Below are positions 1-48,417 of a stretch of DNA of 48,417 nucleotides, one piece after another. Position 1 is the stretch's first letter. Every line of letters begins with the position of its first letter. The notes below the pieces were generated by a model that was given only the letters and a program-made list of their open reading frames with translations, was not told the origin of the DNA and did no database searches. Origin of the DNA: Pseudomonadota bacterium (GTDB lineage: Bacteria; Bdellovibrionota; Bdellovibrionia; Bdellovibrionales; JACTMU01); contig JACTMU010000069.1 of the NCBI GenBank assembly GCA_014584465.1, positions 1 to 48,417 of the forward strand, written 5' to 3'. Both the position numbers and the translations under genes were made by a program.

Positions 1-562
1 CCCCAATAACTGCAGGTCTTTCACGTGTTCATAAACTGGAAAACCTTGTCAGAAATGGTGTTCATCAGATTTTTCGAAAATTCACGCAAGATTCAAGTTC
101 TTCTGACCAACTTCAACATGGATTCAGAACTTCCTTTTATCCTTCTGCTTCTTGGTCAACCGGATCTCAGAGAAACTCTGAAACGTCGCATCCATGAACC
201 TCTCAATCAGAGAATCGTTCTTAGGTACCACATGGCAGGGTTAGATCAGGAGGAGACAAGGCAGTTTGTTCTACATGGTCTTAAAGTTGCCGGTAGAGCT
301 GATCCTCTTTTTGAGGAAAATACCTTTGAACTCCTCCATCGACTCTCCCTAGGGCTGCCTCGAATATATTCGTCTCCACTTTCTTGAATACACCTTGGAT
401 CTCACAAAAGACGAAGTGTTTTTCAAATTCCTTGAAGAGCGTTTTCCCCACAAAGATCTTGCTGAGGAGCTTACTTCCTTTCACATCTGGACGATGGACA
501 CAAACATCACCAACAACTACAGAAGCCGCTTCTACAAGTGGCTTCAAAGATCGTTTCGATAG
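1..562 (+). pseudogene. ExeA-like AAA ATPase, C-terminal remnant with frameshift
   Basis: The frame opening at 25 encodes a stretch like the middle and C-terminal part of ExeA/TniB-type AAA ATPases: LLTNF, then LLLGQPDLRETL (sensor-1 region), then QRIVLRYHMAGLDQEET and a helical lid ending LGLPR. The 5' part with the Walker motifs is absent or off the window, and no sensible ATPase sequence precedes about position 80 in any frame. Around 360-375 the reading moves from frame 1 to frame 2. The continuation there starts RLHFLEYTLDLTKDE and runs to a TAG at 560-562. One intact gene is therefore not possible as read. ExeA-type ATPases serve type II secretion or act as transposition helpers; the broken state and accessory surroundings favour a mobile-element remnant. 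A sequencing indel at about 370 is the alternative for the frameshift. Confidence 0.6.
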
Positions 563-665
563 AACGCTCCAAACTTTGATCCCACGAGCATGGGGCAGAT
601 CACCACAATCTGACCCATGCTCGTCAATAGACGTACGCCATTCGGCGAGCACTTTTGTTTCCTTT

Positions 666-696
666 AAAAAAAAGTTACGTGACCGAACGGTGACGT
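666..696 (-). terminator. Intrinsic terminator, minus strand
   Basis: A hairpin at 677-696 (arms ACGT.ACCG and CGGT.ACGT around an AA loop, one G-G mismatch) is followed on the minus strand by eight T residues (A-run 666-673 on the plus strand). This is the usual stem plus U-tract and lies downstream of the minus-strand fic gene, about 235 bases after its stop. The long palindrome at 696-773 abuts it. Confidence 0.6.
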
Positions 697-773
697 GTCC
701 AAAACGCGAAGCGCCCCGAAGGGGGCGGACCATGGATGGTCCGCCCCCTTCGGGGCGCTTCGCGTTTTGGACA
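696..773. repeat. Perfect 38-bp-arm palindrome
   Basis: The 78 bp from 696 to 773 form two perfectly complementary 38-base arms separated by only GG (734-735). The arms are GC-rich (for example GAAGCGCCCCGAAGGGGGCG), much richer than the flanking DNA. No ORF of merit uses it. The nearest genes are the ATPase remnant on the left and fic (minus strand, ending at 932) on the right. Read from the fic side it lies just before the terminator at 666-696, so it may be an extra transcript-end structure. It could also be a non-autonomous mobile hairpin or a recombination or processing site. Confidence 0.9.
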
Positions 774-931
774 TGCAAAAGCACGATGCTTTACCCTGAC
801 TTCAAGCCACCTTTTTCCAGTGTGATCAAACAATTCCTTATACGGGGCAGGACTTATTTGGATACGCCAGCATTCATATAACGTACCTCAGGACACAGGG
901 CCCTTCAAGTGCACAAGCAGGTTAATAAATT

Positions 932-2326
932 TCATTGTAGGCTCTTCCATTCCTGAAATTCACTCGGCCTGATTTTGAACCGAGCGATATTTCCGTCATG
1001 GAGGCTAACGATCTCTGTTTCTATTAGCTTAAACAACTCTGCCGCGTCCGTCTCTGGAAGTTTTTTGGCTTCCACAAGACTTTGGACTCGGTGGACAACT
1101 TGCGGTCCCGCAACTTTCTCTAGGATCACAGCGCGGATGATCTCCTGAATTTCAACGCGGTATTTCAGCTTGAGTAGGTTTGGCTTTCCCATTGCCTGTT
1201 GAATCGCCGAATAGCGCTGTGCCGACCGCGTATAGGCCCACAGGTAAAGATCACGGAAAAGGCTCACGTCGTTCTTCTCATAAACACCGAGAAGAGATTT
1301 GACGTAGGCTTCGTTTTCCACGTCCATGAACGAAAGCGGCCGCAGATTCTTTTTGATCAGCGGGATATTCGCCACAAGGCGCGCAGTGCGCTTGTTCACG
1401 TCCTCGAAAGCTTGCATGTACGAGAGCTGCACTAGCGCGAAAAATGATTGCTCAAAGGGATCTTCGATGAGGTTGAGCTTCTCAATGAAAATCTGAAAGC
1501 ACTCCTTCAAAACGTGCTGGTTTTCGAGTGGCATGTAGTTCGTGCCGCCAATACCTACTGCAATTTGACGAACGCGACCCGAAGCGCTCGGATCCCCCAA
1601 GAGGTTTTCTGAAAGAAGCGCGTGAATGCTGCACACCTCGTGGGAGTTGATTTTTTCTTCAGCGGCCGATTCAATGATGTATTCGATCGCTCCCTTGTGG
1701 TTCAAAATCATCTGCGCTTCGGAGGCGTCCTTGCCGGAGGCGCTTTCGCCGAGCTCGATGAGGCGCTTGGTTTCCAAGAGAGAATAAGTGTTTCCCTCGA
1801 GGCGGCTTGAGTTCCACGAAAGGTCGATCAAAAGGCGATTCAAAATATTGCGCGCGTAAGTTCCCGCGGGCCGGGCCGCGCTTTCGGCGGTGCCCGTTTT
1901 CAAGAGCTCCGCTCGTTGAGCGGCCGTGAGGTAGAAGGATTGATTCGGCTCATACGCGCGCAGGAAATCCTGGTTGTATCCAACCGGCGCGCGCGCCTGG
2001 AGCGATTGAGAAACGTATTTCAAAAGGCGTTCGCTCTCTTGGGAGAGAGGAATATCTTTGAAAAGTTTCGAGCCTTCCTGTGGTTTCGGCGTTTCGGCTG
2101 CGGCGGTGGTCAGGGCAGCATACACGCGCGCGCGCGCGGCCCCGCGTGCCTCAAGCACTCCGCGCTCCACGAGATTAGTGAGCACACGACGGATCGCTTT
2201 TCGATCGCCTTCATCCGATTTTGACATTCCGGCCGCTTGCGCGACGTCGGGCACGCTGATCTCCTTTTTTTCCTTCAGGAGCGCTAAAACGAGCGCCTCA
2301 AGATCAGCCTTTTTCATTGCCACCAT
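932..2326 (-). CDS. Fic family protein with N-terminal winged-helix-like region
   Basis: 464 residues. Fic-domain enzymes usually transfer AMP from ATP to target proteins. The core motif is at about residue 310: QAFEDVNKRTAR, the Fic loop HxFx(D/E)xNxRxxR with Q in place of the catalytic His. I recall the same YxQxFEDVNKR form in many family members, so this is probably a subfamily trait and not decay, but AMP transfer is then uncertain. An inhibitory-helix signature of the (S/T)xxxE(G/N) type is visible as SSRLEGN near residue 172, so autoinhibition may be built in. Residues 1-75 resemble a DNA-binding helix-turn-helix (DVAQAAGMSK). Start ATG has GGAGG 4 bases upstream. The gene is GC-rich compared with its neighbours, which suggests transfer. 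Palindromic operators lie directly upstream, so autoregulation is plausible. Confidence 0.88.
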   Translation of the reverse strand: MVAMKKADLEALVLALLKEKKEISVPDVAQAAGMSKSDEGDRKAIRRVLTNLVERGVLEARGAARARVYAALTTAAAETPKPQEGSKLFKDIPLSQESERLLKYVSQSLQARAPVGYNQDFLRAYEPNQSFYLTAAQRAELLKTGTAESAARPAGTYARNILNRLLIDLSWNSSRLEGNTYSLLETKRLIELGESASGKDASEAQMILNHKGAIEYIIESAAEEKINSHEVCSIHALLSENLLGDPSASGRVRQIAVGIGGTNYMPLENQHVLKECFQIFIEKLNLIEDPFEQSFFALVQLSYMQAFEDVNKRTARLVANIPLIKKNLRPLSFMDVENEAYVKSLLGVYEKNDVSLFRDLYLWAYTRSAQRYSAIQQAMGKPNLLKLKYRVEIQEIIRAVILEKVAGPQVVHRVQSLVEAKKLPETDAAELFKLIETEIVSLHDGNIARFKIRPSEFQEWKSLQ

Positions 2327-2344
2327 ATTTCCTCCACATTCGGA

Positions 2345-2477
2345 GTATCGGGACAGATTTTTGTCCCAATACCCCCAATATAATGCATTATAGCCTTATT
2401 TCTGTCCCAATTTGAAGTATCGGGACAAAATATGTCCCGATACCACGATTTTTGTCCCAATTCGCACAAATTGGGAC
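2345..2477 (-). promoter_or_regulatory. Operator array of GGGAC/GTCCC palindromes at the fic promoter
   Basis: Three inverted repeats share one half-site, GTAT(C/T)GGGACA. O1 at 2345-2372 is imperfect with a short spacer. O2 at 2417-2443 is perfect (GTATCGGGACA and TGTCCCGATAC around 5 bp). O3 at 2454-2477 is GTCCCAATT and AATTGGGAC around 6 bp. A lone half-site GTCCCAATT lies at 2404-2412. A minus-strand -10-like TATAAT (2387-2392, within the palindrome ATAATGCATTAT) sits between O1 and O2, and O1 ends 19 bp before the fic start. This is the layout of a repressor-controlled promoter. The N-terminal region of Fic is a candidate binder, but that is inference. Confidence 0.7.
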
Positions 2478-2599
2478 TGAGGCCCTTTTTTAGCCATCCT
2501 TCCGCCGCTGAAGCTCCCGCCGCCGATCGCGCGACCTGAGGGTGATCGGCACACAGGGGATAGGACATTCAAAGCCTATTTTTGGTCTGGAGTGCAGCT

Positions 2600-2809
2600 A
2601 TGACGCTTTTAGAAAAGAACGAATTAGCCGTGAGAACAACTGGACCTCACCATTTCATGATTACAAATGGAATCATTTCGCGACGCATTCTCCATGCCTA
2701 TAATCGTGGAAATATTCTCAGAGTCAACGAAAGGAAATCTAGCTGCGGATTGGTCGTTGATCGGCTGAGCTCCATTGGCCATGTGCCGGAGCGCTGGATC
2801 TTGATTTAA
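2600..2809 (+). CDS. Small ORF of unknown function (doubtful)
   Basis: A 69-residue frame from ATG 2600 with GGAG 7 bases upstream, between fic and the DUF4143 ATPase, both on the other strand. It begins MTLLEKNELAVRTTG. I recognise no family, transmembrane segment or motif. It is not the shadow of another gene, which is the only reason to list it; it may be non-coding. Confidence 0.2.
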   Translation: MTLLEKNELAVRTTGPHHFMITNGIISRRILHAYNRGNILRVNERKSSCGLVVDRLSSIGHVPERWILI

Positions 2810-2829
2810 GAAAACCTCAAATCACCTAC

Positions 2830-4020
2830 TCATGCGAGGTTCGCCGTGGGCCACTCCATCAAGAAATTTCCCTTGGTCCAAAAGATTTTTTGTGGAATGC
2901 GCAGGTCCTTGTAGACTCGCGACAGTCCTTCAGGAAAGTCCTGCCACTTAACCTCAAGAGCCCACTCACCTGCCTTGACAAAATCGATCTCTCCCTTGTT
3001 TGTTGAAGCATAGCCCATGCGCTTGTAAAGCCGATGCAACTGCTCGTGGGCAACCGTCTCTGCAAGTTGCTCCATAGCATTGTGCGGAGCCTTCGCGCCA
3101 ACCCACTCAAGAGCCAACCAATAAAGAAGTGGGTCTCTGAAATAAAATTTCTTCTCTTTACGAAAATGTGGGACACCTGTGTCGAGGTTAATGCTAAAGA
3201 GGGTTTTAATTGCAAAGCAGTGTTCAAGAACTTCAACGTAATCCTGTGCTGTATTATGAGAACCCATCTGGGTTCTCTGGGCAAGTTTCTGTAAACTCAC
3301 TCTGGAGCAGGTGAGTTGTGCGATTTGAAAGAGAATTTCACGAAGATACTGCTCCTGCTTTCCCGCTTTGATGAGATCTCCGAGCAACCAGCGTCGGAAG
3401 GTCTCCATGGATTTCAAAGGAGTGCGTCCCTCTGGGCCGGATTCAATCAGCGCAATTGGGAAACCTCCAATTCGAAAATAGAGCGTCAGCAGATCAACTC
3501 GGTCGAGATGAGGCCAACCGGTTTGCCCTCTCATTGCGGAAAACTCTTCAAACGTCATTGGAAGGAGCTCAAAATCCCCTCCGTTCCCCCAGCGACCAGG
3601 CATCTGGTCCATTCCCTTTTTGACATCCAAAGAGTGAGATCCCGTTAAGATCATTCTGACTTTTGGCTGGTACTCCAAGTGGTGTTTCACTGCCCGCCAC
3701 CACTCCTCGACAAAGGTGATCTCATCCAAAAAGATTGAGTGGCGATCACGGGCCGTCGACAACACTTCGGCAAGATCAAGATGATCACGTAGGTTTTCAC
3801 AAGAAAGATAAAAGCTCCTCTTTGGTTCGGAGTTCTTTAGAAGCGTCTTGATCCAACACGACTTACCTATCTGCCGTGGCCCTCGAATCATAAAAAGACC
3901 TGCCCCCTCCGGCAGTGGGGGCAGGTCTCGACGAAATGGGGCTTCTTGAAGCGCCAGGAGGTGCCGATCGGAGGCTTCCCATCCTTGCTTTTCCCAGAAA
4001 TATTGCATAGTTATATTCAT
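2830..4020 (-). CDS. AAA+ ATPase, DUF4143 family
   Basis: About 396 residues from the ATG at 4020. An N-terminal ATPase domain shows Walker A GPRQIGKS, Walker B SIFLDEI and the sensor stretch MILTGSHSLDVKKG. The C-terminal half is the DUF4143 part with the endonuclease-like closing signature GEIDFVKAG...ALEVKW. Family members are common, often mobile, and of unclear function; the EVK motif recalls restriction-like nucleases. The start is uncertain: an in-frame GTG at 4101 would add 27 residues, and an ATG at 4008 is also possible. None has a good ribosome site. The palindrome TTGACCAAATTTGGTCAA abuts the ATG at 4020, which argues that translation begins at or after it. Confidence 0.8.
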   Translation of the reverse strand: MNITMQYFWEKQGWEASDRHLLALQEAPFRRDLPPLPEGAGLFMIRGPRQIGKSCWIKTLLKNSEPKRSFYLSCENLRDHLDLAEVLSTARDRHSIFLDEITFVEEWWRAVKHHLEYQPKVRMILTGSHSLDVKKGMDQMPGRWGNGGDFELLPMTFEEFSAMRGQTGWPHLDRVDLLTLYFRIGGFPIALIESGPEGRTPLKSMETFRRWLLGDLIKAGKQEQYLREILFQIAQLTCSRVSLQKLAQRTQMGSHNTAQDYVEVLEHCFAIKTLFSINLDTGVPHFRKEKKFYFRDPLLYWLALEWVGAKAPHNAMEQLAETVAHEQLHRLYKRMGYASTNKGEIDFVKAGEWALEVKWQDFPEGLSRVYKDLRIPQKIFWTKGNFLMEWPTANLA

Positions 4021-4061
4021 TGACCAAATTTGGTCAATAGTCAACCCAATTTTGGTCAATT
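4020..4061 (-). promoter_or_regulatory. Palindromic operator at the start of the DUF4143 ATPase gene
   Basis: TTGACCAAATTTGGTCAA (4020-4037) is a perfect 18-bp palindrome touching the probable start codon. A second partial copy, AATTTTGGTCAAT, lies at 4049-4061. On the minus strand the TTGACC arm can serve as a -35 element, with TATAAC 16 bp further on. Binding here would block both initiation and translation, so autoregulation is a reasonable guess. Confidence 0.5.
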
Positions 4062-4130
4062 GCCCGATTTGAGCGACTTTGGCCACTCCTTTTGCGACCA
4101 CAGAGCGCGCACAGGCGGAACTTTTTCGGG

Positions 4131-5027
4131 CTAGAAGGAAAATGCCACGAGAAAATCAATAAGCATGGTGGGTGTGGATAGATTCGCGGCGTAACTGAGG
4201 CGAACTTGGGGAGAGATGGTTGTGTAGGTGGTCATGAAGTCATAACCTCCACTTCCTTGAACCAAAACGAAGAGGGGAAGAGTCAACTCGGCGTCTTCGA
4301 CACTCTCACCGAAATACTCCACTTTGACCGATTGCCCGCGATCCACCTCCATCCCAAAGTCCCACCAGCCCAATGAGCTTAGGTATCGTCTGAAACTGAC
4401 ACCAAAACCAATGAACTCCTGGCGAATGGTGACCTTGGTAGGAACTGCAGAGCTGCTGCCACTCAGAGTGGCCTCCCCTTTTTGATCCACCAACCTGTTG
4501 TTGATTCTTGCCTGGACAATCCATTCGGGCGTCACAGAATATTGGAGGAAGGCCTCTAGACAGGGGCTTATGCCCGACATGGCGCCAATCATGACACTCC
4601 CAGAGCTCTCCGATTCAAACTTACGAGATGTTTGATAGAAGAAGCCACCCACCAACGCCATACCCCAGCGGAACCCTTTGGAGGCACTCTCAATGGTCTG
4701 CGGTTTTTCCGCGGTCAGCCTGTCTCCCTGGATTTGGAGCCGAGCTCCACGAATCCAGTCCGATTGCTGGGCATAACCCTCAATACCCCCTCTTTTCGTC
4801 TTGATCATAAGCTTGATCCATTTGGGGAGCTCCTCTTTGATCCAGACCTCAACAAAGCTGTCAGGGCTCAAAACCGCAACGGGAGAACTGGACTGAGAAG
4901 CCGATTTTCTCACTATGATCATCTCGATGATCTCATAGCGATCGGCAACTGGAGACTGCTCAGTCGCCAAGATCTCCTCAGGAACAAAGGGAAAAATCAA
5001 CATAAGCCACAAGATGATCCGAATCAT
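4131..5027 (-). CDS. Exported outer-membrane-like protein with SH3-like N-terminal domain
   Basis: About 298 residues. An N-terminal signal peptide (MIRIILWLMLIFPF, cleavage near ILA) precedes a stretch of about 65 residues that resembles bacterial SH3 domains (VRKSASQSSSPVAVLSPDSFVEVW...GYAQQSDWI). The second half alternates hydrophobic and polar residues in beta-strand style, with tyrosine- and phenylalanine-rich strands, and the protein ends in an aromatic residue (VAFSF), as outer-membrane barrels do. Likely location is the outer membrane; substrate unknown. An upstream in-frame GTG at 5048 is possible but has no ribosome site. The gene is divergent from the fatty-acid operon. Confidence 0.6.
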   Translation of the reverse strand: MIRIILWLMLIFPFVPEEILATEQSPVADRYEIIEMIIVRKSASQSSSPVAVLSPDSFVEVWIKEELPKWIKLMIKTKRGGIEGYAQQSDWIRGARLQIQGDRLTAEKPQTIESASKGFRWGMALVGGFFYQTSRKFESESSGSVMIGAMSGISPCLEAFLQYSVTPEWIVQARINNRLVDQKGEATLSGSSSAVPTKVTIRQEFIGFGVSFRRYLSSLGWWDFGMEVDRGQSVKVEYFGESVEDAELTLPLFVLVQGSGGYDFMTTYTTISPQVRLSYAANLSTPTMLIDFLVAFSF

Positions 5028-5092
5028 AATTTTAGAATAGCGCCTCACAGATGAGAATCAATGGTCGAAAGCAAATCTTTTTTGCAAGCTCC

Positions 5093-5121
5093 TTGACTCA
5101 AGTGAAAAATAACTCTATGTG
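5093..5121 (+). promoter_or_regulatory. Possible promoter of the yceD-rpmF-fab operon
   Basis: TTGACT (5093-5098), a 17-bp spacer and TATGTG (5116-5121) stand about 120 bp before yceD in the divergent gap. The -35 is good and the -10 weak. No better plus-strand candidate was seen in 5049-5242. Confidence 0.35.
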
Positions 5122-5242
5122 ACATTCTAACTCAAAACCGGTTCTTGGGCCATCATGTTGTCTAAACTTCACTCCCTTGATGATTGGAGCAACGCCCAAG
5201 TCCAAGTGGCTGAACGAACCGTGAGGAAGGAGATGGAAACAG

Positions 5243-5803
5243 ATGATCATCAACCTTAGCAAAATTTGCAAAGAGGGCGAATCTTTTGACTTTTCTCAGA
5301 ATGATCGAGAACTCACAGATTCGTTGAGAGACCTTATTGGCTCACACCCCTTCAAGGTCCATTTTTCTCTTCGCCCGTTTGAACACCACATTGAGATGAA
5401 GGGGGAGATTCACACAGAGCAGGACGAAGTCTGCTCGCGTTGCGCACAGGAGTTTTGTGCGAAAGTGGACCTTCGGATCGACGAGATCTTAATGCCCCGT
5501 TTGGCTCTGGGTCGTAAGGACCACTTTTCAAGAAGCCCCATTGGGGTCGAGTCACAAGGGCCTGAGGTGACAGAATATGAGAACGATCAGCTCAACGTGG
5601 GAGAGTTTGTTCACGAGGCCATCGCATTTGCAGAACCCTACATTCCGGTTTGTTCCGAATCCTGCCGAGGGCTCTGTCCAACTTGCGGGGTTAACCAAAA
5701 CAACGAGAACTGTAGTTGCGCAAAGCATCACTCCAAAGCGAGTTCCCCCTTTTCAGTGCTTGAGAGTTTGAAAATGCAAGATTTTCCACAGAGACCAAAT
5801 TAA
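5243..5803 (+). CDS. yceD: YceD/DUF177 family protein
   Basis: 186 residues. DUF177 proteins are encoded just before rpmF in many bacteria and plant homologues are tied to 23S rRNA processing; a role in large-subunit rRNA metabolism is inferred. The sequence shows the family's two cysteine pairs: CSRCAQEFCAKV near residue 65, and a C-terminal CSESCRGLCPTCG...CSC cluster that probably binds metal. Acidic stretches lie between. Start ATG has AAGGAG 10 bases upstream. It begins the core operon and is followed after 86 bp by rpmF. Confidence 0.88.
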   Translation: MIINLSKICKEGESFDFSQNDRELTDSLRDLIGSHPFKVHFSLRPFEHHIEMKGEIHTEQDEVCSRCAQEFCAKVDLRIDEILMPRLALGRKDHFSRSPIGVESQGPEVTEYENDQLNVGEFVHEAIAFAEPYIPVCSESCRGLCPTCGVNQNNENCSCAKHHSKASSPFSVLESLKMQDFPQRPN

Positions 5804-5889
5804 ATAGTTGATTTTAGAGAGAGATCAGGCCATTTTCCCTTTTTACGTGGATGTACTATAGAGATAGCCTTAACGTGTAGGATACGATT

Positions 5890-6069
5890 ATGCCTTGCCC
5901 CAAGAAGAAGACTTCTAGAATGAATCGTGGTTTTCGACGTGCCCATAACGCACTTACTCGACCCACTGTTGTTCATTGTGCCAATTGCAACGCCATCACC
6001 CGCCCTCATCGTGTATGCCCAACTTGCGGCTATTATAAGGGAAGGGAGATTGTCCTTCCTAAGAGTTAA
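5890..6069 (+). CDS. rpmF: 50S ribosomal protein L32
   Basis: 59 residues beginning MPCPKKKTSRMNRGFRRAHN, the standard L32 N-terminus. It ends with a zinc-ribbon form: CANC in the middle and CPTCG near the C-terminus, giving four cysteines. L32 is a component of the large ribosomal subunit. An in-frame stop follows at 6067-6069, eight bases before the fabH ATG. Most genomes with this order have plsX between rpmF and fabH; here there is no room for it. Confidence 0.97.
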   Translation: MPCPKKKTSRMNRGFRRAHNALTRPTVVHCANCNAITRPHRVCPTCGYYKGREIVLPKS

Positions 6070-6077
6070 CTTGGGTG

Positions 6078-7091
6078 ATGGGCACAATGGGTCGTCGCGC
6101 TCTCTATAGAACACGAATCGCTGGTACGGGCTCCTACCTGCCTGAAAAAGTTTTGACCAATGCAGATCTCGAAAAGTTGGTGGACACCAATGACGAATGG
6201 ATCGTCGAGCGAACTGGGATCATGCGGCGGCACATTTGCGCCGATGATGAGGTTACCAGTGACCTAGCGCTCTATGCCTCCCAGAAGGCTCTTGAAGCTG
6301 CATCTTTAACTCCCAACGACTTGGATATGATCATTGTCGGAACCGTCTCGGGTGATCAAGTGATGCCGAGTACGGCGTGCGTGCTCCAACAAAAGTTGGG
6401 TTGTGGCAAGATCATGGCCACGGACATCACCGCGGCCTGCTCAGGGTTTGTCTACGGAGCATCGATTGCGGACCAATTCATCAAGACTGGAACCTATAAG
6501 AATGTCCTCGTGGTGGGTGCGGAGACTCTCCATCGCATCGTCAATTACAAAGACCGCGACACCTGCATTCTTTTTGGAGATGGAGCCGGAGCCGCAATCT
6601 TCACACGAAATGAAGATGAGAGTGACCCTGCCGACATTTTGAGTGTTCATCTGCATGCCGAAGGGAGTCTTGGAGATCTCTTCCGACTGCCCGGAGGCGG
6701 TTCAAAGTACCCTGTGAGCCAATATGTTCTGGATCACAATCTTCAGTACGTAACCATGAAGGGGCGTGAAATCTTTAAAAACGCCGTGCGCACAATGTCT
6801 CAATGCTGCCAAGAGGCTCTTGAAGCCAATCAATTGAGTGGCGACGATGTCGATTGGTTGATCCCACATCAGGCCAATCGTCGAATCATCGAGGCTGTTG
6901 CGAAACATTTTGATTTTCCCAGTGAGAAGGTGATCATCAACGTCCATGAGACAGGAAATACTTCAGCGGCAACTGTCCCTGTCGCCTTTGACGAAGGGGT
7001 CCGAGATGGGCGAATTCAACGTGGCCAGATGGTGTTGATGGCAGCTTTTGGGGCTGGACTTACAAGTGGAAGTCTCATTTTTCGATACTAG
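6078..7091 (+). CDS. fabH: Beta-ketoacyl-ACP synthase III
   Basis: 337 residues. It condenses acetyl-CoA with malonyl-ACP to start fatty-acid synthesis in the cytoplasm. The catalytic triad is visible: Cys121 in ITAACSGF, His264 in LIPHQANRRI, and Asn294 in HETGNTSAA. The N-terminal signature GTGSYLPE..LTNADLEKLVDTNDEWI is typical. Start choice is open: GTG 6075, ATG 6078 and ATG 6087 are all in frame with no clear ribosome site, and translation may be coupled to rpmF. It heads the run fabH-fabD-fabG-acpP-fabF. Confidence 0.96.
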   Translation: MGTMGRRALYRTRIAGTGSYLPEKVLTNADLEKLVDTNDEWIVERTGIMRRHICADDEVTSDLALYASQKALEAASLTPNDLDMIIVGTVSGDQVMPSTACVLQQKLGCGKIMATDITAACSGFVYGASIADQFIKTGTYKNVLVVGAETLHRIVNYKDRDTCILFGDGAGAAIFTRNEDESDPADILSVHLHAEGSLGDLFRLPGGGSKYPVSQYVLDHNLQYVTMKGREIFKNAVRTMSQCCQEALEANQLSGDDVDWLIPHQANRRIIEAVAKHFDFPSEKVIINVHETGNTSAATVPVAFDEGVRDGRIQRGQMVLMAAFGAGLTSGSLIFRY

Positions 7092-7156
7092 GCTAAGGCC
7101 CTGGTCGTGTGACTCATGAGAAGGAGACAGGTCGTGCTTCGTAGAAGGAGTTGGGT

Positions 7157-8137
7157 GTGAAGAGGTGGGGAGCGCTTTTCCCTGGACAGGGCAGCCAGTA
7201 CAGCGGGATGGGCAAATTCTTAGTCGATCACTTTAAGGTTGCAAAGGATCTCTTTGAAGAGGCCAGTGATACGCTCTCTCAAAATTTTAAGAGACTCTGT
7301 TTTGACGGATCGGAATCGGATCTTGCTCTTACCGAAAACACTCAACCTGCTCTCCTCCTGGTCTCGGTGGCCACTTTTCGTGTTGTAGAATCGGAGGCAC
7401 CTGTGGTCTTCACCGCGGGTTCTGGCCACTCGGTCGGCGAATATTCGGCCCTGGTTGCCGCTGGATCCATCAGCTTTTCAGATGGACTTCGCATCACCCG
7501 AGAACGGGGTCGGGCCATGCAGGCCGCGGTTCCCGTAGGAACCGGAGGAATGGTTGCCACTCTTGGCCTAACCGAGGATCAAGCTCGGACCCTTTCAAAG
7601 TGGGTTGAAGAGAGCTCGGGGCTTGGTCCGCTGGAACCTGCCAACTTTAATGCTCCTGGTCAAATCGTTCTCAGTGGGACCCAACGCTCCATTGATTGGC
7701 TCAATGAAAATTTTGACCCCGCAGTGGTGGGAAATCCAAAGCGCTTTCGGCTGATTCCGCTCAAGGTCTCTGCCCCCTTTCACTGTTCGTTGATGAAACC
7801 CGCTCAGGAGAAGATGGAGGAGGTTCTTTCATCCATTCCAATTCAGAAGCCGCGGTTTCCGATTGTCCAAAATGTGGACGCACGTGAATGTGATCATGAT
7901 CCTAGTTGTGCTGACGCCATTCGAAAGAAGCTGGTCGCTCAAGTCTCTGCACCTGTTCTTTGGGTCGACTGCGTGAAGCGCCTGCAGTTGCTTGGGGTCG
8001 AACGCACTGTTGAGATGGGACCGGGGCAAGTTCTCGCCGGTCTCGTAAAAAAAATTGACAGTGGTGCAACTCCGACATTGAATATCAACTCGCTGGAAGA
8101 GCTCAAGGCCTTTCTTAAGGCAAAGGATGAAGTGTGA
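7157..8137 (+). CDS. fabD: Malonyl-CoA:ACP transacylase
   Basis: 326 residues. It moves malonyl groups from CoA to acyl carrier protein, giving the extender for FabH and FabF. The nucleophile is Ser92 in GHSVGEYSALVAAG, the N-terminal oxyanion motif is FPGQGSQYSGMG, and the catalytic His is in APFHCSLMKPA. GTG at 7157 is preferred because AAGGAG (7145-7150) lies 6 bases upstream; the TTG at 7151 would touch that site. Its stop overlaps the GTG start of fabG by four bases, indicating translational coupling. Confidence 0.95.
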   Translation: MKRWGALFPGQGSQYSGMGKFLVDHFKVAKDLFEEASDTLSQNFKRLCFDGSESDLALTENTQPALLLVSVATFRVVESEAPVVFTAGSGHSVGEYSALVAAGSISFSDGLRITRERGRAMQAAVPVGTGGMVATLGLTEDQARTLSKWVEESSGLGPLEPANFNAPGQIVLSGTQRSIDWLNENFDPAVVGNPKRFRLIPLKVSAPFHCSLMKPAQEKMEEVLSSIPIQKPRFPIVQNVDARECDHDPSCADAIRKKLVAQVSAPVLWVDCVKRLQLLGVERTVEMGPGQVLAGLVKKIDSGATPTLNINSLEELKAFLKAKDEV

Positions 8138-8877
8138 GGCGACTGGAGAAGAGGCAAATTGTAGTTACCGGAGCCAGCCGTGGGATCGGAGCTGGCATTG
8201 CTCGTCGCTTGGCAGCAGAAGGGGCGCAAGTTGCCATCACCTACAGCTCCAATCGATCCAGCGCAGAGGCCGTGCTGGCCTCCCTAGAAGGCACCTCCCA
8301 CATGGTGGTTGAACTCAATGTGGCCGATGAAGAGTCCGTCAAACGTGCATTTGATGAGGTTTTAAGCCACTTTGGTGGGCTCAACGCTCTTGTCAACAAT
8401 GCGGGGATCACGCAGGATCAGCTTCTTCTTCGTATGAAGAGTGGGGATTTTGATCGAGTCATTCAGACCAATCTGCGTGGAGCATTTCTCTGCACGAAGG
8501 CTGCGATGAAGCCCTTACTGAAGAGTCCTGGCGGAGGCTCTGTGGTCAATATCACTAGCGTCATCGGACAGACCGGAAACGCTGGGCAATCCAACTACTC
8601 CGCAAGTAAGGCGGGGATTGAGGCTTTCAGCAAATCGATTGCGCTTGAGATGGGTTCTCGAGCCATTCGAGTCAACTGTGTGGCACCTGGATTCATTGTT
8701 ACGGAGATGACGGACCAACTCACTGAAGATCAAAAAGAGGCGATTTTACAAAAGGTTCCGCTTAGGACCCTTGGCCAGGTTGACGATGTTTCGGCGGCTG
8801 TTGCTTTTTTAGTAAGCGATGAGGCAAAGTACATCACTGGCCATACCCTAAATGTGAACGGTGGCTTGTACATGTAA
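8134..8877 (+). CDS. fabG: 3-oxoacyl-ACP reductase
   Basis: 247 residues, a short-chain dehydrogenase that reduces 3-oxoacyl-ACP with NADPH. It shows the nucleotide-binding motif TGASRGIG, NNAG near residue 88, catalytic Ser142 in NITSVIG, Tyr155 and Lys159 in YSASK, and the closing NVNGGLYM that is standard for FabG. The GTG start overlaps the end of fabD, with AAGGAT upstream. Confidence 0.95.
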   Translation: MRRLEKRQIVVTGASRGIGAGIARRLAAEGAQVAITYSSNRSSAEAVLASLEGTSHMVVELNVADEESVKRAFDEVLSHFGGLNALVNNAGITQDQLLLRMKSGDFDRVIQTNLRGAFLCTKAAMKPLLKSPGGGSVVNITSVIGQTGNAGQSNYSASKAGIEAFSKSIALEMGSRAIRVNCVAPGFIVTEMTDQLTEDQKEAILQKVPLRTLGQVDDVSAAVAFLVSDEAKYITGHTLNVNGGLYM

Positions 8878-8916
8878 TTTAAAGTGAAAAGTTGAACTTT
8901 TTATGGAGGCAATTGA

Positions 8917-9144
8917 ATGCAAAACAAAGTTAAAAACATTATCGTAGAGCAGCTGGGCGTAGACGCAGAGCGAGTGAAGGCAGAGGCATCGTTCATTGAT
9001 GATCTAGGTGCAGACAGCCTGGACATCGTAGAGCTTGTCATGGCTATGGAAGAGGAGTTTGACATCGAAATTCCTGATGAAGATGCAGAGAAGCTAAGAA
9101 CCGTTCAGGACGTCTACAACTACCTTGAAACAAAGGTGAAGTAA
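8917..9144 (+). CDS. acpP: Acyl carrier protein
   Basis: 75 acidic residues. Ser34 in the motif [10 protein letters not shown] carries the 4'-phosphopantetheine arm that holds the growing acyl chain. The flanking helix 2 sequence ([21 protein letters not shown]) is the usual partner-docking face. GGAGG stands 7 bases before the ATG, the best ribosome site in the operon, as expected for an abundant protein. Confidence 0.97.
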
Positions 9145-9151
9145 CCAAAGT

Positions 9152-10417
9152 ATGGGCAGCATCTTTCAAAGAAAACCTCGGGAGCAACGGCGCGTGGTCG
9201 TCACAGGGGTGGGGGCTATCACACCTCTTGGACTCAACTTGCAGACAAGTTGGGAGGGTGCAATCAACGGTAAGAGCGGGATTGCCCGAATCACTCAGTT
9301 TGATCCAACGGCCTTTACGGTGCAGATTGCAGGTGAGGTCAAAGGTTTTGAGATTGATCTCTACATCCCTAAAAAAGAGCAGAAGAAGATGGGGAGATTC
9401 ATCCATCTCTTTTTGGCCACCACTCAGATGGCCCTTAAGGATTCGGGATTGGACATAGGTTCTGCTTTGGGTGAACGGTCAGGAACCATTGTGGGTGTCG
9501 GAATGGGAGGCCTTCCTGACATTGAAGATCAGCATAAGGTCTATCTTGACCGAGGTCCAGGACGTCTGACTCCATTTTTTATTCCCATGGTGATCTCCAA
9601 CATGGCACCAGGCCATGCGGCGATTCTCCATGGAGTCAAAGGCCCGAACTACACGATCACTTCGGCCTGCGCCTCAGGAGCACACGCCATTGGCGAAGCC
9701 GCGGCCTACATTCGTAATGGCGTTTGTGATGTGATGATCACAGGCGGTACGGAGTCCGTTGTTTGCCCAACGGCAGTTGGGGGGTTTGCCGCAATGAAGG
9801 CCCTTTCCACACGCAATGATCAGCCTCAGATGGCGAGTCGTCCCTTTGATCGTGATCGAGATGGATTTGTACTGTCCGAAGGCTCCGCCACACTCATCTT
9901 GGAAGATTACGAACATGCCTCTCGCAGAGGCGCAACCATCTATGGAGAGGTTCGAGGGTATGGGATCTCATCAGACTCTCACCACATGACCTCTCCCCTT
10001 CCAGAGGGTGAAGGCGCTGCCAAAGCGATGCAGATGGCATTGATGGATGCGGAGGTCTCTCCGGAACAGGTTGGTTACGTCAATGCCCATGGCACGAGCA
10101 CTCCTGTGGGAGATGCTGCGGAAACCAAAGCCCTCCGCCGCATCTTTGGCTCACATGCAGATCAACTTTGGGTGAGCAGTTCAAAGAGCATGATCGGGCA
10201 CACTCTCGGCGCCGCTGGCGCCATTGAAAGCGCCTTTTGTCTTATGACACTCAAAACTGGGGTTGTTCATCCGACGATCAATTTGGAAAACCCTGGTGAT
10301 GGTTGTGATCTCGACTATGTGCCAGCTGTGGCTCGTGAAAAAGAGGTAAACCACATTCTTAACAACAGTTTTGGATTTGGTGGAACCAACGCTTCTCTCC
10401 TCTTTTCAAGAGTTTAA
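9152..10417 (+). CDS. fabF: Beta-ketoacyl-ACP synthase II
   Basis: 421 residues, the elongating condensing enzyme. The active-site Cys173 lies in TSACASGAHAIG, and the two catalytic histidines lie in NAHGTSTPVGD and GHTLGAAGA; the C-terminal NNSFGFGGTNASL loop is present. The first 12 residues (MGSIFQRKPREQ) are a short extension compared with many FabF proteins, and the ATG has no strong ribosome site; translation may couple to acpP, whose stop is 7 bases upstream. Confidence 0.96.
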   Translation: MGSIFQRKPREQRRVVVTGVGAITPLGLNLQTSWEGAINGKSGIARITQFDPTAFTVQIAGEVKGFEIDLYIPKKEQKKMGRFIHLFLATTQMALKDSGLDIGSALGERSGTIVGVGMGGLPDIEDQHKVYLDRGPGRLTPFFIPMVISNMAPGHAAILHGVKGPNYTITSACASGAHAIGEAAAYIRNGVCDVMITGGTESVVCPTAVGGFAAMKALSTRNDQPQMASRPFDRDRDGFVLSEGSATLILEDYEHASRRGATIYGEVRGYGISSDSHHMTSPLPEGEGAAKAMQMALMDAEVSPEQVGYVNAHGTSTPVGDAAETKALRRIFGSHADQLWVSSSKSMIGHTLGAAGAIESAFCLMTLKTGVVHPTINLENPGDGCDLDYVPAVAREKEVNHILNNSFGFGGTNASLLFSRV

Positions 10418-10488
10418 GACGCACACTTCATAACCCATTTCTCATTTCAGATCTGGGTTTCATAACTGGGTTTGTGGGGGGTTTGAAA

Positions 10489-10929
10489 ATGGGTGAAGTG
10501 ATTTACATTGCCTCTGATCACGCAGGATTTGAACTCAAACGAGACTTGATCAGCATATTTCCAGAGTTTCAGTGGAAGGATCTAGGCCCAATGAACTCAG
10601 ACTCCATTGATTATCCTGACATGGCCGATAGGGTCGCTCTCGAGGTTCAAAAGGGAGCCGGTCGTGGCATTCTTATTTGCGGTTCAGGACAAGGTATGGC
10701 CATTCGGGCCAATAAGTACCCGAACATACGCGCGGCCCTCTGCTGGAACGTGGAATCTGCAAGATTGGCTCGAAGTCACAATGATGCCAATCTGCTCTGT
10801 TTGGGAGCAAGGTTCTTATCCCCTGATGAGAGTCAAGAGGTTGTAAAGACCTTTCTTAAAACCGAGTTTGAAGGTGGTCGCCACCAAAAGAGAGTGGACA
10901 AACTGATAAAACCGATTAGGTCCCAATGA
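10489..10929 (+). CDS. rpiB: Ribose-5-phosphate isomerase B
   Basis: 146 residues. It interconverts ribose 5-phosphate and ribulose 5-phosphate. Typical RpiB features are the opening [11 protein letters not shown], a YPDMA stretch, the phosphate-binding [12 protein letters not shown] with the catalytic Cys just before it (ILICGSG), and the [13 protein letters not shown] segment. ATG 10489 follows a GGGGGG tract; an in-frame GTG at 10474 is less likely. The stop falls in the leader of glyA, so the two are probably co-transcribed. Confidence 0.93.
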
Positions 10930-10940
10930 GAGGAGAACTT

Positions 10941-12170
10941 ATGAGTCTATTGAAGAACGACCCTGAAATTGCAGAGATCATTGCAAAAGAGCTCGACCGG
11001 CAACGGTATGGACTTGAACTCATCGCCTCAGAAAACTACACCTCAAAAGAGGTCATGGAGGCCCAAGGCTCCATCCTCACCAACAAATACGCTGAAGGAT
11101 ATCCGGCCAAGAGATATTATGGAGGGTGCGAGTTTGTCGATCAAAGTGAACAACTCGCCATTGATCGAGCGAAAAAGCTCTTTGGTGCAGACCACTGCAA
11201 TGTGCAACCGCACTCGGGCTCGCAAGCCAATATGGCAGCCTACCTCGCTCTGGCGTCACCTGGAGATCGTCTCCTGGGCATGGATCTCTCTCACGGGGGA
11301 CACCTCACCCATGGTGCTTCCGTCAACTTCAGTGGTTCCCTCTTTCAAGCTTTCCACTACGGAATCGATCCCGAAACCCACAGAATCAATTATGAGACTT
11401 TGAGAAACAAGGCCAAAGAGGTGCGCCCCAAAATTCTGATTGCGGGCTTCAGTGCCTACCCCAGAGAACTTGATTATTCTAAACTTCGTTCCATCGCCGA
11501 TGAAGTCGAAGCTTTTCTTGTGATGGATATGGCCCACATTGCAGGACTCGTGGCCGGAGGTGTCGCTGCAAACCCAATCCCTCACTGTCACATCGTAACC
11601 ACAACCACACACAAAACATTACGAGGACCACGAGGCGGACTCATCTTCTGTAAGGAGGAGTTTGCAAAGAAGGTGAACTCAAAGATCTTTCCTGGAATTC
11701 AAGGTGGTCCACTCCAACATGTGATTGCGGCCAAAGCTGTGGCCCTGGGCGAAGCACTGAAGCCGGAGTTTAAGACCTACGCCCAGTCGGTTGTGACCAA
11801 CGCCAAACACTTAGGCAGTGCACTCCTTTCAGAGGGCTTTGAACTCGTCACAGGTGGCACGGACAACCACCTTCTTCTTCTGGATTTAACAAAGAGAGGG
11901 ATCACCGGCAAAGACGCCGAACATGCACTGGAACAAGCTGGCATAACGGCAAACAAGAACACGGTTCCCAATGAACAGCGAAGCCCCTTTGTCACAAGTG
12001 GCATTCGACTGGGCACTCCCGCACTTACCTCTCGTGGTATGGGAACCAAAGAGATGGAACTCATTGCAAAGTGGATTGGTGAAGTCCTAAGTGATTTTGA
12101 AAATGGATCAATTCAAAAGGAAGTAAGAAAAAGAGTTAAAGTACTTTGTGAAGAGTTTCCGATTTACTGA
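10941..12170 (+). CDS. glyA: Serine hydroxymethyltransferase
   Basis: 409 residues. A PLP enzyme that converts serine and tetrahydrofolate to glycine and 5,10-methylene-tetrahydrofolate. The PLP lysine is in [14 protein letters not shown]; the N-terminal [18 protein letters not shown] and [14 protein letters not shown] are hallmark sequences. ATG 10941 is chosen because AGGAG lies 6 bases upstream; the earlier ATG at 10926 overlaps rpiB and lacks a site. The rpiB-glyA pairing behind fabF is a known deltaproteobacterial and Bdellovibrio arrangement. Confidence 0.96.
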
Positions 12171-12184
12171 CCCTATGAAAGGAC

Positions 12185-12212
12185 TTGCCTCTTCATCATG
12201 TGAAGCTACAAT
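12185..12212 (+). promoter_or_regulatory. Possible promoter of the M23 lipoprotein gene
   Basis: TTGCCT (12185-12190), a 16-bp spacer and TACAAT (12207-12212) lie just before the ATG at 12227. The -10 matches five of six consensus bases. The leader would be only about 10 bases. Confidence 0.4.
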
Positions 12213-12226
12213 TATAGATAGCTTGC

Positions 12227-12742
12227 ATGTCTTATTTCATCCGTGGTCATCTCTCTATTTTTCTCCTTCAGATTGCACTTGCTGGCTGCAGTTCATCTCA
12301 AAAGATCGCTGATGATTCTGCAGAGACCACCCGTGTTCCCGCCCATGCCAATGTTCTTTCCATGATTTGGCCCCTCTCGCACATTGTAGAAAAGCGTCTC
12401 TCTCAAGGCTTTCGTCTTGGGCGTCGCCCCCATACAGGGATCGACCTCTCAGCCCCACGAGGCACGCCGATCTACGCAAGTCACGAGGGCTATGTGATTT
12501 ATGCAGGAAATGGCTACAACGGGTACGGTAAGTTGATCATCGTAGAACAGAGTGACACCTGGGCAACCTTCTATTCACATTGTGATCGCATCACGGTTCG
12601 AGAGGGCGATTATGTTCAACAGGGCGAAAAAATTGGAACCGTCGGACGCACCGGACGAGCCACTGGGGCTCATCTCCACTTTGAAGTGAGACGAAACCAA
12701 GTTCCCATCGATCCACTTCGTGTCCTTCCCGATCTTTTCTAG
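12227..12742 (+). CDS. M23-family peptidoglycan endopeptidase lipoprotein
   Basis: 171 residues. A lipoprotein signal peptide ends in the lipobox LAGC (Cys21). The M23 (LytM) domain has the zinc-binding residues His69 and Asp73 in HTGIDLS, His118 in YSH, and His149-x-His151 in HLHFEV, so it looks catalytically complete. M23 enzymes cut cross-links in peptidoglycan or, as in NlpD/EnvC, activate amidases; the intact zinc set favours a true hydrolase. No LysM repeat is seen. It is monocistronic and faces the glycosyltransferase gene tail to tail. Confidence 0.88.
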   Translation: MSYFIRGHLSIFLLQIALAGCSSSQKIADDSAETTRVPAHANVLSMIWPLSHIVEKRLSQGFRLGRRPHTGIDLSAPRGTPIYASHEGYVIYAGNGYNGYGKLIIVEQSDTWATFYSHCDRITVREGDYVQQGEKIGTVGRTGRATGAHLHFEVRRNQVPIDPLRVLPDLF

Positions 12743-12778
12743 CTTCTGTTTTAGATTCTGATCCATCAATAAACGTGA

Positions 12779-13855
12779 TTAAGGTCGACCCACAATCTCC
12801 ATATAGATTTTGTGATACTCCTTGGCTGCCGTCCGCCATGAGAAACGTTGCGCCCACCTTTTTTCAGAGGCGATTTTCATTTCCCGATGAGATCCAAAAT
12901 CTTCCATCCCACGATTGAAGATCATCTTCATCTTAACCGGATCAAAGTCGGTCCAATAGTAAGCCTCTGGACCACCGATCTCCGGCACGCTTGTACTCTC
13001 AGAAAGAAAGAGTGGCTTACCAAAACTCATCGCCTCAAGAATAGGCATACCAAACCCCTCAAGTCTTGAAGGAAAAAGAAAGGCACTGCAGTTGTCGTAG
13101 AGCCAACCCTTTGTCGCTCCAAAGACCTCTCCGGGCATGATGAGACGCTCTTGAACCTTCGCCTCAACCGCCCTCTTCTTGATTTCACTTGCATAGGGGT
13201 GAGATGAATCTCCCGCCATGACCAAATGGTAAGAGGGAAGCCCTGCTAAAAAATCGATCAGAACATGGAGGTTCTTTCGCGGCTCAATCACCCCCATGGT
13301 GAGAAGAAATTCACCTTTGGGCAAGAAGGCAGGTCGATCTCCACTGCCTGCTGTCTGAAGCGGTCCAACAACTTGATTGAGACCATTGTAGATGTGGTAG
13401 AGCGGCTTTGACCCAAGCGTGAGGAGTGCACGAACTTCCCGCTCCGTATGTCGTGAAATCACAGTGATTGCATCGGCTCGATCCACCATCTTTTGAACCC
13501 TCTTAAGTCGCACTTCACCCTCCTTCAGAGGCAACTCTTTAAGGAAATGCAGATCATGGATCGTGAGAAGAAATCGCGTTTTCGGGCTATTGGGAAAAAA
13601 GGGAGCATCTTGATGGGTGTTGTGCCACAGGTCGTAGGTAGGAGCAAAGTAGGGAAGTCTCTGGCGCAAAAACCCCACCACCTCTTTCTCCACTCCCCGC
13701 CCAAGAAACTCCGCACTGTCATGGTTCATCAGAAACACCGGATGAAACCAACCATCTTGAAGAAGAGAGAGCTCTCGACCCAAGTGCAGGCAAAACTGCC
13801 CCATCCCTGTCCCAAGTCTCGAGAGAGAAAGCGCATCAATCAAAATAGAAGCCAC
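12779..13855 (-). CDS. Glycosyltransferase family 4/1 protein
   Basis: 358 residues with a GT-B fold. The C-terminal nucleotide-sugar half shows GVIEPRKNLHVLI, a VMAGDSSHPY stretch and the ExxxxxxxE motif EGFGMPILEAMSFGKP. The N-terminal half has the acceptor-side TIHDLHFLKE and AITVISRHTEREV. The likely role is surface polysaccharide or glycan assembly; donor and acceptor cannot be told from sequence. No other glycan gene lies nearby, so it is an orphan. Confidence 0.85.
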   Translation of the reverse strand: MASILIDALSLSRLGTGMGQFCLHLGRELSLLQDGWFHPVFLMNHDSAEFLGRGVEKEVVGFLRQRLPYFAPTYDLWHNTHQDAPFFPNSPKTRFLLTIHDLHFLKELPLKEGEVRLKRVQKMVDRADAITVISRHTEREVRALLTLGSKPLYHIYNGLNQVVGPLQTAGSGDRPAFLPKGEFLLTMGVIEPRKNLHVLIDFLAGLPSYHLVMAGDSSHPYASEIKKRAVEAKVQERLIMPGEVFGATKGWLYDNCSAFLFPSRLEGFGMPILEAMSFGKPLFLSESTSVPEIGGPEAYYWTDFDPVKMKMIFNRGMEDFGSHREMKIASEKRWAQRFSWRTAAKEYHKIYMEIVGRP

Positions 13856-13982
13856 TCAAACTCCTTTGAGGAATTTGTAGAAGTTTTTCTTGAACAATCT
13901 TTAGCTTGGCACGTGACGAGAGTGGAAGCAATCCGTAGGGTTAAGAATAAATATTATGTTACGTAATTGAGTTTAAAAGAAA

Positions 13983-14039
13983 TGAGGATCTTGGTTCACC
14001 GACGACACCTCTCGACATCGTCATTTTGCAAGATCCTCA
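13983..14039 (-). terminator. Long stem-loop after the minus-strand porin gene
   Basis: Perfect 11-bp arms TGAGGATCTTG (13983-13993) and CAAGATCCTCA (14029-14039) enclose a second stem GACGA/TCGTC. On the minus strand the stem is followed by ATTTCTTTTAAA, a poor U-tract. It probably ends or stabilises the transcript of the gene at 14120-14902. Confidence 0.45.
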
Positions 14040-14072
14040 CATTTTAGTTTATTGTGAGTCGTAAATCTGATC

Positions 14073-14103
14073 GATCTGCACTGGCTGAAAGCCAGAGCAG
14101 ATC
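14073..14103 (-). terminator. 13-bp hairpin directly after the porin-like gene
   Basis: GATCTGC-A-CTGGCT, loop GAA, AGCCAG-A-GCAGATC: 13 paired bases with one A-A mismatch and a 3-base loop, starting 16 bases after the stop of the minus-strand gene. No U-tract follows, so it may protect the mRNA 3' end instead of terminating it. Confidence 0.5.
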
Positions 14104-14119
14104 ATCCAAATATTCTTGT

Positions 14120-14902
14120 CTAGAGGAATGTGTAGCTGAAATATCCATACGCAAAGGATGCACCAATTCTATTCTGCACAAGATCTTGGTACCACTGCAG
14201 TGTCAACGAGGCCGAATCAGAAAAATTCATCGTCGCGCCTGGGTAGAAATAGTGTCCACTTTCCATAGGCTTCTGCTCAAACTCATAATTTTCAGATTCA
14301 AAACCCATTGCAAAGGTCCAAAAATCAGAAAGCTTATAATTGCCCTCCAACGCGTGGCCATGTCCATACCTTTTGTTATCGATTCCGTTATCAGCATTGT
14401 AGTTGTAAACGATTGGAATCAAGACGTAGTCCAGACCGAACCCACTTGTTCCAAAAGCTTGATTGACGTAGATGCGCGGCTGCAGGACTCCCACTAACCA
14501 GGCGTCACTGGAAGCCTTACTCGTGGGGAGATAGTATCGGAACTGCCCAGTCACAGAGGTCCCGGATTCGTTTTTATAGATAGGGTATCCAAACTTCAAA
14601 TAAGAGTCTGGAGAAAGATCCGCTCCCTTTCCGTTAACTCCAACAGTTGAACTGAATCGCCCAACAACGCTCAAATAGATATCACTTGTAAACTTAAATT
14701 TGGGCTCAATGTAGTGAACAACAGTTGCCGGTTTATCACCAAGTGCCGCGTCCAATTCATTTCCTATAACCTCAGCGGCATATTTGAAGCCGAACTTGCT
14801 TGGTTTGTCGACTTTTGTGGTAACTGTCGACTGCTCTTGAGCAAAGCTTTGGCTTGAAACTAGTAGAGCCACCGCAACTGCTGCTTGATAAAGTGATTTC
14901 AT
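14120..14902 (-). CDS. Outer-membrane beta-barrel protein, sigma-54-type promoter
   Basis: 260 residues. A clear Sec signal peptide (MKSLYQAAVAVALLVSSQSFAQ) is followed by alternating strands such as YLSVVGRFSSTVGVNG, TGQFRYYLPTS and SLTLQWYQDLVQNRI, and an aromatic-rich end (AYGYFSYTFL). This is the pattern of an outer-membrane barrel; ligand unknown. ATG 14902 has GGGGAGGAG upstream. The longer in-frame extension to 15160 has no support. A sigma-54 promoter signature lies about 75 bp upstream, so expression is likely conditional and needs an activator that is not encoded next to it. Confidence 0.7.
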   Translation of the reverse strand: MKSLYQAAVAVALLVSSQSFAQEQSTVTTKVDKPSKFGFKYAAEVIGNELDAALGDKPATVVHYIEPKFKFTSDIYLSVVGRFSSTVGVNGKGADLSPDSYLKFGYPIYKNESGTSVTGQFRYYLPTSKASSDAWLVGVLQPRIYVNQAFGTSGFGLDYVLIPIVYNYNADNGIDNKRYGHGHALEGNYKLSDFWTFAMGFESENYEFEQKPMESGHYFYPGATMNFSDSASLTLQWYQDLVQNRIGASFAYGYFSYTFL

Positions 14903-14975
14903 GAGACCTCTCCTCCCCTTCTGGTTTTTTGACAATCGTCTATCTCCCGTTCTCCTTTGGAACACTCTCCAACAG

Positions 14976-14992
14976 AGCAAGCAATATGCCAA
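14976..14992 (-). promoter_or_regulatory. Sigma-54 (-24/-12) promoter
   Basis: The minus strand reads TTGGCATATTGCTTGCT. The GG of the -24 element and the GC of the -12 element are exactly 10 bp apart, and both boxes match the RpoN consensus TGGCAC-N5-TTGCW in all but one position. The predicted start near 14965 gives a leader of about 63 bases to ATG 14902. The rest of the 14903-15309 gap holds no gene I can support. Confidence 0.7.
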
Positions 14993-15309
14993 ACCAAAGT
15001 CGAGGCTGCAACAACTTCTTGGAATCTCACGAGATTTTAACGAATTTACCCTATAAAATGGTAACAGTTGCCTCCACTTCGCCATGCTCGTTGGACACTC
15101 ACAGACCCCAAAATGACACCTATCGCCCGAAAACCGACCTTCTTCAGTCCGGTTTTGCACCGCAGTGCGGCCATCTCGACACCACCTGTTTGCTCTGGAT
15201 GGCCCCAGGCCCCACCAGGAAAGAACTCACGGAACTTTCTTGACCCACCTACCGGAAGCAATTACGCTCTACCCTCTCAAAGTCGAGAACAACATCGGAC
15301 TTCGGTGAA

Positions 15310-15383
<74 letters not shown>

Positions 15384-15390
15384 TATTTCT

Positions 15391-15450
15391 GGATACGGAA
15401 CGAACCGGCGACCGCCACGATGCCGGTCCCGTGTTCGGATTTCCGTTATC
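15391..15450. other. Stem-loop structure just after tRNA-Val
   Basis: Eight bases after the tRNA, three nested helices can form: 15392-15400 with 15441-15450 (GATACGGAA with TTCCGTTATC, one bulge), CGAAC 15401-15405 with GTTCG 15433-15437, and CCGGC with GCCGG (15405-15409 with 15422-15426). A short T-run follows (TTTT 15451-15454), so it may be the tRNA terminator. A small structured RNA or a relic of integration at the tRNA are alternatives. Confidence 0.4.
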
Positions 15451-15576
15451 TTTTGGATCAAGGACATCCTAACCCACTCTATAAATTTCAACTACAATTG
15501 ACAAGCAACGACCTTAGCCTTACTAAACCTTTCTTTTTACAAAACTCTCTTAAGATCTCCTTCCAAATATAATATC

Positions 15577-15672
15577 TAGGGGCTGTCCGGTAATTCGCTT
15601 TTTGATCGATTTTGATAAGTTTTTCTTATACCGAGGCGGGCCGACGAAGGGCTAGCCAGAGGCGCTAACTCC
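15577..15672 (+). repeat. Repeat family 1, solo 96-bp copy (a)
   Basis: Begins TAGGGGCTGTCCGGTAATT and ends GGCGCTAACTCC. It is identical over 96 bp to the copy at 41443-41538 and shares its end with the complete 138-bp element at 20162-20299. It contains the hairpin ATAAGTTTTTCTTAT. It carries no coding capacity. Confidence 0.9.
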
Positions 15673-15714
15673 CGTAAAAATTGTCTTAAAATAAGAGAGT
15701 TTTGAGGGTAGATA

Positions 15715-16275
15715 TTATATGGTATTTCTGTATGGAAACACCCTGATGAAAATCGCCCAAAGCACGGTGATGGAATAGACCAGGCCTATGATCCAAAGGA
15801 CCAGGCCTACAACCGTTCTCCCCGATACTGTGCCTCCAAGATTCCGGTATCTTACAAAATGAGTTAATCCAAACAGAGTAAAAACAATTGGAAACAAGAG
15901 GCTAAAGATGCTGCTGCTTAAGAACTTCTGCTGATGGATGGACCTCCTGGCAAGAAGGCTCTCTGCAGCGCCATCGATTCCAGAACCATTTTCTCGAAGC
16001 GCCTCAGCGAGATCAGCCCTACTCTTTGCCTTCTTAAAAGATTCGAGCAGCTCTTGGGCCTTTGCGACCGAATCCTCTGGAACCTTGATATCAAATCCCT
16101 CAAAGGTCACAGAGATAACCCCCATGCCAATATTGACTCCTCCAGTAAAATTTCCAGAGACTGGACGATTTGGGATCTCAACAGGGATATCGTGGGATTC
16201 AAGATAGGCCTTTACCGCACTGGCTTCGAGCCAATCACCCACTTTGGCAACCGTCAGCATCCTAAATTCGACCAT
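15715..16275 (-). CDS. DUF2007-like domain membrane protein
   Basis: 186 residues. Residues 1-90 resemble the DUF2007 (putative signal-transducing) fold: LTVAKVGDWLEASAVKAYLESHDIPVEI...IKVPEDSVAKAQELLESF. The C-terminal part has two membrane segments (about 120-140 and 157-178) separated by a short loop. Function unknown; the family is linked to sensing only by its name. Start ATG 16275 has GAGGGA upstream. A P-loop remnant precedes it on the same strand. Confidence 0.65.
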   Translation of the reverse strand: MVEFRMLTVAKVGDWLEASAVKAYLESHDIPVEIPNRPVSGNFTGGVNIGMGVISVTFEGFDIKVPEDSVAKAQELLESFKKAKSRADLAEALRENGSGIDGAAESLLARRSIHQQKFLSSSIFSLLFPIVFTLFGLTHFVRYRNLGGTVSGRTVVGLVLWIIGLVYSITVLWAIFIRVFPYRNTI

Positions 16276-16293
16276 ACTCTCTTTCCCTCAAAA

Positions 16294-16476
16294 TCATCCT
16301 ACGTAAGTGTGAGCTCGGAAGTGGCGAAATTCCTCCTCTTGAGTGATCCAAGTCAGGGCCACTTTCAAATGAGCTTCTGGAGGGCCCAGTGAGGAGATCC
16401 CACGACTGAGAGTGGTTTTCCCTGTTCCACCAAGACCACGAACAAGTAGAAGCAGAAGCAGATTCTTTGTCTTCAT
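16294..16476 (-). pseudogene. P-loop NTPase fragment
   Basis: A 60-residue frame starting MKTKNLLLLLLVRGLGGTGK, a beta-strand plus Walker A (GLGGTGKTTL) like the start of AAA_33/zeta-type kinases. The remainder of such a domain is missing, there is no ribosome site, and a repeat element lies immediately upstream. I read it as the 5' stub of a decayed kinase gene, though chance cannot be excluded. Confidence 0.3.
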
Positions 16477-16554
16477 GTAAACAAGAGTAGTTCCGCCAAT
16501 AGAGAATGTCCATGTTGAAACCTGAACTGTGCTGTGCTGTGGAGTATAAATGGA

Positions 16555-16677
16555 GATGAAAATCATCAAAGGAGTTCCCCGAGCAGAAAGAGCAGGGGGA
16601 ATAGGCCTCATTTTATCACTGGGGATACGCTTCGACCTATTTTCCCAAGCACTTCTGCTCTGGTGGTGATTTTCATG
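16555..16677 (+). repeat. Repeat family 2, copy A (imperfect palindrome)
   Basis: 123 bp bounded by ATGAAAATCA (16556-16565) and TGATTTTCAT (16667-16676), with further complementary inner arms (GAGCAGAAAG... and ...CACTTCTGCTC). Similar in order to the copies at 20498-20605 and 22092-22268. It ends two bases from the stop codon of the subtilase gene and may work as its transcript end. Confidence 0.65.
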
Positions 16678-16678
16678 G

Positions 16679-18763
16679 CTACTCGCTCACGACCAATGCA
16701 AATGGTTGAAACCCCTCCTTCCCCTGAGGAATCTTTATGCCTTTGACCACAATGTGGTAGATGCCAGCGGGACGGTCGTTAATTTCGATCAACTCACCAT
16801 TGTTGATTCGATCTTCAAGCTTATGAACTTGACCCGAAGGATCTCGGACCTGAAGATCAAGGTCGTTGACCAGAGACAATTCAACGTTGGGATCTGCTGG
16901 CGCATCCGTGTAGAGAAGAAGCGCCTTGAGGGAACCCGACTTCGATTCAAAATCATAGCTCAACTCTCCTCCCTGCTGGACACCTAAACGCTCATCGATG
17001 AGTTTAAAATCTGTGAGATCGGTTGCGCTAGCCATATTGGCTCGACCGTACCCTTCAACGCCGTTCGGGCGAGCTGTGAGAATCTCTTGGCCCTTGGCTG
17101 CACCAACCTCTCCAAATTGCCCCGGATACATTTCGGTTGCCGTGATCATCAATATAGCCTTAATTAAGGCGGCAGATGGTTCGATCTTTAAAAATTCGAT
17201 CAGATATTGTCGTAAGATCGCAGCACCACCAGCCACAAGTGGAGTCGACATCGAAGTTCCACCTGAATAGTTGAAATCCTCATTGAACCGACCCCACAAA
17301 GTACCTGCATCTGGCATATGCGAAGCATTGCTTAGAATGTTTGTCCCAGGAGCAACAACATCAGGTTTTGTTCGCCCATCATTGGTCGGACCTCTTGAGC
17401 TAAATGCTGCGATTCCATCAGGGTTGTTTGAGATTGTATCACTTGCAATAGGCTCAACTCTCCATTTATCTTTGATCTGGCCGAGTTTTCTTTGGCTTCC
17501 ACCTCGAAGCACCAAATTTTCAGAAGCTCCTACCGTAAGGGCATTTTTTGCCGTCCCTGGACTGGTTACAGAACCCGGATCGATTCGTCCGTCTCCATCC
17601 ACATCCAGTCCTAAATTGCCCGCGGCAAAAAGGATCAAAAAGTCAGGATGTTCCCACATAAACTGATCGACCTGAAAAGATCCACCATCATAGATCCCAA
17701 CGCTGAAATTGTCCCCCCATGAATTGGTATGAATTCGTGAGCCTTCAGAAAACGCTGGCTCGAAAAGATCAGAGAACTTAGCCGGCACAGTCAGTGATTG
17801 CCTCATTTCACTGAACATCCCCTCCATCATCAAGTTCGCTTCAAATGCCCCGCCTTTTAACTTTCCGTCGCAAAAGCTACCATTGGCTGCAACCGAACCA
17901 CTGACATGGGTTCCATGACCATTTCGGTCACCCCAATCTGAATTCATAAACCCAAAGATAAATCCCTTTGTCACATTCCGAAAATCTAAGGGCAAATCGG
18001 ACACCTTACCCAAATCAAGACCAGTGTCCGCCACTGTCACAGTCTGCCCTCTCCCAGTAAGATCCTTAGCCCACGCACTTTCGAAATTCATAATCTGAGT
18101 CCCACTTTCCATTCCAGAAAGCTCCTCACAAAGCCCCTTGTTCTCGTTCACAGGTTGATCCATCGGAGTGAAAGATTCGACTGCAAGAGACATCGTATGA
18201 TAAGGTTGAATCCAATGAACGCCCTCAGCATTGGCAAGTTGAAGAACCTGTTCATGAGAAACATTGGCAACCAAATAGTGACCAGAAGCATACTCTAAGG
18301 AATGAGTAGGAATCGATTCCACAAGTCGATCAAGTTCATCTGTGTGAAAGGTTTTAAGAACAATTGGAATACTCTCGCTTCGATTGAAAACGCTCATGGG
18401 TCCAAACCCACTGCCTATCTTCCAGGAAGGAACAAAGGGGACCACTTTCTCGATCTCGGGACCGGCCGACAACTCTTCAATTGTGCCAAGTTCACCGAAA
18501 ACAATAAAAGCATCATCGGGTATATATTGGAGGATCTCGATGCCACTTGCATTTAACTCTTTCTTGAGTTCTTCGGTCGCCATATTTTTGAATTGGACTA
18601 CAAAATACCTCCTCACTCTCTTTTGCGCCAAGTTGGAATCTTCTTCCTGAAGAGAGAAAACCCTCGCTGGGTCCTCAATTTTCCTCGAAAATCTTAGCAC
18701 CTTACCTGCCAAGGCAACATCCAACATCAACGACATCATCAAAATTATAAGTGACTTTTTCAT
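16679..18763 (-). CDS. Exported subtilisin-like serine protease (S8)
   Basis: 694 residues. A signal peptide (MKKSLIILMMSLMLDVALA) and a propeptide of about 200 residues precede the S8 domain. The catalytic triad is Asp246 in VADTGLD, His283 in NGHGTHVSG and Ser504 in GTSMSTPLVAGGAA, with the oxyanion Asn in FAAGNLG. The C-terminal 130 residues look like a beta-rich domain (LLLYTDAPADPN...NDLDLQVRDPSG), similar to the pre-peptidase or P-domain additions of secreted proteases. ATG 18763 is preferred over the longer frame to 18829 because GGGGGA precedes it and the signal peptide begins there. Probable role: extracellular protein digestion. Confidence 0.92.
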   Translation of the reverse strand: MKKSLIILMMSLMLDVALAGKVLRFSRKIEDPARVFSLQEEDSNLAQKRVRRYFVVQFKNMATEELKKELNASGIEILQYIPDDAFIVFGELGTIEELSAGPEIEKVVPFVPSWKIGSGFGPMSVFNRSESIPIVLKTFHTDELDRLVESIPTHSLEYASGHYLVANVSHEQVLQLANAEGVHWIQPYHTMSLAVESFTPMDQPVNENKGLCEELSGMESGTQIMNFESAWAKDLTGRGQTVTVADTGLDLGKVSDLPLDFRNVTKGFIFGFMNSDWGDRNGHGTHVSGSVAANGSFCDGKLKGGAFEANLMMEGMFSEMRQSLTVPAKFSDLFEPAFSEGSRIHTNSWGDNFSVGIYDGGSFQVDQFMWEHPDFLILFAAGNLGLDVDGDGRIDPGSVTSPGTAKNALTVGASENLVLRGGSQRKLGQIKDKWRVEPIASDTISNNPDGIAAFSSRGPTNDGRTKPDVVAPGTNILSNASHMPDAGTLWGRFNEDFNYSGGTSMSTPLVAGGAAILRQYLIEFLKIEPSAALIKAILMITATEMYPGQFGEVGAAKGQEILTARPNGVEGYGRANMASATDLTDFKLIDERLGVQQGGELSYDFESKSGSLKALLLYTDAPADPNVELSLVNDLDLQVRDPSGQVHKLEDRINNGELIEINDRPAGIYHIVVKGIKIPQGKEGFQPFALVVSE

Positions 18764-19585
18764 TTTGTCCCCCAAAACTAAACCTTTTGATGTCGGAGCC
18801 TTGAAGATTTTCAAACTGAGCTTAACCACAGATCAAAATTAATGTCCAGATGGTGAGATTGTGGACTTTGATCTACTTAGATGGTGCACATTGTCTCATA
18901 CTTCGAAATGATCTCATGATCCAAAAGGAGATCTAATGGCAGATATAACAGGAAGATCGTGAGATGCGATTCAGTTGCACTTGACGCTCTTTAGAGAACT
19001 TTGAGAGCGTCCTATTTGTGATCTTTGAGAAACTTCTCTTCAAAGCGAAGTGGAGAAATCATACACATCCTTATGGCAAGTATAAAAAAATATCATCCCA
19101 CCTGATGCAACATCCCGTTTAAGTTTTATCCAAGTTCACAAGTTGCAACCCAAACTCAATCGGCTCGAACGTTCCGAAGGCAGTTTGGACCATATTCATC
19201 TGACTCACACCTATCAATAGACCGTAACACCCATCGGTACTGGAAAGTGGCCTGGAACTTCAATTGGATGGCTCTTTTGGCGAGGTTTCGAGTCAATCTA
19301 TGATTTTTTACGGTTTAAAGTGGTTTGATTTAACAGGCGCACATCGCATGTAGAAGATCCATCCTTAGTTCTTGGTTGGCGAATGAGATTTGATCGTGCA
19401 GAGTACTCTCTGACTTTTCTACCGAGTGAGCTTCGCCACCTCACAAAATGTGCGAGTCACGACTTAATCTGAAAGTTGGCGTCTTGAAAAAGAACGACCG
19501 CTCTGGTTTGAAGGAAATAACCAGATGAGAGCAGTGTTAAAGATGTAGCCTACTTCGGCCCCAGAACTCTGCGGCAAATCCTCAA
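18764..19585. other. 822-bp gene-free stretch
   Basis: No open frame, RNA or repeat of merit was seen between the subtilase and the small barrel gene. The segment 19190-19520 has several short minus- and plus-strand frames broken by stops and could be a decayed gene, but I could not name one. Confidence 0.4.
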
Positions 19586-20158
19586 CTATAGCAACAACGA
19601 AAGTGCAAGGAAGTTGATCTCAATCTGAGGCGACTCCGTGTTGCCGTCACTATCGACAGCCTTAATCACATAATGAATGGAGGGGCGATAGGAGACCCAA
19701 TCTCCCAGAGCCCACCTCTTGCCAAAGCCAATCGAAAACCGCTGCTCTTGATCAGTCTTGCCGGAGAAGTCGTTCGTGGTGACCCACAAATAGCGCAGGT
19801 CAAAAAAGGCCGATGAGTTCAATCTTTCACTGAAATTCAATGTAGGGCCAAAACCAATGAATCCCCAACTCTCCTGATCGCCATTTGAATATTGATCTCT
19901 TTGCTGCCTTGCTCCAACGCCTACCTGCACCTGGGGCGCAACAAGGTAAGAGTAGTCCACAAATAGGCTCAATCGATTCCAGTCATCTCGCTTCACCAAA
20001 ACCCCATCGGTCCCCTGAATGGAAAACTCATGCTTCTGTGCCGAAACTCCCTTGATCTCGACAGCTTGAACCTTCTTTTGAATGGATAAATCCTCCTCGC
20101 TTGCTGCCAAACCTACTGCTGGGATCGCTAGGAAAATAGCCCATATCATTTTTCTCAT
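19586..20158 (-). CDS. Small outer-membrane beta-barrel protein
   Basis: 190 residues. Signal peptide MRKMIWAIFLAIPAVGLAA, then a periplasmic stretch of about 35 residues, then paired strands (RLSLFVDYSYLV, VQVGVGARQQRDQ, WGFIGFGPTLNFSERL, SAFFDLRYLW, RFSIGFGKRWALG), a barrel of about 8 strands. Function unknown. The 138-bp repeat element begins 4 bp upstream of the ATG (20162), so the native promoter and ribosome site have been replaced; no Shine-Dalgarno is visible. A second ATG (codon 4) follows an A-rich stretch. The gene may be poorly expressed or read from within the element. Confidence 0.6.
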   Translation of the reverse strand: MRKMIWAIFLAIPAVGLAASEEDLSIQKKVQAVEIKGVSAQKHEFSIQGTDGVLVKRDDWNRLSLFVDYSYLVAPQVQVGVGARQQRDQYSNGDQESWGFIGFGPTLNFSERLNSSAFFDLRYLWVTTNDFSGKTDQEQRFSIGFGKRWALGDWVSYRPSIHYVIKAVDSDGNTESPQIEINFLALSLLL

Positions 20159-20161
20159 AAA

Positions 20162-20299
20162 TAGGGGCTGTCCGGTAATTCCATTTTTGCCGATTTCTAT
20201 AAGTTTTCCTTATACCTTCGTTGAGCCTCCTCGAGTTAGCGCCTCTGGCTAGCCCTCTTATCAAAATCGATCAAAAAGCGAATTACCGGACAGCCCCTA
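20162..20299. mobile_element. Repeat family 1, complete 138-bp MITE-like element
   Basis: The ends are inverted copies of TAGGGGCTGTCCGGTAATT (20162-20180 and 20281-20299), flanked by or including TA, which suggests a TA target duplication. The right half, inverted, matches the solo copies at 15577 and 41443 except for an internal deletion of about 28 bp; the left half matches them through ATAAGTTTTCCTTATACC. There is no transposase frame, so it would be mobilised in trans by an insertion sequence with the same ends, not present in this window. Confidence 0.85.
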
Positions 20300-20497
20300 A
20301 ATACTCCTCTTTTAGATCCGTGGTGACCGGTGCAAACCTGGTTTTGAAATTGAGTGAACGTATTGAGAGTTTCAATCACTGTCAATAAAAATCACTAGGA
20401 GTCTCGAGTGGCTGAGTTCTAACTTCAATTCAGGTTTAAAAGGAAGTTTCCGGTAGACTCTGTAAATGATCTCTCAGGAACAACAAAACAGATTTGT

Positions 20498-20605
20498 CCC
20501 GAATCTGAAATTAGAAATGGACTGAAACCCATGTAAGCCGACACCAGATCCGAAGTGCTCAAAAAAATAGACCTCTTCGGCAAAATCTTTGATGATTCTT
20601 AACTC
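20498..20605 (-). repeat. Repeat family 2, copy C (inverted, internally deleted)
   Basis: On the minus strand it reads AATCATCAAAG, then TTGCCGA, then GAGCACTTCGGATCTGGTGT, and closes with CATTTCTAATTTCAGATTCG. The order of blocks matches copy B at 22092-22268 with the middle missing. The gap 20300-20766 holds nothing else I can support. Confidence 0.6.
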
Positions 20606-20766
20606 CATTCGAAAGTGATCGCTTTGAAGCTGAGATTGACGTTTATCCTTTACCAGGACAACTTAGGAGTCCATCTTAATTGATTAAGTGCAAAATGATG
20701 AGAGAACTTTCGCCTATCAAGAAAACGTTGCTAGCGCATTCTTGAGCAATATGCAATAGTTTGAAA

Positions 20767-21927
20767 ATGGCAGAAGAAGTTCAATATTTTGTACTTATCA
20801 TTTCAGTTTTGTTGGTACCCAAACTATTGCTGCGATTCAGAATTCCTACCGCTCTTACAGAGATGGCCATGGGTATAGCAGTGGCATTTTTTTTGGGTTG
20901 GTTTAACGAGAGTCAGACCGTAGAGACTTTGGCCACGCTGGGGATCACTTCGCTCTTTTTGTTCGCTGGCTTTGAGGTGAATTTTGATGAACTCAAAGGA
21001 AATATCTCTGTTCTACTAAAGCAACTCGCAAAGACTTCCTTGCTCATTGCTTTGTACTCATTTTCTCTCTATTGGGCATTGGAGCTATCCCTTAGAGCCT
21101 CTGTTCTCTTAGCTCTGGGTTTTACAACCCCTTCAACGGGCTTTATTTTGAGTTCGCTAAAGGGTTTTAGTTTTACCGAGAAACAACGCTATTGGATTCG
21201 AACAAAGGCTATATCCAAAGAAGTACTTGCGCTCATCATTCTCTTTTTTGCTTTGCAATCCAATTCCGGTCCCATGCTTGGTTTGTCGGTTGCGGCCATC
21301 GCTCTCATTATCTCGATCGTACCGCTATTGTTTTACTTTTTCCTCAAGAAGATAGCTCCCTTTGCTCCTGATTCGGAAGTTACGTTCATGATTTTGATGG
21401 CCTTTGTCTGTGGAGTGGCCACAAAAGAGCTTGGGACCTACTACCTCATCGGCGCATTTATTGTGGGAATTGTGGCCGGGCAATTCAGTCATTTCATTGC
21501 CACTGAAAATTCTGAGAAAATGCTATATTCCATTCGTTTTTTTTCATCGATATTTGTCCCATTTTACTTTTTTAAGTCTGGATTGAAAATAAATCTGGAA
21601 TTTTTAGATCTAGCCAGTCTTATGTATGGGGCTGCATTCCTGATCATATTTATCCCCCTCCGATACTTGAGTCTCTTTGCCTCAATTTACTTTTTCCTAC
21701 GAGACTGTTGGGGCAGCCGATATGAAATAACTACGTCGTTGATGCCCACATTGATTTTTGGCTTGGTCATAGCTTCCATTTTAAGGGACAAGTTGGGAGT
21801 GGCTGAGGAGATTGTCAATGGCCTGATCATCTACACGATTGGAGTAAGTGTTATTCCTGCTATTTTTCTAAAGAGTTCGCCTCCAGAAGTGTTTGACAGC
21901 TCCCTGCTCCGTAGCTCTACAAAATAG
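20767..21927 (+). CDS. Cation/proton antiporter, CPA2/Kef type
   Basis: 386 residues with 11-12 hydrophobic segments. Family features are the early ITSLFLFAGFEVNFDELK stretch, the discontinuous-helix region GFTTPSTGFILSSL, and a later TYYLIGAFIVGIVAGQF. Members exchange Na+ or K+ for H+ across the inner membrane. There is no TrkA-N/RCK domain at the C-terminus, so it ends after the membrane part. ATG 20767 is used; an in-frame TTG at 20761 adds two residues. Neither has a strong ribosome site. Neighbouring gaps hold repeats, so it is monocistronic. Confidence 0.8.
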   Translation: MAEEVQYFVLIISVLLVPKLLLRFRIPTALTEMAMGIAVAFFLGWFNESQTVETLATLGITSLFLFAGFEVNFDELKGNISVLLKQLAKTSLLIALYSFSLYWALELSLRASVLLALGFTTPSTGFILSSLKGFSFTEKQRYWIRTKAISKEVLALIILFFALQSNSGPMLGLSVAAIALIISIVPLLFYFFLKKIAPFAPDSEVTFMILMAFVCGVATKELGTYYLIGAFIVGIVAGQFSHFIATENSEKMLYSIRFFSSIFVPFYFFKSGLKINLEFLDLASLMYGAAFLIIFIPLRYLSLFASIYFFLRDCWGSRYEITTSLMPTLIFGLVIASILRDKLGVAEEIVNGLIIYTIGVSVIPAIFLKSSPPEVFDSSLLRSSTK

Positions 21928-22091
21928 CGTCCGGATTGCTCGGTCCTTCCGTGTCACCTTGAAGGACAGAAATTCTTGAATGATCACATTTTGAACTCTA
22001 TTTTACCGCAAAATGTAAAGTTTTCTATTATATTCGCAATTTGAGCAGTCACATGGACAAGACCCTGCACACAACAAAATCTACTTCTCAA

Positions 22092-22268
22092 CCGAATCTA
22101 AAATTAGAAATAGAGATAAAAAGCATCAAAGGTTCTGCCTAAGCAGAAAGCGCAGGAAAAATAGGCCGAGACACATCCCCAGGGATACGGTAAATTCTAT
22201 TTTTTCGAGCACTTCGGATCTGGTGTCGGCTTACATGGTTTTTAGCCCATTTCTAATTTCCGATCCGG
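22092..22268 (+). repeat. Repeat family 2, copy B (longest)
   Basis: 177 bp. Outer inverted arms CCGAATCTAAAATTAGAAAT (from 22092) and CATTTCTAATTTCCGATCCG (to about 22267) enclose inner arms AGCAGAAAGCGC...AAAAATAGG and CTATTTTTTCGAGCACTTCG. The inner part matches copy A and the right half matches copy C. No coding frame. The 21928-22407 gap holds nothing else. Confidence 0.65.
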
Positions 22269-22407
22269 GTTCTAAGAATCTATAAGATTAGCAGTTGGCT
22301 TCAATCGAATTTGCGGCCACTACAGATCTCGACGTACTCAGTCAACCTATTTCATATACTTTTGATTGATTTCGGAGTATCTTAGCTTCTATCGATGCAA
22401 GGAGACT

Positions 22408-22854
22408 ATGGAAACCCAAGAAGAAAAATCAGATTCAACTCCTACTGCGGCGTTTGTTTCGTTAAAACAATCTATTCTTGTAATCGATGACAATGTGGAT
22501 GCTCTGAATTTGCAGAAGGTTTTGCTCGGATTGGAAGGATATGATGTCTTTACAGCCGAGAGTGGAGAAGAAGCAATTCATGTTCTTGGTGACATTGAGG
22601 ATCCTGACCTCATTTTGTTGGACATGCGACTTGGAGATATGAGTGGAATTGAATTTTTGGATATCCTCGAGAAAAAACGACCTGATGTTGTAAAACACGT
22701 TCCAGTTGTCTTTCTTACTGGAATGGATGAAGTTCCTGAAAGTAAAGCCATAGGATTTATTCGGAAGCCTGCGGACTCGGACCAATTTCTTAAGACTGTC
22801 CATCATTTCATTGAAATTGGACGTCACGCACCTTACAAATGCGAATTGCGATGA
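22408..22854 (+). CDS. Single-domain response regulator
   Basis: 148 residues, almost all one receiver domain. Acidic pocket DDN at residues 27-29 (VIDDNVDALN), phosphoacceptor Asp72 in LILLDMRLGDMSG, Thr in FLTGMDEVP and the conserved Lys in FIRKPAD. There is no output domain. ATG 22408 has GGAG 4 bases upstream. It is 51 bp before the large hybrid kinase gene and is likely co-transcribed, so it probably takes phosphate from that kinase. Confidence 0.88.
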   Translation: METQEEKSDSTPTAAFVSLKQSILVIDDNVDALNLQKVLLGLEGYDVFTAESGEEAIHVLGDIEDPDLILLDMRLGDMSGIEFLDILEKKRPDVVKHVPVVFLTGMDEVPESKAIGFIRKPADSDQFLKTVHHFIEIGRHAPYKCELR

Positions 22855-22905
22855 GCAAACACATTTTTAGAAGGCCAATGTGACTCCTCTGAGAGGATCA
22901 GGCAT

Positions 22906-25900
22906 TTGAAGTCAGACAATAAGTCTAATGAAAAGAACAAAAGAACCAAGAGAGAGGCGAAGCCCATCCCTATGATATCCAAAGACAATTTCCCTATCGT
23001 CGGAATTGGAGCTTCAGCTGGTGGTCTTGAAGCATTTATTCAGGTTTTCTCAGAAATGCCAGTTGACACAGATGTTGCATTTGTGCTCGTGCAACATTTA
23101 GACCCCACTCACCCCAGCATGTCTGTAGATATTCTCTCCAGATACACCAAGTTAACGGTTGAAGAAGTGAAGAATGGAACTCGTATTGAGCCAAATCACA
23201 TCTACGTAATCCCACCGAATTTTAATATGGGCGTTCAGAAGAGGATTCTTAACCTGTCACGACGTGAAGTAATGTCCGGCCAAAACATGACTATTGATTT
23301 TTTCTTTCAATCACTTGCGCGCTCAGAAAAAAACAGGGCTATTGGTATCGTATTGTCAGGAACAGGCACTGATGGAACGGAGGGATTATTGGCCATCAAA
23401 GCACAGGGCGGCGTGACCTGTGCGCAAGATCCTGAATCTGCAAAATACCCAGGAATGCCCCGAAATGCCATAAATGCAGAAGCTGCAGATCTTGTTTTGC
23501 GACCTGAGAGCATTGCCACCGAACTTTCCAAAATAGTCAACGAACCCTACATTGCACATAGTGGGGCAAGCTCGCCTAAACGGTTGCAGAAGAACAGACA
23601 TCCTGTCAATTCATCGAGGTTAACGTATGACCGCTCTCTTACCAATGAGCATCTTAAAAGACTTTTTTCTTTGTTGCGATCGCGTGAAAAGATTGATTTT
23701 AGCGGTTATAAACAGAGCACCATCAAGCGTCGCATTCAACGACGAATGATGGTTCAGAAGACAAAGAGTTTAAAAGATTATGTCAAATATGCTGAAACTC
23801 ATGATGAAGAGGTACACGCTCTTTACAATGACATACTCATTAAAGTGACCGAATTTTTTCGTGATGCAGAATCATTCAAAGAATTAACAAAATATGTTTT
23901 TCCAAATCTTTTGAAGAATAAACCCAAAGGCAGTTCAATCCGCATCTGGGTTCCTGGATGCTCGACTGGAGAGGAAGTATATTCAATTGCAATTTCTTTA
24001 CTGGAGTTTTTGAATAAACATAAAAAACAACATTTAATTCAAATTTTTGCAACAGACGTTAGTGAAGATGCAATTCAAAAGGCCCGTATCGGACAATATT
24101 CTGAAAGTGCTGTTCGGAATCTATCAAAGGAACGCTTAAAACATTTTTTTCATAAAGTAGAGAGGGGCTATCAAATTCAGAATAGTGTAAGAGATCTTTG
24201 TCTCTTTTCGCGACACGACCTAACGAACGACCCACCTTTTGCCAAACTCGATCTAGTTTCTTGCCGTAATGTCATGATCTACTTTGGACCTTCTTTACAG
24301 AGGAGGGTCATCCCAATTTTTCACTATGCATTGTCGTCTGATGGTTTCTTATGGCTTGGGCGATCAGAAAATCTAGGCGAACACTCACAACTGTTCAGTC
24401 AGGTCGTAGGTGCAAATAAACTTTATTCGCGGTCTAACGTGTCAACCCCGCTGATCAACTTTTCAAGCAGACGTTTGCCTACCTTGAGTGGGATGGCAAA
24501 GCCATCCGTATCGCTTTTGAGTAAAACTGAGAGAGAATTTGTAAAAGATGCTGACAATATTATACTATCTAAGTTCTCTCCTCCAGGAGTTATCGTAGAC
24601 ACTCATCTTAACATTCTGCAGTTCCGCGGTCGTACGGCTCCTTTTCTTGAGCCTGGCAGTGGCCAACCGAGTCTCAACCTTTTGAAAATGGCTCGTCCTG
24701 AGTTACTGGCCACTCTGCGCACTGCCATCCGATCGGCGAAACGGGAAAAGAAGTCGGTCAAACGTGATCGGCAACATTTCGAGGTGGATGGAAAAGACCT
24801 GCACTTCAATCTCGAAGTGATTCCTATCAACGCCAAATCTTCTGACATGGAAAAGACTTTTTTAGTTCTTTTTGAGAATCGAACAATCGTGGAGTCAGTC
24901 CGGCGAGAAAAACGACCCATAGGAAAACGAAACGCGAGTACGAAAGGCGACGTCGATAAAGATCAGAGAATATCGGAACTGATGACCAAACTTTCAGAAA
25001 TTAATGAATATCACAAATCTCTTGTTGAGCAGTACGAGACCACCCAGGGAGAATTGACATCTGCAAATGAGGAGTTGCAAAGTGCCAATGAAGAGCTACA
25101 AAGTACAAATGAGGAGATCGAAACTGCCAAGGAAGAACTTCAATCAACTAACGAGGAACTTGTCACGGTTAATGAAGAACTGCAGATGAGAAACTCCGAT
25201 CTTACTAGCCTCAGTGATGACCTAAACAATCTTCTGGCCAGTATAGAAATTCCTGTTCTCATTGTTGGCAGTGACTATCGTGTGCGTCGTTTTTCGCCCA
25301 AAGCTAAGAGTGCATTCAATCTGATCCCGACGGATATTGGCCGACCCGTTGGCGACATCAGTCCCAGATTTGATATAAATCTTACGCATTTGATTAGGGA
25401 GGTGACTGAGACTTTGAGCCAAAAGCAAGTTGAGGTCCAAGACCTTACTGGACGTTGGTTGCGACTTCAGGTTCGCCCTTATAAGACGATCACCAACAAG
25501 ATTGATGGGGCCGTTGTAACGTTAACCGATATTGATGACCTAAAGAAAAGAGAGGAACGAACCACGGAGGCCTATGTCCAAGCAGACAAGGCCAACTTAG
25601 CAAAAGATGAATTTTTGGCGGCACTTTCACATGAACTGAGAACCCCTCTTTCATCCATTCTCACCTGGGCACAACTGATTGCTCACGGAAAAGTTGATTC
25701 TGATAAGGTAAAACAGGGTGCTTTAGTGATTGAACAGAATGCCAAAACTCAAAGTCAACTTATCGATGATCTGCTCGATATTTCTAGAATTATTGTCGGC
25801 AAGCTTGCAATAGAGATTCAATCCATCAACCCGGCTTCGGTCATTCGAATGGCCATCGAATCGGTGAGGTCAATGGCTGAGAAGAAATCCATTCAAATCA

Positions 25901-26751
25901 ATACTGATCTTCCAAATTCGACCGAGTTGATTCACGCTGACAGCACGCGGTTACAGCAGATCATTTGGAATATTCTTACCAATGCAATTAAGTTTTCTCC
26001 GAAGAGGTCTACTGTCAAGGTTGAACTCAGATATACTCAAGAGGGCGGCAAGAGATTTGCAAAAATACGAGTTTTTGACTGCGGAAGTGGCATCCCACCT
26101 GAGTTTCTTCCACACATCTTCGATCGCTTCAGTCAGGCCGATGGAACTTCAACAAGGGTTCATGGCGGTCTTGGTTTAGGGCTGGCCATTGTCCGCAGTC
26201 TTGTAGAGTTGCAGAGTGGAACCGTAAAAGCCGAAAATGCTCAAGACGGCAAAGGAGCTGTTTTTACTGTAACTTTCCCGGTGATTTCGCAACAATCTGC
26301 AATCACTCATGTTATGACTGATCGTGCAGAGGTCGCTTCAACCGATAGGGACGAGGATTTGAAAGATTATTCCCCAAAGTTGGATGGCCTACGAATATTG
26401 ATTGTGGATGATGACGAAACCACACGTGAGGCGATAGGCATCTTCCTTAAATCTTATGGAGCTCAGATCAAGATTGTTGGATCAGCGGCTGAAGCACTTG
26501 AGGTGTTTTCACGGTTTCGTCCTAGCCTTCTGCTCAGTGATCTTGCGATGCCTGGAGAAGATGGTTTTAGTTTAATACGTAAAATTAGGAGTTTCACCAT
26601 TGAAAATGGTGGAGATATTCCTGCCATGGCGCTCAGTGCCTACACTGACAAGGAACATGCTCAAGCGGCCTTGAACGCAGGTTTTCAAACTTACGTGACA
26701 AAACCTGTTGAGGCCCGTGAACTTGCGCGATTGATCCTAAAATTGATCTGA
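22906..26751 (+). CDS. CheB-CheR-PAS hybrid histidine kinase with C-terminal receiver
   Basis: 1281 residues. Domains in order: CheB methylesterase (about 25-210; Ser in GIGASAGGLEAF, His in VQHLDPTH, Asp in GTGTDGTEG); CheR methyltransferase (about 245-510; SAM loop WVPGCSTGEEVYS at 350, CRNVMIYF); a long coiled coil with SANEELQS-type repeats (about 715-770); PAS (about 775-880); HisKA with His near 909 in ALSHELRTP; HATPase (N-box NILTNAIKFS, DCGSGIPPEF, GLGLGLAIV); and a receiver from 1164 (VDDDE, Asp in LSDLAMPGED). All catalytic motifs look intact. Start is TTG 22906, with GAGAGGA about 9 bases upstream. CheB/CheR fusions may methylate and demethylate a non-classical partner; no chemoreceptor is nearby. 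Confidence 0.95.
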   Translation: MKSDNKSNEKNKRTKREAKPIPMISKDNFPIVGIGASAGGLEAFIQVFSEMPVDTDVAFVLVQHLDPTHPSMSVDILSRYTKLTVEEVKNGTRIEPNHIYVIPPNFNMGVQKRILNLSRREVMSGQNMTIDFFFQSLARSEKNRAIGIVLSGTGTDGTEGLLAIKAQGGVTCAQDPESAKYPGMPRNAINAEAADLVLRPESIATELSKIVNEPYIAHSGASSPKRLQKNRHPVNSSRLTYDRSLTNEHLKRLFSLLRSREKIDFSGYKQSTIKRRIQRRMMVQKTKSLKDYVKYAETHDEEVHALYNDILIKVTEFFRDAESFKELTKYVFPNLLKNKPKGSSIRIWVPGCSTGEEVYSIAISLLEFLNKHKKQHLIQIFATDVSEDAIQKARIGQYSESAVRNLSKERLKHFFHKVERGYQIQNSVRDLCLFSRHDLTNDPPFAKLDLVSCRNVMIYFGPSLQRRVIPIFHYALSSDGFLWLGRSENLGEHSQLFSQVVGANKLYSRSNVSTPLINFSSRRLPTLSGMAKPSVSLLSKTEREFVKDADNIILSKFSPPGVIVDTHLNILQFRGRTAPFLEPGSGQPSLNLLKMARPELLATLRTAIRSAKREKKSVKRDRQHFEVDGKDLHFNLEVIPINAKSSDMEKTFLVLFENRTIVESVRREKRPIGKRNASTKGDVDKDQRISELMTKLSEINEYHKSLVEQYETTQGELTSANEELQSANEELQSTNEEIETAKEELQSTNEELVTVNEELQMRNSDLTSLSDDLNNLLASIEIPVLIVGSDYRVRRFSPKAKSAFNLIPTDIGRPVGDISPRFDINLTHLIREVTETLSQKQVEVQDLTGRWLRLQVRPYKTITNKIDGAVVTLTDIDDLKKREERTTEAYVQADKANLAKDEFLAALSHELRTPLSSILTWAQLIAHGKVDSDKVKQGALVIEQNAKTQSQLIDDLLDISRIIVGKLAIEIQSINPASVIRMAIESVRSMAEKKSIQINTDLPNSTELIHADSTRLQQIIWNILTNAIKFSPKRSTVKVELRYTQEGGKRFAKIRVFDCGSGIPPEFLPHIFDRFSQADGTSTRVHGGLGLGLAIVRSLVELQSGTVKAENAQDGKGAVFTVTFPVISQQSAITHVMTDRAEVASTDRDEDLKDYSPKLDGLRILIVDDDETTREAIGIFLKSYGAQIKIVGSAAEALEVFSRFRPSLLLSDLAMPGEDGFSLIRKIRSFTIENGGDIPAMALSAYTDKEHAQAALNAGFQTYVTKPVEARELARLILKLI

Positions 26752-26863
26752 TAGATTGAATCCCAAAGGTGTTCTTAGAACACAAATTTGAAATTCATCC
26801 GAGTACTTTTGATTTTCAAAAAGCACTTCGTTTGCGAAAATTTCAATATAAGAGCGATAGTTA

Positions 26864-26892
26864 TTGATCGATGTGAGTTTTTTTGATACAAT
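26864..26892 (+). promoter_or_regulatory. Sigma-70-type promoter of the HPF-like gene
   Basis: TTGATC (26864-26869), 17-bp spacer, TACAAT (26887-26892), start expected near 26899, 25 bases before the ATG at 26924. With the GGAGGTGAG ribosome site that follows, this is the strongest expression signal in the window. Confidence 0.6.
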
Positions 26893-26923
26893 AAGACACG
26901 TGCATTGAGATGGAGGTGAGGTC

Positions 26924-27259
26924 ATGTTAGAAGAAATACAATATTCCACATTGGGTTTTGAAGTTACGGAATCTATGGTGACAAGCCTTCAGAAGACATT
27001 AGGACAAGTTTTGAGCTCCGCACCGAGCTGCTCGATGATTCGTATGACTCTTGAGAAGAGCCACAGGAAGTTCCAAGGCGTCCTTCGAATATCTTCACTT
27101 GCGGGGGTTTTTGAGTCTTCAGATATCGATTGCAGTTTTGATAGCTTACTTTCGAGTTTGAAATCAAAAATTGATTTGCAACTGAAAAAATGGCAAGAAA
27201 CTAGGTTTTGTGAAAAGATCATTAGACTCGACAATCAGAACCATTGGGATGGCTTCTAA
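26924..27259 (+). CDS. HPF/RaiA-like ribosome-associated protein (tentative)
   Basis: 111 residues. The pattern is that of short hibernation-promoting factors: a first beta strand (IQYSTLGFEVTESM), helix (VTSLQKTLGQVLS), strands SMIRMTLEKSHRKFQGVLRIS, then a DIDCSFDSLLSSLKSKIDLQLKKW helix matching the usual D-x-Y-x-A-I-D...KLxxQLxK segment. HPF dimerises or silences 70S ribosomes in stationary phase. Identity to classical members is low, so this is a fold-level call. Strong promoter and ribosome site suggest an abundant protein, in keeping with the role. Confidence 0.5.
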   Translation: MLEEIQYSTLGFEVTESMVTSLQKTLGQVLSSAPSCSMIRMTLEKSHRKFQGVLRISSLAGVFESSDIDCSFDSLLSSLKSKIDLQLKKWQETRFCEKIIRLDNQNHWDGF

Positions 27260-27329
27260 ATTTGGGTTTCATGGATTTTTGCCAGTTCTAGACGTCTGCG
27301 CACAACTCTAGGAGAAAAGAGACTTAACG

Positions 27330-28001
27330 TTGATCACACAAATTTATGGATTTAGCGAACCATTTAGTTCAATTTCACATTTGCTGAGTGCGGCGGGATT
27401 CTTTGTAGGAGCCTTTTTCCTGGTGCACCGAGGACGAGAGAAAAATACCAAAGTAGTGAGTTTATTGATCTATTCGATTTGTCTGGTATTCCTTTTCTTA
27501 ATGAGTGGCCTGTATCATTTGTCAGAAAAAGGGTTTACCAATAATAAGATCCTCCAGATCTTAGATTATACTGGAATATACGCGCTCATTGCAGGATCTT
27601 TTACACCGATTCATATGATCTTGTTTCAGGGGAAAGAGCGGTGGATCACTTTGGTTTTGGTTTGGGTGCTTGCCATTACAGAGCTAACATTAACAGCAGT
27701 CTTTTTTGACCTAATTCCAGGCTGGCTGCACCTGACGTTTTTCTTAACATTGGGCTGGATGGGATTATCTACTTTTTGGCATTTGCATCGACGCCATTTT
27801 CGACATTTGCTTTTTGATCTCACCCTCGGAGGGGTCTTCTATACGATAGGAGCCCTAATTGAATTCATGAAAAAGGGCATCCTCATTCCTGGTGTTATTG
27901 AATCTCATGAAGTTTTTCACGTTTTTGTGATCGTTGGAGCAGCCGCTCACTGGAAGCTTATTTGGAATATTGCCGAAATTCAAGACCATATCATGAGATG
28001 A
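27330..28001 (+). CDS. Hemolysin III / PAQR family membrane protein
   Basis: 223 residues, seven hydrophobic segments. The family metal-site motifs are present: SxxYHLSEK (MSGLYHLSEKG, first His), LDYTGIYALIAGSFTP, and the C-terminal HEVFHVFVIVGAAAHW with its two histidines. Members act as putative membrane hydrolases or membrane-homeostasis factors; hemolysis is not implied. The start is TTG 27330 (then ITQIYGFSEPFSS); AGGAG lies 15 bases upstream, rather far. Same strand as the HPF-like gene, 70 bp gap. Confidence 0.85.
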   Translation: MITQIYGFSEPFSSISHLLSAAGFFVGAFFLVHRGREKNTKVVSLLIYSICLVFLFLMSGLYHLSEKGFTNNKILQILDYTGIYALIAGSFTPIHMILFQGKERWITLVLVWVLAITELTLTAVFFDLIPGWLHLTFFLTLGWMGLSTFWHLHRRHFRHLLFDLTLGGVFYTIGALIEFMKKGILIPGVIESHEVFHVFVIVGAAAHWKLIWNIAEIQDHIMR

Positions 28002-28020
28002 CTACATAATTTCTATTTAC

Positions 28021-28953
28021 TCAGCTCCTCTGGTCTTGAAGAATGCATCTACGAAATCGGTGGGCCCAAGGCCCGACAGCTCCAGACGAGATTGGTTGCC
28101 CCTTCCAACGGACCACCCCGATAAGGTCAAACCCGGTGCCGATGAGGAATACCTCCTTTGCGGAAAGAATGTCCGTCTCACCAAGGTCCTTTTGTTCATG
28201 AGGGCAAAGCTGATCACGCTCAATGATCTCAATGAGTCGACTCAGCGTGGTCCCCCTCAATGAACTCTCAAATTTGGGATAGACAAAGGCCCCTCTGGAG
28301 TCCAAGATGGCAATGTTTTCCGTAGGCCCTTCGGTCACAAAACCCCTTTGATCAAAACCAATGGCAAAATCCCATCCCCTCTTGATCGAATCGATCTTCA
28401 TCATCACATTGGGAAGGTAGTTGCAGCTTTTTACCTGAGCCATCCAACCCTGCTTAGGGGCAACTTCGCTCGGGCCCGCCGTAACCCCAAGTTGGTACCT
28501 CTCTTCACTGTGCATTGGAAGCTCCATCACAATGAGGTAGAGTTGACTTGAAACACACTCCTGCGGGTTGGTGGAAAATCCTCCAGGGCCTCGCGAAACA
28601 AAGAGGCGGATGAGTGCGTCGGGAAGGTTCGATGCCTGTAGCGTCTCTTGAATGATCGATTCCATCTCATTTCGAGAGAAGGGAAGCTTAAGCTCAATGC
28701 GAGAGGCCGACTCCTTAAGTCGATCCAGGTGGGCCCCTAGAAGATAGATCTTTTGATTCAAAGACTTCATGGCTTCAAAGATCCCATCCCCACGATGAAC
28801 GATATGATCATCCAAAGGTACAAGCATGAGATTGGGATTGTCCGTCCACCCCCCCACCAAGGAGGAGTAGAATGCCTTATAGGTATGTTTGGCCTTATAT
28901 TCCACCTGAGACAAGTTCATGAGCACATCGGCATCGGAGAGTTTTCGAATCAT
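28021..28953 (-). CDS. Class IV PLP aminotransferase (BCAT / ADC-lyase like)
   Basis: 310 residues, fold type IV. The PLP lysine is in QVKSCNYLPNVM, the Glu of the cofactor N1 contact in VTEGPTENIAIL, and phosphate contacts in RGTTLSRLIEI. The N-terminal HRGDGIFEAMKS arginine/glycine loop is typical. Family members are branched-chain aminotransferases, D-amino-acid aminotransferases or 4-amino-4-deoxychorismate lyases; sequence alone does not separate these. It follows the thioesterase gene by 4 bp with GAGGTAGG before its ATG, so the two form an operon. Confidence 0.82.
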   Translation of the reverse strand: MIRKLSDADVLMNLSQVEYKAKHTYKAFYSSLVGGWTDNPNLMLVPLDDHIVHRGDGIFEAMKSLNQKIYLLGAHLDRLKESASRIELKLPFSRNEMESIIQETLQASNLPDALIRLFVSRGPGGFSTNPQECVSSQLYLIVMELPMHSEERYQLGVTAGPSEVAPKQGWMAQVKSCNYLPNVMMKIDSIKRGWDFAIGFDQRGFVTEGPTENIAILDSRGAFVYPKFESSLRGTTLSRLIEIIERDQLCPHEQKDLGETDILSAKEVFLIGTGFDLIGVVRWKGQPISSGAVGPWAHRFRRCILQDQRS

Positions 28954-28957
28954 CGTC

Positions 28958-29521
28958 CTACCTCTTCACCACCACGAAACGCCCGCTCAGACGTGCCGCC
29001 GGAGCCTCCTCTCCAATGAGGGAAAGATTCACCTGAAGATTCAGTGGCAACAGCCGATGCCCCCCTCGAAAGAAAGCTTCAATGTCTAAGGAGAGATCTC
29101 CATCCCACTCGGCTCGTGCCTCAAAGGGGCCACAAATGGGCCTCAAAAAATCGATCTCCCCACGCCCAAGAAGGACCTCACTTTCCACGCTCGCAATCTT
29201 AGATGCTGCTTCCCATCGATTCATTTCAACCAGCGCCCATCCGCACAGGGCCCCCAACGAAAAGATGCCCCCCCCAAATGCCACCTCAGCATGGTTCACA
29301 ACAGGCTCCCACGGAACCCTCAGGACCACTCTTTGGAGATCGGCAAAGTCAACACAAACCCCCATAAATCCCGCAAGGGGAATCTGAGCGGTAAGAATTC
29401 CTTCTACATGCTTTAAGGCCTCTTCTCTTTTACGGTGCATGCCACCCCTAGCCTTTCTAAAGATTTCATTGTAAAACCCATTGCGAACGGGAACAACAAC
29501 TATTGAGTGGTGGGCATTCAT
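28958..29521 (-). CDS. YiiD-C-type thioesterase (hotdog fold)
   Basis: 187 residues from ATG 29521. The segment IPLAGFMGVCVDFADLQRVVLRVPWEPVVNHAEVAFGGGIFSLGALCGWALV matches the YiiD C-terminal domain, a hotdog acyl-CoA or acyl-ACP thioesterase type (positions about 49-100). A second half to residue 187 completes the single hotdog unit. Substrate unknown. It heads an operon with the class IV aminotransferase and diverges from nnrS across only 39 bp, which must contain both promoters or leave one gene reliant on its neighbour's leader. Confidence 0.65.
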   Translation of the reverse strand: MNAHHSIVVVPVRNGFYNEIFRKARGGMHRKREEALKHVEGILTAQIPLAGFMGVCVDFADLQRVVLRVPWEPVVNHAEVAFGGGIFSLGALCGWALVEMNRWEAASKIASVESEVLLGRGEIDFLRPICGPFEARAEWDGDLSLDIEAFFRGGHRLLPLNLQVNLSLIGEEAPAARLSGRFVVVKR

Positions 29522-29560
29522 TTTCAACTCAGGTCTGAGATTCGAAATGGAAGGAGATTC

Positions 29561-30703
29561 ATGAACCACATTTTCTGGGAACTTGGTTTTAGACCCTTCT
29601 TCCTATTTGGTTCCCTTTGGGTGGTTCTTGCAGCTTCCCTCTGGCTCTCCTCACTCTTAGGCTTCTCCCATTTTGATTTTCTTTGGCACGGTCATGAGAT
29701 GATCTTTGGTTTTGGGGGTGCCATCTTGGCAGGTTTCCTATTGACCGCAACTCAAAACTGGACAGGCATTCGCGGCATCCACGGAGGCCAGCTCCAACTC
29801 ATTGTTCTGGTTTGGACACTGGGAAGGGTTGAGAGTCTCTTGGGTCTCGATTTTTTTGGCCTCCTCTTTCTTCCCCTTCTTATCTATCTTCTCATTCCCT
29901 ATCTTAAGCTTCCCTCTCAGAGAAAAAATTGGATCCTATTTGCACTCATTGTCATCCTGTGGCTGAGTGAGTTTCTCTACGCAACCCATTTGTGGACCTC
30001 CCATTCCGCAAGTCACCCACGAAAGGCTTTGGCCCTTGCAACCTACGTTTTCCTGACGCTTCTCACACTCATTGGGGGAAGAGTTCTCCCCTACTTCTCC
30101 CGTCAAGCTCTGACCGCATGGAAGGGGCTCTCGCTGAACTGGTTGGACCACCTCTGTGTGGTGCTCACACTTATTCTGGGCCTCCTCCTTTTTATACCTA
30201 ACTCTGATTTTCTCTTGGGATGGCTCGCTCTGGTCAATGCTTTTAGCCATATGGTACGTTGGCTTCTCTGGAGACCATGGAGCTCCTGGAGGGTCCCCAT
30301 CTTATGGATCCTCTATGTCGGATACCTCTGGATTCCTGTGGGCTTTGCGCTTCATGGGCTCTCCTTTTGGATCCCTACACTTTACTCTGCGGCCCTTCAC
30401 AGCTTCACCACGGGAGCCATTGGGATCTTCATCTACGGCATGATCACAAGAGTGACCTTCGGGCATACGGGACGCAAGATCAGTGCCCCTAAATTCATTG
30501 TCCTTCTCGGGTATCTTCCCATCACTTTGGCCGCCCTTCTTCGAGTCCTCTTACCTTTGGTGAACTCTTCTTACTATAGGATCGCTTTGGTCTCTTCTCT
30601 TCTTCTTTGGATCTTTGCTCATTTGGCATTTGTGATTGGCTATGGCCCCATACTCATTTCACCCTCATTGGATGGCAAGGCCCAGACCAACAACAGATCC
30701 TAA
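29561..30703 (+). CDS. nnrS: NnrS family heme/copper membrane protein
   Basis: 380 residues, about 12 membrane helices. NnrS proteins are induced with nitrite and NO reductases and protect cells under nitrosative stress. Family signs: N-terminal ELGFRPFFLFGS, WHGHEMIFGFGGAILAGFLLTATQNWTG, GGRVLPYFSRQA, and the C-terminal LHSFTTGAIGIFIYGMITRVTFGHTGR. Several His residues for heme and copper are kept. ATG 29561 has AAGGAG 5 bases upstream. It lies 4 kb from nirS, which supports one nitrogen-oxide stress neighbourhood. Confidence 0.92.
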   Translation: MNHIFWELGFRPFFLFGSLWVVLAASLWLSSLLGFSHFDFLWHGHEMIFGFGGAILAGFLLTATQNWTGIRGIHGGQLQLIVLVWTLGRVESLLGLDFFGLLFLPLLIYLLIPYLKLPSQRKNWILFALIVILWLSEFLYATHLWTSHSASHPRKALALATYVFLTLLTLIGGRVLPYFSRQALTAWKGLSLNWLDHLCVVLTLILGLLLFIPNSDFLLGWLALVNAFSHMVRWLLWRPWSSWRVPILWILYVGYLWIPVGFALHGLSFWIPTLYSAALHSFTTGAIGIFIYGMITRVTFGHTGRKISAPKFIVLLGYLPITLAALLRVLLPLVNSSYYRIALVSSLLLWIFAHLAFVIGYGPILISPSLDGKAQTNNRS

Positions 30704-30758
30704 ATGGGAATCGAATCAATTTGGCTGATGATGATGCCATGTAATGAGGAGTCTTCCA

Positions 30759-32555
30759 ATGTGCGGAATCTGTGGTGAACTTTGCTACGAGAATTTTTCA
30801 TCAAATCCACCCTCTTCGCCTCGGAAAAGAGAGCCGAGTGACTCCCTACGAAAGATGGTGGAACTTCTCAAGAGAAGGGGACCTGATGGAGAGGGGTTCT
30901 TTACGCAGGATCGAGTCCAATTGGGCCACCGTCGTCTGGCCATCATTGATCTCAGTCCTCGCTCCAACCAGCCCTTCTTCGATCCAGAACTCAACATCGC
31001 TGTGGTTTTTAATGGCACGATCTACAATTACAAAGAGCTTCGCAATCAACTTGAAGCCCACTACACCTTCACCTCTGAAGGTGATACTGAGGTGTTGCTG
31101 AAGGCTTACCACCACTGGAGGGAGGATGTTGTTCAACACCTTCACGGAGTCTTTGCCTTTGCCATTTGGGATGGCCAACACCAATCTCTCTTTTTGGCGC
31201 GCGACCGACTGGGAGTCAAACCACTCTACTACAGCGACACAAAGACACACCTTCGTTTTTCTTCAACTCTACAGTCTCTCGTGGCCACGGGGCAGGTGGA
31301 CACATCGCTTGACCCCACTTCACTCCATTTTCACTTTCACCTCCACGGCGTCGTGCCAGCCCCTCGAACCATCCTGAAGGGTGTGAGGAAACTTGGTCCT
31401 GCTCAATGGCTTAAGATCGAAAAGGACGGAAAGAAAGTTTTTCATCGATACTGGAATCCCCAGGGGTCTTTGAACCACCCTCCTCTCAGCGAGGAGGAGT
31501 GGATCTCAGAAACTCGCCGGTTGCTCTTTGCCGCCGTAGATCGTGAACGTAAGGCTTCCGATGTCGAAGTGGGGCTCTTTCTCTCCGGTGGATTGGATTC
31601 CTCGTTGATTCTGGCCATCCTTTATGAACTTGGAACACACCAAGTTCAAACCTTCTCTTTGGGTGTTGAACCGTGGCAAGGTTATCCCGGCGATGAGTTT
31701 GAGCACTCCAATTTGGTAGCCGAACGCTTTCAAAGTCGACACACCCAGTTTCTCATCTCAAATCGCGAAATGCTTGAGTCTCTTCCTCTTGCCACCCAAT
31801 CCATGAGTGAACCAATGCCCTCCACGGATGTCACCGCCTTTTATCTCCTTTCTCAGCGCGTATCAAAGAAGGTGAAGGTGGTCTTGTCGGGTCAAGGAGC
31901 TGACGAGCTCTTTGGAGGTTACTTTTGGTATCCACTGATGCAGAAGGAATCAGGGAGCGCCATCCAAAGATTTTCCAAACACTATTTTGATCGGTCTCAC
32001 GAGGACTATCTCAAATTGATCGAGCCTGACTTTGCAAGCTGTGAAGATGTGACCACCCCATATATGGAGGCAGAGTTGAATTGGTCAAAGAACTTCCTCG
32101 ACTCCGTCTTTCATGCAGAGATCTCAACTTTAATGGTCGATGACCCAATCAAACGGGTTGACAATATGACTATGACTTGGGGTTTGGAAGGGAGAGTTCC
32201 TCTTTTGGACTACGCCCTCGTTGAACATGCCATGATGATGCCACCTGAACTCAAACTCAAGTCGGGTGGCAAACATCCTCTCAAGGAGATTGCCAAAACC
32301 CTTCTCCCCGACTCGATCATTCATCGCGATAAGGGCTATTTTCCAATGCCCTCCTTCAAATATCTTCACGAAGATTATTTGGAATTTGTTCGAGATCTTT
32401 TGCTTTCCGATACAGCCCAAAGACGAGCTTTGTATCAAAAGGATTATGTCGAAAAACTGCTTCAAAACCCCAACGGCAGCTTTTCCCCGATCCAAGGCAA
32501 TCGCCTCTGGCACCTGGCCTTGGTCGAGTTATGGTTACAACAGAATGGGCTTTAG
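30759..32555 (+). CDS. Asparagine-synthase-type amidotransferase, NAGGN-amide family
   Basis: 598 residues. Class II glutaminase domain: Cys2 (MCGICGEL) becomes the nucleophile after Met removal, with RRGPDGEG and GHRRLAIIDLS. The synthetase domain has the PP-loop LFLSGGLDSSLI. The stretches HFHLHGVVPAPRTILKGVRKL and EPMPSTDVTAFYLLSQ plus SGQGADELFGGYFWYP fit the asparagine-synthase-like amidotransferases of the N-acetylglutaminylglutamine amide (NAGGN) osmolyte pathway (TIGR03104 type). The usual partners, the GNAT/ATP-grasp ligase and a peptidase, are not next to it here. GAGGAG precedes ATG 30759. A generic AsnB remains possible. Confidence 0.78.
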   Translation: MCGICGELCYENFSSNPPSSPRKREPSDSLRKMVELLKRRGPDGEGFFTQDRVQLGHRRLAIIDLSPRSNQPFFDPELNIAVVFNGTIYNYKELRNQLEAHYTFTSEGDTEVLLKAYHHWREDVVQHLHGVFAFAIWDGQHQSLFLARDRLGVKPLYYSDTKTHLRFSSTLQSLVATGQVDTSLDPTSLHFHFHLHGVVPAPRTILKGVRKLGPAQWLKIEKDGKKVFHRYWNPQGSLNHPPLSEEEWISETRRLLFAAVDRERKASDVEVGLFLSGGLDSSLILAILYELGTHQVQTFSLGVEPWQGYPGDEFEHSNLVAERFQSRHTQFLISNREMLESLPLATQSMSEPMPSTDVTAFYLLSQRVSKKVKVVLSGQGADELFGGYFWYPLMQKESGSAIQRFSKHYFDRSHEDYLKLIEPDFASCEDVTTPYMEAELNWSKNFLDSVFHAEISTLMVDDPIKRVDNMTMTWGLEGRVPLLDYALVEHAMMMPPELKLKSGGKHPLKEIAKTLLPDSIIHRDKGYFPMPSFKYLHEDYLEFVRDLLLSDTAQRRALYQKDYVEKLLQNPNGSFSPIQGNRLWHLALVELWLQQNGL

Positions 32556-32603
32556 ATATCTTTGAGCATTCCGATAGGTTGGTCATAAGGTGGGCCAACG
32601 CGC

Positions 32604-33413
32604 GTGAAACGAACACAATCGTCTGATCATTTTGAAGAGACAGACCAGCCTATGGAAATCTTGGTGGCCGATGACAGCCCCGTCAACTTGAAGATGTACC
32701 GTCACATTCTTCTTAAGCTGGGCCATAAGGTGGATTGTGCAACCAATGGGAGAGAGGTCCTTGAGGCCCTTGAGAAGAAGAAGTACCAGGTCCTTTTTCT
32801 AGATTGTCAAATGCCCATCATAGATGGTTTTGAAGCTGCAAGAACGATCTCCCAGAGGTGGAAGAGTTCGCACCGGCCCTACATTGTGGCACTGACGGCC
32901 AACTCCCTTAACGAGATCAAGAAGCACTCCGACGGTCGCTATTTTGACAGTTACCTCCCAAAATCATTCGGAATCGATGAACTTAAAAAGGTCCTTAAAC
33001 AAGCCTGGGAAGAGGTGAATATGAAAAAGAGTCCAACCAATGCGCAAACTGGGGATGCCCCTGAACATGCGGTCATGAATCAGGTCGAGTTTTTTCAAAA
33101 TTTTAATGGTGTTGAAGAGCTCATCTCTCCCACCATTGAGCAGTTTTTCCTACAGTACCCTGTTCTTATGGATAAAATCCACGCCGACATCGTGGCCAAA
33201 AATCCCAAAGAGCTTGAAATCAATGCCCACACACTCAAAGGAAGTCTTGCGATCTTTCGAGCTCACCATTGCGTTAGCTTGGCCAAAAAGCTTGAGTACA
33301 TGGGAAAGGACAACTCCTTTGAAAACGCACTGGATTGCTACAAGAAGCTCGCTCGAGAGGGCGAACGCCTCTTGGCATTGCTTAAGACTCTCAAAGAGCA
33401 GGCTGCGGCATGA
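32604..33413 (+). CDS. Receiver-HPt phosphorelay protein
   Basis: 269 residues. Receiver (about 17-135): acidic pair in ILVADDSPVN, phosphoacceptor Asp67 in LFLDCQMPIIDG, Thr in ALTANS, Lys in YLPKSFG. The second domain (about 150-265) is histidine phosphotransfer, His209 in EINAHTLKGSLAIF, with the expected helices. There is no DNA-binding output. Start is GTG 32604 with AAGGTGGG upstream, or ATG 32652. Its stop overlaps the ATG of the next gene, so both are translated together. Confidence 0.85.
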   Translation: MKRTQSSDHFEETDQPMEILVADDSPVNLKMYRHILLKLGHKVDCATNGREVLEALEKKKYQVLFLDCQMPIIDGFEAARTISQRWKSSHRPYIVALTANSLNEIKKHSDGRYFDSYLPKSFGIDELKKVLKQAWEEVNMKKSPTNAQTGDAPEHAVMNQVEFFQNFNGVEELISPTIEQFFLQYPVLMDKIHADIVAKNPKELEINAHTLKGSLAIFRAHHCVSLAKKLEYMGKDNSFENALDCYKKLAREGERLLALLKTLKEQAAA

Positions 33414-34075
33414 ATCAGACCACTTCGAACTCCATTCTCGTTGTCGATGACAACGAAATGGAGAGAAAGATTCTCTCTTCGGTGCTCACAAAGAACGGGT
33501 TTACCCCCATTCTCGCCTCAAGTGGGTCCGAATGCCTCTCAATTCTGACTTCGTCCAAAGTGGATCTCGTCCTGCTGGACGTTATGATGCCAGTCATGAG
33601 CGGAATTGACGTCCTCTCTGAAATACGAAAGGAACGAAGCCAGCTTCAACTCCCGATCGTGATGGTCACTTCCAAAAGTGAAAGTGATGACATCGTCCAT
33701 GCGCTTAAGCTCGGAGCCAATGACTACGTCACCAAACCCGTCGACTTCCCGATTGCTCTTCTAAGGATTTCAACACAACTCAATCTCACAAGACTTTCAC
33801 AGGAGAACAGCCGACTCCATGAAGCCGCCGCAATCAATGCCATGATTGCAACCTACAATCATGAAATCAACAATCCTCTTGCCATCGCCGTTGCTGCGGT
33901 TGATCGCATCTCCCAAAATAGTCCCAACGATCCTGACGGCCCCTTGGGGATGCTCAAAAGGGCACTTACACGAATCACCAACATCGTCAAGAAGATCCGA
34001 GACACCACGGAAAATTCCGCATTCGAGTACGAAACCTACGTCGGCCAATCCAAAACAATCAAACTGAAAAGTTAA
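33410..34075 (+). CDS. Receiver plus histidine-kinase dimerisation helix, no ATPase domain
   Basis: 221 residues. Receiver at 8-125 (VVDDNEM, Asp57 in LVLLDVMMPVMSG, Lys in YVTKPVD). A coiled segment (NSRLHEAAAINAM) leads to a HisKA-like helix with His151 in TYNHEINNPLAIAV, the H-box of a kinase. Instead of an HATPase domain the protein stops 70 residues later. Either it is a truncated hybrid kinase or a histidine phosphotransfer device that takes phosphate from another kinase and passes it to its own or the neighbour's receiver. The close overlap with the REC-HPt gene supports a functional pair. Confidence 0.75.
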   Translation: MNQTTSNSILVVDDNEMERKILSSVLTKNGFTPILASSGSECLSILTSSKVDLVLLDVMMPVMSGIDVLSEIRKERSQLQLPIVMVTSKSESDDIVHALKLGANDYVTKPVDFPIALLRISTQLNLTRLSQENSRLHEAAAINAMIATYNHEINNPLAIAVAAVDRISQNSPNDPDGPLGMLKRALTRITNIVKKIRDTTENSAFEYETYVGQSKTIKLKS

Positions 34076-34153
34076 AGCTTAAGATAAAGCAGAGCAAAAT
34101 TCCTAATAGGGCGGTTAGCAAAGGATGCACACCTCTCCCAACCGCAACAGACA

Positions 34154-34582
34154 TCACTCCTTTGCAAACTTACTTCGCATGTAGGCCACAATCTGCCAAA
34201 TCTGTTCATCTTTAAGATTGAAGTTGGTCCCCTCACCATAGGCATCCATGTCCGTCTTAGGGCTGCCATTCTTGATGATCCAAAATAGTTGACCATCCTT
34301 TCGCCCCTTAAGATAACCGGCCTTATTGAAGGCTGTGACGGGTGGATTTAAATCCTTTGCAGACTTACCAGCCCCATCTCCCTTTTCTCCATGACATTTT
34401 GCACACTTTTTCTTGTAAGTCTCTAGCCCTGCCTTTTCAGCCTCTTTCTTGCCTGCCAAAGGGTTGGTCATCGCCAAGAAATTCTCTGGTGCAGTGGGAA
34501 TCTCCCTTCCCACTGCCATTTGAGCTCCTAAGAGTAGCGCCGCTAGACTCAATGATGCTAAAACTTGCTCTTTTTTGAACAT
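34154..34582 (-). CDS. Periplasmic monoheme cytochrome c
   Basis: 142 residues. Signal peptide (to about residue 25) and one heme site C60-A-K-C63-H64. The downstream Met that would be the sixth ligand is in DMDAYGEG or IVAYMRSK. A small soluble electron carrier, probably the donor to the nitrite reductase encoded 20 bp upstream on the same strand. Confidence 0.88.
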   Translation of the reverse strand: MFKKEQVLASLSLAALLLGAQMAVGREIPTAPENFLAMTNPLAGKKEAEKAGLETYKKKCAKCHGEKGDGAGKSAKDLNPPVTAFNKAGYLKGRKDGQLFWIIKNGSPKTDMDAYGEGTNFNLKDEQIWQIVAYMRSKFAKE

Positions 34583-34602
34583 AATCCTTCACCTCTTAAG
34601 AT

Positions 34603-36222
34603 TTAGTAGATATCTCGAGTGGTATTGTAAACATTGAACTTTCCTGTCGGAGTCACCAATCGATCATCGACAATTCTGGTTTTCTCTTTTCCAGTCTTGT
34701 CATCCATCACAATGATCTCACCCTTCTTATCCCAAAGGGCAATCCAAACCTCATCGCCGGCCTTGTTGTACTCCATGTGAACAATTCGACCACGATCGGC
34801 AAGCTTGATGACTTTTGCAGGTGCATCAAGATTCTTTAGATCAAAGAGGCTCACACTTCGAGTGGCTTCAACATCTTTCGCCAAGGTGTGGTCAACCCAA
34901 AGATGGGAACTCTTTGGATGAGTCTTGATAAAGAGGCCACCATCTCCGCCAGTCTTAAGTGTTCTCACCACCTTCCAGGCATTCTTCTTGTGCTTACCGG
35001 TTTCATCCGTTCCGATGACCGACACTGCAGGCTCACCCAAATGGGATGTCGCATAGACTGGACCAAACTTAGGATCCATAAAATTCGCACCACGACCTGG
35101 ATGAGGCTTTACTGCCGTATCCACAATGCCCGCAAGCTTTTTCATCTTCGCATCTACAACCACCATCTTGTCACGCATATTGGCGGCCACAAGGAAATAG
35201 CGCTTGGTGATATCCCATCCACCGTCATGCAAGAAACGTTCGGACTCAATGGCGGTCGTTTTCAAGTTCTTGATGTCAGAGTAATCCACCAACAAGACCT
35301 GACCGGTCTCCTTCACATTGATGATCCATTCAGGGTCAAAGTGTGAAGCCACAATGGAAGCCACTCGTGGTTCAGGGTGATACTCGTTGGTGTCATAGGT
35401 GTAACCTCGAGTTCCAACGATCTTAAGGGGTTTCAAAGTGTGACCATCCAAAATCACGTAGGAAGGTGGCCAATAGTTTCCCACCACCGCATATTTATCG
35501 TTAAAGTTCCCTTTTTTTCCACTGTACTTGCTCGACTCGATGGATCTTGCATCAATCCCGGTCTTAACTTCCGCCACCGTTGCAGGAGGATCCATCCACA
35601 TATCGACCATCGTGGCTTTACCATCCCGCCCAATCGTGTAGAGATAGCGTTTGCTTGCAGAGTATCGAAGCGTGTGGACCGCAAATCCTGAATTGATGAT
35701 CGCCACAATCTCCTTAGTGTCACCATCAATGATTCCAATTTGGCCTGCATCACGCAATATGAGCGCAAAGAAATTGTCAATGTTGCGCTTATGGGCTGGT
35801 TTTTTGGGTCTCTGATCCTCTGGAACCAAGAGTTTCCAGCTGGCTTCGATGTCCTTCATGTTCCACTCGGGTGGTGCAACCGGCTCATTTTGAATGAACT
35901 TTGCAAGCATTGTGGATTCATCTTTAGACAGAACTCCAGTCGCCCCCCATCCGGGCATCCCTCCATCGGTCCCGTTAAAAATGATGTCTGCAAGCTTGTC
36001 GACGCTCTTTGTGCGGGTCTTATCGGGAGTCAAAGGTTTTCCTGTTGCCCCCTTCCTCAATGTTCCATGACATCCGGCACATCGGTCAAAGTAGACCCCT
36101 TTGGCCTTAGCAAAATCGCCTTCAGACATCTTGGGAACTGGTTGTAAATCATCCTCTGCACCACTTACCAATGGGGCAAGTGCCACAAACAATGCTGCAA
36201 TGATGGATAAGCCCTTTTTCAT
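34603..36222 (-). CDS. nirS: Cytochrome cd1 nitrite reductase
   Basis: 539 residues. Signal peptide, then a cytochrome c domain (heme motif C48-A-G-C51-H52), then the eight-bladed d1 propeller. The heme d1 axial His is in SGFAVHTLRYSA, and the two catalytic histidines are in EYHPEPRVASIVASH and RFLHDGGWD, followed by PHPGRGANFMDPKFGPV and ending TPTGKFNVYNT. It reduces nitrite to NO in the periplasm. NirN, a close relative, is the main alternative, but both active-site histidines favour NirS. ATG 36222 has AAGGAG upstream. It forms an operon with the small cytochrome c. Heme d1 genes (nirE, nirJ, nirF and others) are not in the window and must lie elsewhere. Confidence 0.93.
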   Translation of the reverse strand: MKKGLSIIAALFVALAPLVSGAEDDLQPVPKMSEGDFAKAKGVYFDRCAGCHGTLRKGATGKPLTPDKTRTKSVDKLADIIFNGTDGGMPGWGATGVLSKDESTMLAKFIQNEPVAPPEWNMKDIEASWKLLVPEDQRPKKPAHKRNIDNFFALILRDAGQIGIIDGDTKEIVAIINSGFAVHTLRYSASKRYLYTIGRDGKATMVDMWMDPPATVAEVKTGIDARSIESSKYSGKKGNFNDKYAVVGNYWPPSYVILDGHTLKPLKIVGTRGYTYDTNEYHPEPRVASIVASHFDPEWIINVKETGQVLLVDYSDIKNLKTTAIESERFLHDGGWDITKRYFLVAANMRDKMVVVDAKMKKLAGIVDTAVKPHPGRGANFMDPKFGPVYATSHLGEPAVSVIGTDETGKHKKNAWKVVRTLKTGGDGGLFIKTHPKSSHLWVDHTLAKDVEATRSVSLFDLKNLDAPAKVIKLADRGRIVHMEYNKAGDEVWIALWDKKGEIIVMDDKTGKEKTRIVDDRLVTPTGKFNVYNTTRDIY

Positions 36223-36641
36223 AATTAACTCCTTTATAAAAACAAGGGTCACTAAACAAGGTTGTCTCTTAAATGATGCTTCCTATTCTATTGTATTTGC
36301 AACTCCGCAAGTAGAAAGCAATTTCACTGCATTGACAAACCATTTTTTGCTTCGCTTTTTCTCGAAGAGCCTCCGCGTTGGGGTCACCTTGAGCATACAA
36401 ACATCCACCTTTTTCCTAGATGATCAATGATTGAGCAACAAACGAGACAATGTGCCTCAAGGCTTTGCAAAGCGAGCCGACAATGGGACAACTTTAGGCA
36501 TTGCTCAAAATGAATAGGAGTCATTGTCTTGCTCTTTTTGAATCTGTTGCCTATGATGGGAAAAACTTTAATACTAAAGACAAAGATCAACGTCCGTGCG
36601 GTGACGTCGATGATGTTAAAGCAATTCTTGAGGGAGCACCT
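36223..36641. promoter_or_regulatory. Divergent control region of nirS and the Fe-S/NrfD genes
   Basis: 419 bp between two start codons. A TTGACA occurs at 36332-36337 (plus strand) without a good -10, and TACAAT reads on the minus strand near 36291-36296. I looked for FNR/DNR boxes (TTGAT-N4-ATCAA) and found only half-matches, such as near 36421-36435. Regulation is therefore not established from sequence. Confidence 0.3.
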
Positions 36642-37697
36642 ATGTCTGATTCCGATCGTTTGAAACCTTGCGCATGTCAAACAGAACTCAACCGTCAACC
36701 CGAGACAGGTTCCAACCAGTTTGGTTGCTGTAAAAAGGCAAATGGCCAATCCCATCCTGACTTGAAACAAGGGTCAACACGTCGCGGTATCTTGAAAGCA
36801 GGGCTCGCCTCGCTTGCAGGATTTGCCGCACTGATGGGGAAGGATCGCCTTCATAGAGCTTTTGCACAAGATGAAACTTCAACCTCATCAGATTCAGAGA
36901 CTCTCCCCACCCTGTCGGTGAACGGCCAACTTGTGGACCCCTTCACCGGTAAACCTGTTGAAAAAAACCCTGAATACCATAACCGTAGCGGACACAGCGC
37001 CGTTCGAGATGGAATTGCCAATCGAAAGTGGGTGATGGTCATTGATTTGGCTGAGTGTGACGGCTGTGAAAAGTGCACGGTTGCTTGCCAAAAATACCAC
37101 GACACCCCGCCCGAACGTCAGTGGATTCGCATTTTTAAAATGAGAGGGGCGCCTGGCAAAAACGCCTATTGGTTCCCCAAGCCCTGCTTTCACTGCGATG
37201 ATCCACCTTGTACGCGTGTCTGCCCCGTGGATGCAACCTTTAAACGCCAAGATGGAATCGTCTTGATCGACAATGAACGCTGCATTGGATGCAGGTTTTG
37301 CATGGCTGCTTGCCCCTACTCCACTCGATATTTCAACTGGGGACGCATTGAAGGCAATGATGACTTGAGCGGCTACTCTCCAGAGACGAGTGTCCCACGC
37401 CGAGTTGGAACTGTGGAGAAGTGCGATTTTTGCCCGGATATGCTCCGGCAAGGAACACTTCCGCACTGTGTGACCGCCTGTAAGATGGGGGCCATTCTTT
37501 TTGGAGATCAAAATGAAGATGCCGTCTCTGATTACAAGGGACGCACATTTCGCCTTTCAACTCTCTTAAAAGAGAAGAGCGGTTATCGCTATCTTGAAGA
37601 GTTGGGGACGAAACCACGGGTCTACTATCTTCCATCTAAAAATCCGACCTACGATCCTCCTGTGATCGACCCAGATGCAGCTCCACATGATGGCTGA
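36642..37697 (+). CDS. Tat-exported four-cluster ferredoxin-like subunit (NrfC/PsrB/DmsB type)
   Basis: 351 residues. Tat signal STRRGILKAG at 46-55 followed by a hydrophobic stretch. Ferredoxin part: CDGCEKCTVAC, CFHCDDPPCTRVCP, CIGCRFCMAACP and CDFCP...CVTAC, four [4Fe-4S] motifs, the full set of DmsB/NrfC-type subunits. It probably sits on the periplasmic face and passes electrons from the NrfD-like protein encoded next. ATG 36642 has GAGGGAG upstream. The segment before the Tat motif has four Cys (10, 12, 29, 30), which is odd for a signal region and is noted separately. No molybdopterin catalytic subunit is encoded, so the pair is likely a quinol dehydrogenase. Confidence 0.88.
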   Translation: MSDSDRLKPCACQTELNRQPETGSNQFGCCKKANGQSHPDLKQGSTRRGILKAGLASLAGFAALMGKDRLHRAFAQDETSTSSDSETLPTLSVNGQLVDPFTGKPVEKNPEYHNRSGHSAVRDGIANRKWVMVIDLAECDGCEKCTVACQKYHDTPPERQWIRIFKMRGAPGKNAYWFPKPCFHCDDPPCTRVCPVDATFKRQDGIVLIDNERCIGCRFCMAACPYSTRYFNWGRIEGNDDLSGYSPETSVPRRVGTVEKCDFCPDMLRQGTLPHCVTACKMGAILFGDQNEDAVSDYKGRTFRLSTLLKEKSGYRYLEELGTKPRVYYLPSKNPTYDPPVIDPDAAPHDG

Positions 37698-37840
37698 GTT
37701 CAATGGCTGAGATCGACGACTGAGGTCTAGGTCACTTTTTGTCCAATGAATGATTCTGAGAGAATGAATGGTCGCAAACCGAGTTGTACAGTGAAACATG
37801 AGGCTAGAAAACGAGCCACTTTAGATTAAGGAGTTAACAG

Positions 37841-39847
37841 ATGAGTCAAGTCACAGCAAAAGTTGAAAACTTCGCACTGGAGGATATGAATCGGACCTTT
37901 TCGACCTCGTCCATAAAGTTTAGAATCTGGATTGGAACTCTTCTGGCCATCATTGGGACCGCCTTTTGTGCCTACATCTATCAATTGGTTCAAGGACTTC
38001 AAACCACGGGAATGCGCAATTATGTCTCATGGGGAGTCTACATGACCAACTTTGTTTTTTTTATTGGAATCAGTCATGCAGGAACCCTAATTTCGGCAAT
38101 CTTACGAGTGACCAACGCTCCTTGGCGCCGTCCCATCACGAGAATGGCAGAGGCCATTACGCTCTTTGCACTCATGATTGGTGCCCCAATGGTCATCATT
38201 GACATGGGTCGACCTGATCGAGTTCTCAATGTCTTTATGCATGGACGACTGAACTCTCCAATCTTGTGGGACATCTTTTCCATTGCCACTTACATCAGTG
38301 GTTCTCTTCTCTATCTTTACGTTGCTTTGATCCCCGATCTTGCTCTTTTTCGAGACCATCTGGCAAAACCTTGGCAAAAGAAGCTTTTCACCCTCTTGGC
38401 CATTGGTTACAAGGGGGGAAAGGAACAGGAGAAGGCACTGAACAAAGCCCTTGGTGCTATTTGCATCGTCATTATCCCGGTTGCGATTTCGGTGCACACA
38501 GTGGTCTCCTGGATCTTCAGCATGACCCTCAGGCCTGGTTGGCACAGCACCATCTTTGGACCCTACTTCGTCGTAGGTGCGATCTTCTCTGGTACGGCTG
38601 CCATCGTAACTGCAATGATCGTCTTTCGCCTTGCCTATCGATTGCAACGATATCTCACCATGGTCCACTTTAAGGCTCTGGCAAAGCTGCTCATTGCACT
38701 TAATGCCCTCTACATCTACTTCACGGTGAGTGAGTATCTTACGATTTGGTATGGCCGCCATGAGATTGACCATCGCCTCCTCGATGTTCTTGCGGGACAT
38801 AGCCCTTACGCGCCACTTTGGTGGTTCATGTGGGTCTTTGGTCTCTTTTTACCTCTGCTTTTGACGATTTGGTTTGTTATACAAAAAGAGAGTCGCCATG
38901 CCCTTACAGTGATCTTCGTGGCGACCATCTTGATCAATATAGGAATGTATTTGAAACGATATCTCATCATCGTTCCTACGATGATGACCCCCTACATTCC
39001 GGCCGAAGCCGCTGACATTCACATCAGTTATGTTCCAACGTTCATTGAGTGGATCATCACTGCAGGTGGATTTGCGATGTTTCTGCTTCTTTACACACTT
39101 TTTTCGAAGATCTTTCCGATCATTTCTGTTGCTGAAGTTTTGGAGGGAATTCATGAAGTCGGTGCTGAAAAGGTTGGAGTCTACATTGGAGATCGCTCTC
39201 CCAACCATCCGCCGCCAGGTCGTCCCGGCATGGCCTCGATTGTGCTGATTGCCCTCCTTCTTTTTAATCTTTTACCCAATCGCATCTACGCGCAAACTTC
39301 AGACCACGAGCACCATCACAGCGAGGAGGCCAGCGATGAATCTTCAGGGGCTGAAGACACCGATGAAGCTGTGTCAAAAGATGCAGTCAAACTTGACCTC
39401 AGCCTCAATAAAGAGATCTCCGAAGAGGATGATCTCCCCTACCTTGTGGCAAAGATTCATCACTCCAAAGTTCCTGAAGGTCTCTCTGTCGCATTTACAA
39501 TACCCCGACTCTTTGGAACTTTAACCCTTGGAGAGGTGGAAGTTGATGATTCCGGTCTTGCATCACTTAAGTTTCCTGAAGACCTTCCTGGTGAGGCAAA
39601 TACAGGTGAGCTTCAAGTCACTGCAAAAATTGTAAAGTCCAAAAGCTTTGTGGGATCTGCCACAGCTCTTGTTCCTGGAGGAACTCGGTTGGAACCTATT
39701 TCCGACCCCTTCCCCAGGGCCATCTGGTCACCTAAAACCGACTGGTACCTTTTGCTCACAATTCCATTCTTGATTGGATGTGTCTGGACCGTCTACATCT
39801 ACGCGCTTGTGCATCTTCGTAGGATTTCCAAACTCGGTGGGAAATAA
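37841..39847 (+). CDS. NrfD/PsrC-like quinol-oxidising membrane subunit with C-terminal fusion
   Basis: 668 residues. Residues 25-440 have about nine membrane helices and resemble NrfD/ActC: SWGVYMTNFVFFIGISHAGTLISAILR, DMGRPDRVLNVFMHGRLNSPILWD, RPGWHSTIFGPYFVVGAIFSG. The family binds menaquinol near the periplasm. After about 460, a hydrophobic stretch (SIVLIALLLFNLLPNRIYAQTS) looks like a signal peptide, then a His/acid-rich linker (SDHEHHHSEEASDES), then a beta-rich domain of about 120 residues and a final membrane helix. This tail is not part of standard NrfD. It is 143 bp downstream of the Fe-S gene, and likely the membrane anchor of that complex. Confidence 0.85.
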   Translation: MSQVTAKVENFALEDMNRTFSTSSIKFRIWIGTLLAIIGTAFCAYIYQLVQGLQTTGMRNYVSWGVYMTNFVFFIGISHAGTLISAILRVTNAPWRRPITRMAEAITLFALMIGAPMVIIDMGRPDRVLNVFMHGRLNSPILWDIFSIATYISGSLLYLYVALIPDLALFRDHLAKPWQKKLFTLLAIGYKGGKEQEKALNKALGAICIVIIPVAISVHTVVSWIFSMTLRPGWHSTIFGPYFVVGAIFSGTAAIVTAMIVFRLAYRLQRYLTMVHFKALAKLLIALNALYIYFTVSEYLTIWYGRHEIDHRLLDVLAGHSPYAPLWWFMWVFGLFLPLLLTIWFVIQKESRHALTVIFVATILINIGMYLKRYLIIVPTMMTPYIPAEAADIHISYVPTFIEWIITAGGFAMFLLLYTLFSKIFPIISVAEVLEGIHEVGAEKVGVYIGDRSPNHPPPGRPGMASIVLIALLLFNLLPNRIYAQTSDHEHHHSEEASDESSGAEDTDEAVSKDAVKLDLSLNKEISEEDDLPYLVAKIHHSKVPEGLSVAFTIPRLFGTLTLGEVEVDDSGLASLKFPEDLPGEANTGELQVTAKIVKSKSFVGSATALVPGGTRLEPISDPFPRAIWSPKTDWYLLLTIPFLIGCVWTVYIYALVHLRRISKLGGK

Positions 39848-39857
39848 GCACTTTGGG

Positions 39858-40304
39858 TTAGGCCGATTTTTTGTAACTGATGGGTGGAGAGAAATTGGCG
39901 ATCTCGTCCGTCTCAAATCGCTTTTGACAGTCGTTGAGAGAATTTTTGACAATCCCTTTGCGAAAAGCATTGTCGATCTTGATCCACTCCTCTTCAAGTT
40001 CAGGAGATAGGCCCACACTGCGAATCGCCTCTCGCAAGAGTCGCGTACGCAGATCAAAGAGTTCGTTCGTAATGAACATGTGCCGGTGAGCTGGAATGGG
40101 CAGTTTGCCACAGTATCGATTGGCCCCTCCCATGGCCTTCATCATAAAGTCACTTTGTTGATTCTCGATGGTTTCTTGAGGGACTTCCTGAAAGTAGAGT
40201 CCGATCCATGGATCCTTGTAGACCAAATCGTAGAAGTGCTTATGAACGCGCTCCAAAGTCTCTCGCCCACCAATTCTCTCAAAAAGCGTTGAATTCTGAC
40301 CCAT
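39858..40304 (-). CDS. Truncated hemoglobin (group 1 type)
   Basis: 148 residues. The globin pattern is LFERIGGRETLERVHKHFYDLV, DPWIGLYF, then the E-helix region QQSDFMMKAMGG and the proximal His in IPAHRHMFITNEL. Truncated globins bind O2 and can oxidise NO to nitrate, so location next to the nirS block suits NO detoxification. It ends 10 bp from the NrfD-like gene on the other strand. About 25 extra residues at the C-terminus. Confidence 0.82.
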   Translation of the reverse strand: MGQNSTLFERIGGRETLERVHKHFYDLVYKDPWIGLYFQEVPQETIENQQSDFMMKAMGGANRYCGKLPIPAHRHMFITNELFDLRTRLLREAIRSVGLSPELEEEWIKIDNAFRKGIVKNSLNDCQKRFETDEIANFSPPISYKKSA

Positions 40305-40404
40305 GATCTCTTCTATCGGACTTTCATCGGGTCCACTTAAGTGATCAAAGATGGGCCATCCTTAAGATTTCATCAAAACGTCTGAACACATTCGAAAATG
40401 CGTC

Positions 40405-41247
40405 TCATTTTGATCCGCGCTTGAGTCTCTCGTCGTTTAAGCCATCCCAAAAGGCCGCCACTCCGTCCAACATCTCCTTTCCTGATGAGATGAAGAGGTT
40501 GCGATTGAACTCATGCTCTCCAAAAAAGAGGGCTTCAAGTTCTTCTTGAGTGTGCTGAGCATGTTGAGCTTCGACCTTGTCATGCCAAGTGAAAAATCCA
40601 AGGGGCAGTTCAGGCTTTTCACTTTTCTTAAACACTTTGAAACCACGAACCAATTGCCCCCAAAAACCTGCGGCCGCCCAATTCTCAACCGCAAAACTTG
40701 CCCCCGCACCAATTGAAAAATCGGCATTCCCATAGAGTCGCTCAAGCTCATCACAAAAGAAAAGAGTCTTGGTCGAACCATGGGCTCTCTTCCCCATATC
40801 TGAGAACGAGAGACCGATCCGCTCCCCCATGAGCAACAGCCACTCAAAATGTGCTGCACGAAACTTGAAAGTGCCACCGTCCACACTGCCGTTTGTGTTC
40901 ACCAAATCTGGATCCCCCTCATCCTCACTCTGAGCAGCTCGTTTGAGCCTGGACTCCTCACTCTCTCTTTGCTGAGGGCGAAAAATGACACCAATCTCAT
41001 TGGCCAAAATCTCTTTTGCGGCACGCATCTCCTGAAGATCTACGGCATTGAGCATCTTCTTTAACTGTGCAATGAGAAAGAGGTTGGAGAATACCGAAAA
41101 CTGGACGACAAAATAGCGCACGTCCTCCAAATTCAATTCTCCCTTTTCAAACCACCGGCAATACTCATTGCTCGTGATCACTCGATGTGACATGAGCTCT
41201 CGGTCGATTCTTGCCTTAAACTCTGTAAATTCACTTTGTGTGGCCAT
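40405..41247 (-). CDS. Heme-oxygenase-fold (possible diiron) protein
   Basis: 280 residues from ATG 41247, mainly helical. Segments resemble heme-oxygenase-like diiron oxidases and PqqC/TenA relatives: EILANEIGVIF (Glu), RAAHFEWLLLMGER (His/Glu), and a closing WHDKVEAQHAQHTQEELEAL with Asp/Glu/His spaced as metal ligands. I cannot name the family or substrate. It lies behind the globin gene on the same strand with about 100 bp between, and may be co-transcribed. Confidence 0.5.
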   Translation of the reverse strand: MATQSEFTEFKARIDRELMSHRVITSNEYCRWFEKGELNLEDVRYFVVQFSVFSNLFLIAQLKKMLNAVDLQEMRAAKEILANEIGVIFRPQQRESEESRLKRAAQSEDEGDPDLVNTNGSVDGGTFKFRAAHFEWLLLMGERIGLSFSDMGKRAHGSTKTLFFCDELERLYGNADFSIGAGASFAVENWAAAGFWGQLVRGFKVFKKSEKPELPLGFFTWHDKVEAQHAQHTQEELEALFFGEHEFNRNLFISSGKEMLDGVAAFWDGLNDERLKRGSK

Positions 41248-41442
41248 AAATCTCCTCATCCATCACCCCGATGTTCAATCTCAGAGGTGGGTTAAAAACG
41301 GAATCATAATCTCAAGGGCTCGCCATTGGCAACCTTGAGTTCACGCCGTGGCAAGACTCACTTTTCGGAAAATCTCATGACACTCCAATGTCCCTATGTT
41401 AGTTCCAATGTAATTTTTGAGGAAACCCGCTGAGGTTCTAAC

Positions 41443-41538
41443 TAGGGGCTGTCCGGTAATTCGCTTTTTGATCGATTTTGATAAGTTTTTCTTATACCGA
41501 GGCGGGCCGACGAAGGGCTAGCCAGAGGCGCTAACTCC
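41443..41538 (+). repeat. Repeat family 1, solo 96-bp copy (b)
   Basis: Identical to the copy at 15577-15672 over 96 bp, in the same orientation, with the same left end and ending at the same base (CTAACTCC). It sits about 80 bp upstream of the papain-like protease gene. The rest of 41248-41618 holds no gene. Confidence 0.9.
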
Positions 41539-41618
41539 TAACTAATAAACTTGCTTTTCAAATGGAGTTTCGTGAGGACCGCCACACGGAAAAACCAACT
41601 CCAGGGGAGGTTGCAATT

Positions 41619-42839
41619 ATGAGTTTTCGAAGCACCTGTTTTTCTAAGTGCATTGCACAATCACTCTTAATCATGTCGGCTCCACTTGTAGCGATGGCCT
41701 CACAGGCGAAGAGCACTCCACTGTACCAGCGAACGGATCGCTCTGAGCTGCGCTGGACTGAAGGAGTCAAATACCCTGAGGCGGATGAACTTGGTCGAGA
41801 ACCCGTTTTTAATTTTTCTCTCAGTGCTCCTTTGAATGCACTTGGCGGTTTCAATGAACTCCTCCCCTATTTGTTACGATCTCCCGATCAACAAGATGCT
41901 GGAAGTTGTCTCTATATGGCCAACACCGGAGTTGCTGAGTGGTGGCTTGCACGCCTTTCTCCTGAGAAGTCGCGAGATCCTAATGGCCCTTTGGATTTGA
42001 GTGAACGCTATTTGATGAATGTTGCTGGAATCGAGGAGGCCGAAAATGGGGTCCAAAATTGGAGGACCGACACGATCTACCTCTTCAACTCTTTTGGAAA
42101 TAGGGGAATTCTGAATTCTACCTATCCATTTGCCATGGGCTGGTACAAAGAGGACTCCGAGGGACAACTGGTCCAATCCCATCAATTGGAGCAGGGGGCA
42201 CAGTACGGTGCGACCTACAGCTGGATCAATGAGCTCTCGACAATTCAGGGTGGAGAGGTCTCCCTCCCCTCGTTCCAAAGAGATGTTCTCTTTAAGGATC
42301 CAGAATCCAATCAGTGGAACGTTGGAATCGTATCTAACGATCTCGTTTCAGAAGTAAAGAGGCTTCTCAATGAGAGAAAGGCTCCGATTCAGGTGATCTA
42401 CAACCACTTCGGTTATTGGCATGCAAACCTCATCTTAGGTTATGACGACGGAACCAAGCTGGAAGATTGCCCCATGGTTCAACGTTCCAGGCGTTATTTC
42501 CCCAGTGAAATTGAGCGCCTCAGGAGACTTCTTGCACGAACGGATGATCCTCAGAAGCAGGAGACTTTGCGAAAGCGCATCGAAAAATTTAGTAAAACAG
42601 TGAGAGATCTTGAGGGGGCCTATGAATCTCAGGGTGGTTGTCGCAATGAGGGAGTCTTTTACGTAAGAGATTCCATCTACGCCGATAAGGATGGTCCGAT
42701 CTATGACTACGACCGAAGCAGTGAGCAGGAGAACTCCCCTTATGCCAAGAGAGTCGTTCTTCTTGAGTACGATTGGCTCGTCTACCTTGCCAACCATGTG
42801 ACTCAAATCTATGATGATCACTCCACCAACTTCAAGTGA
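41619..42839 (+). CDS. Exported papain-like cysteine protease
   Basis: 406 residues from ATG 41619 with GGGGAGG upstream and a signal peptide ending near AMASQA. The papain motif QQDAGSCLYMAN gives the nucleophile Cys97 and HFGYWHANLILGYDDG gives the His (about 268); this is the C1 (QxxxSC...H) pattern. An Asn/Gln-bearing segment follows. A Lys/Arg/Glu-rich helix (residues about 295-330) is an insertion. The 3' end overlaps the aldehyde dehydrogenase pseudogene by about 30 bp on the other strand, so its last ten codons may be recruited sequence. Role: probably extracellular or periplasmic proteolysis. Confidence 0.72.
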   Translation: MSFRSTCFSKCIAQSLLIMSAPLVAMASQAKSTPLYQRTDRSELRWTEGVKYPEADELGREPVFNFSLSAPLNALGGFNELLPYLLRSPDQQDAGSCLYMANTGVAEWWLARLSPEKSRDPNGPLDLSERYLMNVAGIEEAENGVQNWRTDTIYLFNSFGNRGILNSTYPFAMGWYKEDSEGQLVQSHQLEQGAQYGATYSWINELSTIQGGEVSLPSFQRDVLFKDPESNQWNVGIVSNDLVSEVKRLLNERKAPIQVIYNHFGYWHANLILGYDDGTKLEDCPMVQRSRRYFPSEIERLRRLLARTDDPQKQETLRKRIEKFSKTVRDLEGAYESQGGCRNEGVFYVRDSIYADKDGPIYDYDRSSEQENSPYAKRVVLLEYDWLVYLANHVTQIYDDHSTNFK

Positions 42840-43800
42840 TTCATGAGCCCTTTTCATGTGATTGATCGATTGGGTAAAGACTCCAGCTTGGAGTCCAAAG
42901 CGAGAATCGTTGACCCTGCGGACCGCCTCATGCCATGAAGTTGCACTTTCTAATACCAGCACCGGACCAAAGACCTCCTCACAAACCACTTTCATAGATG
43001 GATGGGTGTTTGTGAGGAGAATTGGACCCAAGATGTTGTGCTCAGGATTGTTGTCTTTTCCGCCCATGACCATTTGAGCACCACCGCCCTGGGCCTCACA
43101 CACCCAGTTCCACACCCGATCCCTATGGTGCCGATCAATGAGATGGCCAAGAATTGTGGCACGATCTCGCGGATCCCCCACGTGCAACTGTTCAATCTCT
43201 TTGGTCAACATGTTTTGAAATTCATCAAAAGCTCCTCCAACAACATAAACCCTTTGGGTTGAAATGCATATTTGACCAGAATAGAGGTAGGCTCCAAGTG
43301 CCACCCAACCGCCTCACTTCCTGTAAAGGAGAGTGTGGCCAATCGATCATCGCAGACAAGTTGTTCCGCCATTTGAGAATCACAAATCACCACGTTGGCA
43401 GATCCAGAAGGGTAGTTGGCCTCTGCAATGAGTTCGGCCAAAAGAAGCGCGCTGAGCGGTGCATGGGGTGAGGGCTTTACGAGGCCACCTTGCCCTCACC
43501 AATTCCGTCGTCCACAGGAACCACCTCACCAGAAAACCGAAGAGATTCTGCGCTGGCTGCCTTGAGGACCCCAAGAGCACGGGAGACCTCAGCCTCGGCA
43601 AACGCCACAGGCTTCCCCGCCTCCTGCACAATCAAATCCGCAAATCTCTTTTGCTCCCGTTCCACAAGGGCATAGAGCTTTTCAAGATGGTCCCTCCTCT
43701 TTCCGGCACTCCAGACACGAAGCTCTTCAAACGCACGTTGAGCTGGGGTCACTGCGAGCTCCAGATCCTCGAGAGATGCAAGAGAGATGGTTTTGATCAC
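42807..43800 (-). pseudogene. Aldehyde dehydrogenase pseudogene
   Basis: Recognisable NAD(P)-dependent aldehyde dehydrogenase pieces in the right order but in different frames. 43477-43800 encodes the N-terminal part (AFEELRVWSAGKRRDHLEKL, EAGKPVAFAEAEVSRA). 43300-43480 encodes KPSPHAPLSALLLAELI and LSFTGSEAVGWH. 42807-43304 encodes ALGAYLYSGQICIS (catalytic Cys) to EEVFGPVLVL and KRAHESLEVGGVIIID. About 40 codons are lost at each of two internal junctions, including the ELGG region with the general base, and the C-terminal end is absent where the papain-like gene begins its tail. It cannot make an active enzyme. Confidence 0.85.
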
Positions 43801-43895
43801 CCTTGTGGTTCATTCTGCCACCTCCTCTTCTTCATGCACCATCAGCGGGCAAACATAAAATCTACCCAAGTTGCTTAATGCAACCACGAGCTGCT

Positions 43896-44330
43896 ATGAT
43901 GGACCTACCTATGGTAGTGCGAGTGTCCGACGAAATCAAAATCCCGCTCAGTGAAATCGAATTCACCTTTGCCAAGAGTTCGGGGCCTGGAGGCCAAAAC
44001 GTCAACAAAACAGAGACGAAGGCGCTCCTTCGTTGGAACCTCCTTGAGTCTTGCGCCATCCCCCCAGAGATTCAACAGAGGCTGGTGAGAAAGCTCAAAT
44101 TGAGCGCCCAGGGGGAGGTTCTCATCACCTCAGATCGATACCGTTCTCAGGATCGCAATGTCGCGGACTGCATTGAAAAATTTAAAAAGTTACTCCTTGG
44201 AGCCTCCCAAAAGCCCAAACCGAGACTTAAGACCCGCCCGACACGATCCTCACAAGAGAAGCGGTTGAGCTCAAAGAGGGTCGCGGGCCAGACCAAGAAG
44301 ATGCGCAAATCCCCAAAGGATTGGGATTAG
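43896..44330 (+). CDS. arfB: Peptidyl-tRNA hydrolase ArfB (YaeJ), ribosome rescue
   Basis: 144 residues. The GGQ motif is in SSGPGGQNVNK at about 29-38, with the typical IPLSEIEFTFAKSSG before it and a Lys/Arg-rich tail (KTRPTRSSQEKRLSSKRVAGQTKKMRKS) that enters the empty mRNA channel. It frees stalled ribosomes without a stop codon. No domain I of release factors, so not RF1/RF2. Start is uncertain among ATG 43896, 43899 and 43911. Confidence 0.92.
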   Translation: MMDLPMVVRVSDEIKIPLSEIEFTFAKSSGPGGQNVNKTETKALLRWNLLESCAIPPEIQQRLVRKLKLSAQGEVLITSDRYRSQDRNVADCIEKFKKLLLGASQKPKPRLKTRPTRSSQEKRLSSKRVAGQTKKMRKSPKDWD

Positions 44331-44363
44331 ATCATCGCGCCGCAATATAACGCAATGCTATTG

Positions 44364-46415
44364 CTACCAAGTGGATGGCACTTCTAGCTTAAATTTGGCT
44401 GGATCTGATTCGGGAGCGCCACATGCCCCATCCTCACAGATGTAGGCCACAAATGGAACTTTTGCGGACGGTCGTTTTCCTTTGAGAATTTGAAGCTCCT
44501 CAGCGATCTCCTCTTGCTCCCAAGAGACCGCAACGGTCTTATAGGGAAGAAATTGAGTCTGAAGAGTTTCAAGGACCTCTTCGCTCTGCGAAGTTCGATT
44601 GCAAACCAGCGCAACCCCTTTAGGGTGATGAAGGTGGAAGTCCAAAGCGATGGCACCTTGAATGTACCCAATGGGATGACGTTGGAGTTGTTCCACAAAG
44701 TGAAGCAGCAGATCCTTCGCCCTTCTGAAATTTTCTTCATTGTAGGTCAGAGAGTAGAGGCGAAGGAGGTTCAATGTTGAGACCCCATTGGCATTAGGTT
44801 CTGCAGAGTCCCCAAACTCGATGGTCTGACACAAGCGATCTTCTGAATTTTCCGCATAAAAGTAGGCGCGATGAGAAGTGGACCACAGCCTTTCATCTTG
44901 TCGTCTCTGAAGATCCACAGCCCATGAAATCCACCTTCCATCGAAGTCCGATTCATAAAGATCCAGAAGACCTTGAATCAGATAGGCATAGTCATCCAAG
45001 AAAGCTGAAATCTTGGGCTCTCCATCTCGATATCGCCGCAAGAGTTCTCTGGATCCGTGGTCCAATCTTTCACGCAAGAAGATTGCACCACGCTGTGCAG
45101 CCTTTAAAAATCGCTCTTCGCGAAGAATCTGAAAGCCCTTTGCAAAAGCCGAGATCATAAGCCCATTCCAACAGACCAAAATCTTATCATCGAGGTGAGG
45201 TCGAACTCTGGTTCTACGTAGAGTGAGCAACTTTTCGCGAATGGAGACAAACTTAGGATCAAAGACCACATTTGCATCCTCACACTGAAGCAGATTGAGG
45301 TGGTTTTTCCCCTCCTCAAAATTGCCATGCTCCGTAACTCCATAGACTCTTTGGACCATATCAAACTCATCTTGGGTGAGATGTTTTCTCAACTCCTGTT
45401 GAGTCCAAAGGTAATAAAGCCCCTCTTGCCCCTCGGAATCGGCGTCCTCGGCCGAATAAAATCCTCCATGGACATCCGTCATCTCATCAAGCACATAGGA
45501 TAGGGTGAATCTTGCGATTTCGGCGTAAAGCGGCTCCTTTGTTGCGGAAAAAGCTTCAAGATAGACAAGCGAAAGGTTCGCATTGTCATAAAGCATCTTC
45601 TCAAAATGGGGAATCAACCAACGGCGATCCGTGGAGTACCGCGCAAATCCTCCCCCAAGATGGTCAAAAAGTCCTCCACGAAACATCGAGTGAAGAGTCT
45701 GATCCAAAAGCTTACGAACTTCCAAGCGCTTCATCTCTTCGGAGGCATTTATTTCAGCTCGAAGCAAAAACCTCAAAGCCATGGTGGGTGGAAACTTAGG
45801 TGCGTCGTTGAAACCTCCAAAATCGGCATCGAAACTTTCATGAAGATCCTCGTAAAGACGATCCAGAACCTCTTCACCTCTGGCGTGAATCACCGACGGA
45901 TCTCCGAAGGAGAGGGGTGCCGCCATCTTCAAATATTTTTCAATCTCACCACTCTTTTGAGAGATCTCCTCATGACTTTCACCCCACCTCTGCACGATCA
46001 CTCTAAGAATGTGCAAGAAGTGATCTTTAGGAAAGTAGGTCCCTCCCCAAAAAGGATCCAGTGATGGTGTTAAAGCCACAGAGAGTGGCCACCCACCTCG
46101 CTGTCCCATCAAGTGGATGGCCTTCATGTAGATATGATCTAAATCGGGACGCTCCTCTCGATCCACTTTAATGGAGACAAAGTTCTGATTGAGAAAATCT
46201 GCAACCTCTTGATCCTCAAAAGATTCGTGTTCCATCACATGGCACCAGTGACAAGTCGAATATCCTATCGAGAGAAAGATTGGCCGATTTGTTTCGCGTG
46301 CAAATTCAAGGGCTCTCTCATCCCAAGGTTGCCACCAAACTGGATTTTCCTTGTGCTGCAACAGATAGGGGCTCTTCTCAAATCTCAATCGGTTTTCACT
46401 GACTTCATGATCCAT
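44364..46415 (-). CDS. YyaL/DUF255 thioredoxin-domain protein
   Basis: 683 residues. The N-terminal DUF255 thioredoxin-like part has IGYSTCHWCHVMEHESF (CHWC in place of CxxC) and VDREERPDLDHIYM, GGWPLSVALTPSLDPFWGGTYFP. The rest is an alpha/alpha-toroid like glycoside hydrolases or epimerases (KFPPTMALRFLLRAE, FDHLGGGFARYSTDRRWLIPHFEKMLYDNA, YYLWTQQEL). Homologues (SSP411 in animals) have an unclear role in redox or carbohydrate handling. ATG 46415 with AGGAT upstream; length is typical. Divergent from the cytochrome c peroxidase gene. Confidence 0.92.
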   Translation of the reverse strand: MDHEVSENRLRFEKSPYLLQHKENPVWWQPWDERALEFARETNRPIFLSIGYSTCHWCHVMEHESFEDQEVADFLNQNFVSIKVDREERPDLDHIYMKAIHLMGQRGGWPLSVALTPSLDPFWGGTYFPKDHFLHILRVIVQRWGESHEEISQKSGEIEKYLKMAAPLSFGDPSVIHARGEEVLDRLYEDLHESFDADFGGFNDAPKFPPTMALRFLLRAEINASEEMKRLEVRKLLDQTLHSMFRGGLFDHLGGGFARYSTDRRWLIPHFEKMLYDNANLSLVYLEAFSATKEPLYAEIARFTLSYVLDEMTDVHGGFYSAEDADSEGQEGLYYLWTQQELRKHLTQDEFDMVQRVYGVTEHGNFEEGKNHLNLLQCEDANVVFDPKFVSIREKLLTLRRTRVRPHLDDKILVCWNGLMISAFAKGFQILREERFLKAAQRGAIFLRERLDHGSRELLRRYRDGEPKISAFLDDYAYLIQGLLDLYESDFDGRWISWAVDLQRRQDERLWSTSHRAYFYAENSEDRLCQTIEFGDSAEPNANGVSTLNLLRLYSLTYNEENFRRAKDLLLHFVEQLQRHPIGYIQGAIALDFHLHHPKGVALVCNRTSQSEEVLETLQTQFLPYKTVAVSWEQEEIAEELQILKGKRPSAKVPFVAYICEDGACGAPESDPAKFKLEVPSTW

Positions 46416-46686
46416 AAACAAAACATCCTACTCAAAAATTGATAGTTTTATAGTTTCACTGAAATGGCATCCAGAATTGAGGTGAACAGATTTAAATCCA
46501 ACAGACAAGTCATCGACCAGAGATGAAGTAATGTTGAAGGAATCTTTATGATTTAATGCACCCATGTTGACGCAAGATCGATTTGCATCTTGTTGAATCT
46601 TCTTGGTTGATCTCAAATGGGGCGTTTGCTAACCGTAAAGAGGTCCCTAAAAATTAAAGCGATCGGATCAAAGGAGAACTTCGAAA

Positions 46687-47703
46687 ATGAAAAAGAGTCT
46701 GTCACTACTGCTCATCAGCGTGCTTGTCAGTCTGCTCGTCAACACCCCTTGGACTCTCACAGTTTTGCAAGCCGCAACGGGCAGTGAGCCCATCTCTCCA
46801 GTCCAACAGATGGTGAAGATCAACGCTAAAAAGGCGGAGCTCGGAAAGAGACTCTATTTTGACCCTCGCCTCTCCAAATCGGGCTTCATTTCGTGCAACA
46901 GTTGCCACAACTTGAGCCTTGGTGGAACCGACAACATCGCAACCTCGATTGGGCACAAGTGGCAGCAGGGCCCCATCAATGCTCCGACTGTCTTGAATTC
47001 AAGCTACAATATAGCCCAGTTCTGGAATGGTCGCGCCAAAGACCTCAAGGAACAAGCTGGTGGCCCCATTGCCAACCCAAAAGAGATGGCTTCCACTCAT
47101 GAACTGGCGCTGGAGGTCCTCAAGAGCATTCCTCAATATCGAAAGGAGTTTGCCCAAGTTTACGGCTCAGAAGAGATTACGATCGATCGCGCCACTGGGG
47201 CCATTGCGGAGTTTGAAAATACGCTCATCACGCCCAACTCCCGATTTGATCAATGGCTCAAGGGAAACAAAAAGGCGATCAGTGCCGAAGAGCTAGCAGG
47301 GTACAACCTCTTCAAATCGAGCGGCTGCGTCGGCTGCCATAATGGGGTTGCCGTTGGTGGAGGATCTTTTCAAAAATTGGGCGTTTTGAAACCCTACTCC
47401 ACTCAGAATCCGGCTCAGGGTCGCTTTGAAGTAACTCAAAACGAAGCTGATAAGATGGTTTTCAAGGTTCCAACGTTGCGTAACATTGAACTCACCTACC
47501 CCTACTTTCATGATGGAGAGGTAAAAACATTGAAAGATGCCGTCTCGTTGATGGGACAAATTCAACTTGGAAAAGAGTTCAGTGAATCGGAAAAGAGCCA
47601 ACTGGTGGCCTTTTTGAAGACATTGACCGGAGATCAACCCTCGTTCCCTCTGCCGATCCTCCCACCATCCAATGAGAAGACCCCGCAGCCGGAACCCTTT
47701 TGA
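46687..47703 (+). CDS. Di-heme cytochrome c peroxidase
   Basis: 338 residues. Signal peptide (to about residue 30) and two heme motifs: C70-N-S-C73-H74 (high-potential or peroxidatic side) and C214-V-G-C217-H218. Conserved segments are LGKRLYFDPRLSKSGFISCNSCH, WNGRAKDLKEQAGGPIANPKEM and VPTLRNIELTYPYFHDG. It reduces H2O2 in the periplasm with electrons from small cytochromes. MauG is the paralogous alternative but its context genes are absent. AAGGAG precedes the ATG by about 10 bases. Confidence 0.92.
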   Translation: MKKSLSLLLISVLVSLLVNTPWTLTVLQAATGSEPISPVQQMVKINAKKAELGKRLYFDPRLSKSGFISCNSCHNLSLGGTDNIATSIGHKWQQGPINAPTVLNSSYNIAQFWNGRAKDLKEQAGGPIANPKEMASTHELALEVLKSIPQYRKEFAQVYGSEEITIDRATGAIAEFENTLITPNSRFDQWLKGNKKAISAEELAGYNLFKSSGCVGCHNGVAVGGGSFQKLGVLKPYSTQNPAQGRFEVTQNEADKMVFKVPTLRNIELTYPYFHDGEVKTLKDAVSLMGQIQLGKEFSESEKSQLVAFLKTLTGDQPSFPLPILPPSNEKTPQPEPF

Positions 47704-47739
47704 CCCGGAGTTGAAACATTTTGAAAAACAGATGAACCA

Positions 47740-47972
47740 CAGTTTAATTTAATCGAAAAAATTTGTATATTGATATATCGATGCGATTGACCTCGATCTT
47801 TAAGCTTTTTGATATAAGCTTTGACCATGTTAAGAGAAATTTCGTTAGGACATTTGCCTTTAAATGAGTTCATAAAGAGTTTAAGGCAACTTATGTAGCA
47901 CTCAACGGTTTCAGGGCTTCGACCAAGAATAGTTAACTCTCTCTCAATCAAACGTTTATACTCTTCTTTCAT
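47740..47972 (-). pseudogene. Tyrosine recombinase, N-terminal fragment
   Basis: From ATG 47972 (AAAGGAG 6 bases upstream): MKEEYKRLIERELTILGRSP, then ETVECYISCLKLFMNSFKGK, the SAM-like core-binding domain of phage-type integrases, to about residue 72. Similarity then stops (about 47757) and the frame runs on into unrelated sequence to 47634. No catalytic domain with R-H-R-Y is in the window. A broken integrase is likely, though a small regulatory stand-alone domain is possible because the ribosome site is intact. Confidence 0.6.
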
Positions 47973-48417
47973 GATATCTCCTTTGTTTGAAGTGAAATGA
48001 TTTACTGTACGAATAATCATAGAGTAAACAGTTTTGCACGTTGTCAAAGCGTTTGATCGCCATTAAAGCCAATATACCTGCGGATCTTGGGCTTCAGGGT
48101 AGCTGTAATTATCAAATCAATAACTCATCTTCGATGGGTACCCTGAATTAGAGAACTTAACTTTCTTCAACAGCACGCGCTCTGTGTAGCCACAAATCTT
48201 CAATATGGGTCGTCACGAGCGCAGCTCGTTTAGTTCAGGAGATAGAGGAAAGTGGTCAGTCACGCAGAAGTCTTGAGAACTTCAAAAAGTCGTGCGGAAG
48301 TACTCTGGGTCCAATACAAATCATTGTCTCTCAGTAAAGTTGACCCACCTGTTCTCGCTAAAATTGACCCTTTTATTCACTGGCTTACCAATAATTCGTT
48401 AGCCCATGGATGTTGCA
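47973..48417. other. Right-edge region with 24-bp-spaced repeats, possible IS21-type end
   Basis: TAAAGTTGACCC (48335-48346) and TAAAATTGACCC (48359-48370) are 24 bp apart in the same orientation. Repeated TTGACCC boxes at such spacing resemble the multiple terminal repeats of IS21-family elements, but no transposase is in view because the window ends. The rest of the stretch shows no gene. Confidence 0.35.

Follow-up and report, generated by a model that had tools for sequence, protein, structure and literature searches.

In an uncultured relative of Bdellovibrio the genes for cytochrome cd1 nitrite reductase (nirS) and a small cytochrome c adjoin genes for an Fe-S protein and an NrfD-type membrane protein, and family membership and gene order suggest that the four products probably form a dedicated quinol:nitrite (NO-forming) electron-transfer unit. 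Among the genomes and loci examined, this module is known from two uncultured Bdellovibrio relatives only. In the usual account, NirS receives its electrons from bc1 by way of soluble cytochromes. How NirS obtains electrons without bc1 is a standing question, for which an Fe-S/NrfD unit in a nirS operon is a testable candidate. In the case of a denitrifier without bc1, b6f or ACIII, reported in 2023, an unknown bypass was supposed for the NO and N2O reductases (PMC10390337).

Genes of the module

The window (the whole stretch of DNA analysed, 48,417 nucleotides) is contig C41 of the draft genome G000, which comprises 120 contigs and 3.75 Mb and is 99.67% complete. The second genome with the module, G213, belongs to the same order and to a different family, and is 85% complete. 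The features of the window discussed here are:

34154-34582, minus strand: monohaem class I cytochrome c, 142 aa (Cytochrome_CBB3, E 3e-13)
34603-36222, minus strand: nirS, cytochrome cd1 nitrite reductase (Cytochrom_D1, E 1e-134)
36223-36641: intergenic region of 419 bp between the divergent nirS and Fe-S genes, if the latter starts near 36642
36501-37697, plus strand: Fe-S protein ORF, start probably the ATG near 36642, hence 36642-37697
37841-39847, plus strand: NrfD protein ORF, 668 aa (Pfam NrfD, E 2.6e-35)
37841-39190, plus strand: predicted NrfD/ActC-type quinol dehydrogenase membrane subunit, residues ~1-450 (Pfam NrfD; 6btm_C)
39191-39847, plus strand: C-terminal extension of the NrfD ORF, with a hydrophobic segment, an Ig-like domain and a C-terminal TM
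39858-40304, minus strand: group-1 truncated globin, confirmed as real
40405-41247, minus strand: 280-aa protein, haem-oxygenase-like diiron candidate (weak TIGR04305 match)

A sequence-only reading of this DNA had placed NirS with a cytochrome c, and NrfD with a Tat-exported Fe-S protein of four clusters, at these positions, with no molybdoenzyme nearby, and all of this was confirmed. A conserved nirS-cytochrome c pair beside nrfC/nrfD-like genes, which it proposed to look for in other genomes, is present in the operon of G213.

NirS and its cytochrome c

The window NirS matches P. aeruginosa NirS (1bl9/1nir) with E 6.9e-191 in a phmmer search, scores far better as NirS (E 7e-191) than as NirN (only 2e-34), and aligns end to end with the P. 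aeruginosa and Paracoccus cytochromes cd1. The haem c motif CAGCH (CxxCH), Met89, the proximal His183 and the catalytic His332 and His374 are kept; by these residues the protein is a genuine NirS with all haem d1 active-site histidines present. Its probable electron donor is the small cytochrome c. In a Thermodesulfovibrionales MAG (locus L015) the gene right after nirS encodes a 42% identical cytochrome c, and no Fe-S/NrfD genes are found there, so that nirS and the cytochrome c gene look like the older unit, with the quinol dehydrogenase added to it later.

nirS is present in 9 of 369 genomes of the phylum, the nearest to that of G000 being in G213; of 531 nirS relatives in the genome collection the best 80 were kept. 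In the NirS tree the window and G213 sequences group with one from Thermodesulfovibrionales (71% identity), and the other Bdellovibrionota NirS lie among gammaproteobacterial sequences, away from this pair. This separate position points to an acquisition of nirS independent of that in other Bdellovibrionota. FNR/DNR-like boxes are not enriched in the window, the divergent promoter included (49 found, 40 expected).

The Fe-S and NrfD proteins

The start of the Fe-S gene is probably the ATG near 36642, because the G213 homologue shares the MSD-type N-terminus. The protein has 16 cysteines in four clusters (186/189/192/196, 229/232/237/241, 261/264/267/271 and 308/311/323/327) and carries a Tat (twin-arginine, RR) motif, which in the G213 homologue is the canonical RRQFLK. 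It matches NCBIfam DsrO (E 7e-57, just under the cut-off) and PsrB (2vpw_B, E 5e-30), and is predicted to be a Tat-exported periplasmic protein of the ferredoxin type with four [4Fe-4S] clusters, like DsrO, NrfC and PsrB.

The best match of the NrfD part among solved structures is the ActC of ACIII (6btm_C, E 2e-67); in NCBIfam it is DsrP. Asp121, Ser139 and Asp144 of this part, in the first helix bundle, sit at the ActC quinol-site positions His139, Ser164 and Asp169, and ActC Asp253 is not kept, Ile225 standing in its place; on this alignment most quinol-site positions are retained. In the NrfD tree the window and G213 proteins form one clade (support 100/100). Its sister group consists of molybdoenzyme-complex NrfDs from Rokubacteria, Methylomirabilota and Nitrospirota, and the ActC proteins of the two cells' own ACIII are clearly set apart from it.

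Why is the NrfD ORF 668 aa long? Its length is due to an Ig-like piece, a separate gene in G213, which here is fused on: the extension is 47% identical to an Ig-like membrane protein encoded directly behind the G213 nrfD. In G213 the Ig-like gene starts after the nrfD stop codon and in a different frame, and a fusion as in the window therefore needs a one-base change, which would be either real or an assembly error. Pfam and NCBIfam yielded nothing for the extension beyond a weak Big_1 match of the G213 homologue (E 5e-5), and an AlphaFold model of the NrfD protein, of low confidence (pLDDT 43, two sequences) and too poor for a fold search, has strands at 517-612. Hydropathy peaks lie at 464-482 and 639-657. 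The N- and C-termini of ActC are both cytoplasmic (PMC8076601); taken with the extra segment at 464-482 and the final TM at 639-657, this would put the Ig-like domain on the periplasmic side. The sequence-only reading had missed this fused Ig-like and TM extension, as well as the complete ACIII of G000.

Linkage of nirS with the Fe-S/NrfD pair

In the window the nirS-cytochrome c and Fe-S/nrfD genes are two divergent pairs, not one operon. In G213 the order on a single strand is nirS, cytochrome c, SCO, PCuAC, Fe-S, NrfD and the Ig-like membrane protein, and the junctions are mostly gaps of 11-16 bp or overlaps. Identity between the two genomes is 82% for NirS, 62% for the cytochrome c, 69% for the Fe-S protein and 75% for NrfD. 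Neither the window flanks nor the G213 operon has a molybdoenzyme gene beside the Fe-S/NrfD pair, and multihaem proteins are missing from both the window module and that operon.

Since the same four genes form one operon in G213, the linkage of nirS and the cytochrome c gene to the Fe-S/NrfD pair goes beyond chance. The arrangement is rare: among the matches listed, only 4 of 87 other nirS loci had any NrfD homologue detected in their flanks. Such rarity could suggest that in the window nirS and the cytochrome c gene merely happen to lie beside an unrelated divergent operon, but the recurrence of all four genes as a single operon in another family of the order makes chance adjacency highly improbable. 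Besides the G213 operon, the four loci include a deltaproteobacterial MAG (L049), in which a contig-edge NrfD adjoins nirS but belongs to another subfamily, and L138, where part of an ActC-type gene lies close to the G088 nir cluster. The last, Rokubacteria locus L022, was rejected as a second case; its NrfD lies ~7-8 kb from nirS and is part of a molybdoenzyme cluster. In 396 sampled Nitrospirota genomes, molybdoenzyme or ACIII contexts were the only ones found. A search of the available literature that combined nirS with NrfD gave no relevant paper.

Neighbouring globin and diiron-like genes

The proposal that a truncated globin and a haem-oxygenase-fold protein are also parts of the module did not hold: both are missing from the G213 operon, and the 280-aa protein is absent from the whole of that genome. 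The latter protein has no match in Pfam and a weak one to CADD (TIGR04305, E 0.0013), and its single-sequence AlphaFold model (pLDDT 35) was too poor for a fold search. Its 15 relatives in the phylum (51-60% identity) conserve the ligand pattern E/H/E/H/E/H, which is that of haem-oxygenase-like diiron proteins; no other nirS-bearing genome of the phylum, G213 included, has such a relative. Several adjoin genes that read, by eye, as HPPD (4-hydroxyphenylpyruvate dioxygenase)/homogentisate dioxygenase. The 280-aa protein probably belongs to another pathway, as a haem-oxygenase-like diiron protein of the CADD type.

Other components of the respiratory chain

Searches with the Rieske family PF00355 gave no match in G000, G213 or three further genomes of the order that carry nirS, and the same search finds Rieske proteins in related and control genomes. 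The only cytochrome b-like candidate in G000 is a cytochrome b/ferredoxin protein beside an eNOR gene (described below). Given the missing Rieske match, bc1 is very probably absent from G000 (99.7% complete); the case for its absence from G213 is weaker, that genome being 85% complete.

Both genomes have a complete ACIII operon (contig C14 in G000, C7 in G213), so the absence of bc1 does not by itself force electrons through the Fe-S/NrfD pair. ACIII could instead be the main quinol:cytochrome c reductase for NirS, eNOR and the aa3 oxidase, acting via the small cytochrome c and leaving the pair an accessory or conditional part. It is the stated substitute for bc1 in certain denitrifiers (PMC9270275), and other nirS-bearing members of the order have an ActC-type NrfD and no Fe-S/NrfD pair beside nirS. 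We nevertheless consider this unlikely, as it leaves unexplained why G213 keeps the Fe-S/NrfD genes in an operon with nirS and the cytochrome c gene. The bc1-independent quinol route of the sequence-only reading is partly upheld. The single G213 operon, the mostly kept quinol-site residues and the lack of a Rieske match in G000 speak for it; the presence of ACIII means that it would be one possible path.

That reading had also pointed to bc1, norB and haem d1 genes as a check, and G000 proved to have haem d1 genes and NO reductases, with no Rieske protein found. The haem d1 pathway is complete in G000: contig C106 carries nirE, nirC, nirF and nirN, and C107 has nirJ together with four genes of the nirDLGH type. 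In G213, nirF, nirN and nirJ were searched for and none was detected, perhaps because that genome is incomplete. In G000, nirN on C106 is followed immediately by a CuA-like subunit II and then a haem-copper subunit I, whose motif is GHSSQQ, with Gln at the position of the cross-linked Tyr; the organism's own aa3 oxidase has GHPEVY. Replacement of the active-site Tyr by Gln in subunit I is a mark of eNOR (PMC8756737), and on this residue the C106 enzyme is assigned as an eNOR-type NO reductase. With this enzyme beside nirF and nirN, and a NorC/NorB-like pair on C52, NO is an unlikely end product, contrary to what had been suggested. Taken together with a NarG-sized molybdoenzyme on C100, these reductases mean that G000 plausibly covers denitrification from nitrate to N2O. 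By gene content, relatives of Bdellovibrio would thus include denitrifiers of the nirS type that take nitrite at least as far as N2O.

Proposed electron route

The order of carriers in the dedicated unit that we favour follows from known family functions (PMC8076601). Apart from ActF, NrfD-like subunits have a predicted quinone- or quinol-binding site that faces the periplasm, and E. coli uses NrfC/NrfD in nitrite reduction (PMC8076601). By analogy, the ActC-like NrfD would oxidise its quinol, either menaquinol or ubiquinol, on the periplasmic side of the membrane. The four-cluster Fe-S protein exported by Tat would accept the electrons and reduce the small cytochrome c, which in turn would reduce NirS for the conversion of nitrite to NO in the periplasm. 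The membrane-anchored Ig-like domain probably docks partners there and could hold the cytochrome or NirS. We infer both this docking role and the direction and order of electron flow. If the scheme is true, NrfD-type respiration extends from ammonification to denitrification.

Several observations count against a dedicated route. The full ACIII could reduce the cytochrome c, the gene pairs in the window are divergent, the module is known from two genomes only, and Ile225 replaces ActC Asp253. Moreover, two copper chaperones lie between the halves of the G213 operon, so a copper enzyme could be involved. The Fe-S/NrfD/Ig unit might indeed serve another periplasmic acceptor, such as a copper enzyme matured by SCO and PCuAC or an NO-detoxifying partner, with nirS merely co-regulated; the SCO and PCuAC genes between those for the cytochrome c and the Fe-S protein in G213 would fit this, as would transcription of the window pair away from nirS. 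Neither cluster, however, has another oxidoreductase gene, and the only terminal acceptors common to both are NirS and the cytochrome, which makes such an acceptor quite improbable.

A stronger version of the dedicated unit, in which NrfD, the Fe-S protein, the Ig-like anchor, the cytochrome and NirS form one complex and NrfD translocates ions, is doubtful. Were it true, the NirS step itself would be energy-conserving.

Comparison with known systems

NirS systems that depend on bc1 require a Rieske/cytochrome b complex, for which G000 has no PF00355 match. In Pseudomonas stutzeri, tetrahaem quinol dehydrogenases of the NirT/NapC type adjoin nirS, and a bc1-independent quinol route has been proposed. 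A supply of NirS that bypasses bc1 is what the module would have in common with these, but the tetrahaem cytochrome NirT has no kinship with Fe-S/NrfD proteins.

The nearest relatives of the module NrfD are in the CISM/DsrOP-type pairs of Rokubacteria, Methylomirabilota and Nitrospirota (41-50% identity), which have similar four-cluster Fe-S subunits. Those pairs adjoin a molybdoenzyme subunit and multihaem cytochromes, whereas the window pair has none. With ACIII (ActABCDEF) the module shares an ActC-like NrfD, an Fe-S protein matching the C-terminal Fe-S half of ActB, a monohaem cytochrome c partner and, by prediction, quinol:cytochrome c chemistry. It is without the pentahaem ActA, the molybdopterin-like half of ActB, ActD and ActF, and the true ACIII is encoded separately in the same cell.

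NrfABCD of E. coli likewise combines a Tat-exported Fe-S protein with an NrfD, without a molybdoenzyme, and delivers quinol-derived electrons to c-type cytochromes and a nitrite reductase in the periplasm. The module has no NrfA or NrfB, its carrier is monohaem rather than pentahaem, and its NrfD is ActC-like, with an Ig-like partner or extension. NrfABCD ends in the pentahaem NrfA and forms ammonium, whereas the module would end in NirS and form NO.

Haem d1 and NO genes

The genome to which the window belongs carries haem d1 genes on another contig (C106), where they lead into an eNOR operon:

C106 (locus L009, 14777-19890, and locus L010, 22-4597): nirE, nirC, nirF and nirN, leading into the eNOR operon

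Besides eNOR, it encodes SCO and a cytochrome b/ferredoxin fusion protein. The eNOR-SCO-cytochrome b set recurs in the genomes G213 (L177), where it occurs by itself, and G273 (L137), where it adjoins nirS. Two further genes lie in the window itself:

29507-30703 (+): NnrS family membrane protein (Pfam E 6e-90)
46687-47703 (+): dihaem cytochrome c peroxidase, MauG/CcpA-like

The NnrS family is tied to NO stress in other bacteria; here its gene and the nirS cluster are some 4 kb apart. Homologs of the peroxidase occur near nirS at two other loci, L031 and L049, the latter having two copies.

Diiron-like protein and a broken gene

40405-41247 (-): probable CADD/haem-oxygenase-like diiron protein (conserved E84, H133, E188, H222, E226, H229)
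42435-43800 (-): aldehyde dehydrogenase pieces in differing frames

Relatives of the diiron-like protein in the same phylum are adjoined by genes reading as HPPD or homogentisate 1,2-dioxygenase, which suggests, from gene context, an unrecognised role near tyrosine degradation. The broken aldehyde dehydrogenase is either a frameshifted pseudogene or the product of assembly indels; its frame breaks bear on whether the fusion of NrfD with an Ig-like extension in the window is genuine.

Fe-S/NrfD pairs and nirS/NrfD linkage elsewhere

C116 (L124, 6158-12902): second Fe-S/NrfD pair of the cell to which the window belongs, adjoining a 14-CxxCH cytochrome and additional multihaem proteins
L049, 1-3250 (deltaproteobacterial MAG): NrfD of another subfamily, truncated by the contig edge, then small cytochrome c and nirS
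L138, 1-372 (genome G088): ActC-type NrfD gene; nir genes at 3599-12694

L049 is possibly an independent second nirS/NrfD linkage. In G088 the ActC-type gene is less than 10 kb from a full nirF-E-D-L-G-H-J-S-N cluster with norCBQD.
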